Of a stretch of 64,000 nucleotides of DNA, positions 1 through 64,000 are shown in pieces. Under the pieces are notes generated by a model, which searched no databases, was not told the origin of the DNA, and was given only the letters and a program-made list of their open reading frames with translations. The position numbers were made by a program, and so were the translations under genes. The number at the start of each line of letters is the position of its first letter. Position 1 is the first letter of the stretch. The stretch is from Ignavibacteriota bacterium (GTDB lineage Bacteria > Bacteroidota > Ignavibacteria > Kapaibacteriales > UBA2268): positions 1,167,589-1,231,588 of the forward strand of contig JAHBUQ010000001.1 of the NCBI GenBank assembly GCA_019637995.1, in the 5' to 3' direction.

Positions 1-1829
1 TTCCATAAAATATCATTCTTACCTAAGTTTTTTGTTAGATATATGTTTTTACTACTGTCTATATGATATATTGTGTAGGGATGGTACCAACCATAACCTT
101 CTCTTAGAGAATCTCTACCCCCGTATTTCTCAAAAAGAAATCTGAAATCATTATCCTGTTCGGATGTAAAAATAAGTTTCCCGTCTGAATCATATATGTT
201 GTAATATACGTCATAGAAACTTTGGTTTTGTTTAAATTTTTCCTTATTTTTTATTTCCTGATTCATTGTTAAAAACGAACCATCATTTAAAAAACACACA
301 GTTTTATAATCCATGGTTATACTGCTACATCCAAAGTCGCTTTTTGAAAAGTCAACCTGCCGTCTGTTTGCGACAAGATAGATTTTGTTACGTTTGATTT
401 CATGGTTATAAATAAGCTCACCACTCAGATTATATTTCTGAAGAAACAAGCCGTAATCATAAACTGTGTCGTTATTGCCCTGATACTGTCCTAAAGCTAT
501 AAGTGAAATTGTACTATCTTTCAGATAGAGAACTTTTTCGTATGACTTGTTAATATTCCATTCAAATTGATTATTACGTAATATAAACTCATTATAATTA
601 TTGTTAACGTCAGAAACCATGTTGAAGAATAATTCGCCATCCATGTAAGTATGTTTGAATTGCTTAATTCCGTCGGGTTTTTCGAGTTCAAAACGGTTAA
701 GAAGCAATCCGCTTTTCATATCGAACATACTAACAAATACTGCCTCTCTATCATAAAAAAATGATGTACTATCGTAATATGTGTAAGATTGTGAATAGAT
801 TGCAGCTATACTGTCCGTCGCATCCCATGATATGACAAAATTATATTTCTCATAAATGTATGTACTCCATTCCTTTTCGCCTTCCGGATTGTACTTGTAA
901 ATTACAGCCGGTAAAAAATCAGTATATCGTGCAGAATGTCGAATATGTTTTTTTGTACGAAATTTTGCATCTTCAATAAACTCACTGTCCCTGACATCAT
1001 TTGTAACAAGAAACATGGAGTTATCGCTTAGTCTTTTTACATTGTTATAATTAAGTGAAAAGCTGTAATAAATTGGGTCATAAGGAAATCTGTCAAATCT
1101 GTATAATGATTTAATTCTGTTTAGTTTGGCACTCACGAGAGTAACGGGGTCAATTATAAGTTCTTTAGAGTTGTCATAATCGCCTGTTTCAAAACTTAGA
1201 ATATTGCCGTTTAATACGTAATTACTGTTTATTTCTTCTTTCCTGTTGTCAATAATTTGGTATGTAAAAGGAGCTTCCTTGTTAATATCTCCAAGTAAAG
1301 TAGGGATAATGAGTTTCATATCATCATTAAGTTTCGGATTATCAGAATGAATTATCTCCATACTGATTTTCTTGGGGTCTGCTTCCGGATGAACGATATA
1401 GTCATACCGCAAACTGCCTTCATCATAATAAAACCTCAAATCTATACCTTCATAAATACCCTCATACACAACTTCCTGATAGCTATATACATTTGAAATG
1501 AACTCGCTTCCACTCATAATAAAATTATCATAACCGGGAAGTCTGTATTTTGTCTCAGTTTTGAAAGATACTTTGCTATTCTGTAATTCCACATCAACCC
1601 TCACGGCTTCGAATCCTGTACTGTCATAAGATTTGATTACATAGCTCCAGCCACTTTTACGGAGATAAATCGTATAATTGTTCGCCTCACCTGTAAACAA
1701 AACTTCGCTACGGATTTTTCCATCTTTGTCTCTAATCTGCCCTTTGTTTTCCAGAAAAGAGTAGGAAGCAAATAAATAACTGTTGCTCATTAATAGCGAT
1801 ACAATTACAGAAAGTAGCAATCTTTTCAT
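1..1829 (-). CDS. Secreted DUF7948-type beta-propeller-like protein, 3' end cut by window edge
   Basis: An open reading frame runs on the minus strand from an ATG at 1829 off the left edge, about 609 codons, with no stop in the stretches I translated. The start is preceded by a GGAG ribosome site. The first 21 residues form a signal peptide (MKRLLLSVIVSLLMSNSYLFA). The mature protein opens with SFLENKGQIRDKDGKI, the ENKGQ opening typical of DUF7948 domains in Bacteroidota exported proteins, and a later IDPVTLV segment fits the end of that domain. The rest alternates short hydrophobic strands with polar turns, as in beta-propeller or beta-sandwich repeats. The C-terminus, where a sorting signal would sit, lies outside the window. 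Enzymatic function is unknown. It reads in the same direction as the next T9SS protein upstream, 87 bases away. Confidence 0.8.
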   Translation of the reverse strand, partial: MKRLLLSVIVSLLMSNSYLFASYSFLENKGQIRDKDGKIRSEVLFTGEANNYTIYLRKSGWSYVIKSYDSTGFEAVRVDVELQNSKVSFKTETKYRLPGYDNFIMSGSEFISNVYSYQEVVYEGIYEGIDLRFYYDEGSLRYDYIVHPEADPKKISMEIIHSDNPKLNDDMKLIIPTLLGDINKEAPFTYQIIDNRKEEINSNYVLNGNILSFETGDYDNSKELIIDPVTLVSAKLNRIKSLYRFDRFPYDPIYYSFSLNYNNVKRLSDNSMFLVTNDVRDSEFIEDAKFRTKKHIRHSARYTDFLPAVIYKYNPEGEKEWSTYIYEKYNFVISWDATDSIAAIYSQSYTYYDSTSFFYDREAVFVSMFDMKSGLLLNRFELEKPDGIKQFKHTYMDGELFFNMVSDVNNNYNEFILRNNQFEWNINKSYEKVLYLKDSTISLIALGQYQGNNDTVYDYGLFLQKYNLSGELIYNHEIKRNKIYLVANRRQVDFSKSDFGCSSITMDYKTVCFLNDGSFLTMNQEIKNKEKFKQNQSFYDVYYNIYDSDGKLIFTSEQDNDFRFLFEKYGGRDSLREGYGWYHPYTIYHIDSSKNIYLTKNLGKNDILW

Positions 1830-1916
1830 GATATAACTCCAAAATATTTTTTTATTCTATTTAAAAACAACTTCATAATGTCTATAACAACTAAAAAACG
1901 ATTTTGTTACAATTAT

Positions 1917-4900
1917 CTACCTCACCACCACTACCTGCTCCCTAAGCAGTGTCCAGGGGGCTGTTAAGTGGATTGTATAAATGCCATTGCCCAGATTTTG
2001 CGTGTTGATGTTGTAGTCTTTTTGCTCGAATGTTTTGTCGGATTTTGTAAATTCTGTGCGATACACTTCACGACCCTGAACATCAAATATTACAAGGCGG
2101 AAGCTGCCATCCTCCTGCGTACCGATGTTGACTTTCAACTCTCCGCCAGAAGGATTAGGTGAAACAGACATGCGTGTTGGGGCGAACATCTGGATTGTCG
2201 CAATGTCATTTACACAGCCGTCCACACTTAGCCAGCCGTTTGTAAACAGTGCTTCGTAGCGGCTTTTCGCAAGTTTCACATCTTCAATTATGATTGGAGT
2301 CGGCTCTGACCTGCCCAAAAGTGCTTTGCCATATATTACATTAATTTCAGATTTTATTTGCCGGAAATCTCCGTTTGATGCAATTTTGAGAACCCGCTCA
2401 TTGCCGATGATTTCATTCTGAATTATACTGCCTAATTTCACGCTTTCCGGTGCAAAATATTCCTTATCAATTGCGATTTCAATTTCATAATCTGTAGTCA
2501 GATTTTGCGGTGCCGGGCATTTGATTTGTCCGTAAAGCGGGATTTCAATTGACTCACCGGCTTCTGAATAAATTTCATCAAACGAAAATTCAATGATTTG
2601 CTTAGCAGATGCAGAAATTGGGATTGATTTAGAATATTCACAAGGCGTATTTGAATAAAGCACTAATTCATCGTCAAATATACCTGCATCTTGTGGATTG
2701 AATCTAATTTCAATATTTACAATTTCACCGTTCTTATATGTTTTTAGAAGCGAATTATAATTGACAATTTCAAATAAATTGTTAGATGTTGTAATACTGG
2801 AAATTGTAAATTCTGTTTCCGTTTCAATTTTAAATTGTAAATTTTCAATTTTTGAATTCCCGACGCAAAGTTCATCAAAAATTAATTTTTCTTTATCAAA
2901 TTGTATTTCGGCATCATATTTGAAAATTTCTATTTCTGCAGTATCGGCACAGCCAAACTCATTTTTCACAATCAACTCATAAATTCCGGCATCTTTCACG
3001 GTAATTGCAGGCGTAGTTTCACCTGATGACCACAAGTATTCGGCGTAAGTGCTTGCGGGGTATATGCTTGTGCTGTCATGGAAGCATAATTTTGTATTAT
3101 CTGCCAATAATTCAAGTGCTAAATCAGGATGAATTTTCACTTCAATTTCAGTACTATCAGAGCATACATTATCATTTGTAGCAAATAGTTTGTAAACTCC
3201 TGATTCTGTTACAGTTATGCTCTCAGTTGTTTCACCCGTTGACCACAAATATTCAAATTCAGGGTTGAAATATTCCGAAGTTAATACAATTTTTTCGCCA
3301 AAGCATACTTCGGTTTTGTCTGCAAGTATTGATGCGACCGGATTCTCAAGAAATTCAACTTTTATATGTGCAGTATCGGCGCAGTTATTTTCGGCAATAG
3401 CAATCAGATATAGTTCGCTATTTTGTGTGAAAGTACGCTCCGGTTCAGTGTTTCCGTCAGACCATATATAATTGTAAGCAGAGTTGATTTCAAGTGGTTT
3501 AATTGTCAGACTTTCACCTTCGCATAGCCGGTAATGCGACTTTTCAAAAGCTACATCCGGCTTCTCAAATTCCTGAATTGTAATTGAGTCAATACCTTCA
3601 CAGCCCGCTTCAGTTCTCACTTTAAGGATATATTTCCCACCTTTTGTAACTAATATTGACGGCGAAGTTTCACCTGTTGACCATTCGTAAAGCACATCAT
3701 CACCTGTTAAATCTGTGCTTAAAAATAATGTATCGCCTGTACAAATTCTGTCTTCACCAATGAAATTATATCTCAAATCTTCGCTATATGTTACATAAAC
3801 AGTATCATAAGATTTGCAGCCAAATTCATTTTCGACAGTCAGGTGGTACTCACCTTCATTACGTATAATTATGGAAAATGTCGTATCACCTGTTGACCAT
3901 TTATAATTGTAAGCAGAACTCCGGTAAGCACTTAGAGTAGTAGAGCCGTTTTTGCAGAAGGATAAATTTCCTGAAATTTTAACAAAAGAAGGTTGGTGCA
4001 CTTCAATATAAATAGAATCATATAACACACTACCTTTAATATTAACTTTAATCTTATATAGTCCTGAGTGTGTCAAATTTGCATTTGATATTTCAATCAC
4101 TTTACCTTCAAATTCTGAACCTTCCGGCAATGTCCATGTATATTTATTGCTTGTATAATCCGGAAGTGGATTAGCAGTTAAAATTAAATCATCACCTACG
4201 CATACAGTGTTAGTCGTTATTTTAATTGAAAAGTCGGTAATTTCAGCAAGAATATTTGGAAGACCGACATGCAGTTTATTTGAAGTAAATTTCTCATGTG
4301 TAAATGATAAATCACATGAATCACCTTTTATATTTGGATTATTAATTACATAAAGTTTATTTAAGCGTGATGATATATAGATTTTTCCATTTGGAGCAAT
4401 TTGTAGAGCAGCATAACTTGATTTTATATTATCAAGAATATGAATATTATTCTTTATATATTCAATATTCAAATCGGTGATATCCATTTGTATAATAAAT
4501 CCAAGGTGAAAACAACCTAAATATAGTTTTGTATTATCATTAGAAAATTCAACACCGTATAGGTTATAAATTTTTTTATTAATTATTTGTTCGAGATTAA
4601 TGTTTAATAATAAGCTGATTTTACCTGTCAGATTGTCAAATGTTAATATTTCCAGATTACCAGAATTTAAACCAGCATTTGCTAACAAATTTCCTTGTAA
4701 ATTAGATTTTAAATATCCAATACCATCATAAGTTGAATATTTTGTTCCAGCAAAACTTGAAACAACGTTTTGCGTATCAACACCATCTTTGGTCAAAAGA
4801 AAAACATCGAAAATATTTGATTCCTCCCTATGTGTTATTATCCAAATATCTGTACCGTTACCATGTCTAACAGCAGTAAGTTGCTCTGTAGAAGGTGCAT

Positions 4901-5396
4901 AAAGCAAATTATTTAATTCAACTATTTCTCCTTTTCCTTCATTTTTACGTAAATCAACAATTGAATAATTATAACCTAATTCAGAACATACTGCCGGCGT
5001 GGTTTTACTTCCAGCAGTAAAAATATAATATATAGAGTCAGATTCCGGTTTTTTTACGATAATTGAAGATTGAGTGGCTGATATACCGCCGTTCATTTGT
5101 TCAGTAATTGGGTCATAAACACCGTCATTGAATTTCATAATTGTTTGATTATCAATATAATTAAATACCCAAAGTCCATTAGAAGAAAACAAAAACTTAC
5201 CGGTTGAATCTGAAATTGAAGTGCACCCTTCCCAAGTTGTTAAAATGCTATTTGTAAGAATTTCAGGTTCTCTGTCGGGTGTATTAAAGGTAATAACATT
5301 GTCGCCACCATAATCCCAGTTATATGCTTCCTTTTGGGAGTATGTGCTAAAAACATTAAGCACTAAACCAATTAAAATCAAATAAAATGTTTTCAT
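1917..5396 (-). CDS. T9SS-exported surface protein with propeller and about six Ig-like domains
   Basis: Length is 1159 residues. Residues 1-20 are a signal peptide. Residues about 30-390 read like a beta-propeller similar to those in gliding-associated surface proteins. From about 397 to 825 there are about six Ig/PKD-like repeats of 65-75 residues with the recurring pattern C-x-G-(D/E), YxWSTGETTxSI and GxYxLxVxNxxGC. Two further beta domains follow, ASH-like at about 835-930 and cohesin-like at about 935-1065. The final 80 residues (SPNPSGGELKVNIG, then a VFDVQGREVY-like segment and GNGIYTIHL) form a type A T9SS sorting domain. The protein is therefore expected to be secreted across the outer membrane and anchored or released there. 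A GGGG ribosome site precedes the ATG. Ligand and enzymatic role are not evident; adhesion is an inference. Confidence 0.88.
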   Translation of the reverse strand: MKTFYLILIGLVLNVFSTYSQKEAYNWDYGGDNVITFNTPDREPEILTNSILTTWEGCTSISDSTGKFLFSSNGLWVFNYIDNQTIMKFNDGVYDPITEQMNGGISATQSSIIVKKPESDSIYYIFTAGSKTTPAVCSELGYNYSIVDLRKNEGKGEIVELNNLLYAPSTEQLTAVRHGNGTDIWIITHREESNIFDVFLLTKDGVDTQNVVSSFAGTKYSTYDGIGYLKSNLQGNLLANAGLNSGNLEILTFDNLTGKISLLLNINLEQIINKKIYNLYGVEFSNDNTKLYLGCFHLGFIIQMDITDLNIEYIKNNIHILDNIKSSYAALQIAPNGKIYISSRLNKLYVINNPNIKGDSCDLSFTHEKFTSNKLHVGLPNILAEITDFSIKITTNTVCVGDDLILTANPLPDYTSNKYTWTLPEGSEFEGKVIEISNANLTHSGLYKIKVNIKGSVLYDSIYIEVHQPSFVKISGNLSFCKNGSTTLSAYRSSAYNYKWSTGDTTFSIIIRNEGEYHLTVENEFGCKSYDTVYVTYSEDLRYNFIGEDRICTGDTLFLSTDLTGDDVLYEWSTGETSPSILVTKGGKYILKVRTEAGCEGIDSITIQEFEKPDVAFEKSHYRLCEGESLTIKPLEINSAYNYIWSDGNTEPERTFTQNSELYLIAIAENNCADTAHIKVEFLENPVASILADKTEVCFGEKIVLTSEYFNPEFEYLWSTGETTESITVTESGVYKLFATNDNVCSDSTEIEVKIHPDLALELLADNTKLCFHDSTSIYPASTYAEYLWSSGETTPAITVKDAGIYELIVKNEFGCADTAEIEIFKYDAEIQFDKEKLIFDELCVGNSKIENLQFKIETETEFTISSITTSNNLFEIVNYNSLLKTYKNGEIVNIEIRFNPQDAGIFDDELVLYSNTPCEYSKSIPISASAKQIIEFSFDEIYSEAGESIEIPLYGQIKCPAPQNLTTDYEIEIAIDKEYFAPESVKLGSIIQNEIIGNERVLKIASNGDFRQIKSEINVIYGKALLGRSEPTPIIIEDVKLAKSRYEALFTNGWLSVDGCVNDIATIQMFAPTRMSVSPNPSGGELKVNIGTQEDGSFRLVIFDVQGREVYRTEFTKSDKTFEQKDYNINTQNLGNGIYTIHLTAPWTLLREQVVVVR

Positions 5397-5644
5397 AATT
5401 AAACCCCATAAATATTTTCAATACTGTACAAATTCAAATGACAAATTAACAAAAATAATTATAATCTCCAAATATTATTTTTCATATCTATAAAATCATA
5501 GTATCATTTTATTACTTAGAGATACTTGTTTGTTAATGTGGAAATGGCGATAAAAAAATGCAAAATATCTATTGATAATTATTCAATAATACGCAAAAAA
5601 CATCTTTTTTGAATTCGACATTTCTACTAATAAAAAAGTTATAT

Positions 5645-7096
5645 TTAATTAATAGAATGAGAAATAATTCTTGATCTTTCAAAATCATAAAGAGTAAGAC
5701 GTCTTAGATTATAATATGCAGTCCAGAAAGATTTGAGAAGCTGAATATATGATTGAAAAGCTAAATCCTTTTCACTCTGAGCAATAAAGAAAGAATTCAG
5801 GTCAATTTTGCCTATATAGTATCTGTTTTTTGCTACTTCAAATCTCCGTGCTGCAATTGTATCAGCTTTAGCGGCTATTTCAACTTGTTGAATTAGCTGC
5901 TTCAGTCTAAGTGCCTGATATCGGACATTAATCTCAAGATTTGTTTTTGCAAGTTCAGTGTTAATTTCTGTTCTTCTCTTATCTTCAAGAGCAGCTTCTA
6001 ACTCAGCCTCTCCCCTGCCAAATCTGAAGATCGGTATTTGAAGTGAAATATCAAATCGTTGCTGCTGAAGCAATTCCTGATATGCATCTCTCAGCATCTC
6101 ATTGCTGTTATTCAGACCGAATGAAGCAACCAGATTTGCATTAATTCGGTTATTACTTTCGGCATTCAATAAATTCATCTCGGCACGAAGCTTATCCACT
6201 TCGAAATTGTAAAAATCAGGATTATTCTGTTTTGCCTGGCTAACTGCAAATTCTTCATCAATGTTTAGTTTCGGTACAAATAATGGCGGCTGAACCTGCA
6301 AATCAACTTTATTCTGCAAGCCAAGCTCAACGGCAAACTCCTCCATAACCTGGCGATAATCAAGCAGAGCCCGCTCATAGGAATTTCTGGCATTCAGAAA
6401 AGCGAGTTCGCTCTGCAGCAAGTCGTTTTCAGCAATTCTACCAACATCAAATCTACCTTTGGAAATTGTATATAGTGTATCATTAACACCGACATTTTGC
6501 TCTGCATTTTGCAAGTTCATACGAGCAATATATAAATCAAAAAATTTTTGTGTAGTATTCATCGAAATTCTCTCAATTTCAGCAGAATATTCAAAGTCAT
6601 TTGTTTGCTGAGCAATATCCTGTATTTTATTTTCCCATTTCATTTGATTGTATGCAAAAATTGGTTGGCGATATGAAAGCATTACCGGAGTAGTTCGCCA
6701 AATTGAATAATCCCTTGTTCCAAATGCATCAATCCTTGAAAGCCCGGACATAAGTGTAACTTCAGAACCAAGTGCCGCAATTCTTTGCGACAAAGATATA
6801 CCACCGGAGCCGAAATACTGACTCTGCGGCTGGAAAAACTCAGAACCATCAGGTTGAAGAACGGGAATAATTTCACGTGATAATCCGGGAATGGAAACAC
6901 TCAAATTTATCTGCGGTAAAAATCCGGCTTTGAATGCATTGATTCTGCCTGTTCTTGCTTTGTATGACGATTTTGCTGAATTAGCACCAGGACTGTTTTT
7001 GATTGCATAATTTATACATCTATCCAAATCAAAAATTACTTTTTCCTGAGAAAAAGCTATACCAGTGCTTATCAATAAAAAAAATATGTATTTCAT
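5645..7096 (-). CDS. TolC-family outer membrane efflux protein
   Basis: The 483-residue protein has an N-terminal signal peptide (to about residue 16, ending in AFSQ) and the doubled long helical hairpins of outer membrane efflux proteins: DLDRCINYAIKNSPG near the start, RxDVGRIAENDLLQSELAFLNARNSYE near residue 215, and the second-half equivalent RRFEVAKNRYYIGKIDLNSFFIAQSEKD near residue 420. In this family a trimer forms the outer-membrane and periplasmic channel of tripartite exporters or type I secretion. Length is normal for the family. No inner-membrane pump or adaptor lies next to it, so the substrate cannot be guessed. It is divergent from the 1663-residue surface protein across 228 bases. 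Confidence 0.9.
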   Translation of the reverse strand: MKYIFFLLISTGIAFSQEKVIFDLDRCINYAIKNSPGANSAKSSYKARTGRINAFKAGFLPQINLSVSIPGLSREIIPVLQPDGSEFFQPQSQYFGSGGISLSQRIAALGSEVTLMSGLSRIDAFGTRDYSIWRTTPVMLSYRQPIFAYNQMKWENKIQDIAQQTNDFEYSAEIERISMNTTQKFFDLYIARMNLQNAEQNVGVNDTLYTISKGRFDVGRIAENDLLQSELAFLNARNSYERALLDYRQVMEEFAVELGLQNKVDLQVQPPLFVPKLNIDEEFAVSQAKQNNPDFYNFEVDKLRAEMNLLNAESNNRINANLVASFGLNNSNEMLRDAYQELLQQQRFDISLQIPIFRFGRGEAELEAALEDKRRTEINTELAKTNLEINVRYQALRLKQLIQQVEIAAKADTIAARRFEVAKNRYYIGKIDLNSFFIAQSEKDLAFQSYIQLLKSFWTAYYNLRRLTLYDFERSRIISHSIN

Positions 7097-7230
7097 GGCA
7101 ATCTAACTTGAATACTGAAAATATACTTTAATTTGCATTTTTCTGCATTTCAAAAATATGAAAAATAATTTATCTTTTTCAAATATTTTATTTAAATATT
7201 AGCAAAAGTTGGTATATTCTTGCATTATTG

Positions 7231-7261
7231 TTGTTTTTTTATGTGGATTGTGCTAATTTTG
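7231..7261 (+). promoter_or_regulatory. Putative Bacteroidota-type promoter for the VWA/WD40 surface gene
   Basis: TTG at 7231-7233 and TAATTTTG at 7254-7261 are 20 bases apart and match the TTG/TAnnTTTG arrangement. They lie 64 bases upstream of the GTG start at 7325. A second TAATTTTG at 7293-7300 lacks a well-placed upstream TTG. Confidence 0.4.
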
Positions 7262-7324
7262 TAACAATTTAATGATGTAATTGTCTATATTATAATTTTG
7301 TGATTCGTTTATTAAATTTAAAAA

Positions 7325-10300
7325 GTGAAACTGTTGTTGGAAAAGATATATCTAAAATCACCTTTGTTGATTTTTGTAATTTTGATATTGTCAAATTATT
7401 CAATATCAATTGCTTATGATTTTTATCATTTCAAAACAGACTACAGTAAATATCCTTCTGTTGAAATTAACGGCATATTAATTAATAACAATCTACCTCA
7501 GAACTTTGGCACCAACAATCTAATAATCAGCGAAAATGCTAAACAATCAGAAATCATTTCAAGTAACTGCAATTTCATCTCAAATTCCGATGAGCAGGTA
7601 AATATATTAATTCTAATTGATTACTCCGCTTCAATGCTAAATAGAAATGCAAATTTAGTGAGAAATACGTTAATTGAGATATTTCAGGATGTTGAATTAA
7701 ATAATCTCAAAATTGGAATTATGGGTTTTAACCATCAGAATTATTTCATTTCAGATTTCAACTCAAATTTTGATGAAATATTTTTTCCTGATGATATTCC
7801 GAATTCAGGTTTTAATGATATTACTAACGCCCTTGCAAATGCAACAACAGGTGCTATAGAAATTCTAAAAAAGTTAAATGGCAGAAAAGAAATTCTATTG
7901 ATAAGCAATGGTTCAGAATCCGGCAATCTGAATACTTTAAGGAATCAACTTATTCAAAATAATATTCGTTTAAATGCTATTGCACTTGATTTTAATCCAT
8001 CACAAATCATAAAACAACTTTCTGAATCAACATCAGGCTTCAGTTTAGGAAAAATTATTAATAATGACGCCTTAAATTCAGCTGTTAAGGGATTTTTATA
8101 TCTTGCCGAATTTCAAGATGCTTGTACAATTTCATATAAATCATTCACTTGTCAAAAAGATAATATTTTAAATCTAAATTTTACTGAATATGGTATTAGC
8201 AGAAATCTGCAAATTGAAATTCCTGAATATAATCACCCAAGACTTTTAATTGAACCAAAATATCATTATTTCGGGCTTCGTCTCCCACCAGCCAAACCTA
8301 CTGTAAATATAAGTCTTACAGCATTGAATGGCGATATTCAAATTGATGAATTTATTGATAATGAATATTTTAGAGTTACAACTCAACCAAAAAATTTTCT
8401 TCTCAGAAATGGGGAATCTAAAACAATTACAATTGAGTTCCTACCAAAAGATTCATCATATATTTTCAGAGATATTGAGATACACGGTAGCTTTTGCAAT
8501 GCCGGAAGAGTCAGTTTGGCAGGAGGCTCGGACAGACTACTTGAAATTGATAAAACAATAAGAGTGACAGCTCCGAACGGTGGGGAGTCACTGCCTGCAG
8601 GCTCATACTATACAATCACTTGGGAAGGAACTTTGCCAAGCGATACAGTGAAAATCGAATACAGTACAAACGGAGGCAGTACTTGGAATAAAATAACAAA
8701 TTCTGCATTCGGTAATAGTTTTGTATGGAGAAATATTCCGAATACAATAAGCAATAATTGCCTTTTAAATGTTAGTCAACTTTCAAAATATGATTTGAGC
8801 CGTAATATCATATCATTGAATGGTATTCTTGGGAATGTTGTCGAATTAGTTTGGCGGAATGACCTCAATGAAATCTATACTGGTAGCACTGATGGTTTTA
8901 TAAGGTTGTGGAATGCCTCAACCGGAGAGCCGATAAGGACAGTAATAGGTGGAATTAGTGAATTAAAAGATTTTGATGTAAGTTCACTGAATAATTATTA
9001 CTGTTTTATAACAGCAAACAGCAACAAAATTAGCTTTAGAAATATTGATAATGAATTCGAGGAATCATCTATCACAGTTGATGGAGAGATAATATCTTCT
9101 GTTGACTGGAATCCGGAAAATAATTTCATTGCAGCTGCAACAGAATCCGGCAAAGTATTTTTGTTTGATTTTCCATCTGCTACTGCTTCAAAAATATATT
9201 CCTATTCAAATCAAATAACATCTGTTGAATGGGACAAAAGCGGTAGTAAATTATCAGTTGGATTTGATGATGGATTTGTCAGAGTAATAGACCTGACGAC
9301 AGACCAAGTGACCCATATTAAAGCAAGTGACCAAAGAATAAATTCAGTCCGGTTTAATCCTTTAGGTTCAGTTATAGTAACATCGTCAATGAATGAAATC
9401 ATAAGAGTTTGGGATGTCTCATCAGGAAATAATTTAACAAGTTTTGTAAATAACAGAAAGCCTGTAAACGCACTAGCCTGGGACCCAGCTGCAAAATTTA
9501 TCGCATCATCATCTGCTGACTCTGCTGTTTCATTGTGGCAACCCGGTACCGGAAATAAGTTTTATACTTTTACCGGACACAATAATATGGTAAATAATAT
9601 TAAATGGCGGCACGATGGAGGCAGAATTGCAAGTTCGACAATTCAGGGCGAAGTATTCATCTGGACTCCTGACGATATTCCATTTAGCCGTCCTACTCTT
9701 CAGGAAGATGTCTCCGACAGTGTTTGGTCAATTGTTAATCCAACACTAACAAGCAAAAATGTGAATTTTCCGATTTTGAGGGTTGGCGATGCAATTGATT
9801 CCAACATAACAGCGATTATTAAAAACCCCAATTCATACCCCATTTATATTGATACAATTATCATAAGGGGTGCAAGCCGCTCATTTAGCATATCATCAGA
9901 AATGCCGCTTTTTCCTGTTAGCCTTAATTCCGGTGATTCAATTAACCTCATGATCAGGTTCAATCCCGAATCAAGTGGCTCGAAGTTGGATACATTATTA
10001 TTTCTAAGTGGTTTAAGGGAGTACAGGTCATTTCTGTTTGGTTATGCTGAAGATAAATTGATTGAAATTTCACCTGCAGTACATGACTTTGGAATTGTGA
10101 AAATTGGATTTGATTCAGATATCTTTAGATTTAATATTATAAATTTAGGCACAAGTGACATTTACATTGAAAGTATCTCCCCAATCCTTAATCCTGACAA
10201 TCAGTACCAAACTGTTGGATTTTCACCCGGATTTATTCCTTCCGGAAATCAAAAGTCGGTTGAAATGGTATTCAATCCAAGTTCATTTGCAATGTCAGGT

Positions 10301-12316
10301 GCTGTTTTTGATGTAGTTTATGATGGAAAAATTGGGAATGATTTCGTCACACTAAGTGGTGCCGGAGCTGCTCCTCAAATTAACTACCTTTCTGAAATTA
10401 GTCTGAGTGATATTGTTTGCGAAAATACAGCAAGTCAGGAAATATGGATTAAAAATATTGGAAATGAAGTACTTAGAATCAATTCCATTGAATTATCCGA
10501 ATCAGGTAATGACTCATTTGAAATTGATTTGAGTAATACAAATTTTGAAATTATTGAAAAAGATTCTACCAGTATTTTGCTCAATTTTTCAAATTCGCTT
10601 GCGGGAAATTTTGAAACAGAAATTATAATAAATTCTGATATAAATGCTGATAAATCTACAATAAATAACATTAGAATCAATATTCGCAAAGAAATTAGTA
10701 ATTATAAACTTCATCCATCAAATTTATCTTTTTATGTATTTGAGACATCAACCGAAGATTTTTCTACTTTAAAACTGATTAATGATGGAACTATCTCCGG
10801 ATTATTTGAGATTCCTGATCCTTCTGAGCATTTTTCCATTGAAAGTATAGAGCCTCAATTTACAAATCCTGGTGACACAGCATCAGTCTTAGTAAGATTT
10901 TCAGGGACTGTATCAGAGGGACTTTATTCGGAAAATATTTCTTTTATTGATACTTGCGGAAATGTGAAAACTCTCATTCTCGCTGCCTATGTCGGTCCAA
11001 GCGATGCAAGAATTGAAGCCGGGAGCGAAATCAACTTCCCGGATATTCTTTGCTGGACCGATACAATATATCAAAACTTAAAAATCAAAAATGCAGGAAC
11101 AACCCCCCTAATCATATCTTCATTTGAATTTATTGATGAAAATACTTCGTTTTTTATTGAAGATGATATTTTATTAAACAAAATTGATGCCGACAGTGAA
11201 ATTTTAGTAAAGTTTGGTTTTAGACCATTAAAATCTGGAAATTATACAGATAAATTCAGACTAAAAACAAATGATGGAAATTTGAATGATGGTATATTTG
11301 ATGTTGTATTAAATGGTTTTTTCGGGATTGCGGATTTCAAATTATCAGATGATAGACTTGAAATTGATGAGCTGCTTGAGAATGAAACTCATCAGTACAT
11401 TTTTGAGATTATAAACACAGGAAATATTGAATTAAGGTGGGAATTACCTGAAATTAGGGGTAATTTCAGTATAGATTCGATAGTTCCTCCAATTACATTG
11501 CCTCAGGAGAAGTCTTTTGTCTTTGCAACTTTTAATGGAGGTGCTTCTGGTTTTCAATATGCTGAAATTGCTGAATTTAAGAATGTATGTAACACAAACC
11601 GAACTATTCTCCTTTCTGCTATTACTGACGGTCAGCCCAGAGTTGGAATTCGTGCTGGTGAAGTTTCAGCTAAGCCTGGTGATACAATTACTGTACCCAT
11701 TGAAATATTTTCGATTAACGGAACTAATTTACCTGATGTTGAGGGATACAAATTTACCTTAGCTTTTAATCCAACTCTGATTGTACCATTAGATGATGAA
11801 TTCGAGGGATATATCAAGTCTGACGGCAAAAGACATTTAACATATACAGCAGTAAATGTTAACGGTAATGAAAATTCTTATACTTTAAATTTGAATTTTT
11901 TAGCTACTTTAGGCAATGCTGAAAGTACAGAACTAATATTAACAAATCCAAAAGCAATTGGCAACAGCAATATGAAAATTCAGACATATGATGGAGCATT
12001 TTATCTCGATAGCCTGTGCTATGAAAATGGTGTCAGACTTATTGGGAATTACGGGCGGTTAAGATTAGGTCAAAACTTCCCTAACCCTGTTTCAACTGAA
12101 ACAACTGTCAAATTTTCTGTTATTGAAACCGGAAGGCATAGTATATCAATTTTTAATATGCTGGGTAATGAAGTTAGAACTATTTTTGATGATATTATCA
12201 TACCCGGCGAATATCAGGTACAATTCAATATTCATAATCTTCCAATTGGAAATTATATATACAAATTATCAACTCCAACAACCCGCCTGACACGAAAAAT
12301 GACTGTCAACAGATGA
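7325..12316 (+). CDS. Giant T9SS-exported protein fusing VWA, WD40 propeller, ASH and cohesin-like modules
   Basis: This 1663-residue protein starts at GTG 7325. An unusually long hydrophobic leader (to about residue 30, NYSISIA) acts as signal peptide. A von Willebrand A domain (about 88-250) has the MIDAS motif DYSAS near residue 98. A Kre9/KNH-like beta segment (VTAPNGGESLPAGSYYTITW) precedes a WD40-type propeller at about 504-790, with blades ending in IRLWNAS, IRVWDVS, VSLWQPG and VFIWTPD. Several ASPM/SPD-2/Hydin-like beta domains follow to about 1430, then a cohesin-like domain (RAGEVSAKPGDTITVPIE) at about 1438-1555. The C-terminus (LGQNFPNPVSTETTVKFSV ... GNYIYKLST) is a type A T9SS sorting domain. 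Its stop overlaps the start of the downstream methyltransferase by 4 bases. The role is unknown; protein-protein interaction on the cell surface is an inference. Confidence 0.87.
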   Translation: MKLLLEKIYLKSPLLIFVILILSNYSISIAYDFYHFKTDYSKYPSVEINGILINNNLPQNFGTNNLIISENAKQSEIISSNCNFISNSDEQVNILILIDYSASMLNRNANLVRNTLIEIFQDVELNNLKIGIMGFNHQNYFISDFNSNFDEIFFPDDIPNSGFNDITNALANATTGAIEILKKLNGRKEILLISNGSESGNLNTLRNQLIQNNIRLNAIALDFNPSQIIKQLSESTSGFSLGKIINNDALNSAVKGFLYLAEFQDACTISYKSFTCQKDNILNLNFTEYGISRNLQIEIPEYNHPRLLIEPKYHYFGLRLPPAKPTVNISLTALNGDIQIDEFIDNEYFRVTTQPKNFLLRNGESKTITIEFLPKDSSYIFRDIEIHGSFCNAGRVSLAGGSDRLLEIDKTIRVTAPNGGESLPAGSYYTITWEGTLPSDTVKIEYSTNGGSTWNKITNSAFGNSFVWRNIPNTISNNCLLNVSQLSKYDLSRNIISLNGILGNVVELVWRNDLNEIYTGSTDGFIRLWNASTGEPIRTVIGGISELKDFDVSSLNNYYCFITANSNKISFRNIDNEFEESSITVDGEIISSVDWNPENNFIAAATESGKVFLFDFPSATASKIYSYSNQITSVEWDKSGSKLSVGFDDGFVRVIDLTTDQVTHIKASDQRINSVRFNPLGSVIVTSSMNEIIRVWDVSSGNNLTSFVNNRKPVNALAWDPAAKFIASSSADSAVSLWQPGTGNKFYTFTGHNNMVNNIKWRHDGGRIASSTIQGEVFIWTPDDIPFSRPTLQEDVSDSVWSIVNPTLTSKNVNFPILRVGDAIDSNITAIIKNPNSYPIYIDTIIIRGASRSFSISSEMPLFPVSLNSGDSINLMIRFNPESSGSKLDTLLFLSGLREYRSFLFGYAEDKLIEISPAVHDFGIVKIGFDSDIFRFNIINLGTSDIYIESISPILNPDNQYQTVGFSPGFIPSGNQKSVEMVFNPSSFAMSGAVFDVVYDGKIGNDFVTLSGAGAAPQINYLSEISLSDIVCENTASQEIWIKNIGNEVLRINSIELSESGNDSFEIDLSNTNFEIIEKDSTSILLNFSNSLAGNFETEIIINSDINADKSTINNIRINIRKEISNYKLHPSNLSFYVFETSTEDFSTLKLINDGTISGLFEIPDPSEHFSIESIEPQFTNPGDTASVLVRFSGTVSEGLYSENISFIDTCGNVKTLILAAYVGPSDARIEAGSEINFPDILCWTDTIYQNLKIKNAGTTPLIISSFEFIDENTSFFIEDDILLNKIDADSEILVKFGFRPLKSGNYTDKFRLKTNDGNLNDGIFDVVLNGFFGIADFKLSDDRLEIDELLENETHQYIFEIINTGNIELRWELPEIRGNFSIDSIVPPITLPQEKSFVFATFNGGASGFQYAEIAEFKNVCNTNRTILLSAITDGQPRVGIRAGEVSAKPGDTITVPIEIFSINGTNLPDVEGYKFTLAFNPTLIVPLDDEFEGYIKSDGKRHLTYTAVNVNGNENSYTLNLNFLATLGNAESTELILTNPKAIGNSNMKIQTYDGAFYLDSLCYENGVRLIGNYGRLRLGQNFPNPVSTETTVKFSVIETGRHSISIFNMLGNEVRTIFDDIIIPGEYQVQFNIHNLPIGNYIYKLSTPTTRLTRKMTVNR

Positions 12317-13113
12317 TGCAAATTATTCAAATAGAAAATATAAATGACAGCAGGATAACATCATATAAATCTATGAGGGATAATCTTGCAGATAATCATG
12401 GTAATTCCCTCTTTGTTGCTGAGAGTGAAAAAGTTGTAATGAAATTACTGCAATCTTCACTCAAAATACATTCAATACTGGCTCGAAAGGAATTTATTTA
12501 TGAACATAATAGTATAATCTCAGAAAGAAAAGGTATTTATATTTTCACTGCAAACAACGAAATTCTTAATGAAATAATTGGTTTCAGAATGCATACCGGT
12601 GTGATGGCATTAGCTGAGAAACCTGAAAATCATGATTTAGATAAGCTTGGAGATAGAATTATATTTTTAAATAATATTGTTGACTCTGAAAATGTAGGCT
12701 CTATTGTAAGAAATATAGCAGCGTTTGGATTTGAATCAATAATTACGGATAAATCAACAAGTTCACCATATATAAGAAGGGCGGTAAGAGTTTCAATGGG
12801 AACAATTTTCAGCCTCAGACATCGCTTCACCGAATACACAGTTAATACTCTAAAATACTTAAAAAATGAAGGCTATCAAATAATTTCAGCAGAAATCAAC
12901 GAAAAATCAATAAATTTCTCTGAATTGATGTTTCCCAAAAAATTTGTACTTGTATTTGGAAATGAAGCTAAAGGTATTGATAGATATATTATTGATATTT
13001 CCGATACAATTATAAAAATCCCAATAAGCAATAAAATAGAATCACTGAATGTAGCGGCAAGTTCCGGAATACTTCTTTATGAAATCAGTCGTCAAATCAA
13101 CTCAGTTCAATGA
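12313..13113 (+). CDS. TrmH/SpoU-family RNA 2'-O-ribose methyltransferase
   Basis: The 266-residue protein has an N-terminal substrate-binding region and a C-terminal SPOUT (knotted) methyltransferase domain. The three SpoU motifs are visible: FLNNIVDSENVGSIVRNIAAFG (motif 1, with N and catalytic R) at about 117-138, VLVFGNEAKGID (motif 2) at about 213-224, and IPISNKIESLNVAASSGILLYE (motif 3) near residues 236-257. Family members methylate a ribose in 23S rRNA (RlmB) or tRNA (TrmH) with S-adenosylmethionine; the exact target cannot be told from sequence. Start could be either Met of ATGATG at 12313/12316. It overlaps the upstream surface-protein gene by 4 bases and its 3' end overlaps convergent sbcC by 17 bases. 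Confidence 0.88.
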   Translation: MMQIIQIENINDSRITSYKSMRDNLADNHGNSLFVAESEKVVMKLLQSSLKIHSILARKEFIYEHNSIISERKGIYIFTANNEILNEIIGFRMHTGVMALAEKPENHDLDKLGDRIIFLNNIVDSENVGSIVRNIAAFGFESIITDKSTSSPYIRRAVRVSMGTIFSLRHRFTEYTVNTLKYLKNEGYQIISAEINEKSINFSELMFPKKFVLVFGNEAKGIDRYIIDISDTIIKIPISNKIESLNVAASSGILLYEISRQINSVQ

Positions 13114-15946
13114 TATTATTTGCTGTTTCTGCAAAAGTATCATCGTGAGTTACAATAATTGCCTGGTCGAGTTTTTGTAGGATATAGCCTAGTGATTCAG
13201 ATAAAGCACGCCTCTTTTCCACATCAAGATTTACTGTCGGCTCATCAAAAATTACAAATTTAGAATTTGAAAGCATAGAATTCATGGCAGAGCGTAATGA
13301 AATTGCAACCATCATTTGCTCACCACCTGATAGAAGTTCAAAATTTCTCAGTAAACCATTTTTCAACTTCAATGCGACCTGATAAGTATCTACTTCATCA
13401 GATTTCCATATAATTTCTTCAATTCTACCGCTGATCATTTGATAATTTTCTGTAGCAGATGCTTGAATCCGCTCAATTATTTTGTTTGCTATTATTTGCC
13501 CCATTGACTTGAGGTTATCTCTCAAAATCTCCGTAAGATATTTCTTTTTGTTTAGTTGATTAATTAAATTAATAAATTCATCACGGGATTTGATATTATT
13601 TTCATTAATTTCAATTTGAGAATTAATGCGACTTAATTCAACCACAGAATTTGTAAAAATTATTTCAAATTCATCAATTTCAGTTTTCAATTTTTCAATT
13701 AAATCTGATTTAGAAGCCAATTTATCTTTATTAAAATGTGATTTTAAACTCTCTATTTGTATTATAAGTTTTTCATTTTCAGACTGTAGATTAACAAGCT
13801 TACCTTCAAATTCTCTGATTTCATCCTCAAATCTATTGATTTGATTTGAAGAATTTAAATTGGAAACATAGTCTTCAAAATCATTTCTGAGCACTTCCTG
13901 CTCTGATTTCAACTCGGCTAATTTGACTTTATAAACTGAAATTGGCTCAGTAACTACTCTATTAATTTCAATTTTATTTGATAAACTTTCCTGATTTGTT
14001 GTAATATTATCAATTTCTGAATCAATCACAGAAATTCTTCGTTCAATATCATTTATTAAATTTAATTTTATTTTATATTCACTTTCTTTTGTTTGATAGT
14101 CAATTTTATTGGAATCAATATTATTCTGAATTCTATCAATTTCAATATGAATTTTACTTAATAAATCTTTTATTTCAATAGAGTTATTATTACTTATTTG
14201 AAAATTATTAATTTTGAAGAAATTTTGATTTTCAGAAAAAGTAAGTAATAGTTCAAGATTATACTTCTCAATATTTTTCTCAATCAACAACATCTCAAAT
14301 TTCAGTTTTTCAATTTGATTCTGAAAAGTGACATTATCCTGAATTGATTTTTCAATCTGAGATTGCTCTTTCCTAAAATTTTTATCTTTATTTTCGATAT
14401 CAACCAGCTTAATTAATTCAATTTCAAGTAGTTCTAAATCACTTTGCAGTTGATTATTTTTAATGTCAAAATATTCAGCTGATGAGCTTCCGCCACTTAT
14501 GTTAAGGCATTTTTCCTTCAGATAGGGGCATGACCCTCCTGCTAATTCTTTGCGGGCTTCTTCATTATCATTTATACGTGTAAGAATTTCTGATTTTTTT
14601 GATTTCAAGCCTTCTTTTTCAATAATTTTAATCTTGAGTTTTTCTATTTCAATTTGTATTTCGGTGGATTTGATTGATAATTTCTCTGAGTCAGTAATAT
14701 TTTTTTCGTTGACTTCGATTCTATTTTTTATAACTTCAATATCCTGATAGTATTTATTAATAGTATTTTCGGTTGATTCGATATAGTTGAAAAGAAATTT
14801 TAATTGATTAAAAACAGATGTTTTAATTTCTAAATTTTCATTTAGTTGCAAAGCTTCATTTTGATTTTTATCAATCAACTTAGAAATATGTTCATGTTCA
14901 AATTTTAATTCACCTAATCTTTCGCTCTTTGATAATAATTCAGTTTTTAGATTACTAATCACCTTTTCGTTTTCTGAAAATTGCTTATCTAATATATCAG
15001 TTTGGCTGCTTACTTTCTCAAGTTTAACTATTTCATTATCTAAATTTTTAATTTCATTATTAAGCAAAATATACTTATCATAACCCATTTTAGATTTATC
15101 AACGACTATTTTTGCCTGTTTAGAATTTTCCAGTTCAGCAATTGATTTAAGTAAATTATTTTGTAAATCTGAAATCCTGAGTTTATTATTTTCAAACAAC
15201 TTACCATTATTCTCAATCTGATTTTCAGTATATTTCAGCTCCTCAATCTCTTTTTCTAACATTTCTCGATTATGAGATAATTCTAACTTTTTTTCTACCA
15301 GTACTTTGTTTTTCTTAGCCTCTTCATCTCTTGCATTTTCAAGCAACTTAGGTTCAACAATTAATAAATTCAACTCCAATATTCTTTCTGTTTTGACTTT
15401 AATTTGGTTGTCCAAATTACTTATATATGCCTTAATCATTCCGTCAGCAATCTGGCGATAAATCTCAGTATCAAATAATTTATCGAACCTTTTCCGCCTA
15501 TCTGATGGTGTCCCTGTAAAAAGGTCGGTAATCTTGTTTTGAGAAGCCACGATTATATTTGTGAAAAAATCTTTAGAATTTAACTTCAAACCCATAAGTT
15601 CAAGCAATTTTTGCTGAATTTCATTTGTGCTATTAATTTTTAAAAGAGTATTATCAAGTGAAATGAGTTTCCCTGATCCGGAAGGAAGTGACTTTTCAAT
15701 TGCAAAATTATCATCATCTATTGAAAATTCGACATAAATTTTAGCTTTCTTTTCTCCTTCAGTTATAGAATCTGCAAGATTGTCGCTACGAATTTTCCCT
15801 CCAAAAAGTGCATAACCTATAGCTTCAAGAATTGATGTTTTTCCTGAGCCGTTTGGTCCATAAAGCAAATTAACTCCCCGTGAGAAATCCTTTTCCAACA
15901 ATTTGTGATTTCGGAAATTCTGCAAAATAATTTTTTTAATTACCAT
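13097..15946 (-). CDS. sbcC: SbcC/Rad50-type SMC-like ATPase of the SbcCD nuclease
   Basis: I place the start at the ATG at 15946 (MVIKKIILQNFRNHKLLEKDF, the typical SbcC opening); a TTG at 15961 is a less likely start. Of about 949 residues, the N-terminal half ABC domain has Walker A GPNGSGKTS near residue 30. Long coiled coils cover about 170-840, with a central hook CPYLKEKC near 475 where canonical Rad50 has CPxC. The C-terminal half has signature LSGGEQMM near 875 and Walker B FVIFDEPTVNLD near 900. With SbcD it cuts hairpins and protein-blocked DNA ends. It is co-transcribed with and overlaps sbcD, and overlaps the convergent methyltransferase gene by 17 bases. Confidence 0.92.
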   Translation of the reverse strand: MVIKKIILQNFRNHKLLEKDFSRGVNLLYGPNGSGKTSILEAIGYALFGGKIRSDNLADSITEGEKKAKIYVEFSIDDDNFAIEKSLPSGSGKLISLDNTLLKINSTNEIQQKLLELMGLKLNSKDFFTNIIVASQNKITDLFTGTPSDRRKRFDKLFDTEIYRQIADGMIKAYISNLDNQIKVKTERILELNLLIVEPKLLENARDEEAKKNKVLVEKKLELSHNREMLEKEIEELKYTENQIENNGKLFENNKLRISDLQNNLLKSIAELENSKQAKIVVDKSKMGYDKYILLNNEIKNLDNEIVKLEKVSSQTDILDKQFSENEKVISNLKTELLSKSERLGELKFEHEHISKLIDKNQNEALQLNENLEIKTSVFNQLKFLFNYIESTENTINKYYQDIEVIKNRIEVNEKNITDSEKLSIKSTEIQIEIEKLKIKIIEKEGLKSKKSEILTRINDNEEARKELAGGSCPYLKEKCLNISGGSSSAEYFDIKNNQLQSDLELLEIELIKLVDIENKDKNFRKEQSQIEKSIQDNVTFQNQIEKLKFEMLLIEKNIEKYNLELLLTFSENQNFFKINNFQISNNNSIEIKDLLSKIHIEIDRIQNNIDSNKIDYQTKESEYKIKLNLINDIERRISVIDSEIDNITTNQESLSNKIEINRVVTEPISVYKVKLAELKSEQEVLRNDFEDYVSNLNSSNQINRFEDEIREFEGKLVNLQSENEKLIIQIESLKSHFNKDKLASKSDLIEKLKTEIDEFEIIFTNSVVELSRINSQIEINENNIKSRDEFINLINQLNKKKYLTEILRDNLKSMGQIIANKIIERIQASATENYQMISGRIEEIIWKSDEVDTYQVALKLKNGLLRNFELLSGGEQMMVAISLRSAMNSMLSNSKFVIFDEPTVNLDVEKRRALSESLGYILQKLDQAIIVTHDDTFAETANNIIELS

Positions 15947-17138
15947 TTGGGCTTCCTTCAATCATTCTTTCGAGGAAACCATCTATAAAATCATTGAAAT
16001 CATCTGACAGACCTTCGTTTTGACAAGATTTCATCTTGTCTAAAAGCTTTTCGGTTTCATGTGGAATCTTGCCAAACTTGTCCCATTTTGAGATTATTTC
16101 TGATTCTATCTCAGCAATAGTGCTATCAAACCCTGAGAAATCTTTGTAACTCGATAATTTCTGACCAACAATTTTTGTTACAACTTTGACAGCTCCCTTT
16201 TTTATTAGTTGATTCTCAATTTCAGGAATATCGAGTTCAAGCTGATGCTTTATGTCTAATATCAAGTAACATATTGGGTTATCAGTAACTTCGATACTTT
16301 CAATCAACTTTAATATTTGCTGTCTTGCTCCAACTAAATCAGGTTCGGTAATTTTAATTTCAATTTTAAGTTTTTTTCGATTTTTCGATTCAAAAAAGAT
16401 TTTTTCATTTGTTTCGGTATCAAAAATGATGAATCCCTTTTGTTGATTGTACTCGTTCAAATCCCACATTTCAGGTGAACCAGGTACAAAGAAAATCGGG
16501 TTATCCTTAGGAAATGCAGAATATCCATGAAAATGACCACCTGCAATGTAATCAACTTTCCCTATAAGGTTTCTGATTGATTCTGCTTTAATTGTACCTA
16601 ATATAAAATCAGGATTCGCAAGCGCTGTGTGAATTATTAAATAATTAAGGTAACCCTCTGACCTATTAACTTTTTGGGCAAACATTTCAAGTAGTGAATC
16701 AGCAAAAAACCCCGGATAACCTAATCCGTAGAATTTAACATTACCTATAATAATGGGATTAATTTCAATACCATCATCTTTTTCATTATAAAAAGGTCTG
16801 ACAATTAAATTTTTATCTTCCAAAAACTTAATCCACGATTCTTTTTCCTTGCCTGACTTGATATTGTCGTGATTTCCTTCAATTACAAGGGTTTTAATTC
16901 CTGCAACTTTTAGCTTTTCGAATAGTGTTTCGGTTCTGGCTAAAATTTCCGGAGAAATTTCCTTTTTGTCAAAAAGGTCTCCTGCAACAACAAAAACATC
17001 AATGCACAGTTCGATAGCCTGTTCGACAATATAAGCAAAGGCAACAAAATAATCATTGTATCTTAGCTCTGAAAACTCGCCTGTAGCCCCTACAATCCTC
17101 CTTCCGAGATGAATATCAGAGCAATGAAGGATTTTCAT
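15936..17138 (-). CDS. sbcD: SbcD/Mre11-type metallophosphoesterase nuclease
   Basis: The 400-residue protein has the ordered calcineurin-like metal-binding motifs: HCSDIHLGRR (4-13), VVAGDLFD near 50, EGNHDN near 91, HTALANPD near 170 and GGHFHGYS near 196. This is the nuclease subunit that pairs with SbcC for double-strand end and hairpin processing in the cytoplasm. After about residue 260 comes the capping and SbcC-binding region. The gene begins 23 bases inside holA and ends inside the first codons of sbcC, so translational coupling is likely. Confidence 0.93.
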   Translation of the reverse strand: MKILHCSDIHLGRRIVGATGEFSELRYNDYFVAFAYIVEQAIELCIDVFVVAGDLFDKKEISPEILARTETLFEKLKVAGIKTLVIEGNHDNIKSGKEKESWIKFLEDKNLIVRPFYNEKDDGIEINPIIIGNVKFYGLGYPGFFADSLLEMFAQKVNRSEGYLNYLIIHTALANPDFILGTIKAESIRNLIGKVDYIAGGHFHGYSAFPKDNPIFFVPGSPEMWDLNEYNQQKGFIIFDTETNEKIFFESKNRKKLKIEIKITEPDLVGARQQILKLIESIEVTDNPICYLILDIKHQLELDIPEIENQLIKKGAVKVVTKIVGQKLSSYKDFSGFDSTIAEIESEIISKWDKFGKIPHETEKLLDKMKSCQNEGLSDDFNDFIDGFLERMIEGSPNGN

Positions 17139-18213
17139 ATTTCTTTTCCATAATTTCGAAAAGCATATTTTGCATTACCATCAAACCGTCAGAGTTAGAA
17201 GACTTCATTTTCAAATCGGTTTCGCAAATTGCAAGTAAAGCAAATTCTATTTCATCAGGGGAATATTTTTTTAGTGCTAATGAATAATCATTAAACTGAT
17301 ATGGAGAAATTCCAAGCTTAGATGACATTGAGTTTGGTGGCATTCCGACTCTGAAATCATCGCAAATTTTAAGTAAATTAGTAAAAAACTTTGAATAAAT
17401 TGCAATCATGAGCATTTCCTGCCTGTCAACAGCCAAAATTTTGTTCATAATCATAACAGCTTTAGCTATATTTCTTTCTGCGATTGCTTTTTGAAGCTCA
17501 AATACAGTATATTCTCTCGTTGAGCCTGTGAGGAAGCTTACATCCTTCAAAGAAATATTGCTTACACCTTCAGTTGCAAGAACGAGTTTGTCAACTTCAT
17601 TGCTTAAATCACGAAGAGTTTGTTTTGTGCGAGAGACAAGAATTTCAAGGGCATTGTGATCAATTGTTTTGCCGAATGATTTCAACCTGGATTCTACCCA
17701 TTTTGGATATTCCGATTCATATACACGTGGAAATTCCATCCAGCAATATTTTGATATAATTTTATTATATGGGAATTTAATTGAGCCGACTTTTTTTTGA
17801 TAAGCATCCTTTGAAGATGAATTAAACGTTTTGAAAACATCTTTAACACCGTCAATTGAGGCTGTCAGAATTAAAACTGTAGTCTCAGAAGGTGACTCCA
17901 GATAATTAGCAACAGGTGATGATGTCTCAATTTTTTTTGACGTTCTGCCTAAAAAAAGCTTGTCAAATCTTTTTACTAAAACAACTCTTCTTTCAGTCAT
18001 CATTGGATAACTACGACATAAATCAATAATTTGATTTAATTTCGCATCTTCCCCGTCGAAAATATCGAAGTTGAACTTATCATCTTCTGTAGCAACAAAT
18101 TTCTTTATCAGTAAATTTTGAGCTTCCTCTCTGGCAAACTCATCCTCTCCGAACAGCAATATTATGTTATGTGATTCGCTGTTTTTAAGTAAATCATTAA
18201 TATTTTTATACAT
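17116..18213 (-). CDS. holA: DNA polymerase III delta subunit
   Basis: The 365-residue length is normal for HolA. The AAA-like fold begins with SHNIILLFGEDEFAREEAQNLLI (about 14-36), where the family has the ExPFLxxEA-type segment. It continues through SYPMMTERRVVLVKRFDKL near 68-86, the LRDLSNEVDKLVLAT helix near 200 and the C-terminal collar domain (VFELQKAIAERNIAKAVMIMNKIL). Delta opens the beta clamp in the clamp-loader complex. The first codons overlap the response-regulator gene by 8 bases and its end overlaps sbcD by 23 bases, putting replication and end-processing genes in one message. Confidence 0.88.
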   Translation of the reverse strand: MYKNINDLLKNSESHNIILLFGEDEFAREEAQNLLIKKFVATEDDKFNFDIFDGEDAKLNQIIDLCRSYPMMTERRVVLVKRFDKLFLGRTSKKIETSSPVANYLESPSETTVLILTASIDGVKDVFKTFNSSSKDAYQKKVGSIKFPYNKIISKYCWMEFPRVYESEYPKWVESRLKSFGKTIDHNALEILVSRTKQTLRDLSNEVDKLVLATEGVSNISLKDVSFLTGSTREYTVFELQKAIAERNIAKAVMIMNKILAVDRQEMLMIAIYSKFFTNLLKICDDFRVGMPPNSMSSKLGISPYQFNDYSLALKKYSPDEIEFALLAICETDLKMKSSNSDGLMVMQNMLFEIMEKKYENPSLL

Positions 18214-18637
18214 TAGAATTATGAGAATTTTGATTCAATACGTGAATAATTTTTTTTATGATAACTTGTGCGTCTGCCGGTTTAACAATAAAATCTGCGA
18301 CATTATACAAAGTCATTGATTTCAAAACGGACTCAAATCCAAGTGCAGAGCAAATAATAATTGGTATTTTTGATGTTCTTTCAGCAGCTCTTATATACTT
18401 AACGGCAGTAAGACCATCCATAACAGGCATTTGTAAATCCATAATAATCAAATCAGGAATTTTCTTACTTAATTGTTCAAATGCTACTTTTGGATTAGGA
18501 CATTCAATAACACTTGCTCCAAGATATTTTTCGACTATTTTTGAAATTAGTTTTCTGAATGGTTCTTCATCCTCAACAATCATAATTGTTACATGCTCAA
18601 AACCCGGGATACGCATATTATTACTTAAATTCGGCAT
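18206..18637 (-). CDS. Single-domain CheY-like response regulator
   Basis: The 143-residue protein is a receiver domain only: acidic pocket VEDEE at 21-25, phospho-acceptor Asp67 in IIMDLQMPVMDG, Ser in ICSALGF near residue 97 and Lys in FIVKPAD near 119. No output domain follows, so it must act by binding a partner. The gene lies 14 bases downstream of an HD-GYP protein, which is the obvious candidate partner, and overlaps holA by 8 bases. ATG 18637 is used; Met8 is a possible internal start. No histidine kinase is encoded nearby. Confidence 0.9.
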   Translation of the reverse strand: MPNLSNNMRIPGFEHVTIMIVEDEEPFRKLISKIVEKYLGASVIECPNPKVAFEQLSKKIPDLIIMDLQMPVMDGLTAVKYIRAAERTSKIPIIICSALGFESVLKSMTLYNVADFIVKPADAQVIIKKIIHVLNQNSHNSNV

Positions 18638-18651
18638 TTCTATAGATTAAA

Positions 18652-19545
18652 TTATTTGACAACCAATATTTTAGAAGGTAATTCTTCAGCCTCAAAAAAC
18701 CTTTTGATAGCGATCATAGATTCGTGAGTAATGACCTCACCCTTTGCTGCAATAAGCATTCCATAAGAAGTAAGATAGTCATCGGCAAAAACCATACCCG
18801 GCTCAATGCCGTTTACCGGAATTCTCATAACTGACCTGAATCCAAGTGACTGTCTTTCATCTTCCATCAACTGAATAAATGTGTCAACAATCTTTTGGTC
18901 ATATAAAATATTTGATTTTCTTGACATAAAATTTAATGCTGCTGTATACCTTTCCCTTGATGTATCAAGATATGAAGAAGTGCTCGAGTACTGAACAGCA
19001 CCATTGAAATTTTCACCCTTTGCCCTCTGACGTTTATTCATTTGATTATGAAAATAATCAACTACAGCAATTATTTTCGCTACCGGATGTATAGCTTCTC
19101 TATGTAGCTGCTTCGGAAAGCCGCTACCGTCCAACCTTTCGTGGTGCTGATAAATTATCTCCGAAATATTTGACAGCAAATGATAAGGCTCAAGGATATG
19201 GTATCCCAACTCTGGATGCTGCTTATATTTAGTATATTCATTTTCCGTCATCTCTGATGTAAATTTATACAAACAGGATTCTGGAAAATTCAGCTTTCCA
19301 ATATCATGTAAAAGCCCTGCGATTCTGGCTTCCATTACATCTTCGTCATTCATGTCGAGTAGTTGAGCTACCTGAGCAGATTTTTCGGAAACAAATCTCG
19401 AATGACTACCATCATAAAATTTTTCAGTTGTTTCTACTGCTCTTGCCAAGACTTTAACAACTTGAAAATAACTCTCAGCAAGTTGATTACCTAAATCTTC
19501 AACCATCTCCTCGAGTTCATTTATCCTGCTTTCAACTGCATCCAT
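18652..19545 (-). CDS. HD-GYP domain protein, probable cyclic-di-GMP phosphodiesterase
   Basis: Of 297 residues, the first 30 or so form a short coiled coil (MDAVESRINELEEMVEDLGNQL). The HD domain follows: the metal ligands HDIGKLNFPE near residue 77, then the HD-GYP signature HHERLDGSGFP near 132-142, where GYP is replaced by GFP. Catalytic HD and HHE residues are present, so hydrolysis of a cyclic dinucleotide is plausible. The C-terminal about 60 residues (GIEPGMVFADDYLTSYGMLIAAKGEVIT) resemble the small beta domain often attached to HD-GYP proteins. There is no membrane segment, so it is cytoplasmic. It is first gene of the RR-holA-sbcD-sbcC run. Confidence 0.88.
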   Translation of the reverse strand: MDAVESRINELEEMVEDLGNQLAESYFQVVKVLARAVETTEKFYDGSHSRFVSEKSAQVAQLLDMNDEDVMEARIAGLLHDIGKLNFPESCLYKFTSEMTENEYTKYKQHPELGYHILEPYHLLSNISEIIYQHHERLDGSGFPKQLHREAIHPVAKIIAVVDYFHNQMNKRQRAKGENFNGAVQYSSTSSYLDTSRERYTAALNFMSRKSNILYDQKIVDTFIQLMEDERQSLGFRSVMRIPVNGIEPGMVFADDYLTSYGMLIAAKGEVITHESMIAIKRFFEAEELPSKILVVK

Positions 19546-19752
19546 AATTAAAAATTCTTTTTTGGGATATACATTACAAAATATACTCTAAATTAATAAA
19601 AAAAATCATCTAAAACAAGTTAAAAAGTATTCTTTACTCATAACGGGTAAATATATTCAGGTTTTTTTTATTTTCATTCAATTTTAATTGTAAAAATTCG
19701 TTTTATTTGAATTGATAGTAAAAATTTTAATAACAATCTTTCGGGAATCGTT

Positions 19753-20739
19753 ATGACTGATATAAAGGAACTCAATGAAAAAATTCAAAATGAGAGCGCC
19801 TTTGTTGATATTTTGATGATGGAAATCGGTAAAGTCATCGTAGGTCAAAAATATATGGTTGAAAGACTTTTAATAGGTCTTTTGTCCAATGGACATGTTC
19901 TATTGGAAGGTGTTCCGGGACTTGCTAAGACATTATCAATCAAGACACTTGCTTCGGCTATTGATGCCAAATTCAGCCGTATTCAGTTTACACCTGACTT
20001 ACTTCCGGCAGACCTCACGGGTACAATGATTTATAATCAAAAAAAGGAAGAATTTACTGTACGTAAAGGTCCTGTTTTTGCAAATTTGATTCTTGCCGAT
20101 GAAATTAACAGAGCACCTGCAAAAGTTCAGTCTGCTCTTCTTGAAGCAATGCAGGAACGGCAGATTACAATCGGAGATTATACGTATAATCTTGAAGAGC
20201 CATTTCTTGTACTTGCAACTCAAAATCCAATTGAACAAGAAGGAACGTATCCTTTACCTGAAGCTCAGGTTGACAGGTTTATGCTCAAATTAAAAGTTGG
20301 TTATCCTACACGTGATGAAGAAAAAAGTATTCTAAGGCAAAACACAGCCCAGGAATTTCCAAAGTGTAATGTTGTGATCAGCCCTGAAACTATTTTAAAA
20401 GCAAGACATATCATCAAAGATGTATATATGGATGAAAAAATCGAACAATACATTCTTGATATTGTCTTTGCTACAAGGTTCCCACAGGATTACGGTCTTG
20501 GCAAATTAACAGAACTCATCAGTTTCGGTGCATCTCCACGTGGTTCGATAAATCTTGCTATGGCAGCCAAGGCTTATGCTTTCATCAAACGACGCGGCTA
20601 CGTAATTCCTGAGGATATTCGTGCTGTTTGTCATGATGTTATTCGTCACAGAATAGGTATTACTTACGAAGCTGAAGCCGAGAATATCTCAAGTGAAGAT
20701 ATTATCAGCGAAATCCTCAATTCTGTGGAAGTTCCTTAA
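19753..20739 (+). CDS. MoxR-family AAA+ ATPase
   Basis: The 328-residue protein shows the MoxR motifs in order: Walker A GVPGLAKT near residues 55-62, LLPADLTGT near 84, Walker B and following segment ILADEINRAPAKVQSALLEAMQER near 113-136, sensor 1 LATQNPIEQEGTYPLPEAQ near 153-171 and a C-terminal lid domain with SFGASPRG. MoxR ATPases work as chaperones with VWA-domain partners. Here the DUF58 and BatA proteins downstream are those partners. It is the first gene of the operon after a 207-base divergent gap from the HD-GYP gene. Confidence 0.93.
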   Translation: MTDIKELNEKIQNESAFVDILMMEIGKVIVGQKYMVERLLIGLLSNGHVLLEGVPGLAKTLSIKTLASAIDAKFSRIQFTPDLLPADLTGTMIYNQKKEEFTVRKGPVFANLILADEINRAPAKVQSALLEAMQERQITIGDYTYNLEEPFLVLATQNPIEQEGTYPLPEAQVDRFMLKLKVGYPTRDEEKSILRQNTAQEFPKCNVVISPETILKARHIIKDVYMDEKIEQYILDIVFATRFPQDYGLGKLTELISFGASPRGSINLAMAAKAYAFIKRRGYVIPEDIRAVCHDVIRHRIGITYEAEAENISSEDIISEILNSVEVP

Positions 20740-20769
20740 TGGTATTTTAAATTAAAGCGAAATTTGTCA

Positions 20770-21645
20770 ATGGAAACTTCAGAACTAATAAAAAAAGTAC
20801 GAAAAATTGAAATCAAAACCCGCGGGATTACAAAACAACTGTTTTCCGGTGAATACCATAGTGCATTCAAAGGTCGAGGAATGGCTTTCAGTGAAGTTCG
20901 CGAATATTTTCCGGGTGATGACATCAGGTCTATTGACTGGAACGTTACAGCGAGATATGCAGAGCCTTATGTGAAGGTTTTCGAAGAAGAAAGAGAGCTT
21001 ACGGTTGTATTGCTTGTTGATATTTCTGCTTCTCAAAGTTTTGGTACTCAGCTTCAGTATAAAAAGGATTTAGTAACGGAACTATGTGCAGTTCTTGCTT
21101 TTTCAGCTATACAAAATAATGATAAAATCGGTTTAATTTTATTTAGTGATATAATTGAAAAATTCATACCTCCCAAAAAAGGCAAAACGCATGCTCTGAG
21201 AATTATCAGAGAGCTTCTTGAATTTAAGCCAAGCGGACTTAAAACCGATATCAATCTGGCACTTCGATACCTTACTAATGTGCTCAAGAAGAGAAGTATT
21301 GTCTTTGTTGTTTCTGACTTTTTAACTGAAAATTATGAAGCATCTCTTAAAATTGCCGCTAAAAAGCATGATACCGTTGCTATTCAAATATATGACAAGT
21401 CTGAAGCCGAACTTCCGAAAGTTGGTTTGATTAGAGTTTTTGATGCCGAAACAGGTAAACATCAATGGGTTGATACAGCCTCTAAAAAATACAGAGAAAA
21501 TTATAATGATTGGTGGGATACAAATCAAAAATCTCTTAACATAATATTAAATCGAAATAAGGTTGATTTGATAAAAATCAGAACTGATGAGTCTTACATT
21601 GCACCTTTGCAAAATTTCTTCAAGAAACGTGAAAATAAAAGATAA
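20770..21645 (+). CDS. DUF58 domain protein with VWA-type MIDAS
   Basis: The start is taken at ATG 20770 rather than the in-frame TTG at 20764. About 291 residues. The DUF58 signature GMAFSEVREYFPGDDIRSIDWN lies near residues 38-59, followed by a VWA-like domain with MIDAS residues in LLVDISASQSFG near 83. VVSDFL near 180 supplies the later aspartate. These cytoplasmic proteins are paired with MoxR ATPases, as here 30 bases upstream. They are thought to act in envelope or stress functions, but the exact role is unsettled in most species. Confidence 0.92.
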   Translation: METSELIKKVRKIEIKTRGITKQLFSGEYHSAFKGRGMAFSEVREYFPGDDIRSIDWNVTARYAEPYVKVFEEERELTVVLLVDISASQSFGTQLQYKKDLVTELCAVLAFSAIQNNDKIGLILFSDIIEKFIPPKKGKTHALRIIRELLEFKPSGLKTDINLALRYLTNVLKKRSIVFVVSDFLTENYEASLKIAAKKHDTVAIQIYDKSEAELPKVGLIRVFDAETGKHQWVDTASKKYRENYNDWWDTNQKSLNIILNRNKVDLIKIRTDESYIAPLQNFFKKRENKR

Positions 21646-21668
21646 TATATTCATTTTCGGAGCAAATT

Positions 21669-24600
21669 ATGAAAAATTCTACAATTACACCTTTATTCAT
21701 ATTGAGCAGTATGTTGCTCATTATTATCATAGGACTTACTGTTCCGAATGAAAAATTTCGACATTCTGACCCGGAAGAGTCAGGACCGACTTTCACGAAA
21801 GAAAGGCACAGATATTTCTGGGAAAGATATCAGGACCCTGCTACCGGACTTATTCCAGCAAATGCAAGGTCACGGGAACTTGAATTTGTCAAAAACAGAT
21901 GGTTGAAAAATTATAAAAGTAATAATGCATTGTTACTATCAAACGATACTTGGAGCAGGCGAGGACCTTTTGAAGTTGGCGGCAGAACCCGTGGATTGGA
22001 TATAGATGTCAGAAATGAAAATATCATAATCGCAGGAGGAGTTTCCGGCGGTATGTGGAAATCCATTGACAATGGTTTGACATGGGACAGAACATCATTG
22101 CCACATCAGTTGCAATCTGTGACATGCCTGGTTCAGGATAAAAGACCCGGAAAAGAGGATAATTGGTATTATGGTACAGGTGAATATTGGGGCAATTCAG
22201 CAGGCATATTTGGTGATGGTGTCTATAAATCAACCAATAATGGTGATTCATGGGAAGTCCTTCCATCCACATCAACCAGCAGAGTTCACTCATGGGACCA
22301 GCCATTTGACTTCTGCTGGAATATTGTCACTAATCCCGCTGCACCGGACAGCATAGATGAAGTCGTCGTTGCTACCGCTTCAATGGGTGTATTGAGGTCT
22401 TTTGATGGAGGTACAACATGGAACAATGTATTGGGCAGCAATGCCAGAGCTCTTTTTTCCGATGTTGCAGTTACAAGCGAAGGAGTTTATTACGCTACTT
22501 TAAGCTCTGATGGAGCTGTTAATACCAAAGGAATATTCAGGTCTGAAGACGGAGTTCGCTGGACAAATATTACTCCACCCAACTTCCCTTTGAATTTCCG
22601 TAGAATTGTTATTGGTATTGCACCATCTGATGAATCTCAAGTATATTTTCTCGGTGAAACTCCGGGTTATGGTAAACTGACTTTCAACTCAAGAGGTGAT
22701 AGTTTGTGGCACAGTTTGTGGAAATATGATTTTCAGGGTAGTTCAGGGTCGGTTGTATTAGGAGAGTGGGAAGACCGCTCATTAAATCTCCCAAAACCTG
22801 AACCAACGCGTGGTCAGATGAATTCTCAGCAAGGTTATAATCTTGTAATAAAAGTTAAACCTGATAATCCTGATGTGCTCTTCATAGGTGCAGTTGCGAT
22901 GTACAGGTCTGACAGTGGTTTCAAAGGTACTGACTGGGCTTGGATTGGTGGCACATGTCCTGACGAAAGCTGCGACTATTTTTTCAGATATACTAATCAT
23001 CATGCAGATGTTCATGAAATAGTATTTTCAAATTCGAATCCTGATATTTTATACACTGGCTCAGATGGTGGTGTTCATAAAACACTCGATAATATGTCTG
23101 AAAATGTAGAATGGATTTCACTTAATAACGGTTATTTTACAACTCAATTCTATACAGTTGCAATTGACCACGGCGAGAAATTATCAAGAGAAATTATCGG
23201 TGGACTTCAGGACAATGGAACACTTCTTTCGAGAAATACTGATATGGTTAATAACGAATGGTCAAATCCACTTCGCGCTGACGGCTTTTATTGTAAAATT
23301 CCCGATGGTGCACCTTATTATTATGCTTCACAAAATGGTACGTGGCAGCCTAAAATTAAAATTTACAGAATCGTACATGATGAAAATGGCAATAATGTTA
23401 CAAGCACAAGAATTGACCCAATAGGCGGTGAAGACTTTATATGGAATACACCTTTCATATTAGACCCAAATGATAATAATATCATGTATTTGGCAGGTGG
23501 CAAAATGCTTTGGAGAAATAATGATTTGTCCGGCATTCCTTTTGAGAATAATACTGTTGACTCTATTTCAATAAATTGGGACAGTCTTTCCCATACAAGA
23601 ATAGATTATATAAATACAGCTCCGCTTGGAGAAAGAATAACAGCTGTCTCTGTCTCAAAAAATCCCGCAAATATTGTCTATTACGGCACAAGCAGAGGCA
23701 AACTTTATAAGTTACTTAATGCTAATGAAGGTAATCCTGAACCGATAAATGTAACAGGCAGTAATTTCCCTATTGGTAATATTAGTTCGATAGCATTTGA
23801 CCCTGATAATGCGGACAACGTAGTTATTTCATTTTCAAATTACAACATATTAAGCATATTTATGACAGCAGATGGCGGACAAAACTGGACTTCCATTTCA
23901 GGAAATCTTGAAGAAAACAGAAATGGTACAGGAGCCGGTCCCGGTGTCAATTGGGTTAATATTCTAAAAGTTAATGGAGTTGATGTATATTTTGCAGGTA
24001 CTACTGCTGGATTATTCACGACTGCTTTCTTAAATGGTGATGCAACAGCCTGGCAAATGGAAGGACCTGATGTCATTGGAAATATGGTTGTACACATGAT
24101 TGATGCACGCCAGCAAGACGGTTATGTTGCTATAGGAACTCACGGGACAGGAGTATTTGAAGGTTTTTACAAGAATCTTCCGGGTAAGCCTTTGCCGGTA
24201 AAACTTTCAGAACCTCTTGATGAAACAATGCATGTGAAATCAAATGTTGAACTGTCATGGCAACCAATTAGTGAAACAGGATTTTACGAACTCGAAATTG
24301 CTAAAGATCCAAACTTTATTGATGTTGTCTATTCGGTTTCAGGTATTGCTGATACAAAACATAACTGGATAAATGTAGAACAAGGTAGAATTGATTATTA
24401 TTGGAGAGTTAGAAATTCAGGACCAGGTGGTTTGAGTGATTTTTCAGAAGTATGGAAATTCACTTCTGCTTTGAAACCTCCTAAGATTTTATTCCCAAAT
24501 GCCGGTACAGATCAGGTTATGACGGGGTTTACATTTGAATGGGAGAACGTTGAATATGCTGACCAGTACAGAATTCAGGTAGCTCAGGGGTTTGGAATTA

Positions 24601-25040
24601 TGAATCCTTTTATTGATACTGTTGTTAGTCATCCTTACTTGGAAGTTGATAATTTTGAAAGAAACAAACGATACGTATGGCGTTTAGCTTCTATTGAGGA
24701 TGATAATCAGGGCGAATTTGGAGATGAGTATCATTTCATTACAAGGCATCCGGCTTCTGTTAATGATTTTGATATCACAGGTGGAATTAATATTAGTATT
24801 GAGCCTAATCCAGTCACAGATTTTGCCTATATTAATTTAACGATAGAAACGACTGTCACCGGCAAACTTATGATTTACGATATCAATGGCAGGATATTAG
24901 AAATTTTCGCCGAGCAGTCGTTTATGCCTGGCAATATGAGTATTCCTATTGATGCATCGAAACTAAATTCCGGATTATACAATATTGTATTCATTACAAA
25001 TAAACAAAAAATTTACAAAAAAATTCAGGTTATAAAATAG
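21669..25040 (+). CDS. T9SS-exported BNR/sortilin-like propeller protein with FN3-like region
   Basis: The 1123-residue protein begins with a signal anchor-like leader (to about residue 25) and a short pro-region. A VPS10/BNR-type propeller covers about 85-800; WSRRGPFEVGGRTRGLDIDV, GGVSGGMWKSIDNGLTWDR and KSTNNGDSWEVLPS are its classical repeat motifs (S-x-D-x-G-x-T-W). Fibronectin III-like domains follow at about 840-1030, and the tail (IEPNPVTDFAYINL ... IYDINGRILEIF ... LNSGLYNIVF) is a type A T9SS sorting domain. GGAG lies 8 bases before the ATG. It sits between DUF58 and the BatD-like gene with gaps of 23 and 3 bases, so it is in the operon. Enzyme activity is not evident despite a glycosidase-like fold. 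Confidence 0.87.
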   Translation: MKNSTITPLFILSSMLLIIIIGLTVPNEKFRHSDPEESGPTFTKERHRYFWERYQDPATGLIPANARSRELEFVKNRWLKNYKSNNALLLSNDTWSRRGPFEVGGRTRGLDIDVRNENIIIAGGVSGGMWKSIDNGLTWDRTSLPHQLQSVTCLVQDKRPGKEDNWYYGTGEYWGNSAGIFGDGVYKSTNNGDSWEVLPSTSTSRVHSWDQPFDFCWNIVTNPAAPDSIDEVVVATASMGVLRSFDGGTTWNNVLGSNARALFSDVAVTSEGVYYATLSSDGAVNTKGIFRSEDGVRWTNITPPNFPLNFRRIVIGIAPSDESQVYFLGETPGYGKLTFNSRGDSLWHSLWKYDFQGSSGSVVLGEWEDRSLNLPKPEPTRGQMNSQQGYNLVIKVKPDNPDVLFIGAVAMYRSDSGFKGTDWAWIGGTCPDESCDYFFRYTNHHADVHEIVFSNSNPDILYTGSDGGVHKTLDNMSENVEWISLNNGYFTTQFYTVAIDHGEKLSREIIGGLQDNGTLLSRNTDMVNNEWSNPLRADGFYCKIPDGAPYYYASQNGTWQPKIKIYRIVHDENGNNVTSTRIDPIGGEDFIWNTPFILDPNDNNIMYLAGGKMLWRNNDLSGIPFENNTVDSISINWDSLSHTRIDYINTAPLGERITAVSVSKNPANIVYYGTSRGKLYKLLNANEGNPEPINVTGSNFPIGNISSIAFDPDNADNVVISFSNYNILSIFMTADGGQNWTSISGNLEENRNGTGAGPGVNWVNILKVNGVDVYFAGTTAGLFTTAFLNGDATAWQMEGPDVIGNMVVHMIDARQQDGYVAIGTHGTGVFEGFYKNLPGKPLPVKLSEPLDETMHVKSNVELSWQPISETGFYELEIAKDPNFIDVVYSVSGIADTKHNWINVEQGRIDYYWRVRNSGPGGLSDFSEVWKFTSALKPPKILFPNAGTDQVMTGFTFEWENVEYADQYRIQVAQGFGIMNPFIDTVVSHPYLEVDNFERNKRYVWRLASIEDDNQGEFGDEYHFITRHPASVNDFDITGGINISIEPNPVTDFAYINLTIETTVTGKLMIYDINGRILEIFAEQSFMPGNMSIPIDASKLNSGLYNIVFITNKQKIYKKIQVIK

Positions 25041-25043
25041 TAA

Positions 25044-26021
25044 ATGAATGATATTATGTCTAAAGTATTATTTCTAATCTTAATTTTTATAAGTTCAATT
25101 TCTGCAGTAATATCCAGCGATATTACTGCGGTAATTGAATCAGATACTAACAATGTACTGATTGGAGAGCCTGTTAATCTTGAGATAAAAATTATCTCGG
25201 GTAAAAATTATAAATTCAATTTTCCGGTTTTTACCGATACTTTAGGAAAGCTGGAAATTTTGGATTTATTTCCTACAGACTCGATACATGCAGATAGTAA
25301 ATTTGGAATATCAAAAAGACTAACCGTTACATCATTTGAAGCTGGTTATATCAATATCGAACCTATTGTAATCACTTATACCCTCAACGATGTTGACGAT
25401 TTCCGAATTATAACTACAAATTCATTATCTCTTGAATTTGCTACTGTTGAAGTAGATACTGCGAGCTCAGAAATCAGGGATATTAAACCGCCCTTGCAGG
25501 CTCCGCTGACACTTGAAGAAATGCTACCTTATATTGGCTTGATTTTAGGTCTGTTAGTAATATATTATCTGATAATTTATATATTTGGAAGAAAGCCAAA
25601 TCTCAAAGAAAAGCAAATACCAAAATACGACCCGAAAATTCCGGCAGATTTGGAAGCACTTGAAGCCCTGCAGCGGCTTGAACGCGAAAATCTTTGGCAA
25701 AGTGGAAAATTTAAGCTTTATCACTCAAAATTAACTGACATTTTGAGAGTTTACATTCATAGAAGATACCACTTGAATGCTCTTGAAATGACAAGCGGAG
25801 AATTAGTTCATGATGTTTCAATGTATGAATCAAACATAAATTCACTTGACATACTTAAAACAATCCTGGAAATTGCAGATTTAGCAAAATTTGCAAAATA
25901 CGAACCTTTATCAGACGAGAATGTCAGCTCTATGACAAATGCCATAAAATTTGTTAATAATACAAAAGTAGTAGATATTACAAAAGATGATGATATTGAA
26001 ATTCAGGAGGATAATAAATGA
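25044..26021 (+). CDS. BatD/DUF4381-like membrane protein of the Bat operon
   Basis: The 325-residue protein has a signal peptide (to about 25), an extracytoplasmic Ig-like beta domain (about 27-145), one membrane helix at about 163-185 (YIGLILGLLVIYYLIIYIFG) and a cytoplasmic helical domain (about 205-310; LEALEALQRLERENLWQSGKFKLYHSKL). This layout matches the BatD/DUF4381 proteins that sit between DUF58 and VWA genes. Start ATG 25044 is 3 bases after the upstream stop; ATG 25056 is an alternative. Its stop overlaps batA by 4 bases. The biochemical role is unknown. Confidence 0.72.
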   Translation: MNDIMSKVLFLILIFISSISAVISSDITAVIESDTNNVLIGEPVNLEIKIISGKNYKFNFPVFTDTLGKLEILDLFPTDSIHADSKFGISKRLTVTSFEAGYINIEPIVITYTLNDVDDFRIITTNSLSLEFATVEVDTASSEIRDIKPPLQAPLTLEEMLPYIGLILGLLVIYYLIIYIFGRKPNLKEKQIPKYDPKIPADLEALEALQRLERENLWQSGKFKLYHSKLTDILRVYIHRRYHLNALEMTSGELVHDVSMYESNINSLDILKTILEIADLAKFAKYEPLSDENVSSMTNAIKFVNNTKVVDITKDDDIEIQEDNK

Positions 26022-27022
26022 TATTCCTTCCCGATGAAATTAAATTTGCTAATCCCGAATATTTTTATCTGTTTATTCTCGTGCCATTATACTTATTCTG
26101 GTATATTTATAAAGAGTTAAGGCAGAATGTTGCTATGAAAATGTCAACACTTGCCGGTTTTAATGGTACAGGAAAAAGTATTAAAATTTACCTCAGACAT
26201 ATTTTAATATTACTTAGAATTTTTGCAATATCAGCTTTAATTCTTGCTCTAGCAAGGCCACAGACAAGTTCAAAGATGGAATCAATTTCTTCTGAAGGTG
26301 TTGATATAGTAATTTCTCTTGACGTATCAACATCAATGCTTGCAGAAGATTTCAAGCCAAACAGGATAGAAGCCGCCAAAAAGCAGGCTATTGATTTTGT
26401 TGACAAACGGCAAAATGACAGAATGGGTTTTGTAGTTTTTGCTGCTGAAAGTTTTACTCAGTGTCCTATAACAGTTGACCATAATGTATTGAAAAATTTA
26501 ATACTTGATGTCAAAAGTGGTATGGTTGAAGACGGAACAGCAATCGGTATGGGAATTGCAACTGCCGTATCACGTTTAAAAGAAAGTAAAGCAAAAAGCA
26601 AGGTTCTTATCCTACTCACAGACGGTGTTAATAATACCGGAATTGTCGCTCCATTAACAGCAGCTGAGATAGCAAAAACATTTGATATAAGGATTTATAC
26701 AATTGGTGTCGGAACCAGAGGAATGGCTCCATATCCCGTCAAAACTCCATTTGGCACACAGTATAGAAATGTTGAAGTTGAAATTGATGATGACTTGCTT
26801 AAGAAAATTGCTGAAATGACAGGTGGCAAGTACTTTAGAGCTACAAATAATAAAGGCTTAAGCAAAATTTATGAAGAAATTGATTCGTTGGAAAAGACGA
26901 AAATTGATGTGGCTGTATTTTCAAAAAAGCATGAGGAATATCATTCTCTTGTTATATTAGCATTAGTACTTTTGCTTTCGGAAGTATTTGGAAGATATAT
27001 GATTTTCAAAACCTTACCTTAA
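26018..27022 (+). CDS. batA: BatA-type membrane VWA protein
   Basis: The 334-residue protein follows the Bat pattern. It has two N-terminal membrane helices (about 14-30 and 60-82), a VWA domain facing the periplasm with MIDAS DIVISLDVSTSM at about 93-104, LILLTDGVNNTG near 200 and the conserved tail YFRATNNKGLSKIYEEIDSLEKTK near 277-300, then a C-terminal helix (about 308-328). BatA is the expected metal-dependent adhesion partner of the MoxR ATPase in this operon. The start overlaps the BatD-like gene by 4 bases. There is no second VWA (batB) or TPR (batC) gene after it; a DNA glycosylase follows instead. Confidence 0.9.
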   Translation: MIFLPDEIKFANPEYFYLFILVPLYLFWYIYKELRQNVAMKMSTLAGFNGTGKSIKIYLRHILILLRIFAISALILALARPQTSSKMESISSEGVDIVISLDVSTSMLAEDFKPNRIEAAKKQAIDFVDKRQNDRMGFVVFAAESFTQCPITVDHNVLKNLILDVKSGMVEDGTAIGMGIATAVSRLKESKAKSKVLILLTDGVNNTGIVAPLTAAEIAKTFDIRIYTIGVGTRGMAPYPVKTPFGTQYRNVEVEIDDDLLKKIAEMTGGKYFRATNNKGLSKIYEEIDSLEKTKIDVAVFSKKHEEYHSLVILALVLLLSEVFGRYMIFKTLP

Positions 27023-27028
27023 TTCGAT

Positions 27029-27649
27029 ATGCAATTAACCGAAGAACTGAAACAATTCTACGAAATAAAGAAATGTGAAATAAAGCAAAGACTTTATGAA
27101 TTCAAAAATGTTTCTCCTGAAGATTACTTTTACGAATTGTGCTTTTGTATTTGTACGCCGCAGTCAAAGGCATCTTCTGCCCTACAAGTTCAGCAAATAT
27201 TAATGTCTGAAAATTTTTTTTATAAGGAGTTTGACCCTACACCAATTCTCAGAGAGTCAAAAAGATACATTCGTTTTCATAATACCAAAGCTGCAAGACT
27301 TTTGTCTGCAAGGAAATTTTATCCCAAAATTCAGGAAGTTCTTAATACCGGCTTATCGAATATTGAAAAAAGAAACTGGCTTGCTGATAATTTTAATGGT
27401 TTCGGGTATAAAGAATCTGCACATTTTTTAAGGAATATTGGATATGAAAATTTGGGAATATTGGATAGGCATATTTTGAGGCATCTTGTAAGTTGTGGTG
27501 TTTTTGAAGAAATTCCAAAAATTGGAACTAAAAACGGATATCTTAAAGTTGAAAAGGAATTTTTAAATTTTGCTGATTTCATTGGTATTCCGATGGATGA
27601 ATTAGACCTTCTTTTTTGGGCATTTTCAACCGGTGAGATAATTAAGTAA
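27029..27649 (+). CDS. Ogg2-type 8-oxoguanine DNA glycosylase/AP lyase
   Basis: The 206-residue protein fits the compact Ogg2 branch of helix-hairpin-helix glycosylases, best known from archaea. Evidence is the helix FYELCFCICTPQSKASSALQV near 30-50, the hairpin FNGFGYKESAHFLRNIG (about 124-140) with the catalytic lysine, and the catalytic aspartate in LGILDRHILRHL (about 145-156). The enzyme would excise oxidised guanine and nick the abasic site. It starts 6 bases after batA, so it shares the Bat message, and its last 8 bases overlap the convergent Dna2-like gene. Confidence 0.85.
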   Translation: MQLTEELKQFYEIKKCEIKQRLYEFKNVSPEDYFYELCFCICTPQSKASSALQVQQILMSENFFYKEFDPTPILRESKRYIRFHNTKAARLLSARKFYPKIQEVLNTGLSNIEKRNWLADNFNGFGYKESAHFLRNIGYENLGILDRHILRHLVSCGVFEEIPKIGTKNGYLKVEKEFLNFADFIGIPMDELDLLFWAFSTGEIIK

Positions 27650-30600
27650 TTTCATATGATTTGTAATATCCACCTTTAATTTTTATGTATTCAATTAAAT
27701 CATTATAATGAATTGATTGTGATAGCAGAAAAGAATTACCAACCAGTATAAAATGTGATTTAGCTCTTGTCATGGCTACATTGAGTTTACGGTCTGTTGT
27801 GCCTGAAATATCCTGAGAAATCACTCTATCAAGAAGATTTTTGCTGTTGACAGACATTGATAATATGATATAATCTCTCTGGCTACCCTGAAATCTTTCA
27901 ACTGTATCAACTGTTATCAATTCTTTCTGCTCTAAACTCAGTCTTTTATATACTTCGAAGCACTGAAGTCTGAAAGGTGCAATCACTCCTATTGTATCAG
28001 GTTCTATTTCGACTTTAGATGATATCGTTTCAATGAATTTTAAGGCAATTTCAGCTTCGTTTTCATTGATTTTACCTTTTTCCTGCTCACAATCAATAAA
28101 CACAATACGATTGGTTGCTAATATTTTTTCAAATAGATTATTCGAATTCATGTCGAAAGGTATTTGTGGTTGAAACTGTTTCTCACAAGCTGGTTTCAGT
28201 AAGTTATTATAAAATCTTGTTGCCGGAAAATCCTGAATTTCATTATGCATTCGTGCTTGATAGGTCAGAGTGCTGTATGCAAAATCCCAATTCTTATCGG
28301 AGCATTGCTTGATTAACCTTTCAAATAATGATATTGAATAATCGAAAATTCCAATGTCATTAAGTAATTTGTTTTCACATTTCCTGCTTTGCAAATTCTG
28401 AACTACTACTGGTGGAAGCTGTTTTTCATCTCCAATTAAAAGAAAACGCTTTGTATTTGCAATCAATCCTAATATCTGTGGTTCGAGTATTTGACTTGCC
28501 TCATCAACTATTAGCGTATCGAAGTCTTTTATATCAAATATTTCTTGATTTGTAAGCACAGATGCCACAGTCGAGACTACAATTCTTGCGGCTCTGAGCC
28601 TCTCATAAGCAGTCTTCATATCATATTTTTCTACTATCAGAGGAAGATGCCGTTCATAATCATTACACGCTTCTTTTGAACCGAGTCTAATGAAGTCGGA
28701 ACAAAGTTCAAGACTGCTCAAGGCTGAAGATATTTCGTCCACAGCTCTGTTTGTATATGCTGTAATCAAAATATTCTCATTAGTATTTTTTAATATTTGA
28801 GATGCGATATTTTTTAAAATTACATTAGTTTTACCGGTTCCGGGTGGTCCCTGAATCAAAAAATAATCGTTGGAATTTACAGCACGGTTGACTATTTCAT
28901 TTTGGTTAAAATTCAGACCTTCGATATCTTCCGTAACATTTTCATTGAACTTTGGTGCTGTTCTACCAAGAATTAAATCACGTTTACTTTTTTCAGACCT
29001 CAAAAAAGTAAACAACGAAGAATATGAAATTTTATCAATAGTATCAATTGAATCAGGCTCTAATCTCCATTTTGAGTCTAACTTAAGAAGGGATTTGGAT
29101 ATGAGTTTATTTCTAAGGCTAACCGTAACCTTTGTTGCAGAAATGCTTTTTACTGTACATTTCAAGAGTTGATTATTTATTTCATTTGCTTTAATAATAT
29201 TATCATAAGCAAAAAGAATAGCGATATCACCTTTTCGAAATGAAGTAAAAGTATTATCAGACGGGATATCAAATGTCAAGTGTAAGTTATTGAAATCACT
29301 TTCATTTGTATTAATCTCTAAATTAATCAGAATATTATTATCTTCAATTTTTTCTTCGATTGAATCGTTCCATAATGCTGAGTATCCCTTTGCATTATTG
29401 CTAAGTGAAGCTCCTGTTTTTACAGCATAACTTTCTCTTAGTATGAAAGATGAAAATTCATATAAAAAATTTCGTTCTGTCTCATCCAAATTATTAATAA
29501 CACTATAAAACAAATCAATTTTCTCTGATATATAAGATGGTAAACCATTGTAATTTATATTGCTTCTGCTTTCAAATATTTTGAAAGACATATTTCGGAT
29601 TGCATATTCAAGAAGAATGATATTATTTCTGTGAATAATAAGTTTTTCGACAACATTCTTAAGTCCTGCAACATCTCTAAGTGGCTTATCTTCAGTCTTA
29701 ATATATAAGATTGAAGAATTGCCTTTCCTTCCCGAAAAAGTAGATTCCAGAAGAAGATTATAAGCCAATACCTGTGCAAGATGATTATACCAAACTCCGA
29801 TTGGAATTTTTCTATCTCCAATATTTATAGCATAGCTTGTTGCAGGACTACTACCTGATTTTAGCTCTATGATATCTTTTCTATCCTTGTCATTGCTGTA
29901 TTCAGCTAATAAATCAAGTCTACCCTGTATACCGTAAAGTGGAGAGATGAAAGAAGCTTCTACCGAAAAAGACGCACTTTGAAAATTCACTGCCAATATT
30001 TCATTAACAAATTTCCTGATTTGATTGAAATAAAAATGAAGTTCTGTATTAAGTACACTATTTTTTAATTTCCCTTTTTCATAAATTGCAAATACAGAAA
30101 GTGGCCTGTTTTTCAATGCGTTATTTTTTGCAGTTTCAAAATTTGTATCAGGTTTGAGCAAGATTTCATCAAAAAGTGAATTGATTAGATTACCTAAAAC
30201 AAGCGGATAGGTAACTGATGTTTTGAAATATCTCTTCAAAAAATTAATTTTAAAAGCATCATTGAAGTTGTAACTTTCAGCAAGTTCAGTAGCATCAATG
30301 AGATAATCCGGTTCAAAAATCATAATTCCCGGGCTATGGATTGACAAAGTCAACGGCTCGTACCTTATTATTTCTGAATCTATTAAGTTAATGCAAATCT
30401 CGGGATAAATCATATTAGCATTTTCGAGGTAAGGGTAACCAACTTTAAGAAGGAAATCTCCTGTCTCTTCGTGTTTGCATTTTAATTCAATATAGTGTGA
30501 GTTTATTTTCCTTTTGTAAAAAGGATTATCAACAACAATTGCGCCCCGAATCTCAATTTTATCTCGATTTACTGAATACTTATTAACAAGATTCAGCTCA

Positions 30601-30986
30601 GGAATTAATTTAATTAACTGTTCAAATTCGAAAGGCAGTTCAAAACCGGATAATTTCTTTACAATTTCAATCGAATATTTAATCGTGTAATTCAACTCAT
30701 CTGTTGAAGCAGTTAATTTTGGATTTTTTGATAATGCCCTGAACAGTCCGGAAATGCCATAATATTTTTTTTCTAAAACCTCCCCTAACTCGTATTTATC
30801 ATTTATAAACGCAGTTGCCGCAAGCATTGTAGAAAAATGTCTTGATTCTTTGCTGACTAATTGTCCATAAACAGACTTAATCAATCTGTAAATTTGGATA
30901 ATCTTTTTACTATTATCAGATTTCAAATCATTTATGGTATCAGAAATTTTATCAAAAAAGTCAGCACTAACATCAGCTAAATCCAT
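27642..30986 (-). CDS. Dna2-like fusion of PD-(D/E)XK nuclease and superfamily 1 helicase
   Basis: The 1114-residue protein carries two parts. A Cas4/RecB-like nuclease core lies near 350-380: GRLDLL supplies the first Asp and DIIELKSG the E-x-K pair. An SF1 UPF1/Dna2-type helicase spans about 690-1100, with Walker A GPPGTGKT near 714, TLIVDEASQ near 828, GDEKQLPP near 853, VDTVERFQGSQRDYII near 1020 and LNVAMTRAKSHFILVG near 1065. Residues 1-340 match nothing I recognise. Eukaryotic Dna2 holds a 4Fe-4S cluster on four cysteines around the nuclease; no such cysteine set is visible here. Its ATG overlaps the recJ stop in TGATG, so the two are translationally coupled. Flap or end resection is the likely role. 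Confidence 0.85.
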   Translation of the reverse strand: MDLADVSADFFDKISDTINDLKSDNSKKIIQIYRLIKSVYGQLVSKESRHFSTMLAATAFINDKYELGEVLEKKYYGISGLFRALSKNPKLTASTDELNYTIKYSIEIVKKLSGFELPFEFEQLIKLIPELNLVNKYSVNRDKIEIRGAIVVDNPFYKRKINSHYIELKCKHEETGDFLLKVGYPYLENANMIYPEICINLIDSEIIRYEPLTLSIHSPGIMIFEPDYLIDATELAESYNFNDAFKINFLKRYFKTSVTYPLVLGNLINSLFDEILLKPDTNFETAKNNALKNRPLSVFAIYEKGKLKNSVLNTELHFYFNQIRKFVNEILAVNFQSASFSVEASFISPLYGIQGRLDLLAEYSNDKDRKDIIELKSGSSPATSYAINIGDRKIPIGVWYNHLAQVLAYNLLLESTFSGRKGNSSILYIKTEDKPLRDVAGLKNVVEKLIIHRNNIILLEYAIRNMSFKIFESRSNINYNGLPSYISEKIDLFYSVINNLDETERNFLYEFSSFILRESYAVKTGASLSNNAKGYSALWNDSIEEKIEDNNILINLEINTNESDFNNLHLTFDIPSDNTFTSFRKGDIAILFAYDNIIKANEINNQLLKCTVKSISATKVTVSLRNKLISKSLLKLDSKWRLEPDSIDTIDKISYSSLFTFLRSEKSKRDLILGRTAPKFNENVTEDIEGLNFNQNEIVNRAVNSNDYFLIQGPPGTGKTNVILKNIASQILKNTNENILITAYTNRAVDEISSALSSLELCSDFIRLGSKEACNDYERHLPLIVEKYDMKTAYERLRAARIVVSTVASVLTNQEIFDIKDFDTLIVDEASQILEPQILGLIANTKRFLLIGDEKQLPPVVVQNLQSRKCENKLLNDIGIFDYSISLFERLIKQCSDKNWDFAYSTLTYQARMHNEIQDFPATRFYNNLLKPACEKQFQPQIPFDMNSNNLFEKILATNRIVFIDCEQEKGKINENEAEIALKFIETISSKVEIEPDTIGVIAPFRLQCFEVYKRLSLEQKELITVDTVERFQGSQRDYIILSMSVNSKNLLDRVISQDISGTTDRKLNVAMTRAKSHFILVGNSFLLSQSIHYNDLIEYIKIKGGYYKSYEIT

Positions 30987-32692
30987 CAGTTTGAATCCGG
31001 TTTAATATCCTTAATTATAAGTTGAGGAGTTTTAGCACCATTCAGACTTGTAAGCTCAAGGTTGTAAACCATAGAAAACTTCTTGCCATTGTTGCAAAGA
31101 TTCACTTTTGATGCAAGGTTCTGACCGATTGCATCTATCACAAAATTATTCTGAATTGCTCTAAAACGAATATTATTATTCCCGACCACTTTAATTCCAT
31201 TAACAGATTTAACACCTTTTGAAACAAATATTGGCTTATAATTAGCATAACCGTAAGGTGCAAATCTACTTAAATTATGGAGAAAATGAGGAGAAAGCTC
31301 ATTAAATTGAAGCTCAGAATCAACGACAATCTCCGGAAGTAGCATCTCAATAGTGATAGCTTTTTTAGCAAGCTCATCTAATCTATGACGAAACTCGTCA
31401 ATGTGTTCAATTTTGAGAGATAAGCCCGCAGCATGTTTATGCCCTCCATATTCTAAAAGAATATCATCGCACTGCTTAAGGGCAGAGTGAATATCAAAAT
31501 CATTTATACTTCGAGCAGACCCTTTCGCTACTCCTTCAATATTTGTAAGAAGTACAGATGGTAAATTAAACTTGTCAACCAATCTGGAAGCAACAATACC
31601 TATCACTCCTGCATGCCAGTTTTCACCATACACAACCAAAGAGTGGGGTGAATTGGTTTCAATCATTTTTTTTGCCATAGGAATTGCTTCTTCGAATGCT
31701 TTCTGGTCAAAGAGCCGGCGCTTTCTATTTTCATCTTCAAGCACTTGAGCAATTCTAAAGGCGGCATTTTCATCGTTCTGCATCATCATCTCTACAGAAC
31801 GCTTTGCATCACCTAATCTGCCGGCAGCATTGATAAGGGGAGCTACTGCATAAACTATGTTTGAAGCTGTGATATTTCCAAGTCTTAACCCTGTGCAGTG
31901 AATCAGCCCATTAATTCCTGGTCTTGGATTTTTGTTTAGCTGTTTTAAACCATAATGTACTAATATTCTATTCTCACCCTTTAGAGGAACCATATCAGCA
32001 GCAGATGAAATTGCAACATAATCAAGATATTGATATGATTTTTCTAACATACCAAGCCTCATACAAACAGCCTGCACGAGTTTGAAAGCAACTCCGCAAG
32101 CGGCGAGTGATTTGAATGGATAAGGGCACCCCGGTTTTAATGGGTCGAGAATGGCATAAGCTAAAGGCTCCTGTTCACCTGGCTCGTGATGGTCACAAAT
32201 GATTGTTACTAATCCTTTTTCATTTGCATAAATAAGCTGCTCATATGATGTAATACCAACATCAACAGTAAGAAGGATTTTGGCATTACGTGCAAGAGCA
32301 AGATCAATGGACTTGTTGGATAAGCCATAGCCATCCTCAAATCGGTCAGGAATATAATAATCTACTCTCCCACCAATGGAGGAGATAAACTGACAAACCA
32401 TAGCTGTGCTGGCAGTACCATCAACATCATAATCACCATGTACCCAAATTAGTTCCTGCTTCTTAACAGCTTCAAGGATTCTTTCTACGGCTTTTTCCAT
32501 ATCTTCCATAATATATGGATCGTGTAGACTTTCCAAAAGAGGTTTGAAAAACGTTTCGGCATCGTTTTTGCTTATATGACCTCTTGAAGCCAGTACTTGT
32601 GCAAGGCTTTTTGGTATATTCAGTGTTTTCGCTAAGTTTTGTACAGTTTCTTCATCATTATATGGTCTAATTGTCCAGCGGTAATTCAACAT
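30986..32692 (-). CDS. recJ: Single-stranded-DNA-specific 5'-3' exonuclease RecJ
   Basis: The 568 residues match RecJ length. The DHH phosphoesterase motifs are clear: HGDYDVDGTASTAM near 82-95, ILLTVDVGITS near 140, IICDHHEPGE near 166-175 and ISSAADMVPL near 226. The DHHA1 domain has VVYGENWHAGVIGIVASRL near 350 and YGGHKHAAGLSL near 415 (GGHxxAAG). A C-terminal OB fold follows. The enzyme degrades single strands in RecF-pathway recombination and mismatch or base-excision repair. It is the first gene of a two-gene unit with the Dna2-like helicase. Confidence 0.95.
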   Translation of the reverse strand: MLNYRWTIRPYNDEETVQNLAKTLNIPKSLAQVLASRGHISKNDAETFFKPLLESLHDPYIMEDMEKAVERILEAVKKQELIWVHGDYDVDGTASTAMVCQFISSIGGRVDYYIPDRFEDGYGLSNKSIDLALARNAKILLTVDVGITSYEQLIYANEKGLVTIICDHHEPGEQEPLAYAILDPLKPGCPYPFKSLAACGVAFKLVQAVCMRLGMLEKSYQYLDYVAISSAADMVPLKGENRILVHYGLKQLNKNPRPGINGLIHCTGLRLGNITASNIVYAVAPLINAAGRLGDAKRSVEMMMQNDENAAFRIAQVLEDENRKRRLFDQKAFEEAIPMAKKMIETNSPHSLVVYGENWHAGVIGIVASRLVDKFNLPSVLLTNIEGVAKGSARSINDFDIHSALKQCDDILLEYGGHKHAAGLSLKIEHIDEFRHRLDELAKKAITIEMLLPEIVVDSELQFNELSPHFLHNLSRFAPYGYANYKPIFVSKGVKSVNGIKVVGNNNIRFRAIQNNFVIDAIGQNLASKVNLCNNGKKFSMVYNLELTSLNGAKTPQLIIKDIKPDSN

Positions 32693-32799
32693 ATACTCAA
32701 GTTAATTATTCAATTGTTACAAAATTAAGCATTTTTTTTAACATAGTCAAAAAAAAAGTGTGAATAATAATTGACACTTGTATATTTTATTCAACAATT

Positions 32800-33834
32800 A
32801 TGAAATTTACAAAAGAGAAACATTTATCTAAGCATTCACCAATCAGGCAAAGCAAGGCAAATAAAGGAAAACTTGTTACAAATGAGGGTAAAATTCCTGA
32901 TAATGCCATGAATGGAACTGCTGTATCAGTAATTGGAAATACTGTTATTGCAGAAATAAATTTGGGTGGCAAAATGGATTTTGTTGAATGCAGCGTCTCA
33001 GGTAAAATTAAGTCTCCTTATCAAAATTCAACCCTTGTAGCAGTTGGTGACAATGTAATATTCATTCCTGAAGAATCAGATTCAGGGGAAATCAAGAAAG
33101 GAAGAGTTATTGCAATTGGTGATAGATTATCAAAAATCAGCCGCAGAGCAGTTGGTAAAGCAACAAACGAACATGTAATTGCATCCAATTTTGACATTTT
33201 GCTTCTCCTAGCCTCTGCTTTTCAACCATCATACAATAAGAGATTTATTGATAGACTTTTAATTGCCGCAGAAATTGGTAGTGTCAGACCTGTCATCGGA
33301 TTGAACAAGATTGATCTAACTGATGATGTTAATGTATTTCTGGAAGATTTAGAAATCTATAATAAAATGGGAATTCAAATTCTGACATTTTCTGCAAGCA
33401 AAGGAATTGGAATAGATTCAGTAATTGAATTGACAAAAGATAAAACCACACTTTTTTTCGGTCCATCCGGAATCGGAAAGTCAACTCTTGTCAACAAGCT
33501 GATTGGTAATTCAGTTCAAAAGATTACTGAAATCAGCGAAAGAACAAATAAAGGGCAACATACTACAACATTTGTCAAAATGCTTGATTTACCTTATGGT
33601 GGGAGGATAATTGACTCTCCCGGTGTCAGGGAATTTGCTATGTGGGATGTTGATAAGCTAAATCTTGCTATGCACTTTCATGATTTTGATGATTATTATC
33701 TCAATTGCAAATATTTGCCATGTACCCATACGCACGAACCCGAATGTGCTGTACTTGAAGCTCTCGATAATGAACAAATTGACTACGAAAGATACGAAAG
33801 CTATCTTAATATTTTGGAAAGTCTCGAAAACTAA
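32800..33834 (+). CDS. rsgA: Ribosome small-subunit-dependent GTPase RsgA
   Basis: The 344-residue protein has the circularly permuted GTPase order typical of RsgA. An N-terminal OB fold comes first (about 55-115), then G4 GLNKIDLTD near 167, G5-like FSASKGIG near 197, G1 FGPSGIGKSTLVNKL near 221, and G3 DSPGVREF near 271. A C-terminal zinc knuckle reads CKYLPCTHTHEPEC (about 304-317). It removes immature 30S assembly factors at the cost of GTP. About 40 extra charged residues precede the OB fold. Its last 4 bases overlap the convergent ion-channel gene. Confidence 0.95.
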   Translation: MKFTKEKHLSKHSPIRQSKANKGKLVTNEGKIPDNAMNGTAVSVIGNTVIAEINLGGKMDFVECSVSGKIKSPYQNSTLVAVGDNVIFIPEESDSGEIKKGRVIAIGDRLSKISRRAVGKATNEHVIASNFDILLLLASAFQPSYNKRFIDRLLIAAEIGSVRPVIGLNKIDLTDDVNVFLEDLEIYNKMGIQILTFSASKGIGIDSVIELTKDKTTLFFGPSGIGKSTLVNKLIGNSVQKITEISERTNKGQHTTTFVKMLDLPYGGRIIDSPGVREFAMWDVDKLNLAMHFHDFDDYYLNCKYLPCTHTHEPECAVLEALDNEQIDYERYESYLNILESLEN

Positions 33835-34490
33835 TTCGTTTCTTTCTTAATATCAGCTTCTTCTTCTTTATCCTTAACAAACCATGATGATACATAAGCT
33901 GTAAAAGTACCGAACATACCAACACCAGCTGTTATCAAAATCACTGCTAATAATCTGCCTTCAGTAGTGACGGGGTATTTATCACCATAGCCAACGGTTG
34001 TAACAGTAACATAAGACCACCATATAGCGTCTTCAGCAGTTTTTATGTTACTTTCAGGTGAAGTTTCAAGCTGAAGTATAGCAATTGCAGAAAAAATAAT
34101 AAGCAAGATAACAAATACAGACAATGATGTAAAAGTACCTTGTACCTTATTTGCAAAAATATAATTCAAAATATTGTGTACAGACCTGAATGCTTTAATT
34201 ATTCGGAAAATTCTAACAAGCCTGAAGAGCCTGCCAGCTCTAAAAATGTCAAGTGCAGGAAGACTTGCTATTAAATCTATCCAACCCCACTTCATAAATT
34301 TCAATTTGTTCTCAGCACGATAGAATTGAACGAAGAAATCAATAAGGAAGATAAAACATATTCCAAAATCAATTATATATAAAAGCCTTGAGGTTTCAGG
34401 ATGAATCTGAAAAAAAGTGTCTAATAATAATGCACCGAGAATATAAATCGAAAGAAAGAAAATTATTATATCAAGATAGCCTAATTTCAT
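33831..34490 (-). CDS. Voltage-gated-type potassium channel subunit
   Basis: The 219-residue protein has six predicted membrane helices like Kv channels. S1 (about 6-27) and S2 (about 37-57) are followed by an S4-like helix RAGRLFRLVRIFRIIKAFRS (about 84-103) with basic residues every third position. S5 lies at about 115-137. The pore loop TVTTVGYGDKYPVT (about 157-170) contains the K+ filter TVGYGD, and S6 is at about 178-200. The tail is a short charged cytoplasmic stretch. There is no RCK, cyclic-nucleotide or other regulatory domain. Four subunits would make a pore in the inner membrane. Confidence 0.92.
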   Translation of the reverse strand: MKLGYLDIIIFFLSIYILGALLLDTFFQIHPETSRLLYIIDFGICFIFLIDFFVQFYRAENKLKFMKWGWIDLIASLPALDIFRAGRLFRLVRIFRIIKAFRSVHNILNYIFANKVQGTFTSLSVFVILLIIFSAIAILQLETSPESNIKTAEDAIWWSYVTVTTVGYGDKYPVTTEGRLLAVILITAGVGMFGTFTAYVSSWFVKDKEEEADIKKETN

Positions 34491-34681
34491 TGTTTTATTT
34501 GTTGATTTATTAAAAATGTAAATATTGACATTGCAAAATTAAAAAAAATGATTAAACTATACAACAACTCTATAATTTAATTTAATTTTTTTATTACAAA
34601 AAATTATATTTTAAATTTTATGATTATCTTTGTAAATTATTTAATTGCAGTTTATCAAGTTTGATTTAAATAGGTAATCTT

Positions 34682-35656
34682 ATGAAAAAAGATATGAAGA
34701 AAATACTTGTTACCGGGGCTCTTGGGCAGATCGGTACTGAACTTGTTGTAGCCTTACGTACAAAATATGGTGCAGAAAATGTAATAGCGTCAGATATCAG
34801 GCAAATACCGAACCATATTTTGTCTGAAGGTGGTCCATTTGTAGTTTTGGACGTCACTAAACCGGATGATATCAGAAGAATTATCATCAAATACGATATT
34901 GATACAATATTCCATTTAGCAGCAATATTGTCGGCAGTTGGTGAGCGTGACCCGAACCTTTGCTGGAATGTAAATATGAACGGCACAATTAACATTCTCG
35001 ATATGAGTGTACGATATGAACTTTCACGGATAATTGTTCCAAGCTCGATTGCTGTATGGGGCAAGGGAGTTCCAAAATATGATGTCCCACAGGAAAGTGT
35101 TTTAAAACCGACTTCGATGTATGGTGTGACCAAGGTAGCAGGCGAATTGTTATGTGACTATTATGTATCTAAATACGGGCTCGATTGCAGAGGATTAAGA
35201 TATCCGGGTATTATATCTTCTGAAACATTACCGGGTGGTGGAACTACAGATTATGCAGTTGAAATTTTCTACGAAGCAGTAAAAAATAATTATTACAACT
35301 GCTTTTTGAGAGAAGATACCGAGCTACCGATGATGTATATGCCGGACTGCATCAAAGCAACAATAGATTTAGCTGAAGCAGAATATTCAAAACTTGTTCA
35401 TCACAGCGATTTCAATGTTGCCTCTATGACATTTGACCCAAAAATACTTGCTGATGAAATTCGCAAACATCAACCTGACTTCAAAATAGATTATAATCCT
35501 GATTATCGCCAGGCAATTGCGGATTCCTGGCCCGCTTCAATTGACGACTCATCTGCACGAGATGAGTGGGGCTGGTCACCATCTTATGATTTAGCTTCAA
35601 TGACAAAAGATATGCTTGAGAAGCTTCATATCAAGCATAAGGATGGATTAATCTGA
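34682..35656 (+). CDS. Short-chain L-threonine 3-dehydrogenase-like NAD-dependent epimerase/dehydrogenase
   Basis: The 324-residue protein is an extended SDR: NAD-binding VTGALGQIGTELV near 10-22, DVTKPDDI near 58, HLAAILSAVGERDP near 78-91 and the catalytic pair in MYGVTKVAGE (Y-x3-K) near 146. The overall pattern (GLRYPGIISSETLPGGGTTDYAVEIFYEAV) is that of the UDP-galactose-epimerase-like threonine dehydrogenases, which give 2-amino-3-ketobutyrate from threonine. A sugar-epimerase role cannot be excluded, since the next gene (5 bases on) is polysaccharide-type. A TATCTTTG element at 34625-34632 could be its -7 box, without a clear -33. Confidence 0.85.
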   Translation: MKKDMKKILVTGALGQIGTELVVALRTKYGAENVIASDIRQIPNHILSEGGPFVVLDVTKPDDIRRIIIKYDIDTIFHLAAILSAVGERDPNLCWNVNMNGTINILDMSVRYELSRIIVPSSIAVWGKGVPKYDVPQESVLKPTSMYGVTKVAGELLCDYYVSKYGLDCRGLRYPGIISSETLPGGGTTDYAVEIFYEAVKNNYYNCFLREDTELPMMYMPDCIKATIDLAEAEYSKLVHHSDFNVASMTFDPKILADEIRKHQPDFKIDYNPDYRQAIADSWPASIDDSSARDEWGWSPSYDLASMTKDMLEKLHIKHKDGLI

Positions 35657-35661
35657 AATCA

Positions 35662-37110
35662 ATGAACATACTGCTCGTATTTTTGGCAATTACTGTCAAT
35701 TTTGAAGTATATGCATGGTTCAATCTTAGTACCAGTGGCATAACAACAAACGACTTTATTACATTGTTTTTGATTATACTGTTTGTAAAAACACTTTTAT
35801 GGGATGGCAGAGAGATAAAATTAGCAAAAAATCCTGCCATCCTTCTTTATTTTACATTCCTTGCAGCTACATTTATTTCAGGGATTTATCCGCTTGTCAG
35901 CGGTGAAGGCGAGCTTATAAGTCAGTATATGAAAACTATGATACATTTTCATTTTACTGCGATGCTGACAATAATTATAATATTTCACAAATTTGAGAAT
36001 GATGTTTGGAACAAATTCATACAAGTCTGGCTTATACTATCAATTTTTATAAACATCTTCGGTGTTTATCAGATTATAGCCAGAGCTTTCGACCTGCCGT
36101 TTGCATGGATTGACCTTACAAATGCAGCTTTTTTTAGCCGGAATCAAAATGAAGTGGACGATTTTACTCAATTAAGTCTTCGTTTCGAAGGTTTTTTCAG
36201 AGCTACATCATTTTTCTCAGAGCCTTCGGCTTTAGGGGCTTTCAACGGCATCACACTGGCTTTCGCAATTATTCCAAGAATCAAAAATTTCAAGATGTTT
36301 CTGCGTTCAAAATTGCTTAATAACGTCATTATAATTCTTTCGCTAATTGGCTTGATGCTTGCATTTTCATTAACTGGGGTTGCTATAGTTTTATTAATGC
36401 TTTTAACTGTATTCATAACAGAACGGTTAAATTTATTTCTATCCATTCTAAAATATTTGCCCCTGATTATTATATTCGTATTTCTTGTTGATTTTGGAGT
36501 TGAATCTTATTCCGGCATAAGCCTTCTTGAATTATTCGGAAAAAGATTTGGCACTTTAGCTAATCTCTTGACCGGCTCAAGTGGCTTTGGTAGCGGTATT
36601 GATGGCGAATCTGTTACTATGCGAGGGAAAAATTTTACTGCGATGATGGATATATGGCAATCATCACCCTTGTTTGGAATCGGTTTAGGTCTGACCTATT
36701 ACAGCCCATACTCACAAGGGTGGGCATTTAGTGATAGTTCGATTATGGCTGTTTTGGCAGAACTTGGGCTTGTAGGAGCCATACCATACATTTTATTATT
36801 TGCAACACTTTACATTGTGTCATTTAAGATTTTGAGAGTCAAACAAATAAGTTCAAAACTTGACCACGATTCAGGGAGACTTATTTCAATCAGTATTTAT
36901 ATTATGTCATATTTAATCGTTACTAATTTCGTCAGTGCAAATAATTTGATTAGTGCAGTATCAGCAATATTTATTGGCTTCGTAATATCGGTTCAGAATA
37001 ATTACTACATTGATATTAAGAAAGATTTTTACTCTATCAAAATTTTTAACAGCCCTCTCAAAGAATATTATTATTTGCCTGAAGCAAAAAAACGCAATAT
37101 CTTAATTTAG
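35662..37110 (+). CDS. O-antigen ligase/polymerase-like multispanning membrane protein
   Basis: Of 482 residues most are hydrophobic, forming about ten to twelve membrane helices. The segment RFEGFFRATSFFSEPSALGAFNG (about 174-196) carries the Arg-x-x-G-x-F and Glu-Pro motif seen in Wzy/WaaL-type proteins. The large loop with FGIGLGLTYYSPYSQGWAFSDSS near 335-357 resembles the second conserved loop. Such enzymes join lipid-linked glycans at the periplasmic face. It follows an SDR gene by 5 bases. No other glycan genes are adjacent, so the product is unknown, and an EpsG-like polymerase is an alternative. Confidence 0.72.
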   Translation: MNILLVFLAITVNFEVYAWFNLSTSGITTNDFITLFLIILFVKTLLWDGREIKLAKNPAILLYFTFLAATFISGIYPLVSGEGELISQYMKTMIHFHFTAMLTIIIIFHKFENDVWNKFIQVWLILSIFINIFGVYQIIARAFDLPFAWIDLTNAAFFSRNQNEVDDFTQLSLRFEGFFRATSFFSEPSALGAFNGITLAFAIIPRIKNFKMFLRSKLLNNVIIILSLIGLMLAFSLTGVAIVLLMLLTVFITERLNLFLSILKYLPLIIIFVFLVDFGVESYSGISLLELFGKRFGTLANLLTGSSGFGSGIDGESVTMRGKNFTAMMDIWQSSPLFGIGLGLTYYSPYSQGWAFSDSSIMAVLAELGLVGAIPYILLFATLYIVSFKILRVKQISSKLDHDSGRLISISIYIMSYLIVTNFVSANNLISAVSAIFIGFVISVQNNYYIDIKKDFYSIKIFNSPLKEYYYLPEAKKRNILI

Positions 37111-37225
37111 TTGTTTGAACATACCAAATCTTTATAAATATTGGCTTTGCTTAACGGAAGTGTGTTATTGATTTCACAGCCCTTTATTATTTTACACGGT
37201 CAAAACGGTCGCAATATAATGATTT

Positions 37226-37759
37226 TTAATTTTTATCCCGTATTTCCATTAGTAAGTCTCTGATTTCAATCAGGATTTCATTTGAACTTTTGCCCATATT
37301 ATGAAATTCCGGATTTGCAGAATTACGATTTTGCAAACTGTCTCTCTGATTCAATACCCTTGTTTTGAATTCATAAGTATCAATTATGCCAATTAATTTC
37401 ATATCACTGCCTGCCGGATTGCTCTGTCCGGCTGTTTCAATTTTCAGAATACGCAAATCAAATATTTTTAGCAATGGATTTTCGATAAAGGTCAAATCCT
37501 GGATATTATCTAAAGGAATGGTTTTCTCTACTCTGAATAAGTATCCTTTGCGAAACTCAAGATGACGCTCTGTCAGATTGCAAGTTAAATTTTCATAATA
37601 TCTTTGGCATACATACTGCCCAAATCCCAAAAACCATATTAATAACAGCGGAATACCAATGATTGTTGAGAATAAGATTAGTCCAACATACAGCAAAAGG
37701 TATGTCTTAATATTAGGATTAAATTTTGCTGTTTCAATTGCATGATCTATATGTCCCAT
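37226..37759 (-). CDS. Bacterial PH (DUF304/YdbS-like) membrane protein
   Basis: The 177-residue protein has a pair of closely spaced membrane helices (about 20-48). A bacterial pleckstrin-homology fold follows, with the diagnostic run IPLDNIQDLTFIENPLLKIF near 80-99 and DLRILKIETAGQS near 100-112. The C-terminal about 40 residues are polar and end in a predicted helix (EILIEIRDLLMEIRDKN). The family is widespread and poorly understood. It is monocistronic here, between a glycan-related operon and an outer-membrane protein. Confidence 0.82.
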   Translation of the reverse strand: MGHIDHAIETAKFNPNIKTYLLLYVGLILFSTIIGIPLLLIWFLGFGQYVCQRYYENLTCNLTERHLEFRKGYLFRVEKTIPLDNIQDLTFIENPLLKIFDLRILKIETAGQSNPAGSDMKLIGIIDTYEFKTRVLNQRDSLQNRNSANPEFHNMGKSSNEILIEIRDLLMEIRDKN

Positions 37760-37867
37760 AATTCACCATTTAATAATTTTTAACGTAACTTAAATTGACA
37801 TCTGATATTTTATTATAAAATTTAGGATTCTATAGAATTTGACTATTTCATATCTTAAACTACTTAT

Positions 37868-38839
37868 CTAAAATCTATATCCGAAATTTATGAAATATGC
37901 TGCATGATTCCATGCATTACGTCCCACAATTCGGACTCTGTAACTAAAATCACCAATATAATGATCTTCAACTACAAATTTAAAGCCGAAACCTGCATCC
38001 AGATACTCATCCTGCCAAGGCATTCTTCTAATATCAAAAATATCTTCAATTACATCATGTCCCTTCATATTGACATTCAAGGCACCTTCAATAAGACCGT
38101 AAAATCTTGTTCCCGGAACTGTATGCAAAGCAAAGTTTAAATTTCCAATGACACGATCTGTCATATCTTCACCGCGATAGTTATATTTAGCTCCTATCTC
38201 AAATGTCAGTTTTTCTGTTGATGTACCAACAATAAATCCCGGAGTAATTTCGAGAGCGCCGTCACTCCAAAACTCCATCGGATCATTTTTGACACCGTCA
38301 TGAGTTCCTGTTGGGATTCTGATTTCGGCAGAATAACGATTAATATATTTTGAATCAAACAAATTGTATATTGCCGAAAGCCCTATATAATCAATTCTTG
38401 TATGGCTGAAATCAGCTCTGAGCCCTCGTGGATAGGATATTAATGTATTTGGGTCAAAATATTCAATATAAATTTCATCAAGAGTGTAATGTGTAATTGG
38501 AGCTTTGGCAATAAGTGTCAACTTTTCAGTAGCAAAATACTTGAAATCCAGGTCAAATGTATGCCTTCTCAAATCAAACGTGTATCTTAGGGGAACACCC
38601 GGAAAACTCGTTGAATCCGGTAGGTCGGTGATAAGCTTACCATCTTTATCAAAAAATCCGGAATTTGTGTGGTATGAATATGAAAACATAAACTCAAAGT
38701 CAGGAACAAAAACTTTCTGTTCTTTAATCTCTTTTTTCTGTCTCGAAGGTACATTATAACCCTGATTTTGGGTCCATAGATTACCTGAAAATATAATCAC
38801 AATCAAAATTATAAGTATGCTATATTTTGTCAATTTCAT
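37868..38839 (-). CDS. Predicted outer-membrane beta-barrel protein, function unknown
   Basis: The 323-residue protein starts with a signal peptide (to about 23). After a basic linker it alternates aromatic-rich strands (FEFMFSYSYHTNSG, FDLDFKYFATEKLTLIAKAP, YIGLSAIYNLFDSKY) every 10-14 residues and ends in FINFGYRF, the terminal aromatic preferred by the BAM insertase. I recognise no named family. Monocistronic, facing away from the dCMP deaminase across 133 bases. Confidence 0.7.
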   Translation of the reverse strand: MKLTKYSILIILIVIIFSGNLWTQNQGYNVPSRQKKEIKEQKVFVPDFEFMFSYSYHTNSGFFDKDGKLITDLPDSTSFPGVPLRYTFDLRRHTFDLDFKYFATEKLTLIAKAPITHYTLDEIYIEYFDPNTLISYPRGLRADFSHTRIDYIGLSAIYNLFDSKYINRYSAEIRIPTGTHDGVKNDPMEFWSDGALEITPGFIVGTSTEKLTFEIGAKYNYRGEDMTDRVIGNLNFALHTVPGTRFYGLIEGALNVNMKGHDVIEDIFDIRRMPWQDEYLDAGFGFKFVVEDHYIGDFSYRVRIVGRNAWNHAAYFINFGYRF

Positions 38840-38972
38840 AAAATTTTTGAATTATTCAATAAATAATTTACAAATATGATAACAAATTCTGAAATTTCCG
38901 AAAAAAGATTTGATTATTTCAAAAAAAAATGCAAAATTATATTTTTTTGATGAACTAATTTGAAAATAGTAT

Positions 38973-39497
38973 ATGAAAAATCGTCCTGATTGGGATCAGC
39001 TTTATATAACGATGTGTTATTTAATAGGAATGAGGAGCAAAGACCCGGCTACTCATGTAGGCTCTGTCATTGTAGATTCGGATAATGTCTTGGTTTCGAC
39101 CGGATATAATTCTCTTCCACGTGGAATTGAATCGGATACCGACCAAAAAAGACTTTCACGCGAAGGCGGTGAGAAGTATTTCTGGATTGAACACGCGGAA
39201 AGAAATGCCATATATAATGCTGCAAGAAGAGGAACCATTCTCAAAGGCTGTAAGCTATATGTACCTTGGACACCTTGCACAGACTGCGCCCGCGCTATAA
39301 TTCAAACAGGTATTTCTGATGTAATCATTCACCAAAACGGACAAGATTTCTATGATTTGCATACTAACGGGAAATGGATAGAATCTTATAAGAAAACTCA
39401 GACAATGTTCTTGGAAGCAGGTGTGAGAGCCAGATATGTAGATTGCAAAATTGTCAATCCGGAAATATATATGAACGGTCAGTTTTTTGACAATTAA
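38973..39497 (+). CDS. Deoxycytidylate (dCMP) deaminase
   Basis: The 174-residue protein has the zinc-dependent cytidine deaminase signature: HAERNAIYNAA near 71-81 (ligand His and catalytic Glu) and PCTDCARAIIQTG near 98-110 (two ligand Cys). The N-terminus DWDQLYITMCYLIGMRSKDPATHVG is typical of dCMP/ComE-type deaminases. It converts dCMP to dUMP for thymidylate synthesis. The downstream lipoprotein gene begins 13 bases beyond the stop. Confidence 0.92.
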   Translation: MKNRPDWDQLYITMCYLIGMRSKDPATHVGSVIVDSDNVLVSTGYNSLPRGIESDTDQKRLSREGGEKYFWIEHAERNAIYNAARRGTILKGCKLYVPWTPCTDCARAIIQTGISDVIIHQNGQDFYDLHTNGKWIESYKKTQTMFLEAGVRARYVDCKIVNPEIYMNGQFFDN

Positions 39498-39510
39498 TCA
39501 ATTTGAATCA

Positions 39511-40206
39511 ATGAATACAATTTTTATGTATAAATCAATTCTGATTTCATTTTTACTCTTGGCAGTATCCTGCTCGACAGACCCGCCTGGGCACCGGTTC
39601 TATTATTATCCGGTTGAGGAGCTTGCAAATCCCAAAGTTTACTATTATGAAAATGTTCGCGATGAGAATGACGATATTTTCTATGCATTGAAATCATTCA
39701 ATGATAAAGGAAATAAATATATACATATTGATATTTATAATTCAAATTTAGATATTACTAAAACTGAACGGAATATTATCTCAGGTAAAGGTGCTTTTGC
39801 AACTGAACTTTCTGTTATGATTGACTCAATATTAACCCCTTTGAAAGTTTATTCAGATACAGTTTTTCTTTGGGATATGAAAAGTATTAATAAATTCAAA
39901 CTGGAAGCATCAACGAACAGACCCGAAACCAGAGCACAGTTTGTAATAAAAAAAATCTCAGGTCTAACAGATAATACAGGGAATTTTACTTTCAAAAATG
40001 TAAGATATAATACAATTGAAATCGTGCAGGATAATTTTCAGAATGATGGTACCGATAATATTGATTCCGAGAAAATTATTTACAATTATGCTTCCGGACT
40101 GGGATTGGTCAGTTTTGAAATAAATAGGACAGGCAGTCCAGGAAAATCCTATATTTTGAAAGAAATTTTAACATTCAATGAGTGGAAAAGAGCTTATAAT
40201 CCCTGA
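39511..40206 (+). CDS. Putative lipoprotein of unknown function
   Basis: I place the start at ATG 39511; ATG 39526 (MYKSILISFLLLAVSCS) is equally reasonable, and a TTG at 39487 would overlap the previous gene. Either way a lipoprotein signal is visible, with lipobox LAVSC, followed by STDPPG. About 231 residues. The mature part is mostly beta-strand and polar, with no motif I recognise. Unrelated in evident function to the dCMP deaminase gene it follows. Confidence 0.7.
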   Translation: MNTIFMYKSILISFLLLAVSCSTDPPGHRFYYYPVEELANPKVYYYENVRDENDDIFYALKSFNDKGNKYIHIDIYNSNLDITKTERNIISGKGAFATELSVMIDSILTPLKVYSDTVFLWDMKSINKFKLEASTNRPETRAQFVIKKISGLTDNTGNFTFKNVRYNTIEIVQDNFQNDGTDNIDSEKIIYNYASGLGLVSFEINRTGSPGKSYILKEILTFNEWKRAYNP

Positions 40207-40252
40207 TGAATAAATAAAATATTAGTAAATCCATCAAATATCAAAATATAAT

Positions 40253-40283
40253 TTTGTAAGCCTGATAAAATTCATTATTTTTG
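40253..40283 (+). promoter_or_regulatory. Bacteroidota-type promoter for ffh
   Basis: TTTG at 40253-40256 and TATTTTTG at 40276-40283 are separated by 19 bases, an exact fit to the TTTG-N19-TAnnTTTG consensus of Bacteroidota housekeeping sigma factors. The -7 box ends 32 bases before the ffh ATG. Confidence 0.62.
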
Positions 40284-40315
40284 TAGTTCTGTAATTTTTA
40301 CAAAATCAAAAAATT

Positions 40316-41644
40316 ATGTTTGAGAATCTACAAGAAAAACTTGAACTTGCACTGAAGAAATTCAGAGGACAAGCAGTAATAAGCGATGAGAACATCAATG
40401 AAGCTATGCGTGAGATACGCAGAGCTTTACTTGAAGCTGATGTTAATATAAATGTAGCTAAAAAGTTAGTTGATGAAGTCTCCAAAAAAGCAGTAGGTCG
40501 TGAAGTTCGCGGCAAACTTCTTCCTGAGCAGCTCATAGTAAAAATTGTACATGATGAATTAGTAGAAATCATGGGCAAGAAGATGACAGAGCTAACGTTC
40601 TCATCTCAATCGCCTACTGTGGTGCTTGTTGCCGGCTTACAAGGTTCTGGTAAAACTACTTTCTGCGGAAAACTTGCAAAGAGTCTGAAGAAAAAAGGCA
40701 AACAGCCACTTCTAGTTGCTTGTGATATTTACAGACCTGCAGCGATATTGCAACTCCAACAGCTTGCCGCTGATGTAAAGGTTCCTGTTTATAAGGAAGA
40801 TTCTCTTGATGCTGTTCAGATTGCTAAAAATGCAATAGCATACGCCAGAAAATTTGGACGTGATACTGTAATTGTAGATACCGCAGGACGTCTGACTATT
40901 GATGAACAGATGATGGCTGAAGTTCGTAATATTTCTGATGCTGTTAAACCTACTGAAACGTTATTTGTCTTAGACTCAATGATTGGTCAGGATGCTGTAA
41001 ATACTGCTAAAGCATTCCATGATAGTTTGACACTCACAGGTGTTGTACTTACCAAAATGGATGGCGATACACGTGGTGGTGCTGCATTATCAGTTTTGGA
41101 AGTAGTCGGAAAACCGATTAAATTCGTAAGTATGGGTGAAAAACTTGACTCTCTCGAACCCTTTCACCCTGAGCGTATTGCTTCACGTATTTTAGGTATG
41201 GGTGATGTTCTGACTCTTGTTGAAAAAGCAGAGCAACAATTCGACCAAAAGCAAGCAGAAGCGCTGGAAGAAAAAATCCGAAAAAATCAATTTACTTTTG
41301 ATGATTTTCTCGAACAGCTAAAAATGATACAAAAAATGGGCTCCATCAAGGATTTATTAGGCATGATTCCCGGAATGGACAAACAAATGAAAAATGTACA
41401 GATTGATGATTCTGCTTTTAAAAGAGTTGAAGCAATCATTTACTCAATGACAAAAGAAGAGCGTCGTGCTCCAAAAATTATAAACGGTTCACGCAGAATG
41501 AGAATTGCAAAAGGCAGCGGGACAAAAGTTCAGGATGTTAATAAGCTTCTCAAGCAATTTGAAGAAATGCAAAAGATAATGAAAAGTATGGCTCAAGGCA
41601 AAAAATCACGATTTATGCCTAAAATACCTGGATTTGGAATGTAA
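40316..41644 (+). CDS. ffh: Signal recognition particle GTPase Ffh
   Basis: The 442-residue protein has the N helical domain (1-90), the G domain with GLQGSGKTTFCGKLAKSL near 105-122, DIYRPAAI near 138, DTAGRL near 188 and TKMDGDTRGGAALS near 247, and a methionine-rich M domain from about 330 (MGSIKDLLGMIPGM, SMAQGKKSRFMPKIPGFGM). It binds 4.5S/SRP RNA and signal sequences and docks with FtsY to direct membrane proteins. Followed after about 100 bases by rpsP, a common bacterial gene order. Confidence 0.96.
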   Translation: MFENLQEKLELALKKFRGQAVISDENINEAMREIRRALLEADVNINVAKKLVDEVSKKAVGREVRGKLLPEQLIVKIVHDELVEIMGKKMTELTFSSQSPTVVLVAGLQGSGKTTFCGKLAKSLKKKGKQPLLVACDIYRPAAILQLQQLAADVKVPVYKEDSLDAVQIAKNAIAYARKFGRDTVIVDTAGRLTIDEQMMAEVRNISDAVKPTETLFVLDSMIGQDAVNTAKAFHDSLTLTGVVLTKMDGDTRGGAALSVLEVVGKPIKFVSMGEKLDSLEPFHPERIASRILGMGDVLTLVEKAEQQFDQKQAEALEEKIRKNQFTFDDFLEQLKMIQKMGSIKDLLGMIPGMDKQMKNVQIDDSAFKRVEAIIYSMTKEERRAPKIINGSRRMRIAKGSGTKVQDVNKLLKQFEEMQKIMKSMAQGKKSRFMPKIPGFGM

Positions 41645-41747
41645 TTTAATGAGATTTGGGCATCTGCATCCTCTTCATAGCAGGATATGACTAAAAGATG
41701 ACAAATTGATATATATTTTTTCTCTATTATTTATAAAGGTTTTTAAA

Positions 41748-42182
41748 ATGGTTAAGTTAAGATTAAGAAGAAAAGGTAGAATTCACCATCCGGTGTATGA
41801 TATCATCGCAGTTGATTCACGTTCGAGACGTGATGGTGCGTTTCTTGACAAAGTTGGTTTCTATGACCCTAACACTAATCCTAATACTATCAGGATTGAC
41901 AATGAAAAGGCTTTGCATTGGCTGAATGTCGGTGCACAGCCAACCGATACTGTTGGTTTACTTTTAAGTTATGAAGGCGTTCTGCTTCGCAGACATTTGA
42001 CTTTCAAAGGTAAAACTCAGGAAGAAATTGAAGCTGAAGTTGAAAAGCATAAAAAAGTAGTAACTGCACGTTACGAAAGACGCAGTAAGCTTCGTAAAGA
42101 ACGTGTAATAGCCAAAGCGAAAGCAGAGGCTGCCGCTAAAATTAAAGCCGCTGAAGAAGCTGCCGCTCCTTCCGGCGAATAA
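41748..42182 (+). CDS. rpsP: 30S ribosomal protein S16 with extended tail
   Basis: The start at ATG 41748 gives MVKLRLRRKGRIHHPVYDIIAVDSRSRRDG, the canonical S16 opening, and an AAAGG ribosome site lies about 8 bases upstream; an in-frame ATG at 41706 would add an implausible hydrophobic leader. The S16 core covers residues 1-80 (FLDKVGFYDPNTNP, ALHWLNVGAQPTDTV). Residues about 85-144 form a basic, alanine-rich helical extension ending EEAAAPSGE. Such tails are common in FCB-group S16. A strong terminator follows. Confidence 0.95.
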   Translation: MVKLRLRRKGRIHHPVYDIIAVDSRSRRDGAFLDKVGFYDPNTNPNTIRIDNEKALHWLNVGAQPTDTVGLLLSYEGVLLRRHLTFKGKTQEEIEAEVEKHKKVVTARYERRSKLRKERVIAKAKAEAAAKIKAAEEAAAPSGE

Positions 42183-42216
42183 TTTTTTTTACATATTGAT
42201 TGATTTATTGGTTTTA

Positions 42217-42250
42217 AAAAGGGTTGATTTTAAATAATCAACCCTTTTAT
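42217..42250. terminator. Bidirectional rho-independent terminator after rpsP
   Basis: Perfect 13-bp stem: AAAAGGGTTGATT at 42217-42229 pairs with AATCAACCCTTTT at 42236-42248 around a 6-base loop. The arms themselves begin and end in A and T runs, so it can stop both rpsP and the convergent SDR gene, whose stop is at 42250. Confidence 0.85.
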
Positions 42251-43152
42251 TATACTAATGAGGCAAGAGCTGAATCAAGAATTGAATATTTGTAATTATA
42301 TCCGGTGGAGATAGCTGATTCAGGCAAGACTTTCTGACTTGAAAGTACTACAGCAGCAGATTCACCAAGTATTAATTTCAAAATAAATTCCGGGACTTTA
42401 AATAATGAAGGGCGACTAACAGACTTGCCGAGACTTCCGGCAAAATCGTTCATTGTAACAGGATTCGGAGCTGTAAAATTATAGACTCCAACAACATCTG
42501 GATTTTCAATACACCACATAAACATACCACAGATATCATCAATATGTATCCACGATAGCCACTGTTTGCCGCTTCCAATCGGACCACCTACAAAAAACTT
42601 GAATGGAGTAATCATCTGCGGATAAGCTCCGCCTTCTTTTGCTAAGACAACTCCAATTCTTGCTTTAACTAAACGAACTAAATCTGAGCATTTATCGGAT
42701 TCTTTCTCCCAGTCAACACAAACTTTGGCTAAGAATGTGTTCGCAGCAGCAGAGCTCTCGGTTAGAGTCTCCTCTCCCCTGTCTCCGTAAATACCAATTG
42801 CAGAAGCTGTGATAAACGACTTAGGCTTTTTCTCAGCTCTATTTATCGCTTCAGTAAGATGTGAAGTTATATTTATTCTGCTGTCGTAAATTTCTTTCTT
42901 GTATTCATCTGTCCATCTTTTATCGGCAACACCGGCTCCGGCAAGATTAATGACAGAATAGCTGCCGTTTATTAATCGGGCAGTATAATCAATATCATCT
43001 AAATCAAGCTTATCATATCTGATTTTTTCAGTTGAATTATACCTTTTTGGACTTCTTGTTAAAATTACTACTTCATAACCGGAATTAACCAATCTCTCAG
43101 TCAAATGCCTTCCTATCATACCGGTTCCACCCGAAATTATCACTTTTTTCAT
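42250..43152 (-). CDS. TIGR01777-type SDR epimerase-like protein
   Basis: The 300-residue protein starts with the NAD(P) fingerprint ISGGTGMIGRHLTERL (6-21). It then shows VINLAGAGVADKRWT near 68-82, SASAIGIYG-like TASAIGIYGDRGEE near 115-128 and QWLSWIHIDDICGMF near 198-212, the sequence signature of the YfcH/TIGR01777 group. A C-terminal DUF1731-like region (PSLFKVPEFILKLILGESAAVVLSSQKVLPE) completes it. Substrate unknown. It is the last gene of a four-gene run and its ATG overlaps the stop of the amidotransferase-like gene by 4 bases. Confidence 0.88.
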   Translation of the reverse strand: MKKVIISGGTGMIGRHLTERLVNSGYEVVILTRSPKRYNSTEKIRYDKLDLDDIDYTARLINGSYSVINLAGAGVADKRWTDEYKKEIYDSRINITSHLTEAINRAEKKPKSFITASAIGIYGDRGEETLTESSAAANTFLAKVCVDWEKESDKCSDLVRLVKARIGVVLAKEGGAYPQMITPFKFFVGGPIGSGKQWLSWIHIDDICGMFMWCIENPDVVGVYNFTAPNPVTMNDFAGSLGKSVSRPSLFKVPEFILKLILGESAAVVLSSQKVLPESAISTGYNYKYSILDSALASLV

Positions 43153-43928
43153 TTTCTCAGTATTTTTAATTTTGAATTCTTTACTTCTGATATAAACTTA
43201 ATTAAAATAGGTCCGGAGAATCTGCTTTCAATCTCCATCCTCTCTGGATGCCACTGCACGCCGAGAAAAAACGATATGTCGGTATCAATATTTTCAAAAG
43301 CTTCAACAATTCCGTCAGCAGTTGTAGCTGTCACAATAAAACCATCTGCAAGTCTGTCAACTGATTGGTGGTGATTAGAATTAACAGTTCCAAAAAGTGA
43401 CTCAGTTATGCTATGCAGCAGTGAATTTTCTTCAACCGAAATATTATGATATACATCTCCTTCCGATGTTTGATGTGGTATTTCAGACTCAGTATCATCG
43501 GGAATATCTATAATAAGAGAACCACCATAAGCAACATTGAAAATCTGAGCACCACGACAAACGCCCAATACCGGCATTTTCAATTCCTCAGCGACGCGAA
43601 TCAGAGCAAATTCCAAAGTATCACGGTAATTATCAATACTGCAACGAGAGGAATCTTCTTCACGTCCGAAGAAAACAGGATGAACATCAGGACCACCTGT
43701 TAAAACGAGTCCATCGCACTGCTTAAGCATCTCAACAGCATCATCAGGAGTTAATCCATATAAGTTTATTATTTCAATTTTTTCATTCTGTGAATTAAGC
43801 CATTTACTATATAATTCATAACTTGCAGAGCCTGCTCCTTTAGACAAAGCAATTTTAAGAGCTTCGTCCTTAGAACAAGAGCATATTATAAATGAAAATA
43901 CTATAAGAAGTATGACCTTATTTTTCAA
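43149..43928 (-). CDS. Lipoprotein class I glutamine amidotransferase-like (peptidase C26/PuuD-type) hydrolase
   Basis: The 259-residue protein is a class I GATase fold of the gamma-glutamyl hydrolase type: DGLVLTGGPDVHPVFF near 73-88, nucleophile Cys in VLGVCRGAQIFNVAYGG near 120-136 and the His/Glu pair in GVQWHPERME near 230. Unlike cytosolic PuuD, it opens with a hydrophobic leader and a lipobox-like ICSC at about 15-18, so it is probably a membrane-anchored exported enzyme. Substrate likely a gamma-glutamyl amide, unproven. It is 14 bases after the outer-membrane protein gene and overlaps the SDR gene. Confidence 0.85.
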   Translation of the reverse strand: MKNKVILLIVFSFIICSCSKDEALKIALSKGAGSASYELYSKWLNSQNEKIEIINLYGLTPDDAVEMLKQCDGLVLTGGPDVHPVFFGREEDSSRCSIDNYRDTLEFALIRVAEELKMPVLGVCRGAQIFNVAYGGSLIIDIPDDTESEIPHQTSEGDVYHNISVEENSLLHSITESLFGTVNSNHHQSVDRLADGFIVTATTADGIVEAFENIDTDISFFLGVQWHPERMEIESRFSGPILIKFISEVKNSKLKILRK

Positions 43929-43942
43929 TTCTCAAAGTCCAT

Positions 43943-44512
43943 TTAAAACCATAAATAAGTCAATCGAATAACTGCACCTCTTTGAGTATGGAAACCGGCG
44001 CCGACATTTAAATTATCCTGCAACACATACTCTGCACCAACACCGAAACATAAACCTGATTGAGGTTCATTTCTGTAAATATATCTTGAGCCTGTATCAA
44101 TATTTTTAGCAAGAATACTATCATTTTTTGAATAGAAACCAACCGATGCATTTAAACTTAGTGTCTCGAAAAAGTCGAAGTAAAACATAGCATCAACATT
44201 AATCATCATTGACATAAATTTTTCTTCCGTATATCCAACAGGTAATGGTTCATTACGATTTATAGTAACTCCTGGAGGATATTGTAAAGCATAGGTAGGG
44301 CTATTATTGAGGATTCCTGTGAGTCCAAGATTTAAACCAAACATCATATATCTGCCACCGGCTCCAATACCAAATCCGTCACTACCAACACTGACATCGG
44401 CAAATGCACCTTTGATTGGCATAAAAGGATCCCATTTGTAGTCCTGAGCTACAGAAACCGTTGTTATGCTAAAAACCGATAATATAAGCAGTAGGGCTGT
44501 AAACTTTTTCAT
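43943..44512 (-). CDS. Predicted outer-membrane beta-barrel protein
   Basis: The ATG at 44512 gives MKKFTALLLILSVFSITTVSVAQ, a clean signal peptide; the earlier in-frame GTG at 44521 overlaps the upstream stop. About 189 residues. Strand-like segments rich in glycine and aromatics (FADVSVGSDGFGIGAGGRYMMFGLNLGLTG, LNASVGFYSKND, CFGVGAEYVLQDNLNVGAGFH) and the terminal TYLWF suggest an 8-stranded barrel like OmpW/PorT-size proteins. Function unknown. Third from the end in the LOG-OMP-GATase-SDR operon. Confidence 0.7.
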   Translation of the reverse strand: MKKFTALLLILSVFSITTVSVAQDYKWDPFMPIKGAFADVSVGSDGFGIGAGGRYMMFGLNLGLTGILNNSPTYALQYPPGVTINRNEPLPVGYTEEKFMSMMINVDAMFYFDFFETLSLNASVGFYSKNDSILAKNIDTGSRYIYRNEPQSGLCFGVGAEYVLQDNLNVGAGFHTQRGAVIRLTYLWF

Positions 44513-44517
44513 ACTAA

Positions 44518-45087
44518 TCACGCTATATCAAATGGAACAAAACTATTTTTTTCATGTAAAGTTCTGACTGCAGAATCTATATCATCAACAACAGTCCACA
44601 GTTCAAAATGTTCTTTACGCATAAATCCCTCGTCTATTGCTTTATTCAGTGCAAAAATTAAAGTATCAAAATAATTATTGATGTTGATAATAATAATCGG
44701 TATAATAATTCTCCCTAATCTCTTCCAGGTAACAGCCTCAAAAAGCTCTACAAAAGTACCTGAACCTCCAGGCAGTACAAATATTGAATCAGCCAAATCC
44801 ATCATCTTTCTTTGCCTCTCGTGCAAGTCTTTTGTAATGATTAGCTTGCTCACTCCGCTATGTCCAAGCTCTAAATCCATAAGAAAATCCGGTATGATTC
44901 CAGTCACTTTTCCACCTTTTCTCAAAGCTCCGTCAGCAAGTTTCCCCATCAATCCAACCTTGCCACCACCATAGACAACTTCGTGTCCACTGAGAGCAAT
45001 CATTTCTCCAAGTTTGGATGCAGATTCTAAATATATTTCATTAATATTGCTGCTTGAAGCGCAATAAACTGTTATTTTTTTTTTCAT
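44518..45087 (-). CDS. LOG-family protein (cytokinin-riboside monophosphate phosphoribohydrolase-like)
   Basis: The 189-residue protein has the family signature VYGGGKVGLMGKLADGAL near 38-55 and PGGSGTFVELFEAVTWKRLG near 106-125, the PGGxGTxxE loop that binds nucleoside 5'-monophosphates. The Rossmann-type opening ITVYCASSSN is typical. Enzymes of this kind release free base from AMP or cytokinin nucleotides. First gene of the minus-strand operon; its stop lies 5 bases before the ATG of the barrel-protein gene. Confidence 0.88.
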   Translation of the reverse strand: MKKKITVYCASSSNINEIYLESASKLGEMIALSGHEVVYGGGKVGLMGKLADGALRKGGKVTGIIPDFLMDLELGHSGVSKLIITKDLHERQRKMMDLADSIFVLPGGSGTFVELFEAVTWKRLGRIIIPIIIININNYFDTLIFALNKAIDEGFMRKEHFELWTVVDDIDSAVRTLHEKNSFVPFDIA

Positions 45088-45253
45088 AGAAAAAATTATT
45101 TTGATTTAAATTATTAATTTCGTATTTTTACAAAGGTTATTTAATCATTTTATAAAAAAGCATAAAAACGTTTCTCAAATATATAAAGAAAAATTGTTTT
45201 GCAGTTAGATGTATTTAATTTATCCCAATAATTTAATTTAAAGAGTAAAAATT

Positions 45254-45544
45254 GTGACAAAAAGTCCTGCAAAAAAGAAAATTAAGCAAAATCATATTAT
45301 CAAGCATCAGAAGTTAGAACCACGCGATTTTGATATTTTAAAATCTTTACGTAATGGTTCACTGGATGTTATAAATATTCATGAAAAATTATCCCAATAT
45401 TCGGATCAGGAAATATCATTGACTTTGTCCTCGCTCGAAACCAAAAATTATATTAAAAAGATTCGGTTTACTCATCCTTCAGGCGTTCAAACAGTATCAT
45501 ACCAATTGGACTCATTGGGACGGGATTTAATTTACAAGAAATAA
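45254..45544 (+). CDS. Small winged-helix-like protein
   Basis: The 96-residue protein starts with GTG at 45254. It has a lysine-rich N-terminal tail (MTKSPAKKKIKQNHIIKHQK). A compact domain follows with a helix-turn-helix pattern (DFDILKSLRNGSLDVINIHEKLSQYSDQEISLTLSSLETKNYIKKI) and a strand-turn-strand wing (IRFTHPSGVQTVSYQLDSLGRDLI). This looks like MarR- or Lrp-size DNA-binding domains, by inference. No effector domain is present. It lies just upstream of tRNA-Leu on the same strand. Confidence 0.62.
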   Translation: MTKSPAKKKIKQNHIIKHQKLEPRDFDILKSLRNGSLDVINIHEKLSQYSDQEISLTLSSLETKNYIKKIRFTHPSGVQTVSYQLDSLGRDLIYKK

Positions 45545-45550
45545 GTTTTT

Positions 45551-45581
45551 TTTGATTATTAAGTTTTTTTTGCTATTTTTG
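45551..45581 (+). promoter_or_regulatory. Bacteroidota-type promoter for tRNA-Leu
   Basis: TTTG at 45551-45554 and TATTTTTG at 45574-45581 have a 19-base spacer, the same architecture as at ffh. The -7 box ends 23 bases before the tRNA 5' end. Confidence 0.65.
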
Positions 45582-45604
45582 TATTCTTTTTTAAGCCAAT
45601 AATT

Positions 45605-45689
45605 GCAGAAGTGGCGGAATTGGCAGACGCGCTGGACTCAAAATCCAGTGGGCTCAACACCCGTGCGGGTTCGACTCCCGCCTTCTGTA
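45605..45689 (+). tRNA. tRNA-Leu (CAA)
   Basis: Eighty-five bases fold as a class II tRNA. The acceptor GCAGAAG pairs with CTTCTGT (first pair G-U) and discriminator A is at 45689. The anticodon stem CTGGA/TCCAG holds loop CTCAAAA with anticodon CAA. The long variable arm is GGGCTCAACACCC and the T arm CGGGTTCGACTCCCG. No CCA is encoded. It decodes UUG. Confidence 0.95.
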
Positions 45690-45695
45690 CTTGAA

Positions 45696-45720
45696 AAATC
45701 AGCATTTAGCTAATTTTTTT
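45696..45720 (+). terminator. Probable terminator of tRNA-Leu
   Basis: AAATCAGC at 45696-45703 pairs with GCTAATTT at 45709-45716 with one internal C/A mismatch and a 5-base loop, then a T run to 45720. It begins 7 bases after the tRNA. Confidence 0.5.
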
Positions 45721-45829
45721 TATAGACTCGAAATCCTCAACGGAAACTATACAACATATATCTTAGTGTTTTCCTGTAAGTTAATATGTAAGCACTTTCC
45801 GAGTAGTATTATAAATTTTTGAAATCACT

Positions 45830-46228
45830 TCAAGAATTTTTATAATACAATCTACCTACACTAAGGAATGATACAAATACAAAAATCGCAAATATGTAAC
45901 TGCTGACTGCAAACTGCAAACCGCCGGAAATTACATGACCGCTTGTGCACCCGCCAGCTAATCTTGCACCAAATAAAAGTAAAAATCCACCAATAAATGA
46001 CCAAACCACTCTTGAAATATTTGAGTTGTTTTTCATTTTTGACCAATTATCATGAATTAATATGGGTTTAAATTCTTTTCTGATGGCAGAATAAATTATA
46101 GCAGACAGGAATGCACCCAACAGAAACCATACTTCAAATTTCCCGGATTTTTGTACTTCTAGAAAATAAGAATTACTTGTATTGCCTGCAAATATATTGG
46201 AAGGATACGAATAAATAGATATTGATTT
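45830..46228 (-). pseudogene. 5'-truncated YeeE/YedE-family sulfur-transport-like membrane protein
   Basis: The frame is open from just after a stop at 46229-46231 down to 45830, about 132 codons, without an ATG start. The strongest stretch, FEVWFLLGAFLSAIIYS followed by GGFLLLFGARLAGGCTSGHVISGG, matches the C-terminal half of YeeE/YedE proteins with the second GCTSGH-type cysteine motif. The first half, which should hold another such motif and more helices, is missing upstream, where only a terminator and a TonB-receptor gene lie. A TTG at 46120 could start a 96-residue product. I regard it as a remnant next to tRNA-Leu; a real short product is possible. Confidence 0.6.
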
Positions 46229-46244
46229 TTAAGAATTATTTAGT

Positions 46245-46281
46245 AAAAAAAACTCCGGAATACAATTAGTAATCCGGAGTT
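46245..46281 (-). terminator. Rho-independent terminator of the TonB-receptor gene
   Basis: AACTCCGGA at 46251-46259 pairs perfectly with TCCGGAGTT at 46273-46281. On the minus strand the hairpin is followed by a T run (AAAAAA at 46245-46250 in the plus strand). It lies 22 bases past the receptor stop. Confidence 0.78.
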
Positions 46282-46302
46282 AAAGTATAATAATTTTCAA
46301 TT

Positions 46303-48465
46303 TTATAGATGATAATCTATACCAAATGTTATCAGCCTTGGTATTCCGGCTCTTATTCCCTGAGGTCTTCTTGTAGCTATATAACGCTCGTCAGTAAGAT
46401 TTTTTACAGATATAAACAAATCTGATTTAGGATTTAATTCATAAGAAATTGTAAAATCAACAAGATAATATTCAGGCATAAGTCCAATTGTACCATCAGA
46501 ACTTGGAATGAGAGTGTTCAATTCATCGGTAAATTGTTGCCCAACATAAGTAGCATTAAGATTCATTCCAATGCCGAAATTTGTTTTGTACTGAATCATT
46601 GATGAAATCGTATATTCCGGCGCATAAGGAAGCCTATTTCCATTAATATTTTGGGGATTATCACCCCCACCAATAAACCTGTCAGAATTAAACTTTGCAT
46701 CCGTATAAGTGCCATTCAGACTAAAAATAATTGAGTTGTTATGATTTAATGCTCTGCCAATATCAGTCATCAACGAAAATTCTAAACCTCTATGCATTGT
46801 GCTGCCACCATTTACCAAACCAAATCCTAAGCCACCGGCAGACTCAGCAACTGGAATAACCTGATTTGAAAAATCCAGCATGTATGCAGTTAATTCAACA
46901 TAAACATAATTTGATAATGATGAGCGAAGACCAAGTTCGTAGTTCCAGCTTAATTCAGCAGCTAAATCAAGAGCTGCTCCTTGGTTTGTAATAGCATCTT
47001 TGGTTCTTGGAGGAGCAAAGCCTCTGTGAGTACCGGCAAATAGTGTAATTCTATCGTTGAAATTATAATTTATACCGAGTCCGGGTATGAACTCTCCAAG
47101 TGATTGATTAGCAATAATTGATGTATCCTTACTTGAGATACGGCTTATATCACGTTCATAGTTGAAATGCTCAAATCTTATACCCGGAGTTACAACAAGT
47201 TTATCACTGAGATGAATTCTATCTTGAATAAATGCACTCAGAGCGACGCCGGTCCTGATTTCATCATCTACCAAATTACCTGAAGTTGCTCTGAAATTTG
47301 TGCCGTTAATTCTTTGTTCAAAGGCTTTTTCAATTAAAAATCTTGCACCAATATTTACTTCGTTTTCAATACCGAACAAATTGACATTCGAAATTAATTG
47401 AGGCTGTATCCCGAAAACATCAAAAGCTCTGTCACGATTACCTGTAGAATTACGCATATAAATTGCACCACCTGCAACCGATGTATCTCCAAATATTGTA
47501 CCGGTTTGATTTGAAGCTGTAGAATTACGTGAGAAATCCTGCCTTCTCCAAAATCTTGAAGTACTGTAAGCAAATACAGATGTATTAAAAACCATAGATT
47601 CACTCAGTACAGACTGATAATTCAAACTTGCCGAGTAGCGTCTGATGTTCAATTCATCATTGGGAGCAATAATTTGGAAATAATTTCCTGCGTCATACAT
47701 ATTCTGAGTCAAGCCTACATAAGTAGAGTTAGAAGATTCATCATATACGCCAAGCTTAGCACTTACAGAACTTCTTTCATTAATAGTAAATTTAGCTTTT
47801 GCCATAAAATCATAAATATTATAATTTGTGATTCCAATCCTATCAGCTCTTTTATGGTGCATTTCAGCCATAAATCCGGTTGCTCCCTGACTTGCTCCAT
47901 ATCCGACTTTAGCATTCAGTAGTCCGCCGCCTCCGGCAGTAAAATGGAAATCAGTTTCAGGTGCAATTGGAGGATCACTTGTGATGTAATTGAGAACTCC
48001 GCCGATAGTTTGAGGGCCATATATAATTGAGCCACTACCTTTCAGAACTTCTATCCCACTCATTCTGTCAATTGAAGGAGTATAATACAATTCAGGCTCC
48101 CCATATGGGGCAAGAGCCACAGGAATACCGTCTTCAAGAACAAGTAATGCGCGGCTTCTATCGGGGTCAAGCCCTCGAATACCCATATTCATTCTAAGCC
48201 CGGCTCCTTCCTCGTCAACGACATTTATACCTGTCATAGTGCGTAATATTTGATTACCACTTATACTTCTCATTGAGCGTAGTTGCTCCTGATCTATAAT
48301 TACCGCAGAACCGGGGATATTTCCTAATACTGCACTTCTGTCACTTATTATACTTATACCTGATGTTTCATATTTTTTCAAAGTATCACTTTCCTGTGAA
48401 AATGTTTGTTCTGAAAATATAACTAAAGCAAACAATATTAATAAGTATTTTTTAGATCTTATCAT
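46303..48465 (-). CDS. FecA-like TonB-dependent outer membrane receptor
   Basis: The 720-residue protein has a signal peptide (to about 23) and a plug domain at about 35-160 (GNIPGSAVIIDQEQLRSM, MNMGIRGLDPDRSRALLVLEDGIPV, YGEPELYYTPSIDRMSGIEVLKGSGSIIYGPQTIGGVLNYIT). A 22-strand barrel follows, ending in ITFGIDYHL with the conserved NLTDERYIATRRPQGIRAG TonB-box-type C-terminal motif. The plug most resembles Fe(III)-dicitrate receptor FecA, so ferric chelate uptake is likely. There is no N-terminal signalling extension or carboxypeptidase-like repeat. A GAGG ribosome site precedes the start; it is monocistronic with its own terminator. No FecI/FecR or ABC importer is nearby. Confidence 0.9.
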   Translation of the reverse strand: MIRSKKYLLILFALVIFSEQTFSQESDTLKKYETSGISIISDRSAVLGNIPGSAVIIDQEQLRSMRSISGNQILRTMTGINVVDEEGAGLRMNMGIRGLDPDRSRALLVLEDGIPVALAPYGEPELYYTPSIDRMSGIEVLKGSGSIIYGPQTIGGVLNYITSDPPIAPETDFHFTAGGGGLLNAKVGYGASQGATGFMAEMHHKRADRIGITNYNIYDFMAKAKFTINERSSVSAKLGVYDESSNSTYVGLTQNMYDAGNYFQIIAPNDELNIRRYSASLNYQSVLSESMVFNTSVFAYSTSRFWRRQDFSRNSTASNQTGTIFGDTSVAGGAIYMRNSTGNRDRAFDVFGIQPQLISNVNLFGIENEVNIGARFLIEKAFEQRINGTNFRATSGNLVDDEIRTGVALSAFIQDRIHLSDKLVVTPGIRFEHFNYERDISRISSKDTSIIANQSLGEFIPGLGINYNFNDRITLFAGTHRGFAPPRTKDAITNQGAALDLAAELSWNYELGLRSSLSNYVYVELTAYMLDFSNQVIPVAESAGGLGFGLVNGGSTMHRGLEFSLMTDIGRALNHNNSIIFSLNGTYTDAKFNSDRFIGGGDNPQNINGNRLPYAPEYTISSMIQYKTNFGIGMNLNATYVGQQFTDELNTLIPSSDGTIGLMPEYYLVDFTISYELNPKSDLFISVKNLTDERYIATRRPQGIRAGIPRLITFGIDYHL

Positions 48466-48623
48466 TTTAAACCTCGAATATTTTATTTATAACTAAACAA
48501 TTATTTATTTTATATATTTATCTTATTAGTTATTCAAAAATATTCAAATATTAATTATTAACAAAATAAATTTGATATTTTGTATCATAAATGTGGGTCG
48601 TAGAATTCTAAATCTATGTTATA

Positions 48624-49154
48624 CTAATTGAATAAATCTTCCAATTCACCAAAATCAAAATCTTCTTTAAAAAGAGATTTCAACTCATTTATTTCTTTTT
48701 TTGAAGCATTACTTGGTTTTTCTTTGTTTTTATTCTTTTTAGTTTGCCGGGAATTTACTATTTTTGATTTATGTGGCTGTGTAATGAGGCTTAAAAAGTT
48801 TTCTGAAGTCATTGCATCAGTTGCATTTGCTCTTGCGAAGTTGTAAACTTCAGTATCTGAGCTGACTATAGTTAAATTTGACTTTTGTTTGTAATTACTA
48901 ATTAGTTCTTTGATTTTCAAATCTGCTATAATATCAATAGAATTAATCAAGCTGATATTCGGACTGTATTTACTTAATTGTCCTGTGACTCCATCAATAA
49001 CAAGTATCATTTTGTAGGACTTATAAGACAGAAGATAATCCGAAAGCATACTGCAAAAAGCCGATATACCAGCTTCTTTTGACTTGTTTAAAGCAGCTTT
49101 CAAATCAGAACTCTTGTTTATAATATTCAGGGCATCAAGTATAAATGTCTTCAT
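48624..49154 (-). CDS. YacP-like NYN (PIN-like) ribonuclease-domain protein
   Basis: The 176-residue protein resembles the NYN/YacP fold. An N-terminal aspartate with Asn follows the first strand (TFILDALNII), then MILVIDGVTG near 48-57 with an Asp, and TIVSSDTEVYNFARANA near 95-112, the SSD-x-E motif. The C-terminal about 45 residues are basic and low in complexity (NSRQTKKNKNKEKPSNASKK) with an acidic end. The domain is metal-dependent RNase-like. The ATG at 49154 lies inside the first codons of the divergent HhH/barrel gene. Confidence 0.72.
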   Translation of the reverse strand: MKTFILDALNIINKSSDLKAALNKSKEAGISAFCSMLSDYLLSYKSYKMILVIDGVTGQLSKYSPNISLINSIDIIADLKIKELISNYKQKSNLTIVSSDTEVYNFARANATDAMTSENFLSLITQPHKSKIVNSRQTKKNKNKEKPSNASKKEINELKSLFKEDFDFGELEDLFN

Positions 49155-51109
49155 TACGGGCTAAAATAATTATGATTATTATCTTCCTGACGATTAGGTC
49201 GGTATTTTATGCGCAGGAAGAAATTACAATCGAGAATTTGATTGAGAATATCGGAGAAGAAACTTATTCTGCACCGGATTTAGACATAATAGAATATTAC
49301 CGCGATAATCCGATGAACCTTAGGAGCGTTTCTGCTGATGAGCTTGCACTGCTGCCCGGAATATCACTTATGAACGCTCAGATTATCCTGAAATTAGTAA
49401 AAGATGACCCAAAAATTAAAAATCACAAGATTGCAGATTTAATTGGGCTTAGTCCTGAAGGAGAAATTTTACTTGATATCTGTACTGTCAATCGTGAAGT
49501 CAAGGAAGTCAAAACAAGACAGGGATTTAACTCAAGGAGCAGACTTCGTAACCGATTCGAAGATGTCAGAGGCTTTTCTAATGAGCGATATATCGGAAGT
49601 AAGGATGATATTTATAACAGATTAATAGCATATTATTCAGATTTTGAAATCTGCGGAATAACAAATAAACACAGCGGGGAGCCGAATCTTAATGAATTTT
49701 CCTCCGGATATATAAAATACGATAATGGCAATAGCAGATTAATAGTTGGAGATTATTTCGCTGATTTTGGAATGGGCTCATTACTTTGGCGGCAATTTGC
49801 AGGTAGAAAAGGGTCGGAAGTTATTTCACCTGTAATAAATCTTGGCAATGGCATTTCACCATATCGGTCGACATTGGATTTTGCTCATTTTCGGGGAGTT
49901 TCGGCTCAGACAATTCAAAATTTAAGCAGCTCATTATCTTTGAGATTCTCGGGTTTTTACTCCGACAGAGATAAATCAGCCACACTTGACGATTTAACAA
50001 ATGAAATTTCTTCGATGTATCTTTCAGGATATTATCGTACTGAGAATGAAATTAACAAAAAAAATGTCGTGAATGAAGAAGCAATCGGAGCAAATGCAGA
50101 AATTAAGTCAAGCTCCGGCTTTACTTTAGGATTTACTGGGCTAAGGCTGAATTACTCTCACATAATCAATTCAAAATCTTCAATTGCGTTCTCAGGCAAG
50201 GAGGGGAACTTACTGTCCGGATATTCTACTTTTCAATTTGACAAGAACTTATTAGCTACGGAATTATCCTTTGATGCAAATTCTAATCGTATGCTCAGAG
50301 CCGGATATGTTAGAAGCGATATAAATCTTGATTTCGCAATCTCTGCAAGATATATTGACCAAAATTTTCGCTCACCTTATGGTTATCACTTCGGAGAATT
50401 TTCATTCCCGGCAAATGAACAAGGGCTTTATGCCGGAATATTCATCAAGCCAAACCGGAATCTTCGAATATCATTCTTTGGTGATATATTTTCATCAATA
50501 GGCAGAACATACACTGTTCCCGGAATTGTAAGAGGTCTGGACCTTTTCTCTGAAATAAATTACTCGCCTGAGAGAAAATCCAATTACACTATTAGAATTA
50601 GAAGAGATTCCAAATCTGAGGCGTTTACAGTTGATAATTCCAATCGCCAAATCGGGATGGGAATTAAAAATTCAGTTCGAATAGAGCATACACGCGAAAT
50701 TGTTAAGGAATTAACTTTAAGAATAAGAGCAGAATATACAGACTATAAAGACGAATTCTCAGTACGTGATGGTGATGGCATAATGGCTTTTATGGATCTT
50801 AAGTGGAATGCACTGAAAAATCTTAAGTTAGGCGGTAGATATACAGTATTTTCAACAGACAATTTCTCCTCTGCGATTTACCAGTATGAATATACAATGC
50901 CCGGAACTATGCGAACCACAGCACTTTTTGGTAGTGGCAGCCGGATTATACTCATTGCTGAATATATGCCTGCAAATTTTATGAAAATTTATGCAAACAT
51001 ATTTTCCACATTCAAAAATGATACTGATTTTCTTGGTACCGGCAATGAAATCATTGATGGCAATATAGACAGCAGAGCTATTATACAAGTCGAATTTTTC
51101 CTAAAATAA
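49145..51109 (+). CDS. HhH-domain outer-membrane beta-barrel protein
   Basis: The 654-residue protein has a signal peptide (MIIIFLTIRSVFYAQ; start at ATG 49145 or 49172). Next is a ComEA-like helix-hairpin-helix at about 50-115 (NPMNLRSVSADELALLPGISLMNAQIILKLV), then about 500 residues of alternating strands with aromatic girdles, ending IIQVEFFLK. This HhH-plus-barrel design recurs in FCB genomes with unknown function; DNA uptake is a guess from the HhH. The start is 10 bases inside the divergent YacP-like gene, so each promoter must lie within the other coding region. Confidence 0.72.
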   Translation: MSSLRAKIIMIIIFLTIRSVFYAQEEITIENLIENIGEETYSAPDLDIIEYYRDNPMNLRSVSADELALLPGISLMNAQIILKLVKDDPKIKNHKIADLIGLSPEGEILLDICTVNREVKEVKTRQGFNSRSRLRNRFEDVRGFSNERYIGSKDDIYNRLIAYYSDFEICGITNKHSGEPNLNEFSSGYIKYDNGNSRLIVGDYFADFGMGSLLWRQFAGRKGSEVISPVINLGNGISPYRSTLDFAHFRGVSAQTIQNLSSSLSLRFSGFYSDRDKSATLDDLTNEISSMYLSGYYRTENEINKKNVVNEEAIGANAEIKSSSGFTLGFTGLRLNYSHIINSKSSIAFSGKEGNLLSGYSTFQFDKNLLATELSFDANSNRMLRAGYVRSDINLDFAISARYIDQNFRSPYGYHFGEFSFPANEQGLYAGIFIKPNRNLRISFFGDIFSSIGRTYTVPGIVRGLDLFSEINYSPERKSNYTIRIRRDSKSEAFTVDNSNRQIGMGIKNSVRIEHTREIVKELTLRIRAEYTDYKDEFSVRDGDGIMAFMDLKWNALKNLKLGGRYTVFSTDNFSSAIYQYEYTMPGTMRTTALFGSGSRIILIAEYMPANFMKIYANIFSTFKNDTDFLGTGNEIIDGNIDSRAIIQVEFFLK

Positions 51110-51206
51110 ACATTTTGCAAATATTTCATCAAATCTTTATAATATTATTTCAATTATTACGATATAATAATTTTATTTTAAATACAGCTATTCAGGATAA
51201 TTAAGC

Positions 51207-52208
51207 ATGAGCACAGTCAATATTGGAGTAATCGGAGCAGGCGAAGTAGCACAAAATTTTCATCTGCCAATACATCATAGATTACCAAATGTGAATCTTT
51301 TTGCAATTTACGACCGAAACAAGTCTAAAGCCGGTCTGATTGCAGAAAAATATGGTATTCCGCATGTGTGTAATTCTGTTGAAGAAATGCTACTGCTTGA
51401 TGGACTGCATGCTGTTGATATTTGTACTTCAACTGATGCCCACGCCGAAACTGCAATTTCTGCCATTGAAGCAGGCAAACATACTTTAATCGAAAAACCC
51501 GTAGCAAGAAATTACAAGGAAGCTATCAGCATCAAAGAAGCAGCTGATAAAACTGACCTGAAAGTTATGGTTGCTACTAATCAAAGATTCAGATATGATG
51601 CAAAAATGCTGAAAAGCTATGTCCAAAATGGTGACATCGGAAACATTTTCTATGTACAAGGAAGCTGGCTTCAGCAGAAACGCAGTAGTGAATGGAAACA
51701 ACAAATCGAGAAATCAGGAGGCGGGGTACTGATTGACCTTGGTATATCTTTAATAGATTCACTTATGTGGATTTGTGATTTCCCTGAAATAAAGAGTGTT
51801 TCAGCCAATACTTTCTCGCATTTAACAAAGAAAGTTGAGGATGTGTGCGTTGCAAATATAAAGTTCCAAAACGGAAGTATTGCAACTATGGAAATGAGCT
51901 GGTCACTTTTCAGTTCAAGAAACAGTTTTGCATTTAACGTTTACGGAAGCAAAGGTGCTGCAAAAATCAATCCTGTAAAACTTTACAAAGTCAGCGGCGA
52001 TGTTTATCAGCCTGTAACAAACACAGATTTACACTCAAATCTTGAAATTTTCAGGAAATCATTTGAAAGTGAAATCAAGCATTTCATAAATTCAGTTCAG
52101 GGCTTCTCACCTGTAGTATCAACTGTTTCAGAAGCTGTAATAATTATGAAAATCATAGATGCAATGTATAAATCTTCAATTTTAGGAACCGAAGTTGAGC
52201 TTGATTGA
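51207..52208 (+). CDS. Gfo/Idh/MocA-family NAD(P)-dependent oxidoreductase
   Basis: The 333-residue protein has the nucleotide-binding opening VNIGVIGAGEVAQNFHLPIHHRL, CTSTDAHAETAISAIEAGKHTLIEKPVA (the EKP motif) near 74-101, and a C-terminal alpha/beta domain. GGGVLIDLGISLIDSLMWICDF near 170 corresponds to the substrate-site G-G-x-x-x-D-x-G-x-H region, with Ser in place of the family His. Substrates are usually sugars or inositol; no neighbour narrows it. Monocistronic. Confidence 0.9.
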   Translation: MSTVNIGVIGAGEVAQNFHLPIHHRLPNVNLFAIYDRNKSKAGLIAEKYGIPHVCNSVEEMLLLDGLHAVDICTSTDAHAETAISAIEAGKHTLIEKPVARNYKEAISIKEAADKTDLKVMVATNQRFRYDAKMLKSYVQNGDIGNIFYVQGSWLQQKRSSEWKQQIEKSGGGVLIDLGISLIDSLMWICDFPEIKSVSANTFSHLTKKVEDVCVANIKFQNGSIATMEMSWSLFSSRNSFAFNVYGSKGAAKINPVKLYKVSGDVYQPVTNTDLHSNLEIFRKSFESEIKHFINSVQGFSPVVSTVSEAVIIMKIIDAMYKSSILGTEVELD

Positions 52209-52371
52209 TTATTCTTATTTCCGGAATGTCATATCAATGTAAAAACATAGCTTAAGCATTTTTTATAGTTATAAGATAAATCAAATCTATATAAATGAAT
52301 AATCCTGAGGGCTTTAATCCTTCAGATGTTTTACATATTAATTATCGAAAACAAGTACTTAATTCACTTTT

Positions 52372-52926
52372 TTAAAATATTCTTTTAAATTTTCTTCCGT
52401 CAGGGTATTCGTAAGATAGAAATCCTGATTTTATGCTGTAAGCCATTTTTAGAATATTCAGCCCATCATAGTGAAGCAAATTATTCTGCCAGACATCATC
52501 AAAAATATTTCCATCCAAGTCATAGCTTCCTATAGAGTAGGTATGAAAATTATCGCAACTAAAACCATCCAACTCTAGTCTCGAACCTGATGGATTGATA
52601 TTTATACCAGTACTGTAAACCGAGCTATTTTGTGATTTAGGGAATTTCTCAAAAAATAGGTCGTACATTTCATCTTCGACAAGGTCACAACTAAATTTTT
52701 CATGTCTAGGAACTGTATCATGAAACAACGACTGAACCAAAAAATACTCTTCTTCTCCCCCATCAGTTTTAAAAAACAGGGTATCGGTTTTGGAGTAAAT
52801 CATATAGTCCCTTAAACTATCTTCGATAAAGTTAGTTTTTTTATCTTTTCCACCTAAACAACAGCCTGATATAACGAACAAAACTAATAATAAAAACGGT
52901 ATCAACAAGTTTTTCATACTTTTCAT
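52372..52926 (-). CDS. Putative lipoprotein of unknown function
   Basis: The 184-residue protein has a lipoprotein signal peptide with lipobox VISGC (about residues 18-22) after a hydrophobic core. Start at ATG 52926 is supported by GAGG about 7 bases upstream. The rest is polar and aromatic (DSLRDYMIYSKTDTLFFKTDGGEEEYFLVQSLF) with several cysteines. No known family is recognised. It lies 40 bases downstream of the subtilase gene, so it may be co-transcribed with it. Confidence 0.68.
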   Translation of the reverse strand: MKSMKNLLIPFLLLVLFVISGCCLGGKDKKTNFIEDSLRDYMIYSKTDTLFFKTDGGEEEYFLVQSLFHDTVPRHEKFSCDLVEDEMYDLFFEKFPKSQNSSVYSTGININPSGSRLELDGFSCDNFHTYSIGSYDLDGNIFDDVWQNNLLHYDGLNILKMAYSIKSGFLSYEYPDGRKFKRIF

Positions 52927-52966
52927 GACAACCTCAAATCAGTTATAAAAATTTCAAATAATCTTT

Positions 52967-55858
52967 TTAATCAAGCTTGATTATTTGTTTATATATAACG
53001 CTATTATCATAATTATCTTTTAATTCTATATCTCCAAAAGTCTTAAATCCATCCGGAGCAACAAATATCGGATTTGTAGTTGAAAATTTGATTAAATTAT
53101 CAGTTCCAGGATAAATTTTCATGTTTGGACTATCAAACTTTAGAGAATTACTCTCACTATAGTAATATTTTTCAGTTAGATTGAATATCCATGGTTCAGA
53201 TTCAAACTTACTATGAGTAAATCCGGCTTCAAATTCAATTCTGTACGTTCCGGCTTTTGCTGCTCTGAAATTAATCTCGGCCGACTTTCTTCCTAACCCG
53301 CTGCTGACAATAGATTCGCCCTTTTCATCAAAAATATTAAATGAAATGTCAGTAGATTTGTTGTATTGCTCATCACTCATTTCAACAATAAATTTGCATT
53401 GTGAAATCTCGTTACCAATTTTAAATGTTTTTTTAAAAATCGAGCTGCCCGTGTGTTTAATCTCTTTCTCAATCATATAGCCCTCAATACTTCCGGAAAG
53501 AGTAGAGTTAATCAATCTACTTCCAAGATTCATTACAGAAAAGCTACCTGACGGCATACTTCCGGCAATATTCTCAAGTTTAGAGATAACCGGTTTATCG
53601 CTTTGAAGCATATAGAACTGAACAGAAAGGTCAAAATATGAATCATTTAAAGACTGATAATGAGAAGCCGGTATAATCTCCCAAATACCGTGAGTCATTT
53701 TTTCACTTGTGATAATTAACTCAATATCTTTTCGCATACTCTCATCAGTTGAAATGCCGGTTCCACTGTTCCTTCCGTCAGGATTATAAAGATATGCCAT
53801 AAGTCCGAAATTTTTCCCATCTACGGGGCTTAGAGTTATTTTTGCAGTTGAGGCACCTGTCGGAGTTTCTATAAAAAACCGTTTGATATCACCAATTGAT
53901 ATTTTTTCGCCCTTAATTTTTAGAGAATAATGATTTTCCGAATTGAATTTATAAGGAATAATTATATTTGCCTGCACATCAAAATCAGCATATTTAGAGC
54001 CCGGCTCTGACTTCGGATATGCCGAAATTCTCCCACTGTAAAGCCCTGGTTTAGTAATTTTCGAACTATCGAAAATCATCCCGAACGAGCCACCAAGCTC
54101 ACCTCTGAGATAAATTTCACTTTTATCGGTTTTTAGCCATGGTGAATCACTCACAAGATTATAAATTCTGTAGAAATTGTGTTTAGTTTCAGCCGGAAGT
54201 TCCTTATAAAATAATGGTTTTACTGCAACAGTCTGCTTTTCACTGCCGGTTGGGAAATATCCGGATGCCTTCCAGAATGCAGCTGAACCTTTTTTATCAG
54301 AATAATAACTATTAGCGGTTTCAATACTGTAATCAGCCGACTTATCAAACTCTCGGCGTTCATTCATTGCCGTGAGATAGTCAAAAGAATTTTGAATATT
54401 GATAAGCCCAATGCCCTGGTCAAGATGACTGTATCCAGCAAGTGGTTTGGCTCCGAATTTCAGTGCTTTTTTTAGCATTGCACCTGTAGTCTTAATATTG
54501 AAATGATTTGCAGCACTGAATAGAATCGCAGCTGCCCCTGCTGCCTGAGGACATGACATACTTGTACCCCAGAAGGCATCACCACGTTCGAATGCCGGAA
54601 CAGAAGAAGACGCTCCGCCCGGAGCTATTACATCAGGCTTGCCTGATTCACCACCGCGTGAACTAAAATTGGTAACCCAAGGAGTATTTCTCAGAGAACC
54701 ATATAAATTTTTGAGAACATCAACCGGTAGCATAGCGCCGACTGATAGAATATTATTAGCACCTGCAGGATTTCCTGTAGAATTTATTCCGGGACCATTG
54801 TTGCCATTTGACGTAATTACAATTACATTCTCGTGTTTGAGTGCAAATTCATTTAAATATTTTTCAATTTCGCTTCTGCCGGGTGTTTCTGATCCGATAC
54901 CATAACTCATAGAGTAAACGCCATACTTGATTCCGGATTCTTTTAAAAAATCTATACCGTATTCATAGGCTTTTTTCATTGCTTCAGTTGTCGTAGCTCC
55001 ACCTGAGAGTAAATTTGAACCGATTTTGAGAGATACAATAAATGCACCCGGAGCCACACCATTATTGCCTTTTTTATTGTAAATTTCATAACCACAGGCA
55101 ATACCACCGCAATGAGTTCCGTGAGAACCGTCACAAGTATTAATGACCATTTTATGAGAATCCGAAGCAAGATTTGCTGACATCACAACCAGTGGACGCT
55201 TTCCTTTATCACCTGAGTAAAAATTGAAATAATCAAGATTATATTTATAAGTAAATCTCGGGATTTCGTCATCTATTGAACCATTACTGTTTTCATCAAC
55301 ATAGTAAACCCATTGCATCGAGCCGATTTCAGGCTTTACCATCCCTATAAATTCTCTAACGATAGACTCAGTAATTTTAATTTTAAAAGCAATCACTGCA
55401 AACTTGTCGTCCTTTCTGCCATTTGAGTTTAAATCACTGACCGGTGAATTCATAAAATGCTTTTTTTCATCAATTACACCATAGAAATATTTCTCATCAA
55501 AGGGTTTGAATTTCAATTTATCTGCACCAGAAATCATTATATCGCCAGCCATCAGGACCTGAAGGCTATTATTAGTTTCAAATTCAGCTTCTTTCAAATT
55601 CAGCACAAGTTGATTAGAGAAATCCTGCATATCAATGACTTTCGGTTTACTTGTTGAAGTAGAAATCATTCCGGGAATTGACGGGTCAACCGAGTTATCC
55701 AAAATGAAAATCACCACTCCCCTGCCGTCGCAATCAGGATTTTGTCTAATAAATTCGTGAGCTCCCATTGATTTTATATCCAAAAAAGGAAATGTATCTT
55801 CCTGTCCGATAACTAAGCTCATATTCAACATCAACAACACAAAAATAATTTTGTACAT
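52967..55858 (-). CDS. Secreted subtilase, tripeptidyl-peptidase-II-like
   Basis: The 963-residue protein has a signal peptide (to about 18) and an S8 catalytic domain. Asp54 lies in VIFILDNSVDPSIPG, His near 249 in DGSHGTHCGGIACG, and Ser near 432 in WGTSMSCPQAAGAA, with an oxyanion Asn in TSNGNNGPG near 355. The 195-residue spacing between Asp and His, and VDPxxPGM after Asp, match TPP II (human D44/H264/S449). The C-terminal 450 residues are beta-rich. TPP II is usually cytosolic, so a secreted form that might trim peptides outside the cytoplasm is notable. No T9SS tail is evident, so the protein may stay periplasmic. Confidence 0.86.
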   Translation of the reverse strand: MYKIIFVLLMLNMSLVIGQEDTFPFLDIKSMGAHEFIRQNPDCDGRGVVIFILDNSVDPSIPGMISTSTSKPKVIDMQDFSNQLVLNLKEAEFETNNSLQVLMAGDIMISGADKLKFKPFDEKYFYGVIDEKKHFMNSPVSDLNSNGRKDDKFAVIAFKIKITESIVREFIGMVKPEIGSMQWVYYVDENSNGSIDDEIPRFTYKYNLDYFNFYSGDKGKRPLVVMSANLASDSHKMVINTCDGSHGTHCGGIACGYEIYNKKGNNGVAPGAFIVSLKIGSNLLSGGATTTEAMKKAYEYGIDFLKESGIKYGVYSMSYGIGSETPGRSEIEKYLNEFALKHENVIVITSNGNNGPGINSTGNPAGANNILSVGAMLPVDVLKNLYGSLRNTPWVTNFSSRGGESGKPDVIAPGGASSSVPAFERGDAFWGTSMSCPQAAGAAAILFSAANHFNIKTTGAMLKKALKFGAKPLAGYSHLDQGIGLINIQNSFDYLTAMNERREFDKSADYSIETANSYYSDKKGSAAFWKASGYFPTGSEKQTVAVKPLFYKELPAETKHNFYRIYNLVSDSPWLKTDKSEIYLRGELGGSFGMIFDSSKITKPGLYSGRISAYPKSEPGSKYADFDVQANIIIPYKFNSENHYSLKIKGEKISIGDIKRFFIETPTGASTAKITLSPVDGKNFGLMAYLYNPDGRNSGTGISTDESMRKDIELIITSEKMTHGIWEIIPASHYQSLNDSYFDLSVQFYMLQSDKPVISKLENIAGSMPSGSFSVMNLGSRLINSTLSGSIEGYMIEKEIKHTGSSIFKKTFKIGNEISQCKFIVEMSDEQYNKSTDISFNIFDEKGESIVSSGLGRKSAEINFRAAKAGTYRIEFEAGFTHSKFESEPWIFNLTEKYYYSESNSLKFDSPNMKIYPGTDNLIKFSTTNPIFVAPDGFKTFGDIELKDNYDNSVIYKQIIKLD

Positions 55859-56115
55859 AAATTTTGACCAAATTTTAAAATATAAAATAATTATCTACAA
55901 AAGTATTAAAAAATATTCAGATTATCGCAAAATTGTATCATTATATTTTATATAATTTAGTAAAATATTTAAATTACTGGTATCCGAACAAATCTAAAAA
56001 TTTTAATTATTTAAAGTATATATTAAATATATTTTAGGTAAATCTAATATATATTTGTATTTTTAAGAATTAATTTTTACAAAATATATTTTTATTATTT
56101 AAATAGGTATAATTT

Positions 56116-58923
56116 ATGAGAATTATATTTCAAATTTTTTCAATAATGGCAATTCTATTCACAAGCTCATATGCTTTAAGAGCTCAGTATTCCGGTGGCA
56201 CAGGCACTTCAGGCGACCCGTATCAAATCGCTACAACTGATGACTTAATCGAGCTATCAAACTCCTCTGGAGATTGGGATGATTACTTCATCCAAACAGC
56301 AGACATCACTTTTGATGAAAATGAGCAACTTGTTGATTGGGATGGCGACGGCACAGCTGATTGGGATGCCCAAGACCAACTCGGCTTCAGCCCAATTGGT
56401 AATGATGTAATTAGTTTCACTGGTGAATACGATGGGCAAGGACATACAATTAGTAATCTCTTTATCAACAGACCTGCACAGGAATATGTTGGTTTATTTA
56501 GAAGAACCAATAACTCTACAATTTCAAATATTGGTATCGTAGATTGCAATATCACTGGCTTTTTTGCTGTCGGAAGTTTGGTAGGACGATGTGATTCGAA
56601 TAGTGAGATTATCAACTGTTATAGTACTGGAACTTTAACAGGAACAAATCTTATCGGAGGTTTGGTAGGTTCAACTTATGATACAGAAATTATTAACTGT
56701 TACAGTAATGTTACGGTGACTGGAGAAGATGTTGTCGGAGGTCTGGTAGGTCGTAATGAATGGACAAATTCAAAAATTAATAACAGCTATAGTACCGGTG
56801 ATGTAAGTGGTGATGATATTGTCGGCGGTTTGGTAGGAGACAATACAAATTTAGCAGAAATCAATAACAGCTATAGTACAGGCAATGTAAATGCTGATTA
56901 TCAAATCGGAGGTTTGGTAGGTGTGAATTCTACCGACGCTGTAATCAATAACAGCTACAGTACAGGCAGTGTAGATGGCAATGATGCTGTCGGCGGCTTG
57001 GTAGGATTCAATACTGCTATAGTTACCAACTCCTTCTGGAATACAGATGTTTACCCTACAAGTGCGGGTGGTACCGGCAAAACCACAGAAGAGATGCAAG
57101 ACCTAGCTACATTTACAAGTGCAAGCTGGGATTTCGACGCAACTTGGATAATCGGCAATAACTTAAATAACGGTTATCCTGCTCTTTGGGATGGCTTTGA
57201 GGCGAGCTACGAACCAACAGATACAGACAACCCAACAGACGGAGTAATTAACATACGCAACATAGCTGAACTCCGCTGGGTTTCTGAAAATAGCAGTTCT
57301 TGGGGCGATGACTTCGAAATGGATAACGACATTAATGCCGTTGTTACAGAATACTGGAATGCCGGAGCCGGCTTCAGCCCAATAGGAAATCTTGCAACAC
57401 CATTCGAAGGTGAGTATGATGGTCAGGGTAATGAAATTAGCAATCTCTACATCAATAGACCTTCTCAAGATGAAATCGGGCTTTTTGGTAGGACAAATGG
57501 TTCCACAATATCAAATATTGGAATTGTGGATTGCGATATCTCTGGTGATGAATTTGTCGGTGGCTTAGTGGGATATAATATTAGTAGTTCTGAATTCAAC
57601 AATAGCTACAGCACTGGAAGTGTGGAAGGTATCAATTATGTCGGTGGCTTGGTGGGACTTAATAATGGAAGTTCTCAAATCAATAACAGCTACAGTACTG
57701 GAAGTGTGGAAGGTAATTTCTCGGTTGGTGGTTTGGTGGGATTGAATCAATCAAGTTCTGAAATCAATAACAGCTACAGCACAGGTAGTGTGGTAGGTTC
57801 TAATCGTGTCGGCGGATTGGTGGGTTTAAATGGTGGAAGTTCTCAAATCAATAATTGCTATAGCACTGGAAGTGTGGAAGGCACCTCCATTTATGTAGGC
57901 GGCTTGGTGGGATTGAATTCTAATAGTTCCCAAATCAATAATAGCTACAGCACCAGTAGCGTTGAAGGTGCTCAATGGGTTGGTGGCTTGGTAGGGTTAA
58001 ATTATAACTCTTCCGAAATCAATAACAGCTATAGCACCAGTAGTGTGGCAGGCACCAGTAATATCGGAGGCTTGGTGGGAGAGAATAATTTATCAACTGT
58101 TAATAACTCTTTCTGGAACATTGATATCTACGCTACAGATAATGGAATTGGTACCGGCAAAACCACAGAGGAAATGAAAACATTAGGTACATTTACCGAT
58201 GTTATGTGGGATTTTGTGCATATATGGCGTATTAATGCACCAACAAATGATGGTTACCCATACTTCGCAAGACAAGACCCCTGTCAATCTCAAACGTTTG
58301 TTGACGTAGCTTTTAATAGTTCTTCGCCCGGCTGGCAAGTAACTCAATTTGATAACCTAAATGATGCTTTAGACTTAGCTTGCGAAGATGCTACTATCAA
58401 CATCTCAAACTACACTCACACCGGAAATATTGACATGACCGGATATAGTTACATCGTTGATGATGGAGACTTTTTACATGATGGTAATCTCAGCGACGGT
58501 CTTATCCAAACAACCGGTACCGGTCGCCTGATTCAGACTGCTGTACAGAATATACCTCGCACCTTCCCGATTACTGATGGTACAAACAACTTTACTGTAA
58601 CTATTACTCCGACAAGCGGATCAACAAGCGGTGTGCTTGGCGTTAAACTCAATACAGGAAAAGAAGTAGAGGGAACGCTGGTCTCACCTATGACTTTCTG
58701 GGATATTTATGGCGAAGAAGACCTTGATGCTACAGTTATCCTAAGAATTGATAAAGCAGCATTGGGCACTACTTCAATTCCTGCAAACGGCATAATCCGT
58801 TTCTGGAATGGAAGCCGATATCAGCCAATTCCTACAGAAAGAGTAAGCATTGTTGAGCATGATACTTACTACATAATCACAATCACAAATATGAATTATT
58901 TCAATAATCCAATAATTGACTAA
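56116..58923 (+). CDS. Exported GLUG-repeat surface protein
   Basis: The 935-residue protein has a signal peptide (to about 24, LRAQ). It holds 13 GLUG units (V/I-G-G-L-V-G-x-N), six at about 155-300 and seven at about 480-665, each followed by xINNSYSTGSVxG. Each block ends in the same sentence-like close, SFWNxDxYxTxxGTGKTTEEM, so the protein is two homologous halves. Residues about 715-935 form a beta-rich domain (NIDMTGYSYIVDDG, FPITDGTNNFTVTITPTSGS) without a T9SS signal. GLUG proteins are thought to be adhesins, known from bacterial surface proteins. A small IPTL-CTERM-like protein follows 20 bases on. Confidence 0.85.
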   Translation: MRIIFQIFSIMAILFTSSYALRAQYSGGTGTSGDPYQIATTDDLIELSNSSGDWDDYFIQTADITFDENEQLVDWDGDGTADWDAQDQLGFSPIGNDVISFTGEYDGQGHTISNLFINRPAQEYVGLFRRTNNSTISNIGIVDCNITGFFAVGSLVGRCDSNSEIINCYSTGTLTGTNLIGGLVGSTYDTEIINCYSNVTVTGEDVVGGLVGRNEWTNSKINNSYSTGDVSGDDIVGGLVGDNTNLAEINNSYSTGNVNADYQIGGLVGVNSTDAVINNSYSTGSVDGNDAVGGLVGFNTAIVTNSFWNTDVYPTSAGGTGKTTEEMQDLATFTSASWDFDATWIIGNNLNNGYPALWDGFEASYEPTDTDNPTDGVINIRNIAELRWVSENSSSWGDDFEMDNDINAVVTEYWNAGAGFSPIGNLATPFEGEYDGQGNEISNLYINRPSQDEIGLFGRTNGSTISNIGIVDCDISGDEFVGGLVGYNISSSEFNNSYSTGSVEGINYVGGLVGLNNGSSQINNSYSTGSVEGNFSVGGLVGLNQSSSEINNSYSTGSVVGSNRVGGLVGLNGGSSQINNCYSTGSVEGTSIYVGGLVGLNSNSSQINNSYSTSSVEGAQWVGGLVGLNYNSSEINNSYSTSSVAGTSNIGGLVGENNLSTVNNSFWNIDIYATDNGIGTGKTTEEMKTLGTFTDVMWDFVHIWRINAPTNDGYPYFARQDPCQSQTFVDVAFNSSSPGWQVTQFDNLNDALDLACEDATINISNYTHTGNIDMTGYSYIVDDGDFLHDGNLSDGLIQTTGTGRLIQTAVQNIPRTFPITDGTNNFTVTITPTSGSTSGVLGVKLNTGKEVEGTLVSPMTFWDIYGEEDLDATVILRIDKAALGTTSIPANGIIRFWNGSRYQPIPTERVSIVEHDTYYIITITNMNYFNNPIID
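56580..57011 (+). repeat. GLUG repeat block 1
   Basis: Six GLUG-coding units within the GLUG-repeat gene, diverged in DNA sequence but sharing GGxGGTTTGGTAGG-type cores spaced roughly 72-78 bases. Confidence 0.7.
57553..58086 (+). repeat. GLUG tandem repeat block 2, 84-base units
   Basis: Seven units; the shared AATCAATAACAGCTACAG-like core starts at 57678, 57762, 57846 and 57933, giving periods of 84, 84 and 87 bases. Unit-to-unit DNA identity is high, unlike block 1, pointing to recent tandem duplication. Confidence 0.82.
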
Positions 58924-58943
58924 GCATAAGGAGAATAATAAAA

Positions 58944-59417
58944 ATGAAAAAATATTTAATTTTAATTATAATAATTTTAGCATCTGCAGCAGTTTTGAAG
59001 TCGGATATGGGTCTTTTCGATGGCGTACTGACGACAACACCTGTGTTTAATATAAATCTTGACAACGCAACATCAGGCGGCTATGTTGAACTCACTAATG
59101 ACGACCTTGACGTTACACAAAAAGGCATAGTTTGGAGCACAAGTACTGAGCCAACTCTATCTTCCAACACCGGCTTCACGCAGGAAGGTGCAGGTCCAAA
59201 CTCGGGAGCCTCTGCAAATTTTACATCCGAAATGAGCAGTTTGGTCAATGGAACAACATATTACGTACGAGCATATATCACAAATGGTGATGGCACTTTC
59301 TACGGAAATGAGGTTAGTTTCGTCTCAGTTCCAACTCTCGGAGAGTGGGGTATGATTGCTCTGGCTACCTTACTTGCGGGCTTTGGTGGCTGGTTTGTAT
59401 GGAGAAGAGTAGTTTAA
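58944..59417 (+). CDS. Small exported protein with FN3-like domain and IPTL-CTERM-like sorting tail
   Basis: The 157-residue protein has a signal peptide (to about 20), one fibronectin III-like domain (GIVWSTSTEPTLSS, MSSLVNGTTYYVRAYITNG, GTFYGNEVSF), and a C-terminal VPTLGEWGM, a hydrophobic helix (IALATLLAGFGGWFVW) and RR. That order fits the IPTL-CTERM sorting signal (PTLxEWG, membrane helix, basic end) described mainly in Proteobacteria. A strong AAGGAG ribosome site precedes the ATG and the GLUG gene ends 20 bases before. A GAAA-loop terminator follows. Whether a matching sorting enzyme exists in this genome cannot be seen here. Confidence 0.8.
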   Translation: MKKYLILIIIILASAAVLKSDMGLFDGVLTTTPVFNINLDNATSGGYVELTNDDLDVTQKGIVWSTSTEPTLSSNTGFTQEGAGPNSGASANFTSEMSSLVNGTTYYVRAYITNGDGTFYGNEVSFVSVPTLGEWGMIALATLLAGFGGWFVWRRVV

Positions 59418-59438
59418 ATTTCCTCAATAAAATACTTG

Positions 59439-59477
59439 AAAAAATAGCCCATTGCTGAAAAGTAGTGGGCTATTTTT
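59439..59477. terminator. Rho-independent terminator after the GLUG/IPTL-CTERM pair
   Basis: AAAATAGCCCATTGCT at 59441-59456 pairs with AGTAGTGGGCTATTTT at 59461-59476 (16 bp with G-U wobbles) around a GAAA tetraloop, then T residues. A runs on the left side allow use by the opposing redox operon as well. Confidence 0.87.
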
Positions 59478-59678
59478 ATTCTTCTCAACTATATTTAAAC
59501 AATTACATCTGATTTAAAGTATATATTAAATGAGAATTATTCGTGTTTATGCTTATGGGAAAGCATCAATTTATTTTGCCGTTGATGTTTTTCAATAGTC
59601 ACAATTATTTTGTTAAATAAATTGCAAAGGCATCCTTCGACAATTGATATTCAATGCATAAATCAGAAATGATTCTAA

Positions 59679-60233
59679 TTAGTATTTGCTATTAAAAAAA
59701 TCCAAAACTTCATTATGATTATATGTATCGAATTGAAATTTTCCATCTGAGAATACTATGTAATATCCATATCCAAGGTATAATTCGGTAAGAGATGAAT
59801 ACAAATCTAGAGCAAAATCATAATATCTCCTTTTGGCATTGATTAATCCGCCATTTGTTTTGTAAATATTATAGTCTATTTGATACACTTTTGAAGTGAT
59901 TTGAAATTCGTCTATCATATTTTGTAAGGCTATTTCGTGGGATTTATCATTTGGAGAATCATTAACTATAAAAAAACTTATATTTGCGGAAAGCAGTATA
60001 TTTTCAATAGCCTTAACTTGTGGCATAAATGTGCTTTTTCCGGGGCAGTTCACGCTAATAATTGCTACAACAAAATCATCAGAATTGGTTTTGATTTCAT
60101 CAGCACTGATCCTGTCAAAAGTAGAAATATAATTTTTATTATCTTGATTTACAAAAACTTCAAATAAAAAAATAATTATGAATAGAATTATCACTGTATA
60201 TGCAAAACTTTTGAGAAATAGATTTAACCTCAT
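59679..60233 (-). CDS. Membrane-anchored thioredoxin-fold-like protein with single cysteine
   Basis: The 184-residue protein has one N-terminal membrane helix (about 9-28), then a domain whose strand-then-CP motif DDFVVAIISVNCPGKSTFMPQVKAIENILL sits where thioredoxins have WCxxC. Here only Cys63 is present and the second Cys is replaced (CPGK). LSANISFFIVND and LGYGYYIVFSDGKF look like later thioredoxin strands. It may be a one-Cys redoxin or a non-catalytic relative. Its ATG overlaps the stop of the 37-residue membrane peptide in ATGA. Function unproven. Confidence 0.62.
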   Translation of the reverse strand: MRLNLFLKSFAYTVIILFIIIFLFEVFVNQDNKNYISTFDRISADEIKTNSDDFVVAIISVNCPGKSTFMPQVKAIENILLSANISFFIVNDSPNDKSHEIALQNMIDEFQITSKVYQIDYNIYKTNGGLINAKRRYYDFALDLYSSLTELYLGYGYYIVFSDGKFQFDTYNHNEVLDFFNSKY

Positions 60234-60343
60234 TTCATATACCAGTAATTGATTGTTATTACAATGTAGTAAATAGCTAAAGTGAAGCCTGTTCCGACAA
60301 GGATTCCTAAAATCGCAGTCAGTAATTTTTTGAACTTTTCCAT
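60230..60343 (-). CDS. 37-residue single-helix membrane peptide
   Basis: Read by eye: MEKFKKLLTAILGILVGT begins the peptide. A basic N-terminus is followed by one long hydrophobic helix (about 8-32) and a YWYMK end. It sits between the TlpA-like gene (stop 8 bases upstream) and the single-Cys protein, whose ATG it overlaps as ATGA. That coupling and the lack of gap support a real gene. No family is recognised; it may be a membrane partner of its neighbours. Confidence 0.62.
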   Translation of the reverse strand: MEKFKKLLTAILGILVGTGFTLAIYYIVITINYWYMK

Positions 60344-60351
60344 TAAAACAT

Positions 60352-62046
60352 TTATTTTATAAATTTCTCTAAAGTTTCCATAAGTAATTCACCTCTTAGT
60401 CCTTCAGTAGCGATAATTTTTCCTTCAGGGTCAATTAAGAAAGCTGTTGGGACACCAACTACTTCAAAAATGGAAACAATATCACTTTCCCAGCTTCCAC
60501 CATAAGAATGTAGCCAAGGAAGATTAGTCTCGATTTGTTTTTCTTTTGGCAACCATGGCATTTTATTCTTACTATCCCTGAACTTTTTAACTTGTGATGC
60601 AGAAGCATCAATCGCCACACTATATATTGTAAAATTCATATCTTTGAATTTATTATATGCCTCAACCAAATGAGGAATCTCTAATAAACAAGGCATACAC
60701 CAAGTGCCCCAAACATCAATTAGTACATACTTTCCACGAAGTTTTGCAGGTGAAATAGTCTCAGAATCATCGTCAAGATTTTTCAAACTGAAATCAGGTA
60801 TTCTTTTTTCCAATACGATATTTTTATCTTTACCAAAATTTGCGCGTGTTCTTGCAGCTTCTTTTGTATCCGGAAATTGCTTCATCAACATATCATAATA
60901 CTCATCTTTCAAATCTTCAAGCTCGTTATAATGACAATAAGTTACAAGAAGCGAAAGAATGCCTGCTTTCGTGTCGTTGGGTTGTTCAGAATCTATAATT
61001 TTCAACAAATACTCCGGTCTCTGAACTTTTCCCAAAAGTATCTCAGCAAATACTGCCTGATAATATTTTGAACCTTTGCTCCAGAGACTTGAAGAAGGGC
61101 TTACAGAATAAATTTCCTGAATCAATTTTTTATCAACTAAGTCTTCAACTCCTCTTACATTAACTCCGTCATGGGCAATGTGAAGATATTCCAAAATTCC
61201 CGTAATTCTTATGTTTGGATCACTTATTTGATTGGTTAATTCGCTCACACGACTCATATAGTCTTTCTTTAATTGGAGACTTTTTGCTGTTTTTTCTTCA
61301 TTTGATAATTTCTGGTCTAAGAATACCATTGATCGATCGCCTAAATAGGCATCAAACTCACGAAGGATTTTGATATAGTTATTGTGCCAATCAGCATAAT
61401 CTTCATTTTGAAAATCAACCAAAGAAAGAAATTCTCCTGAAGGAAAATATTTCGGGTCAAACTTTATCTCAAATTTGCGTGAAGGATTTATTATTACCGA
61501 CCTGTAATCTCCGGCTCCATCATATTCATAACTATCTGACATCGAACCATTAAATGTACGGTTTGAAGGGCTTTTCAGAAATTTTGGATAAATTTGGTAT
61601 TTCAGTGTGTCTGAATCATACTCAACAAGATACGAAAAAGTATTATCTTCATTTTTTCTCATTTCAACAGCTGTGTCAAAATCAAATCCGTTGAACGAAC
61701 CTACCAGATAAATTGCTTCTAAATCATTATATATTTGATTAGGAATTAATTTTGCCATTAGGTTAATTGTATCGAGATTAATTGGAATAGGGAATTTTTG
61801 CGAAATACTAATATGGTCAACAGCAGAAAATGTAAGTTCTACAAAATATTCCGAGTCAACAAAAACTCTTATTATACCCTCATCATCAGGTTCATTTGAT
61901 ACCGTCTCACCCACTTTGTTAGTATAACTAACTAATGATTTTTTGGGAATTTTCTCATCTTGAGTTAAAATCTGACATTGGAAAAGCACTTTGCTTTCTG
62001 CTGAAAAAGCAGCTATCATGAACATGAATAGAATGAGTTTTTTCAT
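60352..62046 (-). CDS. TlpA/ResA-like thiol-disulfide oxidoreductase with large N-terminal extension
   Basis: The 564-residue protein has a signal peptide (to about 18). Residues 30-430 form a mostly beta then alpha region (including RNKDNTFSYLVEYD-like carbohydrate-binding-like strands near 130-150) that I do not recognise. The C-terminal redoxin domain starts with IPDFSLKNLDDDSETISPAKLRGKYVLIDVWGTWCMPC (about 415-452), giving the active-site CxxC as WCMPC near 449-452; VGVPTAFLIDPEGKII near 530 supplies the cis-proline. It should reduce or exchange disulfides in the periplasm. First gene of a three-gene unit. Confidence 0.85.
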   Translation of the reverse strand: MKKLILFMFMIAAFSAESKVLFQCQILTQDEKIPKKSLVSYTNKVGETVSNEPDDEGIIRVFVDSEYFVELTFSAVDHISISQKFPIPINLDTINLMAKLIPNQIYNDLEAIYLVGSFNGFDFDTAVEMRKNEDNTFSYLVEYDSDTLKYQIYPKFLKSPSNRTFNGSMSDSYEYDGAGDYRSVIINPSRKFEIKFDPKYFPSGEFLSLVDFQNEDYADWHNNYIKILREFDAYLGDRSMVFLDQKLSNEEKTAKSLQLKKDYMSRVSELTNQISDPNIRITGILEYLHIAHDGVNVRGVEDLVDKKLIQEIYSVSPSSSLWSKGSKYYQAVFAEILLGKVQRPEYLLKIIDSEQPNDTKAGILSLLVTYCHYNELEDLKDEYYDMLMKQFPDTKEAARTRANFGKDKNIVLEKRIPDFSLKNLDDDSETISPAKLRGKYVLIDVWGTWCMPCLLEIPHLVEAYNKFKDMNFTIYSVAIDASASQVKKFRDSKNKMPWLPKEKQIETNLPWLHSYGGSWESDIVSIFEVVGVPTAFLIDPEGKIIATEGLRGELLMETLEKFIK

Positions 62047-62251
62047 AATTGAAAATAGTTAATAATAAAACTCTATAGACTGATAAAATACATAATAAGT
62101 GTTTTATACAGTTCATATTAAGACTTTAATAAACTTACATCAATCTGCACAGAACATAAATTACAAAATAAAAATTAATTATCATAAATTAAGCAAATAA
62201 ACGTTTTTGTAGTAAATTTAAATACATTCAATATTAATAGGATTTTTATTT

Positions 62252-62596
62252 ATGAAGAATATTCAGGTCGAAGTATTAGACACATATACCATTATGAGAC
62301 TATCGGGACAATACACAGGCGGAACAGAGACAGATGATTTAGTAGTACAGTTTGAGAAAGTACTAGCCCAAAATCAACCAAGATTAGTGGTTGATTTCGA
62401 GAACACATCATACCTCAGCTCAATATTAATAGGTATATTGGTCAGAATGCACGCCAAATTCAGTGAAAAAGACGGCTTGCTAATTTTCTGCTCACTCAAT
62501 ACGACTCTTAGAAATGTTCTAAAAATGACCAAAGTTGATACTGTGCTTTATATAACTAATACATTTGATGAAGCAATAGAAAGAATAACCAGGTAA
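62252..62596 (+). CDS. STAS-domain anti-sigma-factor-antagonist-like protein
   Basis: The 114-residue protein is a lone STAS domain (about 5-110) with TYTIMRLSGQYTGGTE, LVVDFENTSYLSSILIGILVRMH near 46-68 and GLLIFCSLNTTLRNVLKMTKVDTVL near 76-100. The SS in YLSSILIG is where SpoIIAA-type antagonists are phosphorylated. No anti-sigma kinase or phosphatase lies within the window. It precedes the clpB fragment by 65 bases. Confidence 0.9.
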   Translation: MKNIQVEVLDTYTIMRLSGQYTGGTETDDLVVQFEKVLAQNQPRLVVDFENTSYLSSILIGILVRMHAKFSEKDGLLIFCSLNTTLRNVLKMTKVDTVLYITNTFDEAIERITR

Positions 62597-62661
62597 ATCT
62601 TGACATATTTCATTAAAATTTATATTTTGTTAAATACGAGAAATTTTAGTGAGTCTTAAAT

Positions 62662-63972
62662 ATGAATTATCAGAAATTTACACTAAAAGCACAAGAAGCC
62701 TTAGAGACAGCTCAGGAAATAGCCGCAGGTTATAATAATCAGGCTATTGAACCTGTTCATCTTTTTGCCGCCATGATTCAAGACCAAAGCGGCTTAACAC
62801 CTGAAATCATTCAGAAGATAGGTGCTAATTTATCAACTATAAAAATTTTAGTAAATAAGCAACTTGAATCATTGCCCAAAATAGCAGGCTCTACCGTAAC
62901 AAATCAATATTTGTCAAATAATTTGTCGGCTATTTTGAATATTTCACTCACCGAAGCGGTAAATATGAAAGACGACTATGTAAGTCTCGAACATATTTTG
63001 CTTGTAATGTGCGAAGAAAAAGGCGATTTGGCTGAATTACTTGCCAAACAAGGTATTACAAAGCCGTTAGTTTTAAAAGTTTTGCAATCAATTCGAGGCG
63101 GATCACGTGTTACTGACCAGAATCCTGAAGATAAATATCAGGCACTCAAAAGATATGGCAGAAATTTGACTGATATGGCTCGCTCAGGCAAGCTTGACCC
63201 TGTAATTGGAAGAGAAGATGAAATCAGGCGTGTACTTCAGGTGCTTTCACGCAGAACAAAAAATAATCCTGTTCTGATCGGTGAACCGGGTGTCGGCAAA
63301 ACTGCTGTCGTTGAAGGTATAGCTCAGCGAATTGTAAGTGGAGATGTACCCGAAATGTTGAAATCAAAGAATATTATTGTTCTCGATACAGCTACACTTG
63401 TTGCGGGAACCAGCTTCAGAGGTCAGTTCGAAGAAAGACTGAAATCATTAATCAAAGAAGTGAGTGATTCAAATGGAGAAATCATCTTGTTCATTGATGA
63501 GTTACACACTTTAATTGGAGCCGGAGCTACGAACGGAAGCATGGATGCTGCAAATATCCTTAAGCCGGCACTTGCCAGAGGTGAGCTTCATTGCATAGGT
63601 GCGACAACACTTGATGAATATCAGAAGCATATTGAGAAAGATGCAGCTCTCGAAAGAAGATTCCAAAAAGTATTGATTTCAGAACCTGATGTAGATGATA
63701 CTATTTCTATCCTAAGAGGACTCAAGGAGAAATATGAAGTTCATCACGGCGTTAGAATCACTGATTCAGCAATAGTTGCTGCTGCAGAGCTTTCTAATCG
63801 CTACATAACTGACAGATTTCTACCTGATAAAGCTATTGACTTGATTGATGAATCGGCAAGCAAGCTGAGAATTGAGATTGATTCGATGCCTGAGGAAATA
63901 GATAGTCTTAACAGGAAAATCAGACAACTTGAAATTGAAAGAGAAGCTCTTAAACGTGAATTATCATCATAA
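62662..63972 (+). CDS. clpB: ClpB disaggregase, N domain and first ATPase only
   Basis: The 436-residue frame matches the first half of ClpB. There is an N domain with two Clp-N repeats (1-145). NBD1 follows, with GRDEEIRRV-like [21 protein letters not shown] near 181, Walker A GEPGVGKT near 207, [12 protein letters not shown] near 250, Walker [17 protein letters not shown] near 273-288 and the [13 protein letters not shown] arginine finger region near 330. It ends at TAA 63970-63972 after [22 protein letters not shown], where the coiled-coil M domain should continue. Full ClpB is about 860 residues. The 28 bases left in the window show no ClpB-like sequence in any frame. It may be disrupted or a true short form. 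Confidence 0.88.
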
Positions 63973-64000
63973 TTCCATATACTTGATTTTTAATATATTT

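Follow-up and report, generated by a model that had tools for sequence, protein, structure and literature searches.

A C-terminal sorting signal is usually taken to label the very protein that carries out the function. How a secreted protein that bears no such signal might be kept on the cell surface is the question raised by a gene pair in the window analysed here, a 64,000-nucleotide stretch of DNA from an Ignavibacteriota bacterium; its genome (G000) belongs to a Kapabacteria relative in the Bacteroidota, in keeping with the FCB-type host suspected in a preliminary description. The first gene (56116..58923, plus strand), recognized from its open reading frame and profile searches, encodes a secreted GLUG protein of 935 residues (PF07581, 158.2 bits against a cut-off of 20.5, in 12 stretches) with a probable Sec signal peptide (56116..56187, plus strand; read from the sequence, its end placed by eye), which we call the passenger. 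After a 20-bp spacer (58924..58943, plus strand), in which an AAGGAGA-like ribosome-binding site was picked out by eye, it is followed on the same strand by a small gene (58944..59417) for a 157-residue protein, the adaptor, consisting of a signal peptide, an FN3-like beta-sandwich and an IPTL-CTERM tail; both open reading frames are as first described. A read-through fusion of the two was rejected, given the 20-bp gap and the different frames. A terminator scan placed a strong intrinsic terminator, a 17-pair stem with a T-rich tail after it (59440..59477, plus strand), downstream of the adaptor gene and found none in the 20-bp spacer; promoter-like sites were about as frequent as chance predicts (15 against an expected 14.2). 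The signal peptides, the short spacing and the terminator behind both genes suggest that passenger and adaptor would be co-transcribed and Sec-exported. Our reading, to which we give a probability of a little under 0.6, is that the two genes form a surface-display cassette, with an XrtH-like exosortase as its sorting enzyme. The likely role of the small tagged protein is to retain the adhesin at the cell surface; a coupling between them is suggested by gene order, by the way domains are paired and by a single domain swap.

The prevailing sorting route in this genome is readily recognized, with at least 150 matches to the T9SS type A model TIGR04183, and the three window proteins originally described as T9SS-sorted (1920-5396, 7325-12313 and 21669-25037) all pass its cut-off. 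The passenger resembles T9SS cargo in its adhesin-like repeats and its secretion within the same genome, but neither it nor the adaptor matches TIGR04183 at E<=1, and T9SS sorting of the pair was rejected on this ground. The passenger has no IPTL tail either, as the preliminary description had held, and the signal on the small protein is indeed a different one. Both IPTL models match the adaptor above cut-off (PF18203, 35.4 bits against 20.8, residues 128-155; TIGR04174, 30.5 bits against 20.5), whereas 14 control genomes gave no match to TIGR04174 and one to PF18203. The tail (59325..59414, plus strand) is tripartite, with the motif VPTLGEWGM, a hydrophobic helix (residues 132-156 in the structure model) and two arginines, and it has relatives in the genome, which encodes three IPTL proteins in all. 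The module in front of it (59040..59327, plus strand) was delimited by a single-sequence AlphaFold model (mean pLDDT 62) showing seven strands, and by homology of the adaptor to the FN3-IPTL ends of one-piece adhesins in another genome, G098 (E=2e-32). Foldseek searches with the model returned immunoglobulin-fold matches only, all with E > 0.001, so we describe the module as a beta-sandwich and nothing finer.

Comparison among genomes points to the end of the passenger, not its repeats, as the part associated with the adaptor. The last ~210 residues (approximately 725-935; 58288..58923, plus strand), here termed PD, were delimited by sequence comparison as a conserved domain and are the proposed coupling domain. 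Among the family's 54 genomes, five contain PD, with nine genes in all; eight of the nine have a small FN3-IPTL gene immediately behind them, and in the two genera from which PD and its pairing are known, all eight FN3-only IPTL genes lie behind a PD gene. The exception is a second G000 gene (L071 7105-8298) with no IPTL gene after it, an observation that tells against the cassette reading. The heads of the passengers, among them GLUG and choice-of-anchor beta-helix regions, vary: those of G000, one G117 gene and genus g218 show no mutual alignment, whereas their PD regions align. The other passengers scanned with Pfam lack GLUG, and the constant part is PD or, in a second cassette, a tail-fibre-like domain; GLUG was accordingly rejected as a partner-specific element. 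In agreement with this, whole-passenger searches of four genomes gave their best non-self matches in the C-terminal domain. GLUG is incidental to the pairing. PD has no sequence match in Pfam or, searched as an alignment, in the PDB, and its single-sequence structure model reached a pLDDT of 39.7.

A second cassette follows a parallel design, in which tail-fibre-like (YQG) proteins are paired with SGG-FN3-IPTL proteins and would be coupled to them as adaptors. All 15 SGG proteins adjoin a YQG gene, a count that is not unbiased, because 7 of the recovered YQG proteins and 9 of the SGG proteins had served as seeds for the respective profiles and the loci were fetched by IPTL, PD or exosortase matches. 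SGG-type domains occur widely. The two cassettes meet in a domain swap: G117 encodes an SGG-PD protein followed by a separate FN3-IPTL gene, and G000 encodes SGG fused directly to FN3-IPTL, without PD, both versions sitting in the same YQG-S8 operon type. Together, the PD/FN3-IPTL and SGG/YQG pairings lend comparative support to the idea, voiced in the preliminary description, that the small IPTL protein may serve as anchor or partner.

Gene order can also be explained if the two proteins are co-expressed but act independently, with the IPTL protein an ordinary exosortase substrate, the passenger released or otherwise held, and the operon reflecting shared regulation. Operon neighbours may be co-expressed without binding, about one-third of neighbouring genes in the examined loci (103/288) are equally close, and in exosortase substrates it is normally the functional protein that ends in the tail, as G071 and G098 illustrate. 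Set against this are the recurrence of both pairings across genera with unlike passenger heads and the exchange of SGG-PD for SGG-FN3-IPTL, and we regard independence as rather unlikely. Less probable still is that PD directs secretion or processing from the C-terminus, along a path over the outer membrane that has yet to be recognised, the IPTL protein being an export chaperone or receptor and not a permanent anchor. PD does lie at the extreme C-terminus in 9/9 proteins, as T9SS tails do, a position that an independent secretion signal would also take and that tells against the cassette reading, and scans of the passengers turned up none of the known sorting tails; but at ~210 residues it exceeds the 72-position T9SS type A model, which it does not match, and the G000 SGG protein does without PD when fused to FN3-IPTL.

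The cassette reading calls for a sorting enzyme, and the search for an exosortase-like enzyme proposed at the outset identified one in the genome (G000:C1:488835-489335), a small XrtH-like protein whose gene is directly followed by an overlapping gene for a partner membrane protein. It passes the exosortase/archaeosortase superfamily model TIGR04178 (55.1 bits, cut-off 23) and has the Cys, Arg and His residues that are invariant (C78, R119, H138) in all 11 aligned exosortases; a PDB sequence search with this alignment returned no matches. Its score against XrtH (TIGR04177) is 64.1 bits, below the cut-off of 86, a level passed by 2 of the 10 enzymes scored (88.7 and 100), and it does slightly better against XrtX (72.7 bits, itself below a cut-off of 170), a placement that also tells against the cassette reading. 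XrtH is nevertheless the best or second-best model for all nine IPTL-associated enzymes. The G000 partner scores 21.5 bits against NF041730 (XrtH_assoc), below the cut-off of 35, and the best of the other partners reaches 31.3.

The distribution of the enzyme follows that of the tail. The IPTL signal is rare in the Bacteroidota (10 of 395 sampled genomes). In the class sample (149 genomes) it occurs in eight, all of which have an exosortase, out of nine exosortase-bearing genomes in total (Fisher, 1.8e-12); in the family sample (54 genomes), an exosortase is present in 14 of 15 IPTL-bearing genomes and 2 of 39 others (p 5.3e-10, the genomes being related and hence not independent). The class, family and phylum samples overlap. 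Three genomes break the co-occurrence, contrary to the cassette reading: G496 (76% complete) has IPTL and no exosortase was found in it, and G495 and G504 have an exosortase without IPTL. Across the phylum TIGR04177 is unspecific, matching 114 of 395 genomes with one match above cut-off; it matches nine of the ten IPTL genomes there, G251 being the exception. An IPTL gene adjoins the exosortase gene in G071, G006, G111 and G128 and also in G494 (L062/L141). A plain membrane-spanning C-terminus that has nothing to do with exosortase, on a small inner-membrane protein that holds the passenger in the periplasm, would suit a motif, helix and two arginines and an enzyme that misses the XrtH cut-off, but is highly improbable given that both curated IPTL models match above cut-off and that the tail co-occurs with exosortase and adjoins its gene in several genomes.

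The size and setting of the IPTL genes differ between lineages. Small IPTL genes lie no more than 60 bp behind another gene in 18/23 cases, compared with 1/14 for large one-piece IPTL genes (p 2.7e-5). This comparison covers 37 tailed open reading frames detected by motif pattern in the loci fetched by then, with two G117 genes hand-counted from contig ends and one large frame at a contig edge dropped; loci added later lie outside it, and these contain two more small genes, neither of them within that distance, as well as several large ones. All 14 IPTL genes of G000, G117, G514, G515 and G516, representing two genera, are small adaptors in PD or YQG/SGG cassettes, whereas in sister genera the tail mostly terminates one-piece adhesins.

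In the cassette as we propose it, the IPTL-CTERM tail would first retain the adaptor at the inner membrane; the exosortase would then cleave that tail and hand the protein on to the cell surface, as the XrtH/IPTL pairing and the co-occurrence suggest. The FN3-like domain of the adaptor may then grip PD, keeping the untagged passenger on the surface, a step suggested by the repeated occurrence of PD together with FN3-IPTL and by the swap that involves SGG. More tentatively, and at somewhat less than even odds, the exosortase pathway in these Bacteroidota may have shifted from tagging each surface protein to sorting dedicated adaptors, with interchangeable untagged passengers displayed via PD/FN3 and YQG/SGG couplings; the SGG adaptor would then be a candidate surface element holding MAT-type fibres. 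If a small neighbouring adaptor can carry the tag, untagged surface adhesins will have been missed in annotation, and short exosortase substrates of no evident function may be anchors. Because both PD and FN3 are small and soluble, the proposed coupling is open to a standard binding assay.

The closest known system is IPTL-CTERM/XrtH itself, with which the locus shares a tail recognized by TIGR04174 and PF18203 and a small exosortase that has the Cys, Arg and His residues and an overlapping partner gene. It differs in its T9SS-rich Bacteroidota host, in an enzyme and partner below the XrtH and XrtH_assoc cut-offs, and in a tail confined, in two genera, to small adaptors. In cellulosome-type trans-anchoring, a sortase-anchored cohesin protein such as ScaE holds a dockerin-bearing partner. 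The likeness would be one of function only, in that a small surface-sorted adaptor would bind the C-terminal domain of a passenger that has no tag. Neither a cohesin nor a dockerin domain turned up here, and the sorting enzyme is another. Literature searches returned no papers linking exosortase with XrtH, with IPTL or with Kapabacteria, and a single paper that mentions IPTL-CTERM. Exosortase substrates in the Bacteroidota are poorly known, and a Flavobacterium study that implicated XrtF and its partner in the colonisation of surfaces left the substrates open (PMC10936215).

The YQG proteins recall the MAT fibres of Bdellovibrio: 12 of the 13 scanned match the MAT N-terminal model (NF053851 Bdello_MAT_N) weakly, in every case at the N-terminus, and one carries a phage collar domain. 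They differ in that all scores (22.3-37.8 bits) fall below the cut-off of 60 and that their genes adjoin exosortase-tagged adaptors. The MAT paper describes the surface element bound by the MAT N-terminal domain in Bdellovibrio as unidentified (PMC10769870). The YQG/SGG cassette offers a testable candidate for holding tail-fibre-like surface fibres. A tail like that of the window adaptor is also described for Methylomirabilis lanthanidiphila mela_00855 (IPTL-CTERM domain at residues 285-312; PMC8671808). This is described as the S-layer protein of that organism, which counts in favour of the cassette reading, although it is a one-piece protein of another phylum and not an adaptor.

Two genes of the window, read in the same direction and separated by 20 bp, encode a 935-aa GLUG protein, here called the passenger (56116-58923), and a 157-aa protein, here called the adaptor (58944-59417). 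A terminator with a 17-pair stem lies 3' of the adaptor gene (59440-59477), and a search between the two genes found none. The passenger comprises a signal peptide (judged by eye), GLUG repeats (PF07581, 158.2 bits in 12 stretches) and a C-terminal part without a match in a Pfam scan. The adaptor has a signal peptide, an FN3-like beta-sandwich and an IPTL-CTERM tail that scores above both cut-offs (PF18203, 35.4 bits, cut-off 20.8; TIGR04174, 30.5 bits, cut-off 20.5). Its predicted structure has seven strands between two helices, one at the N-terminus and one at the C-terminus that spans the tail (mean pLDDT 62), and a Foldseek search with this model returned only immunoglobulin-type sandwiches, none with E < 0.001. 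The T9SS tail (TIGR04183) was absent from both proteins; it is present on three other window proteins, and the genome (G000) holds at least 150 matches to the model (150 scored among 268 candidates).

G000 (3.92 Mb, 98.5% complete) encodes three IPTL proteins and a single exosortase-family protein of 166 aa (C1:488835-489335), the 3' end of whose gene is overlapped by a gene for a 216-aa membrane protein. The enzyme passes the general exosortase/archaeosortase cut-off (55.1 bits, cut-off 23) and falls below those for XrtX (72.7 bits of 170), XrtM (65.2 of 125) and exosortase H, XrtH (64.1 of 86); its 216-aa partner likewise scores below the cut-off of the XrtH-associated membrane protein model (21.5 bits, cut-off 35). 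XrtH was the top model for eight of ten related enzymes scanned, two of which passed its cut-off (88.7 and 100 bits), and XrtX for the remaining two. Judged by these model scores, the G000 enzyme is therefore an XrtH-like member of the exosortase family and formally not XrtH. Cys78, Arg119 and His138 do not vary in any of 11 aligned relatives. Related enzymes occur in the named kin Candidatus Kapaibacterium and Ignavibacteria/Ignavibacteriae.

The IPTL tail is rare in the phylum sample (10/395 genomes) and co-occurs with an exosortase. Among 149 genomes of the class, 8 carried the tail and 9 an exosortase, all 8 lying within the 9 (Fisher test, P = 1.8e-12), and among 54 genomes of the family the counts were 15 and 16, with both in 14 (P = 5.3e-10), P values that are too strong because the sampled genomes are kin. 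The exceptions in the family are G496, a 76% complete genome with the tail in which no enzyme was found, and G495 and G504, with an exosortase and no tail. The two genes lie close to each other in G071, G006, G111, G128 and also G494.

When the whole GLUG protein was compared with four genomes, the best non-self matches fell in its last ~210 aa (PD); as judged from sequence, the constant part of the passenger is its C-terminus. A profile built from four PDs identified nine PD genes in 5 of the 54 family genomes; G000 and its sister species G117 have two each, and genus g218 has five. In all nine the PD ends at the protein C-terminus or a few residues short of it. Structure prediction gave only a low-confidence model of the PD (pLDDT 39.7). 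A small gene encoding the FN3-like module and IPTL tail (FN3-IPTL) lies 15-35 bp behind eight of the nine, the exception being the second PD gene of G000 (L071 7105-8298). Behind each of the two G117 PD genes the contig breaks off 134 bp into a small gene, and the contigs with the two G117 IPTL ORFs start inside that sequence, with an exact overlap of 69 bp. The passenger heads differ: that of the window consists of GLUG repeats, G117 has others, and the g218 passenger is a long choice-of-anchor Q protein (97.9 bits, cut-off 25). BLAST among the long heads from G000, G117 and g218 gave no match between genera. The 134 bp of adaptor sequence are identical at the G117 contig ends (L037, L038, L072 and L073), where the assembly breaks, and the C-terminal halves of the two G117 PD proteins are merely 61% identical.

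A second cassette pairs a tail-fibre-like domain (YQG) with a different adaptor. In the other two G000 IPTL proteins (L005 6913-7536 and 9102-9734) an SGG-type domain at the N-terminus precedes FN3-IPTL, and both genes lie downstream of genes for proteins that start with a YQG domain. One of these YQG proteins matches the phage tail collar model (104.1 bits, cut-off 24). An S8/CUB protease gene separates the members of one pair. Across all fetched loci, which were a non-random draw, a YQG gene occurred in the same gene run for 15/15 SGG proteins and an SGG gene accompanied 16/17 YQG proteins, as counted with profiles seeded from part of these proteins. In genus g217 the order is reversed, with the IPTL gene preceding the YQG gene. 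The Bdellovibrio MAT N-terminal model matched 12 of 13 scanned YQG proteins at 22-38 bits, all below its cut-off of 60, and did not match the YQG protein of L140, in which the domain is C-terminal. At L005 5218-6894, L130 5187-6860, L131 8202-9875, L132 8319-9698 and L133 8021-8851 the gene between YQG and SGG adaptor encodes an enzyme, which is an S8/CUB protease or is thioredoxin/ResA-like or aminopeptidase-like. The same kinds of enzyme as in this cassette of relatives flank the window operon, with a divergent S8 protease gene on its left (52970-55858, minus strand) and a gene for a secreted thioredoxin/TlpA-like protein on its right (60355-62046, minus strand). Orphan 3' ends of IPTL genes, which are leftovers of lost or recombined cassettes, occur in two genera just 5' of YQG genes (L005 3614-3680 in G000; L046 5620-5735 in G071). 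The adaptor genes occur as near-identical repeats, which in G000 (L005 3618-9794) share 97.9% identity over 606 bp.

The two cassettes meet in a domain swap. The operon order is YQG, S8 protease, SGG-FN3-IPTL in G000 and YQG, S8 protease, SGG-PD, FN3-IPTL in G117, so that a PD plus a separate FN3-IPTL gene occupies the place of the one covalent chain of G000, the arrangement expected from a PD-FN3 contact. Large propeller-type adhesins of G098 end in the FN3-IPTL module, again within a single chain; this module and the window adaptor share 44% identity across 126 aa (E = 2e-32). In the two genera represented by G000/G117 and by G514-G516, all 14 IPTL genes encode adaptors of either cassette; in G071, G098 and G496 the tail is mostly at the end of large proteins. 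Among the loci fetched up to the time of this test, 18/23 small and 1/14 large IPTL genes lay within 60 bp behind another gene (P = 2.7e-5; background 103/288).

Sequence analysis establishes the tail and the exosortase-family enzyme together with their co-occurrence, the layout of the operon, the recurrence of the domain pairs and the domain swap. These features suggest a model in which passenger and adaptor would be exported together, PD would bind FN3 and YQG would bind SGG, the exosortase would cleave the adaptor tail, and the adaptor would be delivered to the surface. The IPTL signal and the enzyme type are already known; we found no report in the open-access literature of an exosortase tail on a dedicated adaptor beside an untagged passenger. 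Support elsewhere for a surface location comes from an S-layer protein of Methylomirabilis that bears an IPTL tail (PMC8671808). Surface colonisation by Flavobacterium johnsoniae required the exosortase XrtF and its partner, with substrates not known (PMC10936215), and the MAT paper describes the surface element bound by the Bdellovibrio MAT N-terminal domain as still unidentified (PMC10769870).

Other tails and substrates were also seen. Further exosortases with partner genes (L043 3771-6457 in G098; L054 5787-7450 in G057) adjoin proteins with other kinds of hydrophobic tail, and in G057 the enzyme resembles XrtX (133.5 bits, cut-off 170). G071 has different-tail proteins and exosortase loci at L046 7624-8427 and 8912-10789 and L047 5800-6908. 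Two of its proteins share a tail of ITANIPIWDWW, a helix and a basic terminus; one is an SGG protein encoded downstream of two YQG genes. This tail and the second exosortase pair of G071 are perhaps a second signal-enzyme pair. Finally, in G503 (85% complete, 5% contamination) two tandem minus-strand genes on contig C330 (L142 92-520 and 554-937) encode proteins in which a hydrophobic segment resembling a signal peptide stands at the N-terminus, before a ubiquitin domain (PF00240; scores of 55.7 and 63.6 bits against a cut-off of 25.4) and an IPTL-like tail. They appear to be ubiquitin-like proteins that are exported and carry an exosortase tag.
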